Both the position numbers and the translations under genes were made by a program. A DNA stretch of 64,000 nucleotides from Trissonchulus latispiculum (lineage: Eukaryota > Nematoda > Enoplea > Enoplida > Ironidae), in the NCBI GenBank assembly GCA_030248195.1, contig JASAND010030300.1:38656-102655 (forward strand), written 5' to 3'. Of this stretch, positions 1 to 64,000 are shown one piece after another (the first letter of the stretch is position 1; every line of letters starts with the position of its first letter). Under the pieces are notes generated by a model. The model was not told the origin of the DNA. It worked only from the letters and a program-made list of their open reading frames with translations, and ran no database searches.

Positions 1-225
1 CAGGCACAAAATTCGCACACGCACTGCTTGTGTTTTCGAGCTTAAGCACATAAACATAGAGCGAGTGAGTGTACTCCCGTTTCGACGAGGTACTGATTTG
101 CGGGGGGGGGGCACTAGGGTCTGATTTGCGGGGGGGGGGGAGTGGGCGTTAGCGAGCAGAGCATAGTTGTTGCTCTGATAACATAGAGTGTGTCTAGTGG
201 CACACTCTTATATTATGTACTCTTG
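1..225. mobile_element. Right part of a CAAGAGTACAT-family palindromic MITE
   Basis: The segment ends in TATTATGTACTCTTG at 211-225. This is the inverted-repeat tip also found at 6002-6445, 20735-21035, 24026-24423 and 43605-44000. Internally it has the family's G-homopolymer tracts (about 100-142), the GCGTTAGCGAGCAGAGCAT segment and the paired GTGTGT/CACAC blocks. The left half lies outside the window, so its target-site duplication cannot be checked. Confidence 0.75.
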
Positions 226-322
226 AAATTATCCACCATTAATACTTGAAAATATTTGTAAGTGGTAGAAACAACATAGATAAAATATATTTTCTGTTTT
301 GTTTGATTGCCTTAAACGATAT

Positions 323-324
<2 letters not shown>

Positions 325-392
<68 letters not shown>
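325..392. repeat. (TA)n microsatellite
   Basis: An uninterrupted TA dinucleotide run of about 60 bp is followed by GTATATA. The Tyr-Ile reading frame across it is a by-product of the repeat, not a gene. Confidence 0.95.
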
Positions 393-465
393 CAAGCATA
401 TTTTACCCTTTGTGGACGCAGAAACCTATGTGAACTTTGCTAATTAGCTAATGAATTAAGCTGAG

Positions 466-553
466 CTTAGGCTAAAAAATGGCTTAGGCTTAGACGTGTA
501 AAAGCACGCTCTCGGCTTAGCCTAACACGCTCTCGGTAAGCCTAAAAAGCCAT

Positions 554-580
<27 letters not shown>
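466..580. repeat. Short inverted repeat ending in a second (TA)n tract
   Basis: GGCTAAAAAATGGCTTAGGC near 470-490 is partly complementary to GTAAGCCTAAAAAGCCATT near 536-554, giving an imperfect hairpin. It runs directly into a TA repeat (553-580). It looks like a small degraded foldback element. No coding potential was seen. Confidence 0.5.
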
Positions 581-584
<4 letters not shown>

Positions 585-632
585 TTAGCTATTTGTTGTA
601 GCACTAGCACTCAGGTACGCTGCACTGTGACC

Positions 633-790
633 TGGTTTCAGTTTCAGTTTCAGTCGGCGGCCTAAACTAATTCAGTTTCAGCTGCAATTTCAGGTCTCCT
701 CCTAAAATAAATTCAGTTTAAGTTTCATCTTTCAGTAACTGAAACTGAAACCTGTACAACCTGAAACCTAGTTTCAGTGTCTGTTTCAGT
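633..790. repeat. TTTCAG hexamer repeat region
   Basis: Many copies of TTTCAG and its complement CTGAAA are mixed with short linkers such as CAGGTCTCCTCC and CCTGTACAACCTGAAACC. The same motif mixture recurs in the opposite orientation at 48857-49265, so this is a dispersed repeat and not a chance low-complexity run. Confidence 0.8.
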
Positions 791-1970
791 GCATCACATA
801 TCATTACATGATACATGGCGTTTGAAGTTGACGCCATAATGCTCGCTGTAGTTATATACCAGTTAAATGACAAGCTAAACTAAGTTTATGTTGACCCTTA
901 CATGCATAACCTGGGTTAAATTGACCCAACCTCTTGTTAAAACAGCTATGTACGGCGTAGAATGGCTGTTATCCAGCGACTTCTTCTGACATCTCACAAA
1001 ATAAGAGGTGGCAAATGGGACAGATTCTCTGATGCCATCCCATTTCATCCTGCTAGTCCGAACTGGATTTTCCAAATCCCATGTAATCCCTTTTGCAATA
1101 TTAACCTTATACTTGCCGTTGCATTGAAATTTCAATTTTTGCATAATCACTTGAAAAACGCCTAATTTGTTGGAATTAGAACTTTGATTTAGACCAGTGG
1201 AAATTGCCCATAATTTTTGTACATTTAAAGTTTGATGCCATCTAAAAATAGGTTCAAATTTTTAATCTTCAAAAATTAATTAAAGGTAAATAAAAATTAT
1301 ATTTCCTATTCCAGGTCTGTATAATGGTTCAAATTTGTTCGTTCGCTTTGCCCAGCATTTGACCTAAAACTTGTTTAGTTTAAAGTGTTTAGCGGGGTCT
1401 CCGTTCAAAATGTCTAAATGCTAAACGTCTAACGTTCATAACATCTACCATGAAAACCTGTAAGGACAAGACGACTACTGACAAAATGTTTATGTAATAA
1501 TCTGTCCGTATACGCTTGTCGTTAGCTTTATGTCAATAGTGGTTAAAAGCGTCAGACGTTTTAATTTTGACGTTTTGAGAGGAAACCGAGAAAACACAAC
1601 GGACATCTACTTTTAGGTAAAATTACTGAACAAAGAGATCCGGCTTCACCTGCAAAAACTCGTAAAACAACCGTAAAGAGTATATACAATGCAAAAATTA
1701 GCGAAATCGTAGAAGTACAAAAATGGACTGGGCCGATCTCGGCAGGACCGATGACCAACACTGAACTCGCTAGTTCAAATTAAATTTTAGCATGTGCACT
1801 TTATTTTACTTATTGCTGCCTATTTGTATTCCTCCTTCTATTGTGCATTAGCTATGTTTACCGTCCTCAGGATGCTACCGAAAAGTAATAAAACAATCAA
1901 AGGTTGCACTGACATTTTAAGAAACTGTTCACAATAACTGCGCCTAAGAAGCGCCTTAGAAATCTTAGGG
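791..1970. other. Intergenic stretch without a convincing feature
   Basis: AT-rich sequence with short open frames on both strands and no recognisable domain. A stop-free plus-strand frame of about 70 codons ends near 1783 and follows a TTTTAG acceptor-like site, but nothing supports it as an exon. Confidence 0.5.
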
Positions 1971-2400
1971 CCTTTTCAAGAAAGGGTAGGGTAGAGTAGA
2001 GTAGAGTTGAGATGAGTAGAGTTAAAAATAACTCTTTTCGTGAAAGCACAGCGTTAATTTTAACTCTGCGTGTTTTAACTCTCTTTAACCCTGCACTGTT
2101 AAAACGCTGTAGATTTAGGAGGAGTTAAAAATTACAGAATTAAAATTAACCTCATGGTTTCATGAATAGAGTTAATTTTAACTCTGCTAAACCTGCTTGT
2201 TTTGCCTGGGTTTAAATTTCAATAGACAATGCTCAGATACAGTTAAGCAGAGTTAAATTTAACCCTTTCGTGAAAAGGGTAGAGTTAAATTTAACTCCAC
2301 AGATTTTTAACTCTACACGCGATTCTTGAAAAGGGCAGAGTTAAAGCGAGCTAATTTTAATGCATTTCATGAATCCACGCGGACATAAAATTTTTAACTC
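1971..2400. repeat. Cluster of AGAGTTAAAATTAACTCT-type palindromic motifs
   Basis: Variants of GAGTTAAA/TTTAACTC occur repeatedly, several joined tail to tail as near-palindromes (for example GAGTTAATTTTAACTC near 2169). They are interleaved with repeated CTTTCGTGAAAAGGGTAGAG-like phrases. A related vocabulary (TTAACTCTTTAATGAAAAG) occurs at 28000-28290. The origin is unknown, possibly decayed foldback elements. Confidence 0.6.
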
Positions 2401-2410
2401 TCTCTAACTC

Positions 2411-2478
2411 GACGGGGATCGAACCACAAGGTTTCAGATTTGCAGCAGAGTGTGTTACCACTCCGCTATCTGGATTCC
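2411..2478 (-). repeat. tRNA-derived SINE head (A and B boxes)
   Basis: On the minus strand the segment has an A-box-like TAGCGGAGTGGTAACAC, an anticodon-arm-like block with loop CTGCAAA, and a clear B box GGTTCGATCCC. The ends do not pair as an acceptor stem. With several similar heads in the window, a SINE is more likely than a functional tRNA. Confidence 0.6.
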
Positions 2479-2554
2479 CGAACAGCGAGACTAAGCTTAG
2501 ACCGCCTGCAGCCTTTCGCAGTTGATTTGAACCGAAAAATGTAGCTATTAATAG

Positions 2555-3898
2555 CTAAAGTCTGACCAAAAAATGTGTGTACAAAATCTGTAAGGCCTCC
2601 AGTGAACTCAATATACGTCGTAACTCCATAAAACCATATATTTTCGGAATCCTTGCAGCGAGACAAACATTTTTATAAAATTTAAAATTTTTTAAAATTT
2701 CAAAAATTTTAAAATATCGGTTTTTTGGGGAATTTTTTCGGACCGTTCAAGCTATTCAGCTCATTCTTTCGGAAAAATTTTTCCGTCCGAAGAAGCATCG
2801 ATTGACACAAGAACGAAAAAAATCGGTTGAGAAATAAGCATTTTATTCCAAAATTTCGTTTTTCCATTTCCTTTGATGTTTGCCGCTTTTTGCAAATTTG
2901 ACTGGTTATTACTCGCGACTCGCTCAACGGAAAAATTTTTCGATTAGATTTTCAGGACCGCCTAGGCGCCTGCTTTCACCTAATATAGGTGGTATTTAAA
3001 ATTTTGAAAGTAGATTTTTTGGAAAAATACCACTTTTTGACCCAAAATTTCGGCATAGCGACTCTAGCAAAAGTGAGTAAAAATAACATAATCATAAAAT
3101 TCAAGCTGAGCTGAATCCAACGATATAAAGCTTTTGTTGCTACGTCTTACATTGCGTCAGCAATGAATTTTTAAACAATATCCTTTATTTCAGTTGGTTT
3201 TGCTAGCTTACACTGCTTCCGTCAAATCACGGCGGCAACATCAAAGGGAGCCAAAAACCAGCTGAAATAAGGGATATTGTTTAAAAATTCATTGCTGGCG
3301 CAATATAAGTCGTAGCAACAAAAGCTTTATATCGTTGGATTCAGCTCAGCTTGAATTTTATGATTATGTTATTTTTACTCACTTTTGCTAGAGTCGCTAT
3401 GCCGAAATTTTGGGTCAAAAAGTGGTATTTTTCCAAAAATTCTACTTTCAAAATCTGAAATACCACATATATTAGGTGAAAGAAGCGCCCAGGCGGTCCT
3501 GAAAATCTAATCGAAAAATTTTTCCGTTGAGCGAGTCGCGAGTAATAACCAGTCAAAGTTGCAAAAAGCGGCAAACATCAAAGGAAATGGAAAAACGAAA
3601 TTTTGGAATGAAATGCTTATTTCTCAACCGATTTTTTCATTCTTGTGTCAATCGATGTGTCTTCGGGCGGGAAGATTTTTCCGAAAGAATGAGCTGAATA
3701 GCTTGAACAGTCCGAAAAAATTCCCCGAAAAACCGATATTTTAAAATTTTTGAAATTTGAAAAAATTTTAAATTTTATAAAAATGTTTGTCTCGCTTCAT
3801 GGATTCCGAAAATATATGGTTTTATGGAGTTACGACGTATATTGAGTTCACTGGAGGCCTTACAGATTTTGTACACACATTTTTTGGTCAGACTTTAG
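2555..3898. mobile_element. 1.34-kb near-perfect palindromic MITE
   Basis: The left arm starts CTAAAGTCTGACCAAAA and is mirrored by a right arm ending TTTTGGTCAGACTTTAG. The two arms of about 640 bp match almost throughout and meet around 3230. The outer CTGACCAAAAAATGTGTGTACAAA phrase also forms the tips of the 38036-40042 element, so both belong to one family. Short Arg/Lys/Phe-rich open frames in the arms are mirror copies of each other and are not genes. Confidence 0.85.
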
Positions 3899-3973
3899 TA
3901 ATGCCCATCAGCTGACAATGCATCGTTTTGTTTGGGATAATAATGTCTTATTAGTTATTACTGTAGTATTCTA

Positions 3974-4234
3974 TAGGTTTGCTGAAATCGTGCCAAAAAC
4001 AGAGACTCTATAAAGCCTTCTAAATTTACTATAATATTCTAGGTTTGCTGAAATCGTGCCAAAAATAGAGAGACTCTATAAAGCCTTCTAAATTTACTAT
4101 AATATTCTAGGTTTGCTGAAATCGTGCCAAAAATAGAGAGACTCTATAAAGCCTTCTAAATTTACTATAATATTCTAGGTTTGCTGAAATCGTGCCAAAA
4201 ACAGAGAGACTCTATAAGGCCTTCTCAATTTTAA
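3974..4234. repeat. Four-copy tandem repeat, 68-bp unit
   Basis: Units begin TAGGTTTGCTGAAATCGTGCC at 3974, 4040, 4108 and 4176. The first is 2 bp shorter and the last diverges at its end. Copies are nearly identical, which indicates recent expansion. It lies between the palindrome ending at 3898 and the Ser/Asn-rich exon at 4286. Confidence 0.9.
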
Positions 4235-4285
4235 CCATTTCAACTCGTATTTCAGACCAACTTAGGATCCTGAGGATACTTGTAC

Positions 4286-4466
4286 CTGAAGCTGTGGTAC
4301 AGCCGAGCCAGTAAAGTCAGTGGCGGTGAAAGCCGCATTGGTCGGAGAGAGAGAAGGGGCGTTGAGGCGCTGCGGCGCGGCGGTTCCGGAGAGGAGCTCC
4401 CAGACTCCTCCGCAGAACTCGACGACATTCGTCCAGAACCACCATCACCGTTGCTCTCATTATTGC

Positions 4467-4506
<40 letters not shown>

Positions 4507-4540
4507 GCTGTTGCTGCTGTTTTCGGTACACAAAAGCGAA
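4286..4540 (-). CDS. Putative internal exon, poly-Asn and Ser/Pro-rich protein
   Basis: On the minus strand a pyrimidine-rich acceptor (CCTTTTCAATCAG) precedes an open frame that starts with Asn/Ser, runs through a poly-Asn tract encoded by an AAC triplet array (4466-4520), and continues as GC-rich coding-like sequence. That part is rich in Ser, Glu, Pro and Arg, with the phrases SSSAEESGSSSPEPPRR and LARLYHSFR. It stops at a donor, CAG|GTACAAG, at 4285. The strong GC contrast with its surroundings and the Ser-Pro clusters suggest a disordered, phosphorylatable segment of a regulatory protein. The same triplets read as poly-Gln or poly-Thr in the other minus frames, but those frames lose coding character outside the tract. 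No family was recognised and neighbouring exons were not securely found. Confidence 0.4.
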
Positions 4541-5463
4541 CTGATTGAAAAGGAAGATCGGGAACGACACCAGTTGTGGATGGCAGGGACTTGGATGGGT
4601 TGGGATCCATGAGTTAGGAGCTAAAGTGGACAAGAATGTATAAAATAGTGACAGATTGAAGTAATGGTAAACAATTTCATCAATACGGGTGAATGGTAAA
4701 TGGCAAAACAATGATACGCTTTGTGGCGAGAAATTTAGTTAAACACTAAATAGATAAAATGCAACATTGCAGAATTTTTATTTTTGCACTACATAAAGGT
4801 TAACCTTTTTGCCCTAGAGTTATAGCTTACAAATTTACAGGTTACAGGTAAACAAACTAAAAATGTTAAAATTTGTAAGATAATATACAGTATCAAGATT
4901 TATTAAGATTGCTTCTTAAGACTCCTTGCTCCTACTGATGTAATCTAAACCCGGAAATTAGTACTTCAAATTTGCAAAGTTTTAGAATTTTTAATAATTC
5001 CCATTGCTCAATGCCGTGGACAGTGAATGAAAGTAAAGAATTTTCCAACTTTCAACTCAACCTAGCTGCAAAACTTCCACTCAATTAAGTCTTGTCATTT
5101 CTGCTGAAATATGTGGAATATATTTTCCACTGGAAACAGTTCTATCCAAGGCGGTATAACTGCTACTCTAACACTTTACGGCAAAGTTGTACAAAATTCT
5201 TGTCTAATTAGTGCAAAAATATGTGTCCAGAATAACAAATGAAGTCGAGTGAGCTTTCAAGCGTTCAGAAACCTACCTGTTAGACTGCTAAAGATCTCAA
5301 CAATTTCGATAAACGAGGCGTTAAATCAGTCAAAGGGTAATCGACAGGGGATTCGACGAAATGAGAATCTTGTAGGGAGTTAATGAGCTAGAAACAAGGG
5401 CTGTTCAGAGGACATAATTAGATCAAATGAAATTAGATGAAATATGTCCCACAAAACACTTAC

Positions 5464-5506
5464 CGTAAGACTTCCACTTCGCTCCTGTTCCTTTAGCTGG
5501 ACCCAT
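5464..5506 (-). CDS. Possible first coding exon of the minus-strand gene
   Basis: Minus-strand ATG at 5506-5504 opens a 14-codon frame (MGPAKGTGAKWKSY, then a split codon) that ends at a strong donor TACG|GTAAGT. The donor phase is 1. The exon at 4286-4540 needs phase 2 for its Ser/Asn frame, so if both belong to one gene there must be a further exon between them. No homologue was recognised. Confidence 0.3.
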
Positions 5507-6001
5507 TCTGATTGGCTGCTGAGGGTCCTCTACCGTAATCCGATTGGCTGAAAATAGACATTTCTGTAACACTCTGTCTTAGGGGAACTTATAATTTTTA
5601 TGGTTATGGTTGTTTTAGATATTTTATTTCTTTAGCGACATCAGATGTGTTTATAAACAGACAGTTTTTGTTGTCCTTTTGTACTGTGGGTGTGTACTTT
5701 TTTCTCACTTTTCCCCCCGAAGGCCGGAATCGGTAAAATTCGGCAAAATTTGAAAGGAAAAAGCTCAAATCATTTTCGGCAAAGCTTGGGGGAACTGGGA
5801 GTCTTCATGACATTTTGTCACACTTCACTGCTTTGTTCAGAACGCCTCCTATTCGAAACTTTGAGAACTCTCAAAACAAATAAAACCTAATAGAAAATAG
5901 TTGCTGTAAATCAAGTGCAGACTTTAATTTGTGTTAATATTTTACAGATTTAAATATATTTTCTGTATCAAAAGAATATACGCGTGGAAGATACATAGAA
6001 C
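5507..6001. other. Stretch with nothing recognised
   Basis: AT-rich sequence with short open frames only. It ends in ATAGAAC (5995-6001), the left target-site copy of the adjoining MITE. Confidence 0.5.
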
Positions 6002-6445
6002 CAAGAGTACATAATACATAAGAGTGTGACAAGCGTCACACTCTATGTAATCAGCTCGAGAGCCATGCTCTGCGCGCTAACGGCCCACCCCCCCGCAATT
6101 GCGTACCTAGTGGACCCCCTCCCCCGCAAATCAGTACCTAGTACGCAATTGCGTATGTTCACTCGCTGCTGCAATATTTCATTTATTGGGACCCCCCCGC
6201 AAATGTGACCTATCACTTTTCAATGTTGAATGATAGGTCACATTTGCGGGGGGGGGGGTCCCAATAAATGGAATATTGCAGCAGCGAGTGAACATACGCA
6301 ATTGCGTACTAGGTACTGATTTGCGGGGGGGGTCCACTAGGTACGCAATTGCGGGGGGGGGTGGGCCGTTAGCGCGCAGAGCATGGCTCTCGAGCTGATT
6401 ACATAGAGTGTGACGCGTCACACTCTTATGTATTATGTACTCTTG
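6002..6445. mobile_element. Full-length CAAGAGTACAT MITE with 7-bp target duplication
   Basis: The element is a palindrome beginning CAAGAGTACATAATACAT and ending ATGTATTATGTACTCTTG. It is flanked by an exact 7-bp direct repeat ATAGAAC (5995-6001 and 6446-6452). The arms match nearly base for base, including the GTGTGACGCGTCACAC-like subterminal block and C/G homopolymer tracts, and meet near 6215. No coding sequence is present, so it must have been moved by a transposase encoded elsewhere. Confidence 0.92.
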
Positions 6446-7529
6446 ATAGAACTGGCATAATACAATTATATTTCAAAATTTGACTTTATTTTTGACCATG
6501 AAAAAATTGGAAGAAAAATTTTTGTCCTCCATTCAACGAAAACTATGTATTATAACGTCTTGAAATTGGCATAGAACCATTTTAACAAGTGTCTGCATTC
6601 ATATTTAATTTTTTAAATTAGGATTCCGAATTTTTGGTTTCCTTAGTTTTTAAAAAACAAATCAGGTTGCGTTGGATGGACAGTAATACTCAGAATCGAA
6701 GATCTAATTAATTAATCAAATAATCTTAATTCACAAAAGGCATGTTGAACAATATAAACAAATTAAGTTTTTCTAGATTTCTAGTACGGATTGATCAAAA
6801 ATTTGCTGAAAGGCAGCACGTGACCAGCTTAACATTTCAGAAACCGTCACCCATAATTGAGGCTTGGAACCTGGGGTTCGTCTGTTCCAACTTTCTGGTT
6901 TACTCTCTTGGTTGGGTTATCAAACCTTATACAGGGAGTTCGGCCCAAGTATACTGTCCTACGCGGACAGCTCATGGGACAGCTCAGCACACACAAGAAG
7001 GCGATGAAATCTCAGCTGGTGCTAAATAATTTACATAGGCGAAACTATCTCACTTTGTTAGAACATTTTATAGGAGCGATACTGTTAACATTTTATAGGA
7101 GCGATACTATTCTCACTATAAGTAGCATTTGAGATTCGGGCTCAGGCTTAAAAAGGCCGTTTAAGGACTGACAAATTCATGTCCCAAAGTCTCACTGACC
7201 TGTTCGTGGGGGGGTCCTCCTGGTTTCAGTAATTTAACTCAGAAAAAACTGCTCGTTCCCTTGAAAAGCATGCCCTACTTGAAATATATAGGTACTACAT
7301 TGTACATTAGAACTTAAATACTGGCCTCCTCAAACGCAAAATCACTGCACTAGCAAAAGCCAGAACAAACTTTACCAGGGCTCCCAATCTATTTCTTGAT
7401 GGGGTCCCCCTGGTATCATCAAAAGTTACAAACAAAGCACAAAGTACTACGCTTTGAAACAAGAAGCATCAAGCAAAACTCATGCTTTCAATTAGAAAGT
7501 TTCAATAGAAAATGTACAAATTTAAGCCC
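6446..7529. other. Intergenic stretch without a clear feature
   Basis: Only short open frames are seen. Two similar phrases, GTCCTCCTGGTTTCAG near 7214 and GTCCCCCTGGTATCAT near 7404, may be eroded repeat ends connected with the Merlin remnant that follows. Confidence 0.4.
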
Positions 7530-7866
7530 CTAATATAATCGGTGAGAAAAAACGGAAAAGAAATTCGGAAAAGTTGCAAAATTGAGCACGACGATTTTGA
7601 AATCTATAAAAAGCTACATGAAATTGGGTACGACTATTCAGCTGTGAACCACAGTAAAGAATTTACAGCAAAAGGTGGGACCTGTACAAACGCAGTGGAA
7701 GGATTATTTGGTAACTTGCGACAAAGAACATCCAAAATGCTTGTCCTTCAGATATGCAACTCATTTAGGTGAATATGGTTTTCGGCAGATCTATGGGAAC
7801 GGCAAAGGAAGTATTTTGGGGGCACTGCTGGACGACATCAAAGCTTACAAACCAAATAACTCCTGA
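7530..7866 (+). pseudogene. Merlin / ISXO2-like transposase remnant
   Basis: A plus-strand frame contains GYDYSAVNHSKEF followed by CTNAVEGLFGNLRQR. This matches the C-terminal part of the ISXO2-like (IS1595/Merlin) DDE transposase domain: a vNHs block, then a threonine/asparagine-x-x-E-g block and an arginine/lysine-rich segment. The frame is lost at about 7735; the following frame (KCLSFRYATHLGEYGF onward to 7866) reads as a continuation after a frameshift. The N-terminal catalytic part is absent, so this is a dead fragment of a Merlin-superfamily DNA transposon. Confidence 0.65.
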
Positions 7867-8744
7867 ACATTGTTTAAAACTGAGTTCTTGTTAGCAAATA
7901 AGGCGGTAGATTTAAACTATCTACCTAAATTTATAAACTGCAGTATAGATGCTGTCCTATCCAAAAGTAAGATCGAATCGAATCTATCAGAATCGAATCG
8001 TTGTCAGCGACAAGCAGTTTTTTTACTATTGGACTACTTATATATGCGTTAGAGAGAATTACGAAACCACCAAATCTTGAAACAGACTTCGTATGGTACT
8101 TTTATTAAGATATTTAGTATAGAACAGTTTTCATCAATAAATGCCACTTTGCAACATAAGCAAAATCGGTCAGTTTTTAAACCGAAAAGGCAATTCTTTT
8201 AGGAATCTTTATCCGAAAAAAGAGAAGTAGGACTCGTTTTCACCAGGGAAAGAAACATTCTTGTCCACCAAATTTTGACGAAAATAACCAAGCCAGCGGT
8301 AGTTTTGATGGCGAGAGTAGACGTGAAGATCTTCAAGAATAACAGGAAACTTTGCATAAGCCACTAACAAACTTCACCAGTTCTTCAGTAGAGCCTTGCA
8401 GACAAGACGCGAAAAACTAGTAACTGAGGTCCCTTCTCTAGTAACTGAGGTACCCACACAAATGGCGGCCAATTTTGCAGGGAACAGAAGAATCAAATCC
8501 CAAGCTTCAATCCGAGAGCCCATTGGACACATACCCTGCACCTGTAGTTCAAAGGTCACCAATCACCATTTTTAAGAACCCAAACTTTAAGCGCGCCAAG
8601 CCATCATCTTGGCGAGCAAAATTATCCACTCAAGCAAATTTGCTTGCAAACAATTTCTCTAAAAGCGTCTTCGAAAGCTGCATTTAACAAACTACTTGTA
8701 ATGGCACAAATCTGCATATGATTTAAGATTAATTAATTTTCAAC
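7867..8744. other. Stretch with no supported gene
   Basis: Short open frames only. GATCGAATCGAATC and similar short iterations occur near 7970-8000. No domain or structural RNA was recognised. Confidence 0.4.
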
Positions 8745-8965
8745 TTTCCCAGCTTTCCGAGCTGTCCGAGCTTTCCCAGCTTTCCGAGCTGTCCCAGCTT
8801 TCCGAGCTTTCCCAGCTTTCCGAGCTTTCCCAGCTTTCCGAGCTGTCCCAGCTTTCCGAGCTTTCCCAGCTTTCCGAGCTGTCCCAGCTTTCCGAACTTT
8901 CCCAGCTTTCCGAGCTGTCCCAGCTTTCCGAACTTTCCCAGCTTACCGAACTTTCCCAGCTGTCC
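8745..8965. repeat. 18-bp minisatellite (CCCAGCTTTCCGAGCTGT)n
   Basis: About twelve tandem units of 18 bp, alternating between GAGCTGTCC and GAGCTTTCC variants. The last units diverge towards CTTACCGAACTTTCC and TTTGCCGCCTGTCC. Each unit carries AGCT palindromes, so the array can slip and expand. No open frame of interest crosses it. Confidence 0.9.
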
Positions 8966-9300
8966 CAGCTTTGCCGCCTGTCCGAACCCTCCGAACTAAC
9001 GGTGCACCCCAGCCAAACCGGAGTTCAAACAACGCACCGGCATGCTCAAAACTTGGAAGATGTGCCGGCATTTTAGCTGTCCAAGTATGCGCACAGAACC
9101 AGTAACAAAGGAGAAATCTCACGTAGGACACTACACTTGGGCCTGGAGTTCATCTTCAAACGCAGTTGTTTCCAAGCCATAGCTTTACACAAAAATTGAT
9201 CCATCAATTGAACAGTTTTGTTGAACTTTGAATTGCAGTTTCATCCTATTTCCTTAATTAACACTTAAAATTTGACCCACCGAATGACATAAACTTCTTA

Positions 9301-10523
9301 CTTAAGGGGGGGGGCTACTAAAATCGACTTGCCCCGACTTTGTCCGATTGGCCTACTTTTTGGCGAAGATGTAGAGCATGGGTGTGGTCAAAAAAATATC
9401 GGGTACTGAGATCTTAGCTGCCTTCCAGCCATGTGCAGCTGTCGCGTTTATGCGCCCGACCCCCCGTTTTTCACAACTACCAACATAATTAATTAGAAAT
9501 CTCTGCTGGATGCAAGACCCTAGCTTCAAAGTTGCCATTTGCAAATATGATTTAGCACATGTGCCCCTATCTGCAGAAAAATACTAGACGTCTGTATCTT
9601 ATCTGCATCTCTGGGAATTACTCTTCAAAGTTGAAGTTTCGGCCAAAACTTAAAAATTTTTGGCTAACGAAAGGGAAATTTTATTACTGGTGCGAGCTAT
9701 GAGGCTGTAATTTGGCACAAAAGGAGGCCCTATAGGAGTACTCATTTGTGCCAAATGGCAAGAAATTTTGCCGCGTGAAAAAATTTTTATGTCAACTTTA
9801 ATCTTCAAAAATTGCCAAAATCGCCATTTTCAGTCTGTCGGATCCTGTGTTGAGGCTTTCTGCAGCCATAGAAGTCGCAAACCTTCACTAATCGAGCTGA
9901 AATTGTTTGTGTTTTCGACCACGCTGAGTCCAAATATATCAAAAAAATTTAATTTCAAAAAATTTGATTTTTTAGATTTCTGGGGTGCCATTGCCCAAAA
10001 AAGGCGATTTTGGCAATTTTTGAAGATTAAAGTTGACATAAAAATTTTTTCACGCGCCAAAATTTCTTGCCATTTGGCACAAATGAGTACTCCTATAGGG
10101 CCTTTTTGTGCCAAATTACAGCCTCATAGCTCGCACCAGTAATAAAATTTTCCTTTCGTTAGCCAAAAATTTTTAAATTTTGGCCGAAACTTCAACTTTG
10201 AAGAGTAATTCCCAGAGATGCATGTAAGATACAGACGTCTAGTGTTTTTTAACAGATAGGGGCACATGCGCCAAATCATATTTGCAAATGGCAGCTTTGA
10301 AGCTATGGTCTTGCATCCAGCAGAAATTTTTAATTAATTATGTTGGTAGTTGTGGAAAACGGGGGGTCGGGCACATAAACACGACGGCTGCACATGGCTG
10401 GAAGGCAGATAAGATCTCAGTACCCGATATTTTTTTTGACCACACCCATGCTCTATATCTTCGCCAAAAAGTAGGCCAATCGGACAAAGTCGGGGCAAAC
10501 CTTTAGTAGCCCCCCCCCTTAAG
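9301..10523. mobile_element. 1.2-kb palindromic MITE with CTTAAGGGGGGGGGCTAC tips
   Basis: The left end CTTAAGGGGGGGGGCTAC is mirrored by GTAGCCCCCCCCCTTAAG at 10506-10523. The arms of about 600 bp are near-perfect inverted copies, including the CGACTTTGTCCGATTGGCC block and the GGCAAGAAATTTT block nearer the centre. The 124- and 94-codon open frames inside are opposite-strand readings of the two arms and carry no domain. The phrase TTTTCGACCACGCTGAG is shared with the 11461-12091 element. Confidence 0.88.
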
Positions 10524-11460
10524 ACGGGAAATCTGATAAGTGTGTGTTTATGAATGAAGGAGCAATTCCAAGCCCAGTAGGTGGTAATTGTTCCCCCCCC
10601 AGAAATTAGCTCGTGTTAACACAATCCTGTGTCCAATCATTTGGGCGGGGCAGAATTAATTGTTTCAACTGTGCACACTTTGGACCACAGTCGTAGACAT
10701 GTGTACTTTGACCTCCCCAAGAAGGAGAATTAAATAAATTGGAGGTTTGGGGTTGAGTTGGGGGGATGGTCCAAATTGGCACCCATTTGAGAAATCGTTT
10801 AAGAGCTGATTGCTGAAACTGAGTAAATTGACACCCATTTGAGTAGTTGTTTTAATAGTTGATTGCTGAAATTGAGGGTTCAATGTAAATCCCATTAATT
10901 TCAAGATAACATAGAATTGGTGAAGCTAATAAGCTTGGAGTCGTCTTTCCTAATTCGACTGTAATCATCTAATTAATTCTAATTAAGTATGAGTTAACTG
11001 GATGGTTACGGTTACGGCACTCTTACTGTCACACATATGGTATAGTAAATTGGATAAAGAAGAGCTAAGCTACAGACAGTAACAAATTGTAATTAGATTA
11101 AATTTGGTGACTATAAAAATGACTACAAAAGCAGATCTATAAATCATTTGATTTGTCTAACTGCGATGGAACTGGGTCATCGGGAAATTTTCGGATCACT
11201 TTTTTGACCGGGTCACAGGGTAAAGAGCTGCGACCCGTTCCTGACCCGCTGATCTTGATTTGTCACGCGGTTCGAAAATTTTCCTTTCATAACTACGAAA
11301 ATTTGTAGAAATCGAACTAATTTTACTCGTCTAACCTAAAGTCTAACGGTTAACGGTAGTATAACGGTAGATTGGCGCCATTTGTCATAACTTTTAGCCA
11401 TAAATATTATAAGAGATTTAAGAAATTTTTAGAAGCTAAAAATTCTATGAGTCAAAATGG
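10524..11460. other. Intergenic stretch with a short direct repeat
   Basis: Near 10785-10885 the phrase ACACCCATTTGAG..GTTT..A.AG.TGATTGCTGAAA..GAG occurs twice in tandem, about 60 bp apart. Nothing else was recognised. Confidence 0.45.
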
Positions 11461-12091
11461 ATAAATTTAAATTTAGGATCTTATCTCGATTACCCCCCTC
11501 CCCAGTACTCAAAATCTTTAAAACTTGACCAAATGAGCTCAAATTTGGTGTGGGTATGTTTTCGACCACGCTGAGTTCAAATGTCGCAAAATTTTTCGAT
11601 TTCGCGAAATTCGAAATTTTTCGATTCCTAAGGGGGGACCAAATGAAACCGAAAATTTTTTGTCTTCGATTTTGCTGAAAATATGTATATAGGGGTTTCC
11701 GGGGTCGTAGAGCACGAATCTGGAGTCCGTTTTTCGTTTCAGCTTTTCGTTTGCTCAGTATAAGCTAATGATTTAAGCTTAAGGTGTGAGCTTATTCTGA
11801 GCTAACGAAAAGCTGAAACGAAAAACGGACTTCAGATTCGTGTTCTACGACCCCTGAAACCCCTATATACATCTTTTCAGCAAAATCAAAGACAAAAAAT
11901 TTTTGGGTTTCCCTTGGTCCCCCTTAGAAATCGAAAAATTTCGAATTTCGCGAAATCGAAAATTTTTTGCTATATTTGAACTCAGCATGGTCGAAAACAT
12001 CCCCACACCAAATTTTAGCTCATTTGGTCAAGTTTTAAGGATTTTGAGTACTGGGGGGGTACGCGAGATAAGACCCTAAATTTAAATTTAA
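11461..12091. mobile_element. 0.63-kb palindromic MITE
   Basis: The left arm starts AAATTTAAATTTAGGATCTTA and the right arm ends AAGACCCTAAATTTAAATTT. The arms match over about 300 bp and meet at GCTTAAGGTGTGAGCTTA near 11780. They include the shared phrases CCCCCAGTACTCAAAATC and GAAAAGCTGAAACGAAAAACGGACT. No coding sequence is present. Confidence 0.87.
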
Positions 12092-14320
<2,229 letters not shown>

Positions 14321-14339
14321 TAATTTTCAACAATTATCA

Positions 14340-14470
14340 GTGAAGGTTGAGAACTGAACTCCCATATCTGGCTTATCAATTTATCAATCTGTAGTGGTAG
14401 CATGTCTGACTTCGAAGCAGGGCTAATTCTTTACTTCCAATCTTGAATGAAAAGCTGAATTTCTCTCTTC
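14340..14470 (+). repeat. Degenerate tRNA-like SINE fragment
   Basis: CTGTAGTGGTAGCATGTCTGACTTCGAAGCAGG resembles the A box plus anticodon arm of the other tRNA-like repeats here. The flanking phrase CTGAACTCCCATATCTGGCTTATCAAT recurs at 33601-33627 beside another tRNA-like head. The downstream phrase CCAATCTTGAATGAAAAGC resembles the common SINE tail. Confidence 0.5.
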
Positions 14471-14769
14471 CTTTCTCTCTTCCACGTCCTGGATTCGTTG
14501 TTACAAGGGTGTCTGACGCCTCCCATATGAGCTCTCTTCGGCTCCTTCTTGGTCCACGCGCCTTGGCCCAAGAGATGTAAAAGGATGGGATGAGACCAGA
14601 GTTGGACACATTTTTTTGATCGCGACTGCCCGCGTCCGCGACCGCAGTCCGCAGGCTAATTCTGTGACCGCAAAAGTTTGAGTTATTAATATTTAATTCC
14701 ATGCAAAATGCACTTTCTCATATTTTTAACGCATTTGCAATGTTTTTACAGCCACATCACCGCAGTCGG

Positions 14770-16435
14770 TATCACGCATGGGCAATGCCTGCACAACTCC
14801 TGCACATGTGCAGGCTAGGAAAAATTTACCCCCGCGCTGTGCGCACCAAAAATTTTACCCCGCGCAGGAAAGCGCCTCAAGATTTTATTCCACGGAGCAA
14901 ACGCTTATCACCGCGCAACAAAATTTTATCCCCGCGCAACAAAGCGCACGTTAATCGCCACGCAACAAAGCGCATCAAAATTTTGTCCCTCCCAAAAACA
15001 ATATCAGCGGTCAAAAGCCAAAATACACAGCCCAAATACTCGGTAATTGGCATTACAAGACTGCTCTCAATTAATTTCTTGAAACAATGTACCGTAGTTT
15101 CCGCTTTGGCTTTTTCTGAGGGTAGTCGCCCCTAGGCCCCCACTGGAGGATCCTGGGGGAGGCCGTCCCTCCGACGCGATTCGTTTGTAGGAAGAATTTA
15201 AGGAAAAAATAGGAAAAGGTCAAAAAACCAAATAATTTCCTAATTTTTGTAAATTTCATGCTAATACAAAAAAGACTTTTCTAATTTCTAACTGCGTGTT
15301 TATTGTTTTAATGCAAAAAATCATGAAATGTATCCCATTTTCGGAGAAACTTGCTATGTTTGCTTTAAATTGTGTAAAATTATAGAAAACTTTCTCAGTT
15401 CTACAAAGTGAAAGAATTAAAGTTGCGAAGATCGATTTTATTGCAAAAATAAAAAATTCTTCAACTTCTGGGGGGATCTGCCCCCCAGAACCCCCGTTGC
15501 AGCTGTTTTATCGCAACCCTCTTTTTAATTTTCTACGGCCCTTTTTATGACCCCACCTCCCCTCTTAATCGTTCTACATTGGTAGTTCTGCTGCAGCTGC
15601 TTATATATTTTACTTACATGCTCTTGATTATATGCTCTTCCTTAAAGCGGAGGAATAAGGGTGCTATCAGGGAAAGATGAATTTTATGTTCATTGTAGGG
15701 GAATACCTCCAGTAGTAATAGAAAGGCCAATTGGACATGATATGGGAGTCGATTTTGCTCCCAGTTCTGGGTGCCATTTTTGATCCCTATTTTTGGTAGT
15801 AATTTTTGCTCCAACTTTAACAGGTATCAAAACTGGCTCCCACAAGTTGGGATTGAAAATAGCTCCCAAAAGTAGGGATTCAAAATAGTTTCCAAAAGTT
15901 GATATTCAAAATAGCTCCCAAAAATTGGGATTGCAAATAGCTCCCAAAAGTTGGGATTCATAATAGCTCCCAAATATGCTGGAGCCAAACATTTGAGTGT
16001 TTGCACTAAGGATTTTTCCAGAGCCTTGAGGGTTGTTTCGAACTCCCATAAACTGTTTCAAAATTTCAAAACTGATAAAATTATGTAATACTTGTCATAG
16101 CTTCGACTTTTGAAAACTAATTATAACTTGGTTAATAATTAAATTTTAAAAACGGAATGAATTATAACTGCATTCATAAAATTCCCTTGCTATTTAAGTA
16201 AAACCAAAGACTCAAAACGTTAGCATTTTTTGCGATATTCATCAAAATCTTGGAGGATTACATAAAAATTAGCAAATCTTTCCGACAAAGTGGCTTGAAA
16301 GATGCGTGACAAAAACAGAGCTTTGTAAAGACCACAGTCGACAAATATCGTAAAAAAATTAAAAATCTGACCCCCCGCGCAGTGACCTCGAAGGCTGTGC
16401 AGGCTAGAGCCAAGTTCATTGCCCATGTATGATCC
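14770..16435. mobile_element. Possible composite repeat with CATGGGCAATG ends
   Basis: GCATGGGCAATGCCTGCACA near 14778 is inversely matched by TGTGCAGGCTAGAGCC..CATTGCCCATG near 16393-16427. The interior holds iterated CCCGCGCAACAAAGCGC and AAATTTTACCCCGCGC blocks (14820-14990) and the tandem array at 15836-15975. The phrase CATGGGCAATGAA recurs near 44442. The ends match only over short distances, so the extent is approximate. Confidence 0.4.
15836..15975. repeat. Short tandem repeat, about 30-bp unit
   Basis: Five diverged units of the form ATAGCTCCCAAAAGTTGGGATTCAAA follow one another. Each unit contains the small inverted pair TCCCAA/TTGGGA and so can form a hairpin. Confidence 0.75.
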
Positions 16436-16446
16436 CGTTTAAACTA

Positions 16447-16452
16447 TTTATT
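16447..16452 (-). terminator. Probable poly(A) signal of the receptor gene
   Basis: TTTATT on the plus strand reads AATAAA on the minus strand, about 70 bp downstream of the receptor stop codon. Confidence 0.45.
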
Positions 16453-16520
16453 AGAGTCAGCGTTTAACATAGTTCCAATAAGTCTTTGGATTTGAGTACA
16501 TACGTATGTTCGTGTTCGTT

Positions 16521-17480
16521 TCAAAATTCAGATACGAATATAGTGCAGCCAGGTGTCGCCATTATGGCATTCCTGATGTCTTTGCTTTTTGTCATGTATA
16601 TAATAATGTTGATTCCACTATTTGCATTGATGACAGCCCAGCAAGCTTGATTCAAATACTCAAATGCGGTTGAAGACATTCCAAGAGAAAGCGCAGTTGA
16701 TTTGACGGCGAATGGTATTGTTTGAAGGAAAAACGTCGTGACGACGACTAAAAGCAGAACCTTCGTAACTCGTACCTGTTTCTCATGGGCTGTTTTCAGG
16801 TTCACTTCTCGTACCAAAGTCTTCAACTTTTGTAATAGATACCACGCATATCCATACAGCAATACGCTTAGAAAACCCAAACCGAAATACCAGTATTCGG
16901 CAAACAAATGGAAGTTTCGCACCATTCCAACCGAAGTGAAGCAGATAGATGGTACAATTTCGTTGCCAACGGTAGAAACTGTTAGAGAAATTGCAATCAT
17001 TACAAATACGATTGACACAACGAAAATAAGGACAACTGCATAAACATGACTTTTTATATTCGCCTTTTGATATCTAGTAACATTTTTCAAGGCCCAACAT
17101 CGATCGACAGATATTGCCAAAAGTAACGAAGGATTGGCAAAGAAACAAAGAATAAACCCAAGGACATAGGGACGGAGAATGCAGCGAAGACGAGTTGTCA
17201 TCACAAACAGCTCTCTTCGTAAGTAAATATACGTGCGGTCAATACCAGAAGTTAATAAAGAAACTCCAGTAATAAAATCTGATATCGCCAAACCGAAAGG
17301 CAAACAATACTCAGTAGAATGTAAGTTTTTTGATTTCGTTACAGCTAACAAAATTAAGATATTGCCGACAACTTGGATTAAGCCTTCAAATGTTAATATT
17401 GAAAAGCTTATAATTGCTACGTAATCTCTGAACGTAAAACTATTTTCAGTGGTATTCGACATATTCACTGGCAATTCCAT
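16521..17480 (-). CDS. Rhodopsin-like GPCR, nematode Srsx-like chemoreceptor
   Basis: Intact single-exon gene of 319 residues on the minus strand. Seven hydrophobic segments are visible at about 21-46, 58-78, 101-125, 147-167, 193-216, 236-260 and 275-295. Class A landmarks: GN at 39-40 in TM1, LAISD at 64-68 in TM2, the Cys100/Cys180 pair expected to link TM3 to loop 2, DRC at 126-128 in place of DRY, and NSGINIIIY ending TM7 in place of NSxxNPxIY. TM6 lacks the usual CWxP and has FFLQTIP instead. The N-terminus has an NxS/T site (N8). Size and motifs resemble nematode Srsx-type receptors, which act in chemosensory neurons; a peptide or amine receptor is also possible. No disabling changes were seen. 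AATAAA lies about 70 bp beyond the stop. Confidence 0.85.
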   Translation of the reverse strand: MELPVNMSNTTENSFTFRDYVAIISFSILTFEGLIQVVGNILILLAVTKSKNLHSTEYCLPFGLAISDFITGVSLLTSGIDRTYIYLRRELFVMTTRLRCILRPYVLGFILCFFANPSLLLAISVDRCWALKNVTRYQKANIKSHVYAVVLIFVVSIVFVMIAISLTVSTVGNEIVPSICFTSVGMVRNFHLFAEYWYFGLGFLSVLLYGYAWYLLQKLKTLVREVNLKTAHEKQVRVTKVLLLVVVTTFFLQTIPFAVKSTALSLGMSSTAFEYLNQACWAVINANSGINIIIYMTKSKDIRNAIMATPGCTIFVSEF

Positions 17481-17740
17481 TTTCTGTCTGATCGAAACTA
17501 ATCCGCTAGTTTTAAATCAGACACTGTGTTTATGTTAGACTGAATTGAACATGACCACATGTGGTCTAAAACTTTATAAATCGAGAATAAGAAAGACTAA
17601 CTTATATGGCGGAATGTTCAGTCAGATTTCTAACAAATCCCAATAACTTAGCTATTCGTTGAAAGTATCATAAAACACCAAATTGCCAATATCAGAAATT
17701 GCGTACAAACTCATTACATCAGTCACATCAAACGAATCAA

Positions 17741-17933
17741 TCATAATTCAACCATATCATTGTAGAGGACGCAACCGTGACAACAGTTGCATTGGCTTTT
17801 TCGCGGAAAAGAGCTAAACTGTTCTGTGTGCGACCGTTTTTTAACAAAGTAAAATATGATAAAAAGTAAAACAAAGGCTATGAAAAACATTGATAATGAA
17901 GAGTCGCTTTCCGACAGGCAGACACCGTGCAAC
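17741..17933 (-). CDS. Possible terminal exon with one membrane segment
   Basis: A minus-strand frame follows a TTTTGTTGTTTAG acceptor and ends at a TGA at 17743-17741. It encodes a short hydrophilic lead, a strong hydrophobic segment (MFFIAFVLLFIIFYFV) followed by KKRSH as a stop-transfer signal, and a Cys-containing tail (CNCCHGC). This is the layout of the C-terminal end of a type I membrane protein. It is also consistent with chance, because no upstream exon or homologue was found. Confidence 0.25.
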
Positions 17934-18319
17934 CTAAACAACAAAACCATATATCTTCGAAAATTTTCAAAAATACTAGATTGCTATGACTGATTTTAGT
18001 ACAGGATCAAACTGTTAATTTTGACACACATTATCTTATTATTATTTTGGTACACAATTATCTTAGAAAATAAAAATCACAAATAAAAAAACAACTTGAT
18101 TTTCTGATTTTGCAGCTTTCCGCAAAATCAAATGATCGCATCGCAGTACACTGACACAAAATTACAAGAATTCCCGACAAACGGCCAGCCTAAACTTCAC
18201 TTACAGAAGGACGGATTCAAAAACCCCACTCATCGGACACTGAGTTATGCTTTTGCTAAATATACTATACAACAACAATATGTTTTGCAAAAGGTTGTGC
18301 TTCAAAATAATATTTTACG

Positions 18320-18855
18320 GAAACTATAAACCTGCTGCGCAGTCCAAGTTTTCATAAGTGATTAAACGTTTGCTTACGAATTGCACAATATTGTGCAAAA
18401 CATCGTGCAGTTTTCAGTCCACATTTTAGGTTAATTTAGAATTTCACATTTTCAACGACTCAATTCAATTCTATTCAGTTATATTTTTATACAATTCAAT
18501 TCAATACATTTCAGAAAGAGAATTGTTGCAAAATCACTGCTACAAAATTTTAATACAATAGGCACAGACTTGCTCTATTCGATAGCTTTATTTATTAGTC
18601 ATCAGCAGTGGACTACAAATTCCGGTTTCGAATTCTTCAAACAAATTTCAAACACAAATTCCACACATGCTTAATTACATGGACTAGAAGCGGAAGCATT
18701 TCAAAAGATAAAACCGCACAGAAATTATGCATTACCTATCCCAAACCATTGCACACACGCATTTATGGTGAAATGCATGTTTTAAAAACAAACTATGTGC
18801 TCGAGCCTGGGCCGAGGAAACATAAGAAACCTGCTGCGCTGAGGCGCAGCAGAAG
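18320..18855. mobile_element. Possible repeat bounded by GCTGCGC palindromes
   Basis: AACCTGCTGCGCAG near 18330 and the near-palindrome CTGCTGCGCTGAGGCGCAGCAG at 18832-18853 bound about 520 bp. Equivalent ends, GCTGCTGCGCCTCAGCGCAGC and CCGCTGCGCAGCAGG, bound an insertion at about 61247-61735, so these may be two copies of one small element family. The interiors did not obviously align by eye. Confidence 0.4.
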
Positions 18856-19291
18856 AAACTAACAGAAAATGAAAGCTTAAGCTTACGATTATGTGCAATG
18901 AGTACTATTTATTTTGTATTTGTTTACTCAGATTGGGACTAGTTTTAACGCCATAGAAGGATTTGGATTTGTGTGAACGAGCTTGTTTTATAAGAGTACG
19001 TAACAATGATCACTAATTGTCAATTATTCAATAAGCATACTGACGATAACATTTTTGTCAATATCCATTTTCGGTTAAACAATTCCTCTTTGCAGAGAAT
19101 GCTGTAGATTATTCACTAGAAGTGAATCATCAGTTGCGTTGTGAAGTTGAATAATTGTTCGGTTTTGCAGAGGTCTAGTTAATTGTTATTGTTACTGTTA
19201 TATTGTTATTGTCAATCAAGTAAGAAATAAAATGATTGGAAAATTATGGGTATTTTTTTGGTCAGGGCTCTCCCACTTTTAGGCTCACGTC

Positions 19292-19604
19292 GTCAGTTTT
19301 AACTCTACAGCGAGTGCAGAGGGTTTCCGGAAAGTTGGGATTTGTCTCGAAATATTTTTCAACTTACGAGACTTTTTGAAAATATTTTGAGACATTGCAG
19401 GAATTTGTCTAGAACATTTTTGCACGCAAACATGCAAAACAAATACACATTTAGAGTTATTTTTCAAATATATATTGCTAAAAAGTTTTGAAATACTTCG
19501 AGACAAGTTTGATTTTCAATGTTACAACTTTGGTGGAAGTTTCGAGTCGTTTTTTTTTCAACTTTCCGGAAACCGTCTGCACTCGCTGTGGAGTTGAAGC
19601 TGAC
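19292..19604. mobile_element. 313-bp MITE with GTCAGTTTTAACTC ends
   Basis: The left end GTCAGTTTTAACTCTACAGC is matched inversely by GCTGTGGAGTTGAAGCTGAC on the right. Just inside, CGAGTGCAGAGGGTTTCCGG pairs with CCGGAAACCGTCTGCACTCG. The inverted repeats are about 55 bp and imperfect, with no coding sequence. Confidence 0.75.
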
Positions 19605-20069
19605 ATACCCATTAAGCTATTCGATTGAAAATCTTAGCAAATCGATGTGAAACATTTTGTGCACTAGCGATACTTTTGCGTTTTAGCGAATGAAAATCTC
19701 TGCCAAGGAAATAATAGCACCAATTGTCGCTATATCAAACATCAATGCCTATTCAAAAAGCTGTAGTCTCAATGAAGTTGCTCAGGCTAATGCTGATCAT
19801 GCTTTCGCCAACGCTGTTAGGATTAAAATTTCTTGTTACATTCTTTTCCTGTTCCGTTATTATCTTCCGTGTTTTAAAATGACTGATTATCTACAGAAAA
19901 TCAGGTATGCCCACTTTTCCTTTGCAAATTTAAGAAAACTGAAACAATGAGGTCATTAGTAATTAGGTTTCTTATCTGGAAAGAATCTTTAGGTTTGCAG
20001 TTTCGAGTATTTTGAGGGTAAACAATCTTTTCCTAGCATGACTGCTCCCATGGATTTGGCAGTACTGTA

Positions 20070-20410
20070 GAACAACCTGTGGTTTTGGAACCAATGGTTT
20101 AGAAATGTACCAAAAACATCGTGAAGATCTGACTCCCTGCTGAATGGTCAAATTACGCTTCTAGGTCGACCGTTTTCATCCACACTTAATCAGCCCCAAT
20201 CAGGTGTCGGCATGATGTTTAGTGAAGTTATGACGTCAAGAATACTCAAAACTTTTAATTACACAGTTAAACAATACTTTAAAGAATTATATATACCTGT
20301 GGTGGTGGAACCAATGGTTTAGAAAGTTTCTTTTTCTTTTTCTAATGAGAAAGAAGAAGAAACCAAAGTTTCTTCTTCTTTCTCATTAGAAATGTACCAA
20401 AAAGATCGTA
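20070..20410. repeat. Duplicated segment, one copy split by a foldback insertion
   Basis: The phrase ACCTGTGG..TTGGAACCAATGGTTTAGAAATGTACCAAAAA..ATCGT occurs near 20077-20127. It occurs again near 20296-20411, where it is interrupted after TTTAGAAA by a near-perfect hairpin (about 20331-20384). The hairpin stem is GAGAAAGAAGAAGAAAC with its complement, and the loop is about 4 bases. The sequence resumes with TTAGAAATGTACC, giving a TTAGAAA duplication at the insertion point. Confidence 0.75.
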
Positions 20411-20734
20411 TGCAGTATAAGTTAGTACTTACCTATGCAGTAAGTCAACCGCGGCAGCTGCACCGGAAGCCGATCGCCCTTCGATCTCGGATAATTACCA
20501 GCAAGGGGTGATTTTGTGATGAGAAGTGCTGGCTGGTACCGGTTTTCCTGGCCCAGCTGAGTCACACATGTTGGGCAAGCATAAAATGACAATTATGCAA
20601 AGCACGTACAACAACGAAAACATATTGTTTTGATTTTGTATTTTAATTTCAATAGCCTTTGGGGACTTTCGTTAGCTGCTTGTCTTGTGACGCCAATGAA
20701 ATTCCACCGCCAGGTGATAGGAATTAGGTATAAG

Positions 20735-21035
20735 CAAGAGTACATAATATATAAGTGTGACAGCGTGACAGGCTGACCCCCCACAAACGTGTATGTTCAC
20801 TTCAAACAACTTTGGCAGCTACACTTGCATGCTGAAGCTCGAAAACACACACAACTACTCAGTTGGTTCAATGTGCGTCTGTTGCGAGCTTTAACACGCA
20901 TAGATAGCGTTCTAATTTCTTTGAAGTGAGCATACACATTTGTGGGGGGCCAGCCGTTAGCGAATATAGCATGTATCTGCTGCTGATAACAGAGAACCTG
21001 CCAGCTGTCACACTCTTATCTATTATGTATTCTTG
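20735..21035. mobile_element. CAAGAGTACAT MITE with 7-bp target duplication
   Basis: The element starts CAAGAGTACATAATATAT, ends ATTATGTATTCTTG, and is flanked by an exact 7-bp repeat GTATAAG (20728-20734 and 21036-21042). It has shorter G/C tracts and more diverged arms than the 6002 copy, so it is older. Confidence 0.9.
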
Positions 21036-21042
21036 GTATAAG

Positions 21043-24018
21043 GCTAGGAGTTGAAAGGTTTTGGACCAATCAGCACAGAGCAAAGCTTGTTTTGACTGGA
21101 AAGCACTGAAAGCACAACTCAAAATGTTGTTATTTAATTTTTAAGCAATTACAATTATAATTTGCTGATCTTAAAACGTTTCTAAGTGTTGGTTATTTAA
21201 TTTTTGAATAATTCCCATGTCACGTGACCTGTGCTTTTTGTGACTGTGGTTTGTCATCGTGAACTATGTGTCTTCAGTGTTCTGAGCACAAAGCACAAAG
21301 CACAAAGCACTCCATCGTGAACCGGGCTTAAGGAGTCAAGGTGTGACTGCGCGTCAGCACATTCATTACTGTGAGCATAATGGACATTCTGATAGCTTTG
21401 TAACACCGGGTAATTGCTATGGCAATTATTCAGTGTCAGCATCCCCGTTCCCTCAAAAATTTATACGTTTTACAATGACACAATCCCTAACTGAAGTACC
21501 GACTGAGGTGAGGTGGCTGCAAAAAATTAAATGCTGTAATTATCTAGGTTAAATTTAAAGCCTCAGAAATAGGTTTAAATTAATACTGGTAGAAAGTAGA
21601 AGACAATGACTCAACTGTTTCTTGATTTTGGAAGTGCTCATAATGGGTTGAAAATACGAAAACTGTTCAAAACGTTTCAAGTAAACTGGGGGAGTAGTCC
21701 AATTCTTTGTACAAAATATTGAAAAAAACAGCAGTCGAAATGTTTCCAATGAATTGAAATCTGTTAGGTTTCTTCCATCCTACCAATCAGCTCAACTAAC
21801 TGAATCAAACTCCTGTTACAAAGATTTAACATCCATTCGGAGAAACAATCGAAAGCTACATTTCCCTAGATAGGCTGGAAAAATTCTCAGGATTGAAAAC
21901 ATTGGCTTTGAAACTAGGCTTTGCGAAAATATGCTTAATTATAATAATTGATGACCAACCCTGTCCACATGATACAGGTGCAGTGATAACTAGCAGGCCC
22001 CTATAAGGGACATTATTCCGCATTTGAGCAGCAGTGTATCAAGTAGACGTTGAAATTGCATTGGAAAGAAAGTTAAATAAGCGCAGCTTTTTATTACGAT
22101 TCACCTTAGCATAGGTCACAGTGTTTGAGGAGGTATTCACTAGCTGACAATTACCCTGACTTAGGAAGTATGTAGGGCAATGAACCCCTTGACCTAAGTT
22201 ATTTGTTGAGCGCTAGCTTTTTGCTTCTACTTAGCTAGCATGTCAAACGGGCACCATCTTACACACATCGTTTCAGGGAGGCTTTCAATTTGTAAAGTTT
22301 AGTACTCAAAATTGATTTGTTAAAAAACCTTGGTTCAGCTCTGGGAAGTGTAATAGTGGAAATGCTGTGGTTTAACTCCCTGACCTCACTTATTAAATCT
22401 ACAGTTAGACCAATTAATTAAATTGTTACCAGAAATTTAAACTTTAAACTGAAATTTGCTGTTTGTTTGTTTCCGCATTAGCAATAAAAAATCAATGTTA
22501 AACATTTCGAATGTGAAGAAGGCATGCCATGTTGAGTTCTGATCAGGCAACACTACCAGTTCGGTCTCCTAGGTTCAGCTGTGGGCTAATCTGCACTATT
22601 AAGAAGTTTTTTCAAGCCTTAAACGAAAATGGAACAAATGGAACAAGCACTAGTAATACAGTTTAAACTTTTTTAGGACGACGTATAGATTAATTGGTAG
22701 GCATCCGCCCTCCGCCCAAATCCGCTTTTTTGATGTGACGACAAAAGAAAAACGTGACAAGGAAACAAAAGAGTATCTTCTAGTTCAGCCGCAGAAGAAA
22801 CGAGAAATCTTCAACTGATAGCGTCTACTCTGATATCTAATTTGCATATTCTTGCAAATCCAAACCCGTCCGCTTACTTTCTTTTCGACTTCAGTAAGGG
22901 GGGAGAGGGTAAACCTTAAAAAATTAATTCCGATACCCCTATTATTCTAAGCTGTAATCTACATAGCTTTAAAATGCCCCATTTCTCAACAGCATCCATG
23001 TCCAAACTTAAATCCAACGATAAACTTGACTGTCACTTATTTGGCCACCTTCGGCTAAAAAGAGATGCTGACTAACATGTTAAACATACAGAAATATGTC
23101 ATTTAGAGATTGGTGCCCTAGTGTGTACAATCCATTTTCCGAAGCAATAACTCCGCCTCCAGGGCGGAATAATAAAGCCATGAAATATGCAAATTTTTAA
23201 AATTTTGAAGATCAAGCATAATGGAAACTAACAAATCCAGAGCACGATAAATTAATTTCTGCGATATGATTACGCTGGCTATTTCTGGTGTTGAAACAAA
23301 GGTTGTTTAGGGCTCAAAGTTTTAAAGAAGTATCACAGTGACAATCATCAAATACAATCTTTACATATCCTAAAATTAAAAGGGTTAAATGAAATGTTGA
23401 CTCGAGATCCCTCACAAAATTGATGATAACTAAAGAATAAAAATAATAATAATAACCTAAAGAATATTATTTGCACAAAAACAATTGAGCATAATTTCAA
23501 ATTATATTACGTGTGGTAGGTGAAGACTGACGCCATCAAATATCGAATCAGTCAATATAGTGAAACAATTAAGTTAATTTGCTTATTTGATGATGGAATG
23601 GCACTTGACGCGAACGCAAACCTGACACCTCTAATGTTGATAAATTTGCATCTGTGCAAAGCAACTTACCCAAATTTCTGAATCCATATTTTGTTGGAGT
23701 GAAAACAGTACTGCACTATTTTATTGCGAAAGATTTTGAATTGAATGTTGAATTGAATTGAATTGAATGAATATTGAGTGTATTCATCACGCAATTTCGA
23801 AATCTGCAATTTTAGTGAACACAGATGTTACAAGGCTTACAGTATACAACTTAGAAGCAACACAGACAGCTGCAAACAAAACAAATGAATAAGATTCATG
23901 AACACTTGATTCTTTTAATCATATCGTGACGGACTGAACGCTCAATTAGTTTTCAAGATTTAATTAGACTAATCTGCATATTTTCATTTAACAACAATTA
24001 TGCATTCATTTTTATTGA
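21043..24018. other. Three kilobases of intergenic sequence
   Basis: No domain-bearing frame was seen on either strand. A CACAAAG triplication occurs at 21290-21308 between two ATCGTGAAC phrases (21257 and 21313), probably part of a small decayed repeat. GAATTGAATT iterations occur near 23750. Nothing else stood out. Confidence 0.45.
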
Positions 24019-24025
24019 CTATTAC

Positions 24026-24423
24026 CAAGAGTACATAATACTAAGAGTGTGACAAGCGTCACACTCTATGCAGTGAAAGCCAAAACTATGCTATGCGCGC
24101 TATCGGCTGACCCCCCCCCACGAATTGATCCCCTCTCACACCCCCCCCAATATGGGTACTCACTCGCTTAGCATGTTTTCTACATACAAGTGTTAAACAC
24201 ACACGCTTAAACCCCCTCCCCAAATTGGGTCCCTGATAATTTCAGCGTGTAATTATGCAAAGCAGTGAGCAACCCCCGTTTGGACCACGTACCCATATAG
24301 GGGCGGTGTGAGAGGGGGTCAATTCGTGGGGGGGGGGTCAGCTGATAGCGCGCATAGCATAATTTTGGGATTCACTGCATAGAGTGTGACGTTTGTCATA
24401 CTCTTTATCACTATGTACTCTTG
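24026..24423. mobile_element. CAAGAGTACAT MITE with 7-bp target duplication
   Basis: The element begins CAAGAGTACATAATACTA and ends ATCACTATGTACTCTTG. The exact 7-bp repeat CTATTAC flanks it (24019-24025 and 24424-24430). C- and G-homopolymer tracts sit symmetrically inside. It is non-coding, the same family as 6002-6445. Confidence 0.92.
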
Positions 24424-27315
24424 CTATTACTAGCAGGCTTAGCTTTAGTAAATTATTGTGTATCAGTACTTCAGGTTTTCGATATTTCATTATTTCCATG
24501 ACCTTGACTATTCCAGCAAATTGTCATGAGCCAGTTGAGGTGACGGGACTGAAAGCAGCTAGACTGGCTGCTACCGCCGCTCATGTAGTTATAAACCATG
24601 CGGTGTAGCTTAGCAAAGTCATGTCGTTTAGTGAATACTATTCATGTAACCCAAATAAAGTCGTTTTACTTTTTCAGTTTTTGTTGTTTTGTTTTCATTT
24701 TCCCATCAACTTAACCTAGTTCTATTGTAGATGTCTAATGAGTGCACCGTCTGCTGTAAATACAGTAGAAATTTATCGATTAGTTGTTTCCAAATGCTCA
24801 CCTGTGCTCAGAATGTACTATCTGTGTAATCATGTAATAAAAATTACTTGTATTTTATTTGTCTGTCTCCATCATATGTGGTTGTGTATTTATATGTTCA
24901 CTGAGATGAGATTTTTATAAACGCTCAAATGATAGTACTAAACATAGCTAGTTCTGTAGGGGCCCTAAAATATGTAAACGGAAACTCACAGCGTTCGAAA
25001 TGAGGTTCTTCCAAGCTTCTTTAATTAACCATAAATAACGCTTTTTATACATCATACTAGGCAAGACCACGTACAGGCACATAACTCAGATATATTCAAA
25101 ACCATTTTTAAAAATGCTAGTTTTGTACATTTTCCTTCCCCTTTAACAGTGAAACGTTAACAACCATAACAAGCCACAGGACAGCATATAAACTAGACAC
25201 TACTACCGGTGAATATAAAAACCAAGTACGACAAACCATACAAAATCAACAATGCAGCAAACAATATCAAATAGCAATAACAACAATACGACAATGCAAC
25301 AAAGCAACAGTAATGGTTATGGTGTGTTTAGATAAGGTAGAAAAAATTTACAACAATAATAATAAAAATGCAAGACGTCCACATAAACAAGATTTTCCCT
25401 GTAATGGTCCTATTTCCTTGAAAAGTATAGAAATTAGAAATATCATTCCATTATTTATAGCATACTCATCAAATTGTTAAAAACGTTCGAACTTTTATAA
25501 TAGCATGCACGTGTTTTCGTTTGTACGACAACTGTGCAGGTTTGCAACAGTTCTTGACAGCAGATTTTCTCCTTTGACTTGAACTTGTGTAGTCTTTACT
25601 GGGCCCTACTCCTCTGATTTACAATCGAAACTGCTACGCTTCTGCATCAAAAGCTCATTTGCATACGTGTTTGTATGTCCATTCTATAGGCAGCTGAATT
25701 AGTCTTGAAATCTTTTTGCATGGTTCGCTGTCATTGGGGCAGGACTAATTCAAGGTACAATTTCAGATTCAGTTTGCATTGGTTGATGCCTAAAGTTCCG
25801 TAACTTCAGTACTTATTTTTGCCACTACAATCTAGTGAGCGGCGCAGTAATCTCAAAATCCTACTGCTAATGAACTGAACTGGACCTTAAAATATGTTGA
25901 AGTACATCAAATTTGTTGGAGTTTCACTTTTTGTTGTTTTATTTTCATTTCATACCGTCATTATGTGCCTTCGTTATTGTCTAAATTTTAGAAAATAAAC
26001 AGAAATTTGAGGAGAACCCCATTCCTTGCAAAGCCCCCAAGTAAAGGCCAAAGCAAAATGGCTCCGCTTTCTTAGCTCCTGAATAAAAGATGAGTAGAAA
26101 TTAAGTCTCCGGCTAGAAACTGAGCAAACAAGGCAAAGTGTCATTGTTAGACCAAAAGTCTTGGGATGGGATAAGTAGTTAAGCTTTCTGAGGTTTTCCT
26201 GAACTTCTAAGACAGTTTACTGCCATTTTCTGTGACACGAATGTGAGTCCAAAGCTTGCTGGAGTCACGGTTTTTAGAAGGCCAAGTTTTAGGGTGCACT
26301 TTATGTCAAATTTTTGGGAAAATTTAGCATTATCTCATTTTTTGGACGGAATCAGCGACTGTTATTCATTCATTCTTTCTGTAAACGAATTTCATTTACT
26401 GCTAGATTTTCAAAGCTACAAAATTAAAAACATAGATTACCAGAAATCCAATCTTGGGTTCATTTAAATCTCTCCTTTGCAGTACTTAACACAGAATTTA
26501 TTAACAAATGCTCCGAAGCTAAGCTTTCGCGGCATATTTCCCTACGGGGTATTTCTCGGCATGAAAACTGCCGCAACCCATAATTTCCCAATATATCTCC
26601 CTCCACACAAGGTAGAAAATTAATACCACACATTCTTCGAGTTTCTGGCTCGTTTTGTTGTTTCTTCAATGCTTTTCTCTCCAGACAAAGATACGTGAAA
26701 AGACTATTTTAGGTTTATACAAAACATAAAGATCAGGTAAATGTCGTGTGTTTTTGAATCCTAAAGCTTTGTGCAACTTTGTCCTGTTTCCAAACTAGCA
26801 AAAGCAAACAAATTTATCACTCGATGTAATATATCTAATTCATCGTCTTATCAGCTGGGCCAAGAGTTTATAATAGGAAAAATAAAACACTCAGCGTTTC
26901 CTAATGTATTAAGCTTGTAATATGCTCGAAACATGAAGGCCGAATTCTCGGGGGGCTTTTCAGCGTGGGAGCATAGCACGCAGAGTTGTTCTAGGCTTGC
27001 CAGGGTCTAGGGCCTTCGGTGCTAATCTCATCTCAGTCTTTGAACCAAGAGTGCAACTTCGAATGATGACTACACCCTTGGAGGAGGACCCAGAGCTCCT
27101 CAAGGCAGATACCCTACACGGTCTCTTGTTACTGTCAAAAACACTCCGTTATGAAAGATGAAGAATTTCTGCTAGGAATTGGGAATGAATTAAATCTGTT
27201 GTAGCATTTGATCTTCCAATTCATTCACTTTATCCCCCCCCCGAATGGGAATATACAAAGGAATTGAAGAAAGACGGATACTACAACAATACCTCAGCAC
27301 TTGAAAAATTCAGAC

Positions 27316-27385
27316 CAAAAGTGGGGATCGAACGAATTGCCTTCGCCTTGGTGCACCGATGCTCTACCAATTGAGCCAGCCAACT
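27316..27385 (-). repeat. tRNA-like SINE head
   Basis: On the minus strand TGGCTCAATTGGTAGAGCATCGG is an excellent A-box region and GTTCGATCCCCAC a B box, spaced as in a tRNA. The 5' and 3' ends do not form a convincing acceptor stem and the middle lacks a clean anticodon stem. Confidence 0.55.
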
Positions 27386-27489
27386 TTAAAGTGTTTTGCA
27401 AAACTGTAGTGATTGTTTTCTCTCAAGTCACACCCAATGCTTGTTCCAAAACCGTGTTTACCATAACCCTTATTTTGAAAACTGATTTT

Positions 27490-27545
27490 TGTAATGTGAA
27501 AGATTGAAATCAAGATTGAAAGATGTCAAGAAAAGACCCAAGGAC
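27490..27545 (-). repeat. SINE tail fragment
   Basis: GATTGAAATCAAGATTGAAAG followed by ATGTCAAGAAAAG matches the conserved tail seen at 48425-48475, 34075-34112 and, in the other orientation, 40630-40672. The tRNA head is missing here. Confidence 0.55.
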
Positions 27546-27999
27546 TGCTCCGCCTACCTCCGAATTATTATTCGAGTGTTTCCAACCGTTAAGCCCAACT
27601 TCGTACATTTTATTAAAGTTCTTCTGAGCAATGCAAGATCACAGAATTTTTATCAGGATTCTGTATTCCCCGTTATTCAAATCTTTTAAGTTCATCCCCA
27701 TCTCCATAGAATTTCAGTTCCATAACTGTCTGATTAGCTCAGTGCAAAATCTGAACCCCTGTCACTTTGAATTGAGTTTTAATTACATTTCTCTGGAAGG
27801 TCCCCTCTTGCCAGAAAATAATGCGTTCCAGCAAAAGTAGAAGAAGAACCGACGCACTTATTTGTGGCACTCTCTCTTGATTAGACTTCGGGTTTTACTG
27901 CCTTTTAAAAGACCTGTCACATTTTTTCCTTGTTGAAATTGAAATTGTTTAGTTGAAATTCCATGAAATGAATTTAGAATTATTAGTCTTTCTCTTTAC

Positions 28000-28290
28000 C
28001 TAGTTCCGACTTCGGGTCAAGCCTGACTTTCACTCTTTTAACTCTTTAATGAAAAGCATCGAGATATAGGTTAACTCGTACAGTTCTGTTCAATATCCCT
28101 CTTATTGAAAATCCGTGACACTTTATTCCCAGTTAAAGTTGAAATTTTATGAAAAAACTTGAAAACTTAGACATTTTATGACAACTTCTACCTAGTTCTG
28201 ACTTCGGGTCAAGCTCAACGTTCAATCTGTTAACTCTTTACTGAAAAAGATCTAGTTAAATCTAACTAGATTAACTCGGCTTAATTCTTT
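28000..28290 (+). repeat. Two-copy direct repeat
   Basis: CCTAGTTCCGACTTCGGGTCAAGC near 28000 recurs as CCTAGTTCTGACTTCGGGTCAAGC near 28191. Each copy is followed by TTAACTCTTTA.TGAAAA and a stretch ending TTAACTCG. The spacing is about 190 bp. The TTAACTC vocabulary is shared with 1971-2400. Confidence 0.6.
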
Positions 28291-29794
28291 CATGAAAAGG
28301 CACTTTTTAGTATACTCTCAATAAGGTTGAGTATAAGTACAGTCCAAAGTTTCGTTAACTTTGTCAACTTCCCCAGGTTATTTTCCTCAAAAGATTTAGG
28401 AAGCTAAACTTAAGTTTCACCTTACTGTCACAAACAAGCAGGTTTTCCTATTTGTCGTTAAGATTAAGGACCCACCAGCTTAACTTTTAGGTAACCCCGC
28501 CAACGCTTGAATGCTTTGCAAATATTTTTCTGCTATACAGTGATTCTGACACAAATTTTGAATCAGTAAAAAGTCTAAACGAATTTTGTCAGATTTAATT
28601 ATTCACCCCAGCTACCGTAATCCTTGTGGGTTCGTGACTAATTTTGGAGCGGTGACTCATTGATTTTAGGAATTCCACTTCAAGAAAAGTGACGTATCAT
28701 CTTGGAGTACTATAAAATATGCTTAAAAACTTAATCTTCACTGTAGCGATTACTGTAAGTCTAAGTTAAATAGTTTTGTTTGAATTTAAAGTTTAAATTT
28801 CAAGTTTAATTTATATTGGAACAGTTCAAATCAAAAGCTTTAACCAGATTCTTATTTTAAAATTTAATTTAATTTCTTCTTGATAAGTTAATGTTGTAAA
28901 TAACAGTGTATATGTCAGCAAACCTCAACTTCAAAATTACTAAACTTAGAAAAAAGTGTATTGCATTACAATATTTTGTCATTGTAATGCATACTTGTCA
29001 TCGCCAGTTTGCCCTTGAGGTGTACTCGTTCGTGTGATGTCTTTAATTGAGTTGCATCGAACTTGTCTACTTTTTCACGACTCGACAAGTTTCAATTTTG
29101 CAGCTAATTTAAATTGAAAAATTTTATACTACCCAAACTTTTATGTGCCATTTTGTTTGGCATGTCGAAACCGATTTTCAACAGAACGAGTTTTATTCGA
29201 TGTTTTTGTAAGAAAGCTCCGTGCCAAAACTGTCGAAAATCATTAGCGATTTTGATTTCAGAAAACAATTTTTGCTCATATTGGTTTTTCTAACTGTCTC
29301 AATACCATTTAATTTTATTGTCCTATTTTTGAAATTTGTGCAAAATTGTTTAACGTTTTCTGCAGAGTCAGTTTTGGGCTTATGCTTATCTGCCTCAGGC
29401 AACCGTACACCAAAGGTAGTCCATAAACTTAGGTTTTATCGATTTATTGCTTTCTAAATTTTGTTTGGCCCCTACATAGTTAATACAGTTAGACCGAATT
29501 TAAAGAATTTGCAAGCTTTTCCTCAATTTCTAATTCGAAGTTTGGAATCCTTTTGGCGGTCATGATCATTGGCCTTTCTGTTTCCTGCTAATAATTAAGG
29601 TTTATGTTTAATTTTAGATATTAAATTTCCATAGCATTTACTGGAATTAATTAAATTGAATCTACTTTTGTTCCTACATGTTTATTTCAGTTTTATGTCA
29701 ACTTGCATTATTTTTCAGGTGTTTACTGGTCAATCATTTGATAGCTTTAATCCCTCTCAATTGATTAATTAATTAAATAATTAGTTAATCCAAA

Positions 29795-32700
29795 ATGATC
29801 CCTGAGTTAGTGATCTTAATCCTCCTAATCCATTTAATCCGCTCCCTATCCACAATGGACGTGGAACCCCCTGTTTCCTGCCATGGTCCCGTGCCCAAAA
29901 TTTCGGAAGGGGAATACTTCTATCATGACAATGAGACCTATCAACTTCGAGTGACCACGAATCTGAAGCTAACCCTAGACTTGCATCACAAGTCCTGTTT
30001 TCAGATTGAGATCGAAAATGTGTCAAACGATTCCATGTCAGAGCTTCGAGTAGGTTTCTGGTCTGGTGAATTTCGTCGAATTTCATTCCATTTTGAATGC
30101 TGAATTAATATATACATAAGTACATAAATATATACATGATGACGCTTTAGCATCAATAGTTTGCTACTGCAAAGGAAATACAAGGAAATACCGAATTTGC
30201 GAGCCACGGATACGGAACTTGTCAACCTTTCCCGCCTTTTGCTTAAGTCTGGTTTCAAGGGATAGTCGCTATTCACTTTTTGACTGTTTTTGTCCACCAG
30301 TGTCACGGTGTAATTTTCCTCCTTGAAAATTTTCCCCCGGAAAAATTACACCGGTGTGGATTTTCCAGGGGGGATGGACATTTTGCACCAATGCAAGAAA
30401 TAATGCAGATTTCAGTTTAAAATTGAGCTTGGCTCCGCCGAAGCAACTAATTATGCTTTGAATATGGAATATGATTAGTGTAATCCGTCAAAAGAATTAC
30501 TCATTATAATAGTTCGACTGAGCTACAAAAATAAATCGAAACATAAACAAAATTTCTTGCAAAATAAGAAAATTTGTACGATTAATTAGAATCGTTTATT
30601 GTATTCAACTGCTTATTTTGTATGTGGTGAACCTTAATATGTAATAAAACTTCTTAAATAAATGATAACTTCTAATCTTTCTTAGGCTTCTAATATTTTA
30701 TGTTTTCATTTCTAGTAAAAATTAATAAATTAAAATATTGGAGAATTTATCTCCGAGCTCAAATCTTCAAGTAGGGCAAAGGTATAAAATCAATTTAATT
30801 AAATTTATTTTCAAGTTTATTTTAGAAATTTTATTGAACTAAATTAAAATTAAAATTTCCAGTTTGAAAATTGCTGCTTATGATTAATATCTATGAAATA
30901 AACAAAAATAAGTTTTAATTTGACCTTATAACTTTTCCTGCTTAACGGCTTTGGCTCGGAGATAACAGTTTCCAAATATGCATATATTTTTGCTTAGAAA
31001 TAAAATCATAAAATATTAGTGCATAAGAAATGCTAGAGTTGGCTTTTATCATAAAATTTTTCTTTATTAATTTTTATCTATTTTATCTTTTATCTATTTT
31101 TATATTAAGTTTTATCAAATGCGAAATAAGCAGTAGAATATAACAATAATTTTAATTAATCCTTCAAAATTTATGGTTTTTAAAGAATTTTTATTCATTA
31201 TATATTTCAATGAAGTTGATTTTGTATATGGGTTATAATGAGTAATTATTTTGGCATTTCAGCGTTTCAGGCTAATCACATTCCACCACCAAAACGTAAT
31301 TAGTTGCTATAGTTATGAGCAAAACTCAAGTCATAAACTGAAATCTGCATTATTTCTGGCGTTGGTGCAAAATTTCCCCCCGGAAATTTCACACCGGCGT
31401 AATTTTTCTGGGGGGAAAATCCACAACGGTGTAGTTTTTCCGGGGGGAATTTTACACCGGGGGAAAAACTGCACCGTGACACACCAGCACTTGGTTGAAG
31501 TGCTACTGTATCTGCGATGTGCTAATTAATTGTGTGATTTCTGTAGGAGACATCACCACATCACTTCAGGGCAAGCTCCGTGTGTGTTCCTACTTGCGTG
31601 AGCAAAGCAACTCGTTATTTAAATTGGTTTATAATGTTTTAAGCTAGGAATTTAGTTTTAGGAATTTACAGTAACATAAGTTTTGTAAGTTGTTTTAAAA
31701 TTCTGTATTTTATCATAAAATCATAATTAGGCCTACATTATTGTCGTTATTTTAGAGTGTCTCATCCCTATTCTATGCCGTACAGTACGTGTCTTTTCTA
31801 CAGCACTATCCGGTTAGAACCAGTTACCAATTCGGTATTCCCGAATTTCAGTCCTACTGTCAATGCGACTGCCCCCAGGCCGATACCTTCTGTACGTACA
31901 GTTTTGATCGCAAGTATTGCTCAAAGGGCGAAGTCTGTATCTCGAAGTATTATGGCAATCAAAATAGTCACGGATGTCAGCATCAGGGCCCGGCCAGCCT
32001 TTGCTGTGAAATTACGGTAAAACCATTCGAAAATCGCCGATTTACTGCGATTAGTGTAGATTTTCCCACACCTGATGTCATATTGAAAATAGAAATCTTT
32101 GCCCTCTACAACAACAAATGGGCCCCCTTTCGTGAGTATACCAGACACATTCTGCCCTACAAAGGAAACTACCTACATTTGAACGGATACGATAATTTTG
32201 TCGAGATGTACATTTTTGCCGAAGCTAAGCAGGCCCGTTTCGGACTTGTGGCCAACAGCGAGAAATACTACTACTACGAAAATACTCGGGCTAACTTTGT
32301 GCTCCTGACAGAACCTAAGATTAACAGTCTTCATGAGCACGATGTTCACAAATATGGCTGGCTGCGTTACCAGAACGGAGCCTGGGTGGTTCCGGAGCCC
32401 CTGGTCACTCTTTACCAGATTCATCAACCGATCGTGACAGACTGCCGTCGGCAGACCTATCACGATCAGTATGATGTAAATCCGAAGGTCAAGGTGATTC
32501 GAAATGTGACCGGGGCCATCAGTGGTCAGCCTTTTCTTGGGTTTAATCTGACCAGTCATCACCAGGAGTATATCAGCGAGGCTGACCTGGCGCAGCCTGG
32601 TGATAAGGAAAATCCGACAGGTACTGGCGGTCGACGCTTGTCACGGTCTTAGCTATTATGTACTCTTGATAACTGACAATCCATCAAATTTCATAGTTAC

Positions 32701-35330
32701 ATTGAAGATAATTTTATTAATTTTGTCCGTAATAATGAAACAAAACGAACTTTTAAAAAAGATTTTGATTAAACCGTTTGCTAAGTTTGCAGTATTGGCT
32801 TTGATCGTAGGAAACTGAAGTTAGGTCCCCAGCGAAAGTTCTGAAAAAATGAGGTCTAGACTTTCTATTGTATTTGTGGTAACAAAACGGATAGACGAAT
32901 AATTCAATTCTTGCTGCAGTCCATTTGGAATTTATTTTAATCCAAATCTCACAAAGTTAAAGTAATATGACAAATACAAGGCATTATGGATTCCTTGGCG
33001 CCCATTGGCTTTGACCTTTACGGACTATAAGGTGCCACCTTTGGTGACTTTGGTGCCACCTTTTCATTATTTCTCTACGACTTATTTTTATTTGAATTCT
33101 ATTTCATACCTAATTCGTAACTTTGAGTTACAGATTTGGTAGATCAGTGCTTAATTTCATCTATTGATTTTAGGTGTTGTCATCGTTCACAAGGCAGTAA
33201 GCGCCCCCATTCTACAGCTGGACATGTCACTACATCAGAAGATGAGCATCATCTCACACCTGCACGCCAGCTATCTGGAAACCTTTCTGGCCAAAGTGTG
33301 TCTGGATCGCCACTCCATGCGATTCCTAAACATCACCCTGATTCACTCCTACGGGGAATTTCTCATTGAAGTTTTCCAGGTACACACTAAATACTGGAGG
33401 TCCCTTTGACTTTAACTCAAATGGCCAACCGCTCGCTTGTGACGCTTTTGTACCCTTGAAACCAGGACCTAGAGAGAGGCGGGGAGAGATATGTTCAGCT
33501 TTTCATTCAGGATTGAAATTAAAGAATTAACCGAGGATCGAACCACGGTTCTTTCGCGCTGCAGTTAGACGTGCTTACCACTACAGCACCGTCCCATCAG
33601 CTGAACTCCCATATCAGGCTTATCAATCTTTTCTATGCCTACTTTCCTTACATACTGAAACTGGTACAAGCGTTTTGAGCATATCTCGGTGGTATGCAAC
33701 TTTCATGGCAAAAGTCGCAGTGATAAACACAAGTCTTTACATCTTGTAATTTCGATCTCGGCCATACTAAACCTGATGCTATTTACATTTCTTGCATCAA
33801 GAGTTTATAAATACCTTATATTTCCGATTCTTTATTATTATTATTTTTATAAACTCTTACTTACGAAAACCATTTTACAGCGAACATTAAAATGCATTTA
33901 GACGTTGAATGAAAGCTTTGCACATTGGGTTGGAATTTCGCTTTCAGCTCATTGCCACTGATGAAGCCCCCGTGGTACAGTTGGTAGAGCGTCTGTACAT
34001 TAAGCAGGAGACCGAGGGTTCGAGTCCCACCACAAGTCCAGATTTTATTATCTTTTAATCAGCACATTATTGTGAACGATTTGAAGTCAGAGATGAAAGA
34101 TATGAAGAAAAGCGTCCTGGGGCCAATTGCATAAAAATCTGCGGATCTACTAGTGCGGATTTCAAGCGTTGCATAAAACTTTTCTAGCGACTAGACGAAA
34201 TTAGCTAAGCAAGTTGCTAGGCTCGACGAACTCGCAATACTAGTGCGAGTAGTAGCATTGCGAGTGATGAAACGCGGTGGATTAATCATAAATCTTCAAA
34301 AAATCACAGCGGGTTCAAATCGCAACCAAATTACAAAATTTTTTCACAGTCGGTTGCAAATAGATAACTCAACGTATTCAGAAAATTTCATCGAAGAATA
34401 TTGGAATATCGAAAATTTATTAAATGTTTACTGGCAATCGTCTAGTGAAATTTGACTAGACGATTTTACTAGCACTAGTAGATTCCTAGCCTGCAACTAG
34501 TAGATTTTATGCAACTCAAATAGCTGCGAGTGCCAGTAGCAGGTACATAGCAACTAGTAGGTCGCTGGACTCGCACTAGTATTGCTAGTTGCGAGTTCCG
34601 CACTAGACGTTTATGCAACATTAGCAATGCGGAATCCGCAAACCAGCATCCACTAGTTGCGGATTCCGCAACTAGTAGATTTTTATGCAATTGGCCCCAG
34701 AAATCGACCATTGGATTACAAGTAAAACGCGCCACACCCCCGAACATTGAGACTAGTTTATTACACTGATTTCAACCGTTCTGGCTTGCTGATGCTTCAC
34801 ATTAGGTTGGTCTGTTTTTGCAGGACGCTGCGGGGAACAGCATGGACCTGATGCTGTCCATCGTAACGACGCTTCCCTTCTCCAGCAATCACAACGAGAT
34901 TCTCCCGCTCCCCAGTCACGTGGCCTCGGCTCGCTACGTCTGCGTCGGCGAGGCGGCCAATGCCAAGAGTAGGAAACTCTGCAAATGGGCCCACTTCCAC
35001 AAGGAGCCCATTCTGACCTATGAACTGAAAAACACGTTCATGGAAACGACCGGGGACTGCCCGGGCTGCAATGTGGAGACGGAAACCAGTTTCTGGAGTA
35101 ATCTAAATCCGAGGAATTGGTTGAACGGGATAAATTCGGTATCGGAAGCGGTGGCGGTTTTTCTGGAAACGGTTTTCTATCTGGCACTGGCGATTGGAGC
35201 GGTCGTTTTGGTTCGAAAGATCCTCTGGCCGCTACTTAGCTGGGCGCTCTGCTCTACGGCACCGGCCTGTCCGCCTGCTGTTCCGGCCGGGCCGAAGTAT
35301 GAAAAGTGTGGAAAGTGTGATGAAGTTTAG
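29795..35330 (+). CDS. EFF-1/AFF-1-like somatic cell-cell fusogen, four exons
   Basis: Exons 29795-30049, 31756-32620, 33174-33379 and 34824-35330 join in phase (0, 1, 0) to give 610 residues. Residues 1-20 are a hydrophobic signal peptide. The ectodomain has a Cys-rich block (CQCDCP at 120-125, then C131, C140, C146, C159, CC168-169) and several N-glycosylation sites. One membrane segment at about 549-573 is followed by RK and a short Cys/Pro-rich cytoplasmic tail. Nematode EFF-1 and AFF-1 are type I glycoproteins of about 600 residues that fuse epidermal and other somatic cells. Length, topology, the early CxCxC block and Cys-rich ectodomain fit that family, but I recognise it by overall resemblance only; another Cys-rich type I receptor is possible. 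All four exons are open. The start was chosen because it gives the signal peptide. The coding sequence is noticeably more GC-rich than its surroundings. Confidence 0.65.
30301..31481. mobile_element. 1.18-kb DNA transposon in fusogen intron 1
   Basis: Inverted repeats of roughly 120 bp begin TGTCACGGTG and end CACCGTGACA. The inner parts, GAAATAATGCAGATTTCAG and CTGAAATCTGCATTATTTC, also mirror each other. An exact 6-bp target duplication CACCAG lies at 30295-30300 and 31482-31487. The AT-rich centre has no transposase frame, so it is non-autonomous. It makes up about 70 percent of intron 1. Confidence 0.85.
32631..32669. mobile_element. Solo tip of a CAAGAGTACAT MITE beside a splice donor
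   Basis: ACGCTTGTCACGGTCTTAGC followed by TATTATGTACTCTTG matches the right terminus of the MITE family. No left arm is present. It starts about 10 bp after the exon 2 donor (GT at 32621-32622) of the fusogen gene, so the first bases of intron 2 come from a truncated transposon. Confidence 0.7.
33525..33630 (-). repeat. tRNA-derived SINE head in fusogen intron 3
   Basis: The minus strand carries GTGCTGTAGTGGTAAGCACG (A box), loop CTGCAGC, and CGTGGTTCGATCCTCGG (B box). The phrase CTGAACTCCCATATCAGGCTT next to it recurs at 14350. Confidence 0.6.
33964..34040 (+). repeat. tRNA-like SINE head
   Basis: Plus-strand GTGGTACAGTTGGTAGAGCG (A box) and GAGGGTTCGAGTCCCACC (B box) have tRNA-like spacing. 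The 5' GCCCCCGTGG could partly pair with CCAC downstream, but the anticodon loop lacks the conserved T at position 33, so it is called a SINE or tRNA pseudogene. Confidence 0.55.
34070..34790 (-). repeat. SINE copy split by a MITE
   Basis: The left flank GATTTGAAGTCAGAGATGAAAG..GAAGAAAAGCGTC matches the SINE tail at 48425-48465. The right flank, GCGCCACACCCCCGAACATTGAGAC..TTATT, matches the sequence beyond the tRNA-like head at 48522-48550. The two halves are separated by the MITE at 34117-34700, so a once-continuous SINE was interrupted. Confidence 0.6.
34117..34700. mobile_element. 584-bp MITE with CTGGGGCCAATTGCAT ends
   Basis: The left tip CTGGGGCCAATTGCATAAAA and right tip TTTTATGCAATTGGCCCCAG are perfect inverted repeats. 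The subterminal regions are rich in CTAGTAG/CTACTAG and GCGGATTCCGC. The same tips, slightly diverged, bound 46646-52552. It is non-coding and is inserted in a SINE inside fusogen intron 3. Confidence 0.88.
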
Positions 35331-35520
35331 TGAAAACGAAATCGGAAAGAGGAAATTCCGAACACGAAGTTAAGCTAATTTTTTCCCGGGAACGCGGTGA
35401 AGACGAAAATTTCGTGAAGAATTTTCATTGAAGGATTAGAAGATACGTGAAATGTGATTGAGACTTAACGGGTCTGCCTTGACTGTAAAACTGTGATGAT
35501 GTTAATACGGTTATGTTTGC

Positions 35521-35526
35521 ATTAAA
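35521..35526 (+). terminator. Candidate poly(A) signal of the fusogen gene
   Basis: ATTAAA, a common variant signal, lies 190 bp after the fusogen stop codon and about 200 bp before the start of the next gene. Confidence 0.3.
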
Positions 35527-35727
35527 CATGTGTTGTTGCAAAAGATGTTGTAATCTGGAAAGTCTGTTTCATTTTTATGTCGAAATGTTTAGACATAAAT
35601 TTTGCAACACTAGATAAAATTACAGTTTTCAAATACCACCGATTCACGTTGTGAATTTATGTTTAACACTTTAAAGGAGTTTATGTGATCTAATCTGATA
35701 CATGCAAAATTAAGATCAACTTTAAGC

Positions 35728-38700
35728 ATGTCAGTCGTGCTGAACGTTGACTCCGAAAATGAGACGTAAGTCTTTTTTGTTGAATTTTTAAAAATCTGTA
35801 ATTTTTAAAAAGTCACACATAAAAACAGAGCTAAGTATATATTAGGTATAGAAGTGATTAACTGCAGAATACACTAAATATTTAGGAAAAACTATGCTCT
35901 ACAAAATTCTAAGTCCTATTATACCGTAGCGCTTTCCCCCTTTTTGTCCGTAAACCAAGGGGGGCCCCAGGGTCTGGTACCGAGTACCATTAAAACTCGT
36001 GAGGGGGGAGTAGGGGAAGTTCAGTATCAATTGGGATTGAAAGTAAAGTATTGGCCCCGCCGGAGATCAAACCACGACCCTTCTGATCTTCAGTCAGACA
36101 TGCTTACCACTACACCACTGGTTCCGAAAGATTAATTATCTTCGCACACTTAACAAGCGATTTATCCGGCTTCTAATTAGTTTTGTACAGTTCTTTGAAA
36201 GCATCGATTTAAGCATGACATAGTAACAAATATAAAAAACTACAGATAGAGATTGGATATTAACATTAGAATTTTACTAACCCGAAATCATTATTAAAAT
36301 TAATTTAAAATTAAATTAATATAATTAATTTATAATCTGAAATTTATTAAAACAGCACTTTTTGCAGCACGGACGCTGACTATCCCCCGATCTTCATTCG
36401 ACGCGCCGCCTCTCGGGCCAGTTCCAAATACGGGAATGTCAGTGTGGCCGGATTTTCGCGCCAAATTCGGTTACGAAATTGGTGGGACGAATTCTGTGCC
36501 ACAACTTCCATGGAAGGTTTCACCTACCTGTTGCCGCAGCAAAAACCATTATTTCGAAGGTACCAATAAAAACAGCTAAAATTAGGATTAAGAAAAATCT
36601 AAAGTTATTACTGAAATGTTATCCTAATTTAGTAACACAATTACCCCAACCTAATCTTGAACAAGGTTCAGTTTACAATTTGTACAGTTTTGTTTAAAAT
36701 TTCTGTGCAACTGTTATGGCAATTCCAGAAACTAAGAGTACTCTTCGAAAAAATCTACATTGAAGTATAGGTTCTTTGCACTGGGAACACTAAAACTGCC
36801 TGTCTACAAGCAAAACACTTGAGCTAAGCAGGAAACGTCTTTTGTATTCACTTTTTGTATTTAATTACTTTATTGTATATTCTATTAGTCCACATTCCAT
36901 ATTAAAACACTTTCTACAAACAATTATTAGTGTTTTACACTATCACTATCCTGCAAGAAAATAAACTTCAATGACAGTCATGCACTGCCGAATGCCCGAA
37001 TATTTCGGAAGAACATTTGACTTGTAGGATTGCCTGGTACATCGTGATGGTATTGATGATGATAATGACGGGGATTCATTTTGCGATGCAAGTCCACCAG
37101 TACGCCATGAACCCGTTGAGCACTGACATCCAAAGGGAGGTCAAAACGTCACTACCCTTTCCAACCGTTGCCATCTGCAACAAGATGCCCTTCATGTGAG
37201 CAAGACATCGTAACTACTGACGATTTGATACTGACTATACAGAGAGTACCACTAAGCATTCTCTCAATGCTCATGCTCTGTGCGCTAACGGCTTAACACG
37301 CAAACTAGACTCATCAGTTCAAAGAAATTCGCGCGCTATGCTTGTGTTCTGAAGCTCGACACGAAACGGGTACAAAATTCGTGAGCTTGTGTGCTTGCGT
37401 GGGCACTGCAGCTACCGAGCTTTGCCAAGAGTGTAGAATAGGCTTTAGATCTATCATAGATTTCACCCTTTGTGTAGGGCATTTCGCAAGCTGATCTACT
37501 AGGAAGTGCTGAGTATCTCACTCTTCCTGTTACAGACTCTTGGTGACACGAATATGTTAAATACGCGCTATTGCTGAGTATGTTTCTAATCTTCGACTTA
37601 CTTTCTTTTGTACTCTTGAGTAGAAATCTATTATTCGGCCACTAACGTGGTGATCTCTTTTGGAGACATCAACTTTGAACCATTATTTCTGTTTCGTTGC
37701 TTGAAGCTAGAAGCCATATGATAGCGTTTAATGGCGGAGTTTCAATTGTTCAAATTAAAAAAACTCTTTTTATTTCTTGTTGGCACTTTAGGTCAACAAG
37801 ACTAAGACCTGTAGGTTTAATGCATCAAATTATTGGTGATCTGTTTGAAACGCCGAACATCAATCGAACTGCTGTTGATAGATGGAAACCGGAACTTTCA
37901 TCGATTCGTGATTATCGGAATTTTATGGCCGAATCGTCACAGCCGTTAGACAAGATGATACTAGCGTACGTAAAACAATTTAAATTAAATCTTAAATTAA
38001 AATTAGAACTAGGCACAAAATATTTAAAATTAGAACTATAGTAAGACCAAAAAATGTGTGTACAAACTTCGACCGTTTATACCAGATTAACCTCTGGAGT
38101 AAACCCCAACAATGTATATATTTCTAGAATCCTCCGGAACTCAAGATTTTGAAAATCCGAAAAAATCCGGAGTTTCGAGTTTTATTCACTGAAAATCTAA
38201 AATTTTTAGTTTTTCATCCAATTTTTATTGCAATCAAAAATTTTGTTTTCAGGATCGAATAGACCGAGTCCCGCTGCATAGTTTTGCTCTCAGAAATTTT
38301 TCTCGAAAATGCACCCAATCTCCGGAATTCTGGGTTTTCAAAATTTCCGGATTTTAAAAATTTTCTCCAATACCCACAAGATGGGCATCATTCGAAAGCT
38401 CTTAGCGAGCTGAACAACTTTTGTAATAGAATGAACTCTTGAAAATGTACACAATTCCCTGAATTCGAGAAAACCGGATTTTCCGAATTTTAAAAATTTT
38501 CTCCAATTCTCCAATACCCCACAGCACAATATGGGTATCATTCGAAAGCTCTTGATGAGCTGAACAAATCTTGTAATAGAACCAATGTCTGAAAATGCAC
38601 CCAGTTCACGAAATTCACGAATTCCGGATTTCACTCTAGCTTGGAAGGTATTAGCGAATTCCGAGAACTGGGCTCATTTCTGCGAGTTAGTTCTATTACA

Positions 38701-41700
38701 AGATTTGTTCAGCTCGCCAAGAGCTTTCGAATGATGCCCATCTTGTGGGTATTGGAGAAAATTTTTAAAATCCGGAAAATTGGAAAACCCAGAATTCCGG
38801 AAATTGGGTGCATTTTCGTGAAAAACTTCTGAGAGCAAAAATATGCATTCGGGACCAGCTGTATTCGATCCAGAAAACAAAATTTTGATTGTGATAAAAA
38901 TTTGACGAAAAACTAAAAAATTTAGATTTTTCGTGAATGAAATTCGGAATTCCGGATTTTCCCGAATTTTCGAAATCTCTGGTCCCTGAGGATTCTAAAA
39001 ATATATATGTAGTAGACAGATAGCGAAGTTAGACACTTCTAGAAGTGTTTAGTAATTTTAGACACTTCGCAAAGTGCCTAGAAGCATTGCGAAAATTTTC
39101 TCAGAGTGACGCTTTTGTGCAATGTGTCTAGACACTTCGCTAAGTGTCTAACCTTCACTAGACACATGCAGAAAATTTCATTTGTCATGAACTCCAATCA
39201 ATTTATTTGTTGACACAAATATTATGATTCAACGTTCGAAAATTTGAAATATTTAATTTTTACCTATTTTACTGGATACTTATACTTACATTTCGTCTGC
39301 AGTCTACTGCAACAAAGTCAAAACAACAAGATTAAATTAATTAAATTAGCAATTAAGTGTCCCACAATCACTGGAAAAATCGGTCGTATTTTTGCAAAAA
39401 CTACATTTTCAATCATTACAGACACAGAAATAAAGTCAAAAGTTGAAGAAACTAGGCGAAATTCAGGTTGCGCTTAAATTTCTCTACTTCGAAAAGCGAT
39501 TTCAAAATAATTAAAAACTAAACCATGCCTCTAGAAAATTTGCTTCAGTTAATCAGTTTGCAGAAAATCTGAAAAATTTGACACTTTCTAAAATGCATTA
39601 AAACAATTTTAGAAAACCTCAAATAGTTTCATTGCATTGTTTTGACTTTATTACAATAGACTGTAGACGAAAATGATGTAAGTATAAGTGTCCAGTAAAA
39701 TGTATAAAAACTAAATATATCAAATTTCCGAACGTTGAATCATAATATTTGTGTCAACAAATAAATTGATTGGAGTTCATGACAAATGAAATTTTCTGCA
39801 TGTGTCTAGTGAAGGTTAGACACTTAGCGAAGTGTCTAGACACATTGCACAAAAGCGTCACTCTGAGAAAATTTTCGCAATGTGTCTAGGCACTTTGCGA
39901 AGTGTCTAAAATTACTAGACTCTTCTAGAAGTGTCTAACTTCGCTATCTGTCTACCACATATACATTGTTGGGGTTTACTCCGAAGGTTAATTTGTTATA
40001 AACGGTCGAAGTTTGTACACACATTCTTTGGTCGTACTATAGAATTTAAATTGGAATTTAAAACCATGTAGGAGTCTTATAAAAATGAGAGTCTATCAAG
40101 TTAGTTACTCCCAATAATCCTGTCGATTTCTTAATATGTAATGGTTGTTTTAAAAGTAATTTGAAAATTTAAAGCTTCAATTTTGAATTTGCGTTTTCAG
40201 AATTTTTTACTTTCATAGGATGGAATTTTTTGCACCAAAATAGGATGTATATTAGGAAACTTGAAATGGGCTTGCAATTCAGATCTAGATTTTCTAACAA
40301 TTTCTGATCTCGTAGTTTGCATCATAGAGTAAAGCAGTAAAGATGGTTGCTACCAGTATGCTTATTTCAATCTATAACCAATAAAAATATATTCTTTCTA
40401 GTTGCAACTGGAGCCAATTTGACTGTAGACCCGATTTCAAGCAGACCGTCGACGCCAGAAGAAAAGTCTGCGCAGAATTCAACAGTAACGCAACCTTGAG
40501 TCAAACAGGTATATAGGAGTTTTCGTGGTAGTAGGTTTTAAAAGTAGCTGATCACGTAATCGTTGAAAAGCAAACAAACTATTTTGGTCTGGCTTTACGC
40601 ACGCCTGCTCGGTGATTGGATCCCCGCCCTGGACACTTTACTTCACATCTTTCAATCCTGATTTCAACCTTTCACATTTGCGACCGTGCCGTGTCCTTAC
40701 CGCTCTGAGGAGATGAAGTCGTTTAAAATACCTGGGACTGGTGGAATTTCAGGTCCTTGAGATAATTGGTTTGGTTTATAATATGGTGGTCCTCGTGGTA
40801 CTAAGGGTCAATATAATGGTTAATGGTTCAACCCATCACATTCAAGTAATAAGTGTCCGAACAGTAACCTGTATTGTCGGACTACACGCTGGAGGCCATA
40901 CATGTACTTGCGGATGGCGGGTTGGGGGGGGGTTCACCCCACCGGACCTGGAGCTTACCTCCCCCCCCCAGATTCCGCTTTTGTTTTTTTTCGGTTTTGA
41001 AGGCTTTTCCGCTTTTGGGACAAAAACTCAAAAATTCTGTTTTCCGGCGGCCTCACCACCCCAGAAATTCCCCTCCTGCACATGTCTGCTGCACACCAAT
41101 AATTGAATTACACCAGAAATTGAAATAGCTAAACAAAAAATTATCAATCGTTTACAGGGTTTCACAAATTCCTAATGGTGAATCATGAGTCAACTGGCAG
41201 ACAGGAGCCAATCTTCTGAATATCTAAATAATTTGCAGAGAGTAGAAATGGGTTGCTAAGGAAAAATGTGATTTTGACCAAAACGTTTTAGTTATATGTT
41301 CTGTTATGTTTATATGTTTTTAGTTTTTCATTTTATATATTTTTCAGTTTTTCAGTTCTCCTGAATCATTTTTTGATTGCATTTGACAGAAGCTTTATTT
41401 CACCACGATTACTGTTGGTTAAAGCCAAAGATATTTGATTTTAACAAATTATTTTATTTTTAGATTCAGATGAGGGTATATTTTTGTTGTTGGATGCAGC
41501 CACGTACGAAGCCGTGCCTGGTCCCTACCTGTCGTATGGCTTTGATGTAAGCTTCTTTGGTTGTTGTGAGTTTACACTGGAATAATGGATGTTCCGTTGG
41601 TGTAGTAATCAGCACATGTTACTGCAGATCAGTAGGGTTGTGGTTGGATCTTTACTCTAGGGGTTGGGCAAATTCCTTTAATTTAAATCCTGACTGATGC

Positions 41701-44700
41701 AAACGTTTTCTGTCTTTCGCTAGAGACAATAATATCTGTGCTTTCTCCGGAGTCTTCACCTGGACAAACCAAACTCTGTTGAAGTATCAGTAACTTGAAC
41801 CTTTAATTTGAAAAAAACCAAAGCGAAAGTTTGATTTGAAACTTCATTCTTTGCTAATGTCTAAATTTCTGTCCCCCAAACCAGTTGGAATTGCTTTGGT
41901 ACATGCATGAGTTTTTCAGATATCGTTGTTTGGTGAAAATCGTCAGTTGCTGGATCTAGACGAAATCACTGTAACGCCCGGCGACTTTGCAACAATTCGT
42001 CTAAACATGTACAAGGTACAGTATCATTAACATAAATTAACCCAATGTTTTAGCAGCTAAGTTTTTAATTAATCTAGTAAAAGTAGTTGTTAGTGTAGCT
42101 ACTGAACGAAGTAGCTACTTAACGTATACCAAGAGTTTATTTTAGTTTTACATCAATAATTTTTTATATCATTATGTTGCGTAGAACTAGATCTTTTTAA
42201 CGATATAAAAATTATATATATAGCTCGGTTTAAGGTGGTGATTCCTTTTGGGCACATATTGTTGGTTGACGGCTCAAACCAAGATGAAATTTGATGAAAC
42301 TTTCCAAAATAAGTTCTTTTAGCATTCAACACCCTCCGCGCAATCCCGCTTCAAAACTTCGACGTCTCCGATCAGGGTGGTTTTTGCCAGTTTTTGACAG
42401 TTAGGCAGTTGCTACACAGCTGTGACTATACTCATTAGAAAGATCTTGTTGAGCTCTACATTTTTGCTTTTTAAAGTACCTTTCTAGCTTTTCGCTATCG
42501 TGAGATATAGTAGATTTTATTATTTTGGCGTTGAAAACTTGTCATTTTTGAAGAAATCAAATAATCCGCCATTTCTTGAGCTACGTAAGTCGTAAAACTA
42601 AACTATGGGTGTCAATTTGAAGGTCTCGTCGGGACCGATTATTCGTGACATTATAATCATCTAACTGCTACCCCGTACGCTGCTATCATAGAAATTGTAG
42701 TTTTTGCAAAAACATGACCAAATTTTTTCCAGCGATTGTGGAGCATTTACTATGCAAGCTAGATGGTTGCCACTTACTGGACGAGTTTTACACTAAAATA
42801 CCCAGGGACCCTTTTTTAGTTGTCCCGATTGCTGCTTTCTAGCTAAAGTGGTCGCTTGCCAAAGTTGGGAAAAGTAGGCAAAATCCAAGTTGCGCATACG
42901 TTTTAGCTAATTTCTTTATAACGAAGAGCGGTTTCATAATAACTAAAAAAGGGTCCCCAGCTATTTGATAGTGGAATCTAATGATGTGGTCGATGCCTCA
43001 CGAAAAAATTTACTTTAGTCTGCAAAAAATCTGGAAAATTAAATTACTTCGAAAATACAGTAAAATAATTTTCGAGAACTAAAGTTAGTTTCGCTGTATT
43101 CATTAGAAAGAGCAAATGTTAAGCTGCATTTTGATATAAAAATGGCTTCTTAACTCCAAGTAATGGTTGAGTACTAATGGTTCAAAGTTGATGTCTCCAA
43201 AAGGAATCACCACCTTAAGCAATCCCTCATAAATTCAGCAACAACGTATGGCATTTCTAAGAAATTAATATGAAATACCCAGAATTTTCGTGGCAAGGAT
43301 GCTTTATTGCCGGTTTTGTAATAGATTACTTAGACCGAACTATATACTTCTTATATCGTTAAAAAGATCTCGTTCTACGCAACATAATGATATAAAAATT
43401 ATTGCTGTACACTTTTCCTAGCTCAAGTTATAGTATCTAATTTGTCGAAAACGCCCGTTTTTAAAAATGTCAGCGTTGTATGTTTACACGCTGAGAAGCC
43501 CCCCCCCCGAGATTTTGGCCTTAATGTGTCGAGCATCTCGCAAGCTTATTCTATTAGGAAGGGCTGAGTGTCTTACTCTTGGTATTATAAACTCTTGCAT
43601 ATACCAAGAGTACAGAATACATAAGAGTATGACAGCTGGCATATCCTATGTATTATCAGCTTGACACATTCTCTGAACGCTAACGGCTGACCTTCCGCCC
43701 CCGCAAATTGGACCCCAGTGACCCGCCCGCAAACTGGTACCCAGTCGAAACGGGGGTACGCTTACTCGGTCTATGCTTGTGTGTTAAAGCTCGACAACAC
43801 AAGCACTACGTGCGCGAGTTTTGTGTCTGTTTCGAGCTTTAGAACATATGCACAACAGCAAAATGGTTTTGTTAAGTTAAGGGTTTAATTTTCGGGGGGG
43901 GGGGGGGTTCAGCCGTTGCCGTTAGCGTGCAAAGGATGTGACACGCTTACAATATATAGAGTGTGACAGCTGTCATAGTCTAATGTAATATGTACTCTTG
44001 CATAAACTGTTGCTTATTAATTAATAATTAATTTTCATGTATATATTTAGCAAAAGCTGATGGATGGGAAAAATTGCAAACGAAAGTTGCTTAAAAGTGG
44101 CCGCCAATATTCACGCAGTCGTTGCGTAGCTGAGGCCTTGGAATCCCTGGTAGAAAGAAAGTGCAATTGTGCCCTTGGCAATACAAATCCGCTTATCAGC
44201 TCACAAAGTAAAACGAGTGTAATTAATTTTTCTTTTTTAAATTGTAAGCATAAATTTTTCACATTTCACATTGGCTGAAACTGGTATTGTGTATGTGGTA
44301 ACAATTACGCGTTGTGAGTAATCGACGAAAAGCAAGAATATCACAGTTGAAGTTTAATTAGCGGTGAACCTACACACACCTACAAATCATAGCATGACGT
44401 GGGAGAATTGGGGGGGGGAGTGCAGACCCGCCAGCATACATGGGCAATGAATGAAGGTCTGGCCTATACAGCTTTGGAAAAATTCTGCGCGGGGGTCCAC
44501 GAGCTTCGGGGGGGTCTATGAGCTTCGAGGGGGGGGGGTCTGATAGCTATTTTTACTACCTGCTGCAAAAATTACAAAGTTAGGTTCATTGGATTTGAGA
44601 TTTGTGAAAGCTCCGCCAGGTTCAGTTTCTTCATTTGAACAAATATTTGACTGAACCTTTTTAGGTTAACAGAATACAGAAAACCTTTTAGTTGCACTTA

Positions 44701-47700
44701 TTTACTTTGCTCAGGCTTTCTCTTTTATTGATTAGCTCGGCTCGGGTCGGGTCGTGTTACATGTGCCAGCTACACAGCTTTCATGGGGCCCCCAGACTGA
44801 GAAAAACGGGTTGACGAGATCCCCTCGACGAAATGGAGAAAAGGGTAGACCCTGTCGTCCAGAACGCAAAAAGGGTAGATCTCTCAGCGAGTTTTGCTGA
44901 AAATTGCTCCGTTTTATCAAATTTTAGCGATTTTTTTCAAAAGATTTCTTAAAAATTGCTAAAAATCTTCATTTTTGCTAATTTTACTATGCACTACGCA
45001 GCAATTGGCAAAGTCTGTCTACAACGGTAATGCTGAGTTTTTGAAGCGGAACTGCAGGGAAGGTGTTTAAGGTACTGGTATCGCTTTGTGTAAATTTGAC
45101 GCTACAGGCTCCAATTCGTTATGACAGTGGATGAAACATTCCAAATATGCTATTTTGGTGCTCTTTAACATTCTGGGACCAGTCCCGCATTTTTAGGTGC
45201 AAAGATAAGAAGTTTCTAGTTTTTGCCATTAGTCTCTGAGTACATAGTAGATACACCGGATTGGTTGGGATGGCTGAAAAGAGGGCACCGAAATGAACAT
45301 TTTTGCTTTTACAACCTTTGAGCTATCTCTAATGGTTAAGGCAGTATAAGCCAAAAACTGTTTTCAGGGTCAAAAAATGGCCATTTTCGAGGAAATCACT
45401 TGTTTCAAAATTACTGCCACGTGTTAAGGACAAAGTTGGCATATTTATATTCAATCGATACAGCGTCCAAATGAAATTTTATGAATGCCTATTCGATGGA
45501 GTTCGTTGCTTTATGCTTTAAGCTAGAGATTTGGCCGAAAAACCATTTGGGCAAAACTACGATTATTTTGTTTTGAACATCGATTTCTCAAAAGCTACCC
45601 AATGGATGTGCCTGATTTTTGGCTGGATGAAAATTTGTCCATTTTTCTTGGTTTGAGCTAAAACCTCTCCAGTTGCGAGAAAATTGAACACAAGGTCACG
45701 AAATTTCGTGCCACCGCACATTTGCCGGATTGTCTGGATTATTGAGGCTTGTTGAGCCAAATCCAAAAAATGTCACTCGGCCCACATGTCCTTCATATCA
45801 TGGCACAAGAAGAAATTTAGGCCGATTTTATAGTTTTGAGAAATCGATGTTCAAAAATTTTTGGTCTATATTCTGCCTGTCAGAAGTCAGCATGTCAGAA
45901 AATTTTTGCCATTTTTTGCTAATTTTGCTAGTTTCGTCAGCTCATGTGAATGTACAGACTATAAGCTTTAAAACGATGTATAAAGCTCTTTCTAACTCCC
46001 AAAATTGCGAAAGTTATAGCGTTTCGAAAAATCACCACAAAAGCACTGCACAAAAGGATACCAGCACCTTAAATGCTGAAAAGGCTTTATGAAAAGTTTC
46101 ATCAAATTTAAATTTGGTTTCGGCCGTGTATCTGTTTGCAATATACCTCCAAACGGAACCACAATCTTAAGTGTTTGCACAATTTTCAGTCCTGTGTTCA
46201 CTAACTGCGTATCTGTTCCAGTTAATATTTCTTATAAAATCTCAAGAAGCACTTAAAACTGCCTAAACTTTGTAAGTAGTATAAAAATGGTAGTGCTGGC
46301 ATAGCGGAGACTGAGGAGCATGTGGAATGTGGATGCACTTGCCGATAATATCCATCCGTCACAGGAAAAATTATAGCTTAGAAGATGGTCCACGGCCACT
46401 TATATTTTCCTATTTTGTCCGACGTCGCTGTGCGTTTACATATTTCAATGTCCAGACGGTATATGTAAACGAGTTTTTCAAACTAAAGTCGTAAGTCTTA
46501 CGGTTGTGGAGTAATTTCACCTCAAATATTACCTGAAAGTTATCACGGAAAAGAAACACCCCGTACGTCCTGTCCAGGATACTTAGGTCGTGAACTTTTT
46601 GAACGCCTTCGTATATGTAGATGATAGAAAGTTACTCAAGCACACCTGGGGCCAATCTCATAAAAGTTTGAAAGTTGCGGATTCCGCAACTCGCAACAGC
46701 AAGTTGCGGAATTGCAAGCTGCAAGTGTTTCATAAAGTGCCAAGTGTGGAATCCGCACTTGCACTTGAACTGCAAGTTGTAAGTCCGCTTCTACACAAGC
46801 AGCGAGTAAGTGTTTCATAAAACTCGCTGGAACACTCACTTGCAACTTGCAAGTGCGAGTAAAGTCGTCTAGTAGATTTTTACTAGACGATTTTCAAAAA
46901 ATTGAAATATCTTTCACAATTTTCGTTTGTTTTTAATAAAATTTAGGAATTAATTCACTGTAAAAAAATTGCATAACAGTTATCTATTTTTCTTAGATAG
47001 GGAATTTGTGACATCCCAACAAATTAGATAACTGCTATCTAATAATTTGGGATGGCAGCAAACAGTTAAAATTGGAGACTTGTTACCAATTTAACTTTAA
47101 TAGCCTTTACCATAAATTCCAAGGTAACTGTTATCCGTGAAAAATAGAGGGTCGTCACCTAAAATTAAAGGATGACTGGTATTTGTTAGTTTTTTGCTCA
47201 ATTTAGAATAATTGCGGAAAACAAAGCGAACATGCTCCCTATTACTGTGCCGCATAGAGGCACATCACAGACGACAGGAACCGGATAATGAGCTTCGATC
47301 TTTAATTTTCATTTAGATGTTTGGTCGAGAATCATCCTGTTGGATACTAAATTATCCACAATATTCACTGTCAGCCATCCAATCCAACGCTTTGGATATT
47401 AGCAATCGAAATGTTGCTAGCTATCCGGCCATTTGAATTGGATGGCTTCCAATAAAAAGGGATTTCACCCCTTTTTATTGGGTTTAGACCCTGCCATCGG
47501 TACCCCCAAAGGTACGTAATGGCCAAAAAAGATTGCTTCCACTGCTCTGTAAACAAAAGCAGTAGGAGCAAATATGTCAGCAAATATTGACATGCAACTT
47601 AAAAAACTTATTTGTTTCTCTCCTTTATATAGTGCTCGATGCGGTATCAGCGTATCGAGTACTTGCGTAACACAACACAACACTTGCGAAGTGGTTGAGC

Positions 47701-50700
47701 TGGATGAAGCCTGCTTCGCTGATGCAGCAAAATTTATGGGGTCAAACGTGCAGCTGACTGTAACAGCGTCTGGATACCCAGATTGAAATGTTCAGAACTT
47801 GCTCAATTTTGCGAGTTTTTCAGAGATCTATACATCATTTTGAAGCTCATAATGAGCTGAATCGTTTTATGAAATCAAATCATGGAAAAAATCAGTTCTG
47901 TCAACCAGTTATTCTACATGTGCATATATACATTTTAATATTTAAGTGGGTTGGGCTGCCAGGGTCAAAAATTCTACCTACAGCATTGAGGTCAAAGCGC
48001 GCCAAATGATAGCCCTTAGAATTTTACGCAATCTATTAAAACTACAGATTATTTCGGCCTGGAATGAAAAGGTTGTAGCTATTCAAAATTTTCACTTTCT
48101 GTTGAAAACGGTCCAAAACGGAACTTTAAACTATGGCAAACAAATAACAATCAAATGGGAGTTTGTGGTGAGAAGAGTCGTTTCTTAAAATTGAAAAAGC
48201 TATCGATTGATGCAGCTATTGTGCATATTAGTAAAGTTCGAAAAATGCTGCAAATCGTTAATATATATTCGGCTTTTCGGGATTGTCTCACAGAACTGAT
48301 GCATACAAAACTTGCAAATTGTATTTTGAAGAAAGTTCGTGGACAAGTTTTGGATCTGTTTCGAGCTTCAGAATGAAATATATATACTTTAAGCGGTTTA
48401 GAGTTCGAACGAAAGATGGGAAAGTTTGAAATCAGGATTGAAAGATGTGAAGAAAAGTGTCCAGGGCGGGCATCGAACCACAGAACTTGGGAACTATCTT
48501 GCGCAGAACGCTGTACCACTGAGCCACACCCTCGTCGTTGAGATTATTTTATTGCGCTGATTTTCAACCTTTCGGAGTTCACGCAAAACACTGATATTTA
48601 ACACGACCAAAATGTTTTGATCACAGGTGTTACTGTTTGCCTCGCATCAATGTTGCTTGCCATGTTGCCACTGTACTAGTTCTAAATGCTAAATGTATTC
48701 CGTCTGTCGAGTGTTGCTTCTTTCTCCAGCAATGGCAGATCTAAATTTGAAATTCTGGCAAAAATCGGCGTCTCTTTGCGCCAATTTTGATCCAATAAAA
48801 ATGGCAGACCTTGCCCCCTCTTTCCTACCATAGCTTTTGACCTTGAGGTAGTGATGTTTCAGGCACTGAAACTGAAACTGAAACTAGGCTTCAGGTTGTA
48901 CAGGTTTCAGTTTCAGTTTCAGAAACTGAAACTGAAACTTAAACTTAAACTGAAACTATTTCGTGAGGAGACCTGAAACTGAAACTGAAACTATTTTATC
49001 GGCCGACTGAAACTGAAACTAGATTGGATAAAGACCTGAAACTCGGACTCTTTTTTCAAGACATGAAAATTTGAAGGTTTAAAGCGGTTTTTTCGTTAAT
49101 ACTCTGCAGCGAAGTATATATGATCATAAATTCATGCATTAATGTCTCAAGGCTGGAACCTGCAGTATTTCGAATGAATTGAAACTGACACTGAAACTCC
49201 GACTAAAACTAAAACTGAAACTGAATCTATTTTGGGAAGAGACTTGAAACTGAAACTGAAACTAACATCGGTTACTAAAACAACACTATACCTTGAGGCT
49301 AAAATAGATGCTAAATTTAAAATTGCGGCTAAATTTCGAAAGTTTAATCATTTGTTTAATCATACACGGCGGTGCTTTCCTGATGCTTTTGCTGTCGTAT
49401 CACCAAACACGGATAATAATAATAATAATAATGCAATTTAGACCAAAACCCAGTGCAGATCGATTAAAGTATTTCCCGGAATCCGAGCCTGGGGGTCTGG
49501 GGAAAGCCGTCCAGTTCTGAGTCCAGGCTGTGTCTGAAATTATAGACCCGGATAGAACTTTGCCCCTCTGCTTTCAGGTTAGATTGAGTGTAGACGCAAT
49601 TTGAGTGCAGTTTCATAGCTACAACTAAAAAGCCTCACCTCTGCCCATGTTGCTTATTGCCGCTATCATCATAAAACGCCGAAAACTGTTAAAATTTTAA
49701 CTATCTGAACTATTTAACTTACTTTAAGATTAAAAAATTTTGCCACTATCAACAATATTTAATGAGTACAGGTTAGCAATTGCCGTTGAAGTACTAATGC
49801 CCAAATTAAAAAGATTGATATTAGCCAGCAATATTAGATAACTGTTATCTAATTTTCTAGATTTTCAATCAATCCCTAAATAATAGCTAACTGATATCTT
49901 TTATACCTGATAACTTTTATCTATTTTTCTTGAATGACAACAGTGATCATCGAAAAATGGATACCAGCTAGGAAATTTTTTTACAGTGTTGTTATCTCGC
50001 CTAAAGGCGAGATAGCTGTTAACGAAAGTGGCTCAATATGAACTGCATTGTTGCGACACTGAGATTTCTACATATCTTTAACACATAGTTGGTTCCTGTT
50101 TGAGTTTTTATCACAAGGGGGCAATGGTTGAATCTTGACGGTGATTTACTAATTTGCTCAGGCATAATTTTTCATGCGGAAGTTGTAAGTTAAAGTGAAT
50201 TAAATTTAAATTTTATAGTCCATATGTTTCTAGAGGGGGCTCCATTTTGATACTTTTATAAGTAGCCGCAAAGAAAACACAGGGCCCCCTGTGGCTGAAG
50301 CAAAGTTATTCATTTCGTTGAATCAGCAGCAATATGCAAATTAGCTTAGAAAGTTAGTACAGTTGCATTGCACCATAAATTTTCATATAGGCCGGCGGCG
50401 CGGCGAATTGTGTCAGCTCAAGACAGTCTTGTGTAGCCAGTTACAGTCAAGCGCAATGTTCTGGTTCGTCCAGCAAACTTTTATGTCGATTTTGTACATT
50501 CAGATTTCAACCTCAAAGGAATTTAGGATGAGAGGAGAGTACATAGCAAGTCTCCAATGTCGAGTCAAGATGTCAAATGTTTCGTTAAAACGAGATAGGA
50601 AACGGTTGCATTTTTGGAACGAAAGATAAGTGAAAATTTCTTGTGTTGATTGTGAAAGTTATCTAGGGACCTCAATGTCCTTAATCTGAGATATTTACAA

Positions 50701-53700
50701 AATTTAAACAGCAAAGCAAATCTTGTGGTCGTGTGTGACGAGATATAGAAAACGGCGTTTTACTGTACAGTTGATCAGAATCTCAATTTGTGTAAAATCA
50801 GTATTTCTCGTTCTTTTTGAAACTACTTTATCTGAAGAGACATTCAACAAGTGAACTCTTACTATGTACTTGTTGTTTATTTTGAGTGTAGAATTAGCTG
50901 TGTATCTTTCGATTTGGCAAAAACTGAAATCCAGTCCCACAGCGACTGGAGGAGAGGACCTGGAATGCAAATCTCATGTCACTCAGGATATGGTCATTTT
51001 TATCAAAACCAGCTAAGTTAAATGATGTGTTGTTTGGTGCACTTGGAAAGGTTAGATTGTAAAATAGAGTTGGTACGCACTGGCACATAGCAAAAAGCAT
51101 GGGGGGTGAAAAAGGTCCCCCTGTGTCTATTGCTACGTTCCAGCTAGATTAAGCTCGATCACGCTCTATATTTTTGTGCCAGTCTGCTGATGCTTTGAGA
51201 GCGGAAGCAGCATTTAAAACTGGCAAACTTTCAGAGTTTTCCTGTACATATGTCCATGTCGTGATTTCTGTATTTAGGTGCTTTTACAGACCGCATTTTC
51301 CTACTTTTCTATACTAGAGCTCGCCAACCCCCTTCCCTCTTCTTCTTCTGCAGCCTCTTTTGTCCATAAGCCTAACGAGCAGGCACACGTAGCTTTCAGC
51401 CATCTTAGTTGCTATTACCAAGCGGGGGGCAGTAGTTATCGGGTGAACGATTGCTACTGCCTTGGGCGTGACTGAAATAACCGTATGGTAGTTCTGCTTG
51501 GGGATCATGTTTCTGTCCATGATCTTCGTCTCTCCGCCTCTTGACTGCGGTCTGCGGAGAGCACCACTTACGGGTCACGTTGTGTGCCTATTCAGTGGTC
51601 GGGCCCTAGCCAAAAAAAAAAAATAAAACGAGTAATGTTCAACCTAATTGCAATGCTACCAAGTATCTGTTGCTATCTATCTATTGCCATCAAACAAATT
51701 ACAAAAAACCTGAGAACTTGAAATCCCGAGAATCTTCTAGAGAACTGCGAATTCGAATTCCGTGTCGTTAACATTAGTCGTCCACATGATCCGTTTAATT
51801 TTAATGAATAGCGTTTGCAATTGTCGGAGGGAGGGGGATCGACAAATATACCCCTCGCGTTTGGTTAGGGGTAACCAAACTGGTAGGGAGAGGAAGTAGC
51901 CAACTGAGGTCCTCGCTTGGAGGAGGGGGATCGCTAAAACATATCTCGTTTGTGGGGACGAGAAGTGTTGGCAGAAAGTAGGTAGAAGAAGTAGGCAGTG
52001 GACCACAGCAATAAAGTTTAAGAATAGCATCAGAATAGCAATTCAAACATTTATAGGACTTAGCCTTCTGCTTTTCCACAGCCAGTCTCATACTTTTTGG
52101 TGCAGTCCATGGCTGATTCTGACTGGCTGTTGACAACCTACCTCAAATGGGGGCCCTTTTTACACTCTTATAATTGTATTCAGAAAAATTATGGAATACT
52201 CATGCCAGTGCGCAATGATGTGCGCGTGATAAAATTAAATGTCAGCAGCGAGATAATGCTCCTTTTGGGAGCCGACTTGTTTTGAAATGTTCTGAACATT
52301 TTGTGAAAATTTCAATAAATTTCATGCAACGGTGAAAGAGTTATGATTTTTTGCAGAATTATGGCAAATTTTCCTTCTACTCGCACTTGCGTTGCAAGCG
52401 GGTCAAGTTCCGCTACTTACTTTCTGTGGGCTAATTTCCGCCAGTTTGCAGAAAATTTTATGCAACACTTGTAATCCGCACTTACGTTTCAAGTGCGAGT
52501 ACTAGCACACTCGCACTTGCAAACCCGCAACTTTTTATGAAATAGGCCCCTGGTTCATCTGTTATATTCCAGAAGCGCTATCTTTATACACCTAGAATTT
52601 CATTTACTGTCAAGCATTTGTTCACAAAAAATGAGCACAATTGAAAATTTCCGTATTTTCAAATTCCGACACTTTCCTAAATATCTGCTCTGCACCACTA
52701 GTAAACTGGAATGTCTCTGCATTAAAAGGCTTATTTTTGGTTATGCAGCAGCGAAGCATTTTGTTAATACAAGCACAGATTAGTGAATTGAAAAATTAGG
52801 AAAAAGCAAACCTTTCGTCGATTTTAAGAACTGACTATTTAGTTGTTACTGATTTCAGGAAATTGCTTGACACTTGATAAAAATATCGTGATTTTGAGAT
52901 TTAGCTTCCACACACATATGACCTCTTAGCGATAATGAACTGTGGTTATTAGATCTAACGTTTGAGCTTTCAGGAGTACGCAATGCTAGAGCAGTGAGTC
53001 AAACTTAGCATTCCTGAAACATCCGCAAACAATTAACGTAACGTAGACAAACTGAAAGTTTGCCTGACACCAAAACGTCTTCGTAAACTCACCGGTCAAC
53101 AGTCACTGAAAGTTGAAGTATTCCTGAACTGTGTATTTTCCATTGGTGACTCGACTTAGAGATTTATTGTAAAATATTTTCTTTAACAATTGAACCTGAG
53201 CTTACCAAATGATATCTAGTCGATGTTAACAATTAATGATAACACTAAAATGTTAATCCTGTTAATTTACTGTTATTGTTGTAGGATCCGTGTGCAGTTT
53301 GTATGATTATTGCCACTGCGTTTCAAGATACGTAGGTAAATATTTCATGATCTCGTCAAAAGTACAGTTTTCGTTTGTTACCCGAAAAGAGTAATCTGCA
53401 AGCAGTTCATTAAAAACCATAAATTTTATTAGACTGTAAATATGAAAATATGGATATAAAAGAAAGAAGAAATACGAACATGAAAATATGACTTTAATAT
53501 GACTGAAAACTTAACACTTAATGTTGCAGTTTTACAACAAGACGGTTGTCATTTAGGGACAAATTTCAATGGGTCAGAGTGCCCTGTTGACTGCGAAATG
53601 ACCAGTTACAGTCCTTCTCTTACACTGACTAAAATGGAATGGGAACGCTTTGAAGTCTTCTTGAATCCCAAAATTCCTGCAATGCATCAGTTGAACTTGC

Positions 53701-56700
53701 GAGCCCGTGAAATGTCCAGACGATATCTACGGAAACAAGCGCTAAAAACAAATAATTTGTATAAACTGTTGACAATATCATTGACACAGCTTTTGAAAAG
53801 TATGAAAGCTTTGGAGTCTCCTGATTGCAAGCTGCAAGGCTATCTTTTGCCCGAGAATGTTGATAACACGATCAACGCAATCTCTCATTTAAATAGCAAA
53901 CTACAAAAGCGATATGCTCTGTATGATTTGATTCTACTAACCATAGCGGAGTCTTTGTCTGTAGTTTCTGAAAATTTAAACAACACTACGTTCAGATACA
54001 CACTTTCCAGCAAAGTATTCGATTTTGACAATTCAGCTTCAGGGTATGGCAATGCTTCTTCAGCTGGTAACGTGAACATCAGTTCATACTTCGGTATACT
54101 CGGCAACTATGTGGGACCTTTGCTGAAATGGACCAAACTCGACCTTGTCTTTACCAGAGAATTATCAGCAGCATTTTCTGTTTGTTATGATGACAATTTG
54201 TGTCCATATTCTTCCTCTGAGCTGCATATGCTAAGACTAACTCTGGATATTTGGCGCAACATTTCTATCTTTTACACTCTTGGCAGTGAACATAAGCCCG
54301 GTTGCCTAAACAACGTATCACATGCTCCGTATTGGAACAACCAAGTTGCCAAACCAAAATTGCCAAGTGTTGCGTTTCGCAACTTGCTCAGCGTTTTCAG
54401 TTCTCCAGAAAGTCTGCATGCAGTGTATCTTTTGATGATGTACCATGGTCAAGAAGCAGAGGAGAAGCATGGCGCAGTACCTACGTTTAGCCACATGCTA
54501 AATGCAATTAAGCAGTCTTGCTGTCAACTTTTAGACAGCAATAGCACAAACTGTAGTCCTGATAAAGGAGTTGTATTGGGCCTGTTGATAGATAGCGTTC
54601 GTATTCTAACCAGAAATATCGAAAACTGTCGAAATCTGCTAAAGATTGGAATATCACATCTAAATCATATAATCAACTACCATGAAACGCAAGTTACTCC
54701 ACAGCTTAACAAATGGAATGGCGTCGTCGAAATGTTCCGAGAAAAGTCTAACAGCATAAAGTTGGCACTGGATGAAATGCCAAGTCCTACAGATTTAGAT
54801 GCTTTGAACGAAAGTATTCACAGGTTCGGACTGTATGACAAAGGCGACATTACTTTTCATGAGTATTCAAATCATGTTTTCAGCACAAGTTATTCCAAGG
54901 CAGACGGAATATTAGTAAGCCATACGACTTTGCTTTCAAACGATTGCAATGTAAAGTTCTCTGTGAAATGTATTCAATAAAACTAGAACTACCTAGGTTT
55001 ACAGCATATTTCACAAACAGAAATCTAATAAAAATCTAGGTACTAGGAAAAAAGGAAAACACACCTTTCTTCCAATTTAAACAAACCGCTATTTTCATTC
55101 AAACGAAATGTTAGAAGTTTGAAACCAATCACCATCGAAACACAACTCACCACTTGAGTACTTGACTCCCACGAGGTGGTCGAAAGCACGGTACCGGTAG
55201 CACTAGACGTAATGAGAACCGGACAATGATTGTCCTCTCGTTTTAAACCGTTTGAATTTACATGCTTAATCTTAATACACCATCTTAATAATCGCTAACT
55301 GTCAATTCGATCTGTGCCCGGCGAAAAAACAAGATTTTGATTTGGATCAAAATTCAGAAAAATGTTTCTACCTTATTCCTCTAATCTAAATTTGTTAATC
55401 AATCTTAGTTTCGTTTGTTCTTTCATAAGTCTACGTTCAGCGAAACTAATTTTGTGCTTAAAAGATCCCAGTTTAGTGCTACCTATATGTATATAGTTGA
55501 AGGTTGTTTCAGTTTGCTGTAAAGATTGCAAATGCCAAGCGCTCATCAATAAAGGTGTTATCTCGATGGTTAATTGAAACTTTGAACGACTGGAAAAGTA
55601 ACCAATTCTTGGACTTGCATAGTAATGATACAACGGGTACTGTCTTCAAAAGCCTCATTCGCAGGATCCTAGGCAATAATATATCTTTCACCGATCTGTT
55701 AAAAAAAGAGAATTGCCTGCAGCAATTATCACTCGTGGCCAGCCCTATCGATACTTCCAACTTTTCAAAGGCACTTGCTCATTTTCTGAAAGACCTAAAG
55801 CTGTATAAAGATAGTTTGGTAGTAAACGACGATTTCTTCAGGTAACCTCGTCTGTTTAAATTTTGTAAAATTGTAAAAATTAAATTGTAAAATTTTTGGA
55901 ATTGTCATAACAAAAATAAAGAATTAGCACAACTCATTTGCTGTACTGAATATCAGATAGTCAGAATCAAACTGTATCTCAGACTGCAAACACAACATAG
56001 TGGATTCTTTATTGTAGTCTTCCTTATTCTATTTCATATGCGAATGTGATAGGTACTCGAGAACTAAACAAGGTTTATAAATCGTTTAAGTAGAGTTACT
56101 AACTGATTAAAATCAAGTCAATTTGATCTACACCTGGACAAGGGAGGAGTGGACAGGTCCGCCTTCTGCCCTGTCGTACAATACGCGCTATTTTGGGCTA
56201 TGATTTACACAAGGGTTTGAAACATGGCGTCAAAACAGATTTAAAAACAAGTTTTAAGCTCCGAGTACAATTTTCATGGTGTTCTTTAAGATGTACCAAA
56301 ACTCTAAGCCCACCATGTCCGGGAATGCTTTGAATATGTAGTAAAGTTTATAATTGTTCTTACGTCTTTTTGACTACATGTGTGTTACTGTTTCTAGGCG
56401 GAACTTCATTTTGTTGAAGATCTACTTTAGTTCTTTTCTGACTTCAACAACCACTCAAGAACAAGCATATACTGCTTGGAGCTTGCTTTGTACGTACAAA
56501 TGATTTACTGATAACTGAAACAATACAAGCATATAAACTGAACGCTTAGTAGAGCTTCGCTTTACAAACTTTGATATACAAGATATGATATTTAAAAGGA
56601 TCAGATTCAACAAAGATTTGCTTTCCACTGCACTGTATTTTTAGCTGATCTTGGAGGGATTCTCAGCCTATATATCAGCTGCACCTTTGTTACATTGTTT

Positions 56701-56904
56701 GAATCGTTTGACATATGCTTGCGACGATTTTTGAGCTACTGGCGAAGGCGAAAAGCCAAACTTGCTTTGAAGACAGCCGTATCCATACCAAATTTAAAGG
56801 TGGAACCAGCATCTACAAAGACAATAACTCTTCAGCAACCGGCTAATGAAATTAACATGAAGACATCAAGCAGATCTGCTATGCAGGCACTGAATAAATT
56901 GTAG
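35728..56904 (+). CDS. DEG/ENaC cation channel subunit with giant ectodomain insertion
   Basis: Thirteen exons join with matching phases and GT-AG borders: 35728-35765, 36368-36559, 37028-37195, 37792-37965, 40402-40508, 41464-41546, 41920-42015, 44051-44207, 53285-53335, 53530-54914, 55513-55841, 56398-56489, 56645-56904; 1,043 residues. Landmarks in order: EFCATTSMEG (54-63, the gating HG motif with His replaced by Glu), TM1 about 78-98, FPTVAICN (121-128), CNWSQFDC and CAEFN (192-216), the GxxxxIxL strand, YSRSRC and KCNC (306-326), CSLYDYCHC, CPVDCEMTSY (373-382), NFILLKIYF (929-937), YTAWSLLSDLGG (951-962), TM2 ending FE977, and a basic cytoplasmic tail. Such subunits form trimeric sodium or mixed cation channels for mechano-, acid or peptide sensing. 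From Cys377 to Asn929 there are about 550 residues instead of the usual 40-60. The GxS selectivity filter reads SCT (969-971). The normal family size is 450-750 residues. No stops or frameshifts were found. Confidence 0.88.
36000..36130 (-). repeat. tRNA-derived SINE in DEG/ENaC intron 1
   Basis: The minus strand shows GGTGTAGTGGTAAGCATG (A box), a perfect 5-bp anticodon stem TCTGA/TCAGA around loop CTGAAGA (GAA, phenylalanine-like), and GTGGTTTGATCTCC (B box). The acceptor ends do not pair. The tail GGGATTGAAAGTAAAG resembles the other SINE tails. Confidence 0.65.
37239..37618. mobile_element. Degraded CAAGAGTACAT-family MITE in intron 3
   Basis: AGAGAGTACCACTAAGCATTCTC with CATGCTCTGTGCGCTAACGGC opens it, and TTTGTACTCTTG closes it. 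Internal blocks match other copies: GCTCGACACGAAACGGGTAC as in the 43605 element, and GGAAGTGCTGAGTATCTCACTC as at 43556-43580. The arms no longer pair well and no target duplication is visible. Confidence 0.6.
38036..40042. mobile_element. 2-kb MITE in intron 4, itself carrying a nested MITE
   Basis: The left end CTATAGTAAGACCAAAAAATG and right end CATTCTTTGGTCGTACTATAG are inverted repeats continuing for over 80 bp. TA dinucleotides flank them, consistent with a Tc1/mariner-type TA duplication. The tips are shared with 2555-3898. The left part holds repeated blocks around GAAAGCTCTTAGCGAGCTGAAC in both orientations. The element is interrupted at 39012-39955 by another MITE. Confidence 0.8.
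39012..39955. mobile_element. 944-bp MITE nested inside the 38036-40042 element
   Basis: Inverted repeats of about 240 bp start GTAGACAGATAGCGAAGTTA and end TAACTTCGCTATCTGTCTAC. They are rich in TAGACACTTC.GAAGTGTCTA units that form local hairpins. Arm identity is high, and the host element resumes on both sides. The AT-rich centre carries no supported gene. Confidence 0.85.
40600..40690 (+). repeat. SINE fragment with conserved tail in intron 5
   Basis: A B-box-like GGTGATTGGATCCCCGCCC is followed by TGGACACTTTACTTCACATC and TTTCAATCCTGATTTCAA. It aligns with the reverse complement of 48420-48485. Confidence 0.6.
40691..41463. other. Rest of DEG/ENaC intron 5
   Basis: Between the SINE fragment and exon 6 there is a G-run and C-run pair at about 40924-40969 around CACCCCACCGGACCTGG, probably a decayed G-tract repeat of the kind at 59100-59475. 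The 121- and 84-codon open frames across it are low-complexity readings. Confidence 0.45.
41590..41700 (+). repeat. Degenerate tRNA-like SINE in intron 6
   Basis: GTTGGTGTAGTAATCAGCAC, ACTGCAGATCAGTAGGG and GTGGTTGGATCTTTACTC align with the heads at 36052-36128 and 33525-33597. AATTTAAATCCTGACTGATGC resembles the tail. Confidence 0.5.
42130..43597. mobile_element. CAAGAGTTTAT MITE in intron 7, carrying a nested MITE
   Basis: The left end CAAGAGTTTAT matches the right end ATAAACTCTTG. Subterminal inverted blocks include ATCATTATGTTGCGTAGAAC (left) and GTTCTACGCAACATAATGAT (right). The flanks CGTATAC (42123-42129) and CATATAC (43598-43604) look like a 7-bp target duplication with one mismatch. 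Its middle is occupied by the TTAA-flanked element 42234-43214. Confidence 0.7.
42234..43214. mobile_element. TTAA-flanked MITE nested in the intron 7 element
   Basis: The ends GGTGGTGATTCCTTTTGG and CCAAAAGGAATCACCACC are perfect inverted repeats. TTAA lies directly outside both (42230-42233, 43215-43218), as in piggyBac or Kolobok-type insertions. It is non-coding. Related ends occur at 45067, 46170, 59597, 60367 and 61951. Confidence 0.8.
43605..44000. mobile_element. CAAGAGTACA MITE adjacent to intron 7 MITE
   Basis: It starts CAAGAGTACAGAATACAT and ends TAATATGTACTCTTG. It is flanked by CATATAC (43598-43604) and CATAAAC (44001-44007). The left flank is also the right flank of the 42130-43597 element, so the two elements sit back to back around one 7-bp site. 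It ends 50 bp before exon 8. Confidence 0.85.
44400..44910. repeat. G-tract repeat at the start of intron 8
   Basis: Runs of 9 or more G occur at 44411 and 44528, with repeats of GGGGGTC.A.GAGCTTCG. At 44800-44880 is AAAAGGGTAGACC..AACGCAAAAAGGGTAGAT, which is the reverse complement of the AGGGTCTGCCCTTTTTCC-type phrases at 59345-59430. A dispersed repeat family is likely, with borders uncertain. Confidence 0.5.
45067..46170. mobile_element. TTAA-ended MITE in intron 8
   Basis: TTAAGGTACTGGTATCGCTTTGTG opens it. Inverted GATACCAGCACCTTAA lies at 46058-46072, followed by a second inverted end CGGAACCACAATCTTAA closing at 46170. This suggests one TTAA element joined to or nested in another. 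The internal blocks (CCGGATTGTCTGGATTATTGAG, GAAATCGATGTTCAAAAATTTTTGG) recur at 60367-61951 and inverted at 59597-60293. Confidence 0.7.
47449..47481. repeat. Strong short hairpin
   Basis: CCAATAAAAAGGG and CCCCTTTTTATTGG are complementary around a loop of about 6 bases (ATTTCA). It contains AATAAA and lies within intron 8. Confidence 0.7.
48425..48580 (-). repeat. Best preserved tRNA-derived SINE copy
   Basis: Read on the minus strand: a head with GTGTGGCTCAGTGGTACAGCG (A box) and TGTGGTTCGATGCCC (B box), then GCCCTGGACACTTTTCTTC, ACATCTTTCAATCCTGATTTC and AAACTTTCC. This head-plus-tail order defines the family. The tail recurs at 40630, 27490 and 34075. Confidence 0.7.
48857..49265. repeat. 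GAAACT hexamer repeat region
   Basis: Dozens of GAAACT/CTGAAA units carry the linkers GGTTGTACAGGTTTCAG and GTGAGGAGACCTGAAAC. It is the reverse-orientation relative of 633-790. Confidence 0.8.
49989..52265. other. Unassigned interior of the 5.9-kb composite
   Basis: It begins with a small perfect palindrome, ATCTCGCCTAAAGGCGAGAT (49994-50013). Minus-strand frames at 50704-50970 and 50894-51100 look mildly protein-like (Cys and Asn-x-Thr sites) but sit in different frames and match no family known to me. An A-rich tract lies at 51614-51629. No transposase was recognised. Confidence 0.4.
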
Positions 56905-57786
56905 TTTAAGGAAAAAACTACTATTAGCATGTAGTTGAAACTATGATAATTTTCGTCGAAGGAATTTCACTATAGCGTTGCAAATGCTATAGTGAAACTA
57001 TACGCTTTTAGTCCGATTTTTCTATCATCTCTGATTTTGCTCATTTTCAGGTATTTCGTAGTCCCCATGGGTCCTCAAGACAAGAGCGTTTTGCTTCTAT
57101 CGCTCTGTAGAGCCCTTTAAAAGTAACATTGACATGTATTAAAATTTAGGAAAATGAAAACTTTAGGTTTAAACGTTTGTGGCAGAAAACTTTTTCGCCG
57201 TATAAAAGATACAGCGCTACAAGTTTGCACATATTTAGGACAAGCTACAGAATGCAAATAGCACTTTTGGTAAAATTTTGTTGATCGGAGGAATTTTTGC
57301 TATTTTTCAAAGTCAAGCTTTTGGAAAATTGGTGCTTTTTGTACCATGAACAACGAGACAAACAAATTGTTTTAGTGTCTCCTTCCCACACGAATGGCAA
57401 AAGCTACAGAAATCGCTTACAGATAGGTGCACTCTACACATACACAGAAGTCAAATGACAGTAGTTGCAAATTTCTACCACTTGTAGCTCTCTCAATGAA
57501 ACTTGTAGTAGTAGATTTTTGGGAGTACGCGCACAGCTAGCTACGCCAGCGAAGTATTGTGCTGTTGATGATGATTTCTTGATGACACAATGATTTCTTT
57601 AATCTAATTAGGTTTCAGAAAGTTATGCCTAATACTCCACAAGATTTTTCCATTAATACTAATAATATTAATATGATATAATATATATTAATATTAATAT
57701 TAATACTTCATAAGATTTCGTTATCATTACCTAATATTTAATAATATTTAACTATTATTACGCAATATTACGCAATAGTTTTTAAA

Positions 57787-58262
57787 ATTAAAGTCTTACG
57801 GTTGTTGAGTAATTTTACCTCAAACTTGAGATTTCATTTGTTAAACATAGGAATTTTTAAAAGTTGTCATTTTTTCACGTGCGCCAAAAAACTCTCCCGA
57901 CAAACGTTGATGAATCCGGACAAATTATACATTAAAATAACGCTAAAATGTTAAACTGGAACCCGGGAATTAAAATTTTAATGTAGGCCTTTAATAATTT
58001 TTTAATTAATTTTTGAATGGTTAAAATTTGATTTGATACTCAAGTCGTGTTAAGTTTTCATGCTTCAGAAATTAATTAAAAACTTTTAAAGGCCTAAATC
58101 AAAATTCTAATTCCAAGGTACCGCAGGTTAACAGTATAATTTGTCCAGATTCACCATTCACCATTCGGAAGAGTTTTTGGCATACGCGAAAAAATGACAA
58201 CTTTTCAAATTTCCTATGTCTAACACATGAAATCTCGAAATTACTCGACAACCTTAAGACTT
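57787..58262. mobile_element. 476-bp MITE with AAGTCTTACGGTTGTTGAG ends
   Basis: The left end AGTCTTACGGTTGTTGAGTAAT is mirrored by ATTACTCGACAACCTTAAGACT. The inner blocks GTTGTCATTTTTTCACGTG.GCC and GGCATACGCGAAAAAATGACAAC also mirror. The left-end phrase recurs at 46494-46530. It is non-coding. Confidence 0.78.
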
Positions 58263-58384
58263 ACTACTGTAGCTTTAAAAAACTCGTTAAAATATACCAT
58301 ATGGACAACAAAATATGTGAAAATCAACGAGATCGGAGAAAGTAAAAAATGACCCAAAAATGGGCCCCCCTCCCTTAATTAGGT

Positions 58385-58770
58385 CAAGCCAGACTTTAGT
58401 CATTTTCAGGCAAGCGTTCTGAGGGAAGCAGAGTTTCATTGAATCGACTCCAGTTATCCATATAATCGTATGGGTAGACTCCTTTACGAATTAGGAGTTC
58501 TAGTTGATCTGCCTTAAATTCGTCAGCCATACAGTGCAAAGAGTCTGGGCAGATTTGAAACAAGGGAGTCAAGGGAACTGGTTAGGAATTAGAAGGTACC
58601 GATGAATTTTATTTTCCAGGCTGGGCTTTCGTCGTCGTCATCAGCTTCATCAGCGATGAGATTGCTATTATGCGTTGATGATTTTCGCTTTATCAAAGTG
58701 AAGCTAAGATAGTCTTCCATCCCCTTTGGGGTACATTTCATTGACAAATCCCATTTCATCAGAAAGGTGC
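58385..58770 (-). pseudogene. Broken Polinton/Maverick-type DNA polymerase B fragment
   Basis: Minus-strand pieces in the expected order of the protein-primed family B polymerase (DNA_pol_B_2 type) of Polinton/Maverick elements: MEDYLSFTLIK, an acidic stretch, WKIKFIGTF, an in-frame TAA, FLTSSLDSLVSNLP, a frameshift, then LELLIRKGVYPYDYMDNW and SRFNETLLPSERLPEND, another disruption, and KVW. The GVYPYDYMD block is the characteristic signature. The exonuclease and catalytic palm motifs are missing. Only a few hundred bases survive, with no accompanying capsid, integrase or ATPase genes in the window. Confidence 0.7.
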
Positions 58771-59099
58771 AACCACAACAATGTGCAAATCCCCCAGAAG
58801 CCGGCGGAGCCCCCCAGAAGTTGAAGAAATTTTTGAAAAACGTGAAAAATTCGGCTTTAATTAGTTGATATATTGCTAAATATATAGTTTGATGAAAATC
58901 ATGGAAATAGTTGGAAATTACACCAGTAACATCAAGCCAAGCAGATCTGTCTATCCAATTGGAATTCCATAACTGTTGCAGCGGTTTAATGAAAAACGCT
59001 TGCCCTGCAGTCACTAAAGCAAAGTCAGTCAGAAACAGGAGAGAGCCAATGGTGTTTCCATGCTCGCCAATCCAACAAACTATGTACTGTAAGGTTACT

Positions 59100-59475
59100 T
59101 TTAACCATACATTAGCACGGGGTCGGATTCTGGGGGGGGTCTACCCCGACCTCGGCGAGGGGTCTACCCCTGAAAAATTCCAAAATTTTAAGGGGTCTGC
59201 CTCGAAATTAGTAAAAATTGAGAATTTTTAACGTTTTTGACCACAAATTATTAAAAAATGGCTTTTTAGCCATTTTCAAGAAATTTTTTGAAAAAATCGC
59301 TAAAATTTGCTAAAAAATTCGCAATTCTTAGTAAAGATCGCTAAGGGGTCTACCCTTTTTTCCTTTCAGGACGCGAGGGTCTGCCCTTTTTCCTTTTTGC
59401 TGAGTGGGTCTACCCGTTTTTTGTCGGTTTGGGGGGGTCTGCACCCCCCATTTCCCCCCACGTTATCCTGTGCTT
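59100..59475. repeat. G/C-tract repeat (GGGGTCTACCCC)
   Basis: Iterations of GGGGTCTACCC and GGGTCTGCCCTTTTT lie between GGATTCTGGGGGGGGTCTAC on the left and CTGCACCCCCCATTTCCCC on the right. It is related in inverse orientation to 44400-44910. Confidence 0.55.
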
Positions 59476-59596
59476 TTAACTGCAATCTTTGCTGGTGCTT
59501 GATTTTAGCTAGTGCAGCGTGATAATACCAGTAACAGCAAGTGGTGATAAAATTACAACAAATTAATATATTAAGTAAAGTAGTAATAGTCTCATC

Positions 59597-60293
59597 TTAA
59601 GGTAGTGGTGTTCTTTTGTGCAGTGCTTTTGTGGTGATTTTTTAAAACGCTATAATTTTTCGCAATTTTGGGAGCTGGAAGGAGCTTTATGCATCGTTTT
59701 AAAGCCTATATCAGGACATTCACATGAGTTTACGAAACCAGCAAAATTAGGAAAACGTTTTTGACATAACGTTTAAATATAGACCGAAAATTTTTCAAAA
59801 TCGAGATCACAAATCTGTTCGGCCAAAAAAGAAATTTTTGTGCTATGATATGGGGGACATATGGACCGACCGACGTTTCTTTGATTTATCTCAGCAAGTC
59901 TTAACGGTCGAGAAAATCAGCCAAATGCACGGTAACACGAAATTTCTCAACTTCGCATTGAGGTTTCTTGCCACTGGAAACGTTTCAGCCCAAACCAAGA
60001 AAAACGTAACTCCGCAGTAGTGCAAATTTCTACTCTGCCAAAAATCTCCGGAATCTGCAAAAATGTTCATTTTTATACCCTCTTTCCAGCTATAACAACC
60101 AATCCGGTGTCCCGACTTCCCACTGAAAGTATAATGGCAAACCATAAATTGGTCATCTTTTCGGTTAAAAATATGAGACTGGTCCCAGAATGTTAAAGAG
60201 CACGAAAATAGGTTATTTTGAAAGGCTAGGCTATTTACGTAAAGGATTAAAGTCGCATGAGTCAAAAATACCCGAAAGGAAACCAGCACCATA
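59597..60293. mobile_element. TTAA-type repeat copy, inverted relative to its neighbours
   Basis: TTAAGGTAGTGGTGTTCTTTTGTGCAG begins it and GGAAACCAGCACCATAAAC ends it. Interior phrases such as TTTTGTGGTGATTTTTTAAAACGC are the reverse complement of 46012-46045. Confidence 0.65.
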
Positions 60294-60366
60294 AACAAAG
60301 TATAATTTCATGAACGAAATATTTGATGATTTAATTGTTCACAACAAAATCGGCTTCTGAACAACT

Positions 60367-61951
60367 TTAAGGTGCTGGTATCGCTTTGTGTAAATGTGAC
60401 CTTAGGGACTCAAATTTGTTATCAAAGTGGATGCGCAACTTCCCAAATATCTTATTTTAATGCTCTTTAACATTTTGGGACAAGTTCCGCATTTTTAGAT
60501 AAGATAAGAAATTTCCCGTTTTTGGCATAATAATCTCAGTAGATAGTCGATACATCAGATTGGTTGTCATGGATGGAAAGAGCGTACAAAAACGAACATT
60601 TTAACAACAACAAACGGCTTTTACAACTTTCTGCTTTATTTGAGCTACCTCTAGTGGTTAAGTCAGTATAGCCGAAAATGATTTTTTGGGTCGAAAATGG
60701 CCATTTTCGAGGAAATCAGTTTTTTTTTAAATTACTGCCAAATCGTTCGGACTATTTTCGTTTGTTTATACTCATTCGATACGCTGTCTAATTGCCCATT
60801 TTATCAATGCTTATTCGCTTTATTTCGTTGCTCTAAGGTAGAGAATTCGCCTAAAAACCGTTTTAGCAAAACTGCTTCTTATTTTGTTTTGAACATCGAT
60901 TTCTCAAAAACTACCCAGTGGATTCGCGTGATTCTTGGCAGAATGAAATTTCGTACTATTATTGCGGAGAGGCATTTTTTCGGTTTGAGCTAAGACGTCT
61001 TTGGTTGCGAAGAAACTGAATACAAAGTTGCGAAATTTCGTGTCGTCGCACATTTGCCGGATTTTCTGGAGTATTGAGATTTGTTGAGCCAAATCCAAAA
61101 AATGTCCTTCGGCCCACAGGTCCTTCATGTCTGGTACAAGAAGAAATTTTGGCCGATTCTACAGTTTTGAGAAATCGATGTTCAAAAATTTTTGGTTTAT
61201 ATTCCGTCTGTCATATGTTAGCATGTAAGAAAAGTTTTGCCATTTTTGCTGCTGCGCCTCAGCGCAGCAGGTCTCATTTGTTTGCTCTGCCATCCAGCTT
61301 CCAGGCATTTACGTGCAAAACATGAGAAATTACATGAATGCATGTAAAACAATTTTTAAGATGGCAGAGCATGATTTGCACATAAGATTCTATTTTGAAA
61401 TTCTTCATTAACGATGACTCATAAACTAAGCAGGAATCAGAAATGGAACAAATTCAATCAGAATATTCCGGTTTCTTTTGAATTGACAGGGAAATTTCTC
61501 TAACTGCTTTTTGCAGAGAGTTTCTTATCGTTTGCAGATCATGAGATCATGTTAAAGGAATAGCTTTAGATTTATACTTCCGTTGCACTTATTACTTACT
61601 TTATTGCAAAGTCTGCAATTCTCTTTCACTGCAACGAATACACAGGAACCGGTAAATTAAAAGAAGACGGTATCCAATAATTTTCCTTATTGCAGCAACC
61701 TCACCTTCAAGATTAGCAACCGCTGCGCAGCAGGCCTACAGTTTATAAAATTGTAACTCAGTAAGCATTTAACCTTTTGCATGCAATATTGCTTGTTTGT
61801 TAATTTCGCTGGTTTCGTAAGCTCATGAGCATGTACAGAATATAAGCTATATTTGATGTATAAAGCTTTTTCCAACTCCCAAAATTGCGAAAGTTACAAC
61901 GTTTTAAAATATCACAACAAAAGCACTGCACAAAAGCATACCAGCACCCTT
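60367..61951. mobile_element. TTAA-type repeat copy with internal insertion
   Basis: TTAAGGTGCTGGTATCGCTTTGTG opens it and GCATACCAGCACCCTTA closes it. Blocks through 60400-61240 and 61797-61940 align with 45070-46072. The alignment is broken at 61250-61796 by the insertion listed next. Confidence 0.7.
61247..61796. mobile_element. Insertion bounded by GCTGCGC palindromes
   Basis: Comparison with 45900-45930 (TTTTTTGCTAATTTTGCTAGTTTCG) shows about 550 extra bases here. They start with the near-palindrome GCTGCTGCGCCTCAGCGCAGC and end after CCGCTGCGCAGCAGGCC. The termini resemble those of 18320-18855. No gene was seen inside. Confidence 0.6.
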
Positions 61952-62539
61952 AGCTTATTTGTTTAGCGCCCTTCAACTTTTATTGACTTGTTATTTATTG
62001 TTCTGCACCTTTTTTCACGTGCGAAAAGCAATATCTTGCGCAAAACGTTTAGCTTTTTGCAAACGAACACTTTCATCAATTTGTAAGCTTGCAATGTAGC
62101 CAACTATTTTAATATATTATGGGTGCTCTCCTGCTTATAAACACTGCTTAAACGCATGCAAACCACCGAAATGTTTCCTCAGGTAACGTAACTTCCTTGT
62201 TAATGTTTGTATCTGATAGCAGCTTAAAACATTTAAATTAAAAGCGAAAGTTTGAAGCGAAAGCTAAATTTAAAAGCGAAACGTAATTGCGCTAGCTTTA
62301 TGCATGTAGCTGCTACTTAGTGTCGTTAGTCGTTCGCTCATCAAAACCGGGATGATTCGAAAATAAAACACTGAGTCTCACCCAAGTGGAGGAACGGATC
62401 CATGAAAGCTAAACTTTTTAATTCATTTTGAAAATTTTTTGCTGGCGTTCTATGCATAACGCATAATATGGTATACAGTATAAAGTAAAGAAGAGTGTTA
62501 ATAATTACAAGCTTTCTTTTTATATGAAATATGTCTGGC

Positions 62540-63640
62540 TTAGCAATCAGGAATGCATCGTAGGGGGAGCGAAGTTGGTGGGCATAGTTTCCCGGGGGGG
62601 GGGGGGCGGGGGGGCAGTAGCGGCGCCAGGATTTTTTTAAGGGGGGGGCCGACCCAAAACTCCGACGACCTTTTTTTGGGAAATCCGAGATTTTTGCCAA
62701 ATTTTAGCAAATTTTACCTTCATTTCCCAAAAAATTCTCAAAATTTAGCAAAAATTTTTCAATTTTAGCCAAAATTTTTCGATTTTTGGCAACAATTTGC
62801 CGATTTATAAAAAAAAATTTCTTAAAAACACTCAAATTATGCATATAAACAGCTGAAAAATTTTTCAAGGGGGGGCCCATAGTTTCCCCAGGGAAGGGGG
62901 TTGGGTTGGGGGGGTATCCATAGGTGTATATACCATCTGTTTGGGTTGGGGGGGGGGGGAGTAGAAGGTCCAAATTTGGCTCGGGGGACCCCACCAAAAT
63001 CTGAAATTTGGTGGAGGGGGACCCCCCCTAAACTGTACCCAAGTTTTTTTGGCTAAAAATGCTCCTTTTTCGATGTACAGTACATAAAACATACTCAAAA
63101 GCTTCTGTCGATAGTGTTCGTATGCGAAAATAGGGCTTGAACATTGACAAATTTGTGCTAAAATATGCCTAAATTAGCCCAGATTGTGGTTTATAATTGC
63201 GTATATTACCTTTTAATTGCTATAAATAACCATCTTTAGCCCTTTATATGTGATTTATAGCCATTTTTTCGAATTTTTTTCAAAAATTTTCAGAAATTGC
63301 AAAAAGTTTTTTCAAAAATTTTGCATTTTTTACCTGGTTTGGACCCAATTTTAGGGGGAAGGGGGGGTTTGAGCTCGGCTTGGGGGGGAGTAGTTGAGGT
63401 CGGGTAGGGGGGGAGGGGCCCCGGGGGTCTGGCCTCTCCGTGGGGGTGGGGTCTCACAGGGGGCAAACTGTAGCCTGGTTCACCTATGGGGGTATCCCCA
63501 TAGGTGTAACGGGGATTTGGGTTGGGGGGGACCCTCCCCCCAAAATTTGGGGGCGGGCCCCCTTTTTAGACCTCCCCCAACCCCCCCCCAAGACCCCCCA
63601 AACCTCCCCCAAAAACGTTTTCCAATTTTTCTGCCAAAAA
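62540..63640. repeat. Homopolymer-rich repeat block at the right edge
   Basis: Many runs of 7-12 G or C occur, with phrases such as CAGTAGCGGCGCCAGGATTTTTTTAAGGGGGG (62616-62647), which resembles the GGCG-containing, G-ending termini of some cut-and-paste elements. Also seen are TTTTAGCAAA/TTTTTGGCAA iterations (62700-62790) and the perfect palindrome CACCTATGGGGGTATCCCCATAGGTG (63480-63505). The proline- and glycine-rich open frames here are readings of the homopolymers. Confidence 0.55.
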
Positions 63641-64000
63641 TCGCATTTTCAGCCATTGTTAATGCGAAAAAATATCCAACCATTAACTAATTTTAACATT
63701 AGACAGGGGTTTTGAACTCGAAAACTTGGTTGCCAACATGTTTCTACTTACTTACTTGTATACAAGAAATAAAAATGCTCCTAAAGAGCAAAGAAAGGAA
63801 TATGAGTCAACATGGAACATGTAAAATGCTAAATATTGTCGGTTGTAAATTAAGAATAAGACAAGCATGTAAAATGCTAATATGAGTCTGGTGAGGTTGG
63901 AAAGTGCAGAAGACAAGTTTGTACACGCACCAATATGAGTGCATGCCAAATAGACTCATATTGGCATTATTAGTATTCTGAAGGCTGCGAATTTCGGTTA

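Follow-up and report, generated by a model that had tools for sequence, protein, structure and literature searches.

A nematode DEG/ENaC gene with a predicted ~500-residue insertion at the ectodomain knuckle

Introduction

How force or ligand binding is conveyed to the pore of DEG/ENaC channels is an old open question. It is raised anew by a gene of the nematode Trissonchulus latispiculum, located at positions 35728-56904 of the window (the whole stretch of 64,000 nucleotides that was analysed), in which a sequence-only reading had seen a DEG/ENaC channel with a long extracellular insertion. Does this insertion belong to a genuine channel gene, where in the ectodomain does it lie, and what could it do there?

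Results

Gene Model and DEG/ENaC Membership

The gene was rebuilt from the DNA as 13 exons on the plus strand (3,132 bp), encoding a predicted protein of 1,043 residues, with a single stop that is also the last codon; all 12 introns are GT-AG and all phases are consistent (Table 1). The joined protein matched the Pfam ASC profile (PF00858) in two stretches, with an E value of 3.9e-49 and 168.4 bits against a cut-off of 23.6, and ASC was the only domain found in a Pfam scan of the protein with E up to 10. The better stretch covers residues 55-409 (profile positions 1-391 of 455) and thus breaks where it had been claimed to break. The PFPTVAICN block was found at residue 120, CPVDC at 373-377 and NFILLKIYF at 929, both motifs expected after TM1, FPxVxxC and CPxxC, being present, and the PFPTVAICN and CPVDC blocks aligned with ASIC5 and with the paralogue profile. 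Two TM helices flank a large ectodomain, as judged by hydropathy and, for TM2, also by ASC homology: TM1 is the hydropathy maximum of the protein (residues 78-96, 1.98), and the TM2 region peaks at 1.48. On these profile and motif matches, the gene product is a DEG/ENaC subunit with its landmarks in order and in phase, as first described.

Two motifs that are common in DEG/ENaC proteins, although not defining, were absent. The HG motif before TM1 is replaced by MEG, both here and in a second copy of the gene on contig C16523, and the G-x-S filter in TM2 by SCT. HG was present in 25/25 paralogue frames with a match starting at profile position 7 or lower (paralogue L030 was scored by eye), and GxS in 11/11 paralogue frames and 7/7 database relatives with TM2 covered, a count that leaves out L030 and P0011 (false positions). 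The filter of gamma-ENaC is SCS.

Table 1. Exons and other features of the DEG/ENaC gene (positions in the window).
Feature	Positions	Strand	Content
Exon 1	35728..35765	+	Start codon, N terminus; length and GT donor conserved in C16523 copy
Exon 2	36368..36559	+	Cytoplasmic N terminus, EG at the HG site of relatives; length and splice sites same in C16523
Exon 3	37028..37195	+	TM1 and PFPTVAICN block
Exon 4	37792..37965	+	Ectodomain, finger region by homology; ASC match, C16523 copy
Exon 5	40402..40508	+	Ectodomain Cys192/199/214; ASC match, C16523 copy
Exon 6	41464..41546	+	Ectodomain strands by homology; ASC match, C16523 copy
Exon 7	41920..42015	+	Ectodomain strands by homology; ASC match, C16523 copy
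Exon 8	44051..44207	+	Cysteine-rich part, thumb by homology; ASC match, C16523 copy
Exon 9	53285..53335	+	Cysteine-rich part; single copy in assembly
Exon 10	53530..54914	+	CPVDCEMTSY block, first knuckle part, then ~410 insertion residues
Insertion, exon 10 part	53673..54914	+	~Residues 404-817, with ~20 residues of uncertainty at the left edge
Open frame past exon 10 donor	54915..54980	+	21 codons to TAA at 54978-54980; sequence reading only
Exon 11	55513..55841	+	Insertion remainder, 818 to ~909, then second knuckle part, 910-926, from 55789
Exon 12	56398..56489	+	Beta-12 strand RNFILLKIYF; ASIC5 and paralogue profile alignments
Exon 13	56645..56904	+	TM2 with SCT at the GxS site of relatives, cytoplasmic tail, stop

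Exon 10 lies inside an open frame of 498 aa, which is not due to chance, because frames did not exceed 249 aa in any of 60 simulated sequences of 64 kb. The 114-aa frame of exon 11 is not significant alone (the simulated sequences gave 10.75 frames of this length or more per 64 kb); this exon was accepted because its splice sites (AG/GT) and phase fit and because its final 16-17 residues, joined to exon 12, align with the knuckle and beta-12 strand of ASIC5. Codon-usage scoring did not separate exons 10 and 11, or even exon 13, from the background. Exons 10 and 11 measure 1,385 and 329 bp, against 38-192 bp for the preceding exons; these figures, as well as Cys377 and Asn929, had been correctly given. 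Their lengths are each 2 modulo 3, and their sum is 1 modulo 3. A short isoform generated by exon skipping was thus rejected, since the removal of exon 10, of exon 11, or of both breaks the frame, and an in-frame channel therefore keeps the insertion unless cryptic sites are used. Three weak donors inside exon 10 (53921, 54044, and 54833) are all in phase with exon 12 and may produce a cryptic short form. The skipping envisaged in the sequence-only reading is thus ruled out in frame by the phases, leaving these donors, and the insertion is predicted from the exon phases to be constitutive.

The second copy on C16523 covers exons 1-8, with identical exon lengths and conserved splice dinucleotides. 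Over 338 codons, none of which was dropped, dN was 0.0115 and dS 0.166, and the resulting dN/dS of 0.07, which covers exons 1-8 only, shows at the sequence level that these exons are under constraint. This contig ends at the equivalent of intron 8, and no second copy of exons 9-13 was found in the assembly. A transposable-element origin was rejected because the 3,620 bp over exons 9-13 match only themselves in the assembly, with the sole exception of 11 stretches within intron 10, each 30-34 bp long.

Position of the Insertion

The best matches among solved structures were ASIC5 (PDB 9mky/9mkz), then ASIC1 and ASIC2, in all of which TM1 is followed, as here, by a cysteine-rich ectodomain, knuckle, beta-12, and TM2. 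On the alignment, the distance from CPVSC to ADLGG in ASIC5 is 70 residues, and there is no insertion, whereas 585 residues span CPVDC to SDLGG here, because exons 10 and 11 supply the extra residues. These comparisons support the view that the ectodomain knuckle contains an insertion of some 500 residues, which, by homology, would be situated at the outer rim of the trimer.

The knuckle had already been proposed as the site, and this location was confirmed by the alignment, but the insertion had been placed after the knuckle helix. The knuckle residues of ASIC5 align in two parts, one on each side of the insertion, the second extending from 910/911 to 926. Because they align both before and after it, the break falls within the helix, and the insertion, according to this alignment, interrupts the knuckle helix and does not come after it. 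The segment LRAREMSRRYLRKQA (residues 412-426), earlier called the knuckle helix, most likely lies inside the insertion instead, because it is found beyond the ends of the ASC, ASIC5, and paralogue-profile matches.

Composition and Predicted Fold

Over residues 430-926, the hydrophobic moment at 100 degrees had a z score of 2.9, with 0/500 shuffles as high, and the beta-type moment of the insertion had a z score of -1.7; the helical signal of exon 11 alone was weak (z 0.97, 76/500 shuffles as high). Single-sequence AlphaFold models of exon 10 (pLDDT 36.5, pTM 0.22) and exon 11 (pLDDT 43.6, pTM 0.30) contained helices only and were too poor to assign a fold. The helical moment and these two low-confidence models support the earlier suggestion that the insertion is mostly helical. 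Its cysteines, described as several, are nine, an odd number, and the N-glycosylation sites, described as many, are indeed 12, a modest excess over the 6.8 expected by shuffling (P 0.027). Self-BLAST gave the identity line only, and thus no internal repeats. The most hydrophobic 19 residues of the insertion (484-502) score 1.44, close to the 1.48 of TM2; hydropathy alone would be compatible with a membrane helix, but the D and E within this stretch speak against it. The data support an insertion that would fold as a helical, N-glycosylated extracellular module.

Knuckle Length in Paralogues

The CxxxC-to-xxGG distance, 585 residues here, ranged from 58 to 160 residues in 32 measured relatives (of 37 looked at in the same genome, including several near-identical pairs that are probably alleles), so that the range of 40-60 residues previously given for other members was too narrow for this genome. 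Long knuckles of 108-160 residues were found in 9 of the 28 paralogues measured among the first 30 loci, and also in 3/3 later paralogues, which were chosen because their match broke at the knuckle. The knuckle is thus a length hot spot in the T. latispiculum genome. The paralogues (L001-L030, L035, and L072-L074) belong to the same family and are 23-34% identical to the gene product (matches with E below 1e-3, the gene and its own copies excluded). Many of them are encoded by one long exon, and they keep HG and GxS where covered, whereas the gene studied here has 13 exons and neither motif.

Searches for Relatives of the Insertion

In the assembly, exons 10 and 11 matched only themselves and are single-copy. 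The whole protein, searched against a set of 5.8 billion proteins, gave no match at E<=1 among the 8,000 candidates with the most words in common, although this search was weak, as ordinary DEG/ENaC proteins present in the set were missed too. With exon 10 alone, 0/6,283 candidates from the same set were related. In a control search with an intronless paralogue from this genome, 11 proteins were retrieved, with nematodes named in 8/11 rows and 34-43% identity for the first ten; the set therefore includes nematodes, and relatives at this level of identity can be found. Among GTDB contigs, 53 stretches fitted a pattern, as did one among viral contigs, none of them a relative. In agreement with the earlier statement that no known domain is recognisable, none was recognised in the insertion with Pfam, NCBIfam, and PHROGs (all matches E >=0.084); the exon 10 part had no PDB match at E<=1, and the 19 PDB matches of exon 11 (E 0.059-0.79) were taken as chance, in searches that would miss distant homologues. 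The uncharacterised protein 5uk3 matched residues 845-940 at E 0.032 with the whole protein and at E 0.79 with exon 11 alone, and was rejected as a chance match.

A large knuckle insertion in a DEG/ENaC protein was absent from the titles and abstract openings of the papers retrieved from the open literature, in which subscription papers are mostly missing, and in this limited set of papers and databases the expansion was not a described subfamily feature. The EGAS channels of C. elegans (EGF and ASC; PMC10424705) are likewise nematode DEG/ENaC proteins with an additional module, but membership of this group was rejected, since a Pfam scan with E up to 10 gave no EGF domain.

Discussion

The explanation that we favour, tentatively and at somewhat short of an even chance, is a lineage-specific insertion of about 500 residues, predicted to be constitutive, splitting the knuckle helix and forming a helical module that serves as a tether or ligand arm acting on gating. 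On the outer face of the channel, the insertion would be a tether that could anchor it to matrix, or a ligand-binding arm, as the sequence-only reading had suggested, and a pull or a binding event at the knuckle would pass through the beta-12 strand to TM2 and change gating, either in the insertion-bearing subunit alone or with this subunit acting as a regulatory partner in a heterotrimer. It may have originated by growth at a length-variable site, or from captured foreign coding sequence that diverged beyond recognition.

By analogy, such a role is consistent with published reports. TM2 is joined to the knuckle through beta-12 (PMC2701601). Shear-force sensing by alpha-ENaC involves glycosylated Asn residues in its palm and knuckle (PMC10178586), and an Asn introduced into delta-ENaC at the corresponding position of the knuckle led to a higher shear response; hyaluronidase abolished this raised response and reduced that of a double construct, and tethers have been proposed to consist of matrix links or of channel-borne glycans (PMC7958617). 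The ENaC knuckle N-glycans are likewise a case of a glycosylated knuckle and possible tether, with single glycan sites in ENaC compared to a 500-residue module here (PMC10178586, PMC7958617). The stronger version, in which the insertion would be an independently folded, glycosylated helical receptor wired via beta-12 directly to TM2 as the channel's own sensor arm, is rather unlikely; such a built-in layout appears not to have been reported for DEG/ENaC in the literature searched.

The hot spot observed in the paralogues (9/28 among the first loci and 3/3 later ones) could also mean that the knuckle tolerates length and that the insertion accumulated by drift without a role of its own, which we consider somewhat unlikely. 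Several long paralogue knuckles are indeed rich in Ser, Gly, Thr, and Asn. However, the insertion contains 37% VILMFYW and 7% Pro+Gly, and its mean local complexity of 3.74 bits is above that of five of six long paralogue knuckles (3.15-3.68 bits; L007 reaches 3.79). Its helical periodicity is significant, unlike that of these six knuckles, although they are short (63-115 residues) and the test thus partly lacks power, and the long open frame of exon 10 argues for selection. An unlikely alternative origin is fusion, the insertion being a whole foreign domain acquired as a captured gene or exons rather than by local growth, in which case a tether or ligand role would still be possible. The abrupt switch from exons of 38-192 bp to one of 1,385 bp, and a composition and periodicity unlike those of the ASC ectodomain, would fit such a capture, but no relative of the insertion was found in its own genome, the 5.8-billion set, GTDB, viral contigs, Pfam, NCBIfam, PHROGs, or PDB, in searches blind to distant relatives.

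Other readings concern the gene model itself. Exon 10 could also, or mainly, be terminal, which would yield a one-TM protein devoid of TM2, whose large helical ectodomain could serve as a decoy or regulate assembly, and make the full channel a minor product. The frame runs on for 21 codons beyond the donor before reaching the TAA, with AATAAA motifs overlapping this stop or lying after it, but such motifs are common in AT-rich DNA (the window has 37.7% GC), the donor TTA/GTAAGC is consensus-like and in phase with exon 11, and the end of exon 11 and exon 12 restore the ASIC alignment, so that this alternative 3' end appears distinctly unlikely. Exons 9-13 are present on one contig only, the gene model is predicted from sequence, and the contig of the second copy stops at the intron 8 equivalent; exons 10-11 could thus come from another gene, or the contig could be mis-joined. 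This is highly improbable, as exon 10 reads from the CPVDC block into the insertion in a single unbroken frame and the end of exon 11 carries the remaining knuckle.

A 500-residue knuckle module separated from TM2 by a single strand would lend itself to tests of touch, shear, and ligand responses. It also shows that the knuckle can take up large insertions, which is useful for engineered sensor channels. The nematode genome gave 95 DEG/ENaC matches already among 93 candidates scored, which points to a large sensory repertoire.

Gene Model and Family Assignment

The DEG/ENaC gene was rebuilt from splice sites and reading frames as a 13-exon model encoding a product of 1,043 aa, in which all 12 introns are GT-AG and the sole stop is the last codon of the joined exons. 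This model agreed with the coordinates and exon sizes that the sequence-only reading had given. A Pfam search found ASC as the sole domain of the protein (E 3.9e-49, in two stretches), the better stretch stopping at profile position 391 of 455, and the top match among solved structures was ASIC5 (9mky, E 1e-16), followed by ASIC1, FMRFamide-gated channels, ASIC2, and others. The N-terminal HG motif is replaced by MEG, with EG also present in the second copy of the gene, and the GxS filter of TM2, the second channel transmembrane helix, is replaced by SCT. With these changes, the pore and N terminus may be unusual, or the subunit may be a modulatory one. Neither motif defines the DEG/ENaC family.

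Location of the main features in the window.
Feature	Position	Strand	Details
7TM receptor	16521-17516	-	Single open frame, 331 aa; 7tm_1 and Srsx matches
EFF-AFF cell fusogen gene	31756-35330	+	Pfam, two pieces, E 2.3e-52 and 1.3e-15; directly upstream of the channel gene
DEG/ENaC gene	35728-56904	+	
tRNA match, intron 1	36052-36124	-	Rfam, borderline: 29.4 bits (cut-off 29), E 0.047
Exon 2, with MEG motif	36368-36559		
Exon 10	53530-54914	+	
Hydropathy peak of the insertion	~53913-53969		Residues 484-502
Repeat, intron 10	55400-55433		Short, dispersed; 11 other genomic places
Exon 11	55513-55841	+	
Exon 13, with SCT motif	56645-56904		

The open frame of exon 10 (498 aa) is twice the longest found in 60 simulated windows (249), and that of exon 11 is of a length within chance expectation. 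Since the two exons, of 1385 and 329 bp, are each 2 modulo 3 and together 1 modulo 3, simple exon skipping would not yield an in-frame channel. A cryptic short form is possible, because a sequence scan showed weak donor sites inside the insertion-coding sequence. The frame of exon 10 also stays open for another 21 codons past its donor, and exon 10 could therefore possibly serve as an alternative terminal exon. Separately, the tRNA match in intron 1 was not found by ARAGORN and is possibly a tRNA-derived repeat.

Position and Nature of the Insertion

The knuckle residues of ASIC5 (alkylskk) align on both sides of the insertion, up to residue 403 and again from residue 911. A profile built from 22 paralogous frames of this genome (from a set of 30, with 8 dropped as duplicates, broken, or partial) breaks off at residue 394 and picks up at 926. 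As both comparisons break and resume around the insertion, the predicted knuckle helix is split by it; the LRAREMSRRYLRKQA segment, which had been taken for a knuckle helix preceding the insertion, most likely falls inside it. The distance from the CPVDC block to the downstream SDLGG landmark is 584-585 residues, depending on the counting convention, against 70 in ASIC5 as counted on the alignment, so that the present protein is about 515 residues longer.

Residues 430-926 showed a helical periodicity (z 2.9, none of 500 shuffles as high), with a beta-type moment of z -1.7. Exon 11 alone was below significance (z 0.97), and none of six long paralogue knuckles was significant (z -1.9 to 1.2), although these are short and the contrast is partly one of power. 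Single-sequence AlphaFold predictions contained helices and no strands with pLDDT values of 36.5 and 43.6, and support the helical character weakly at best. The same residues contain 12 sequons versus 6.8 expected (P 0.027), and the insertion has nine cysteines. Its peak hydropathy over 19 residues was 1.44, compared with 1.98 for TM1, 1.48 for the TM2 region, and 0.94 for the remaining ectodomain. This stretch, which contains one D and one E, is probably an amphipathic helix, a membrane helix being possible by hydropathy alone.

No relative of the insertion was found in any collection searched, including its own genome; one of these searches, made with the whole protein, missed even ordinary DEG/ENaC proteins, and its negative result carries little weight. 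Profile and PDB searches gave matches at chance level only.

Knuckle Length among Relatives

We examined 37 paralogue loci, namely the first 30, L034 and L035 (a listed open frame or a broken match), and L072-L076, picked since their match broke at the knuckle. The CxxxC-to-xxGG distance, measured in 32 of them (28 of the first 30, L035, and L072-L074, leaving out L025, L027, L034, L075, and L076), was 58-160 residues. It reached at least 108 residues in 9 of the 28 and in all three of L072-L074, the long knuckles (108-160 residues) being those of L007, L010-L013, L015, L017, L018, L028, and L072-L074, but these counts are not independent, as several of the loci pair up as nearly identical sequences, which are probably alleles. 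Ser, Gly, Thr, or Asn is abundant in several of the long linkers. Judging from these lengths, the knuckle is a hot spot of length variation that grows often in this genome, which counts against the site being special to the gene under study. Its own knuckle is about 3.7 times as long as the next longest. Of the 11 relatives that a database search gave for one paralogue, three could be measured, at 62, 65, and 66 residues; a fourth, P0005 (87), had its end wrongly set, and the remaining seven gave no value.

Scoring 93 of the 2,621 first-look candidates gave at least 95 DEG/ENaC matches in this genome; one of the control genomes, Thermotoga maritima, had a match as well. Many of these genes consist of one long exon, often closing at an SNLG/ANLG intron just upstream of TM2. 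They represent a large expansion, in which near-identical pairs may be alleles.

Partial Copies of the Gene

The insertion-free part of the protein was searched against the same assembly. A 15.5 kb contig, C16523, carries exons 1-8 and terminates in the counterpart of intron 8. It differs from the gene by 4-12% at the DNA level across eight aligned pieces, with identical exon lengths, no gaps, and conserved splice dinucleotides, and with dN 0.0115 and dS 0.166 over 338 codons. This copy supports the predicted gene model and purifying selection on the channel half. Another contig, C20052 (62000-71900), contains the fusogen end and channel exons 1-2, exon 2 being interrupted by a gap of one base. 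For the exons after exon 8, the insertion included, the assembly gave only the copy in the gene itself.

Possible Role of the Knuckle Module

The knuckle insertion is real and unusual, a variant within a known family, and the architecture of a DEG/ENaC channel with such an insertion is very probable. Published work indicates that beta-12 links the knuckle to TM2 in ASIC1 (PMC2701601), that the shear response of alpha-ENaC depends on glycosylated Asn residues in the palm and knuckle (as reported in PMC10178586), and that delta-ENaC with an added knuckle glycan site has an increased, matrix-dependent shear response (PMC7958617). Based on the ASIC1 link and the ENaC glycan data, a large glycosylated knuckle module would be most readily explained as a tether or ligand arm that acts on TM2. 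The whole statement, with this step included, is put forward tentatively and is somewhat more doubtful than probable.

Genomic Context

The window lies on contig C20544 of an assembly that comprises 733.8 Mb in 21,732 contigs. The neighbouring EFF-AFF fusogen gene and the cuticle collagens of the assembly mark the DNA as that of a nematode. The nematode cuticle-collagen N-terminal family had at least 150 matches in it (150 of 285 candidates being scored) and none in the 14 control genomes.
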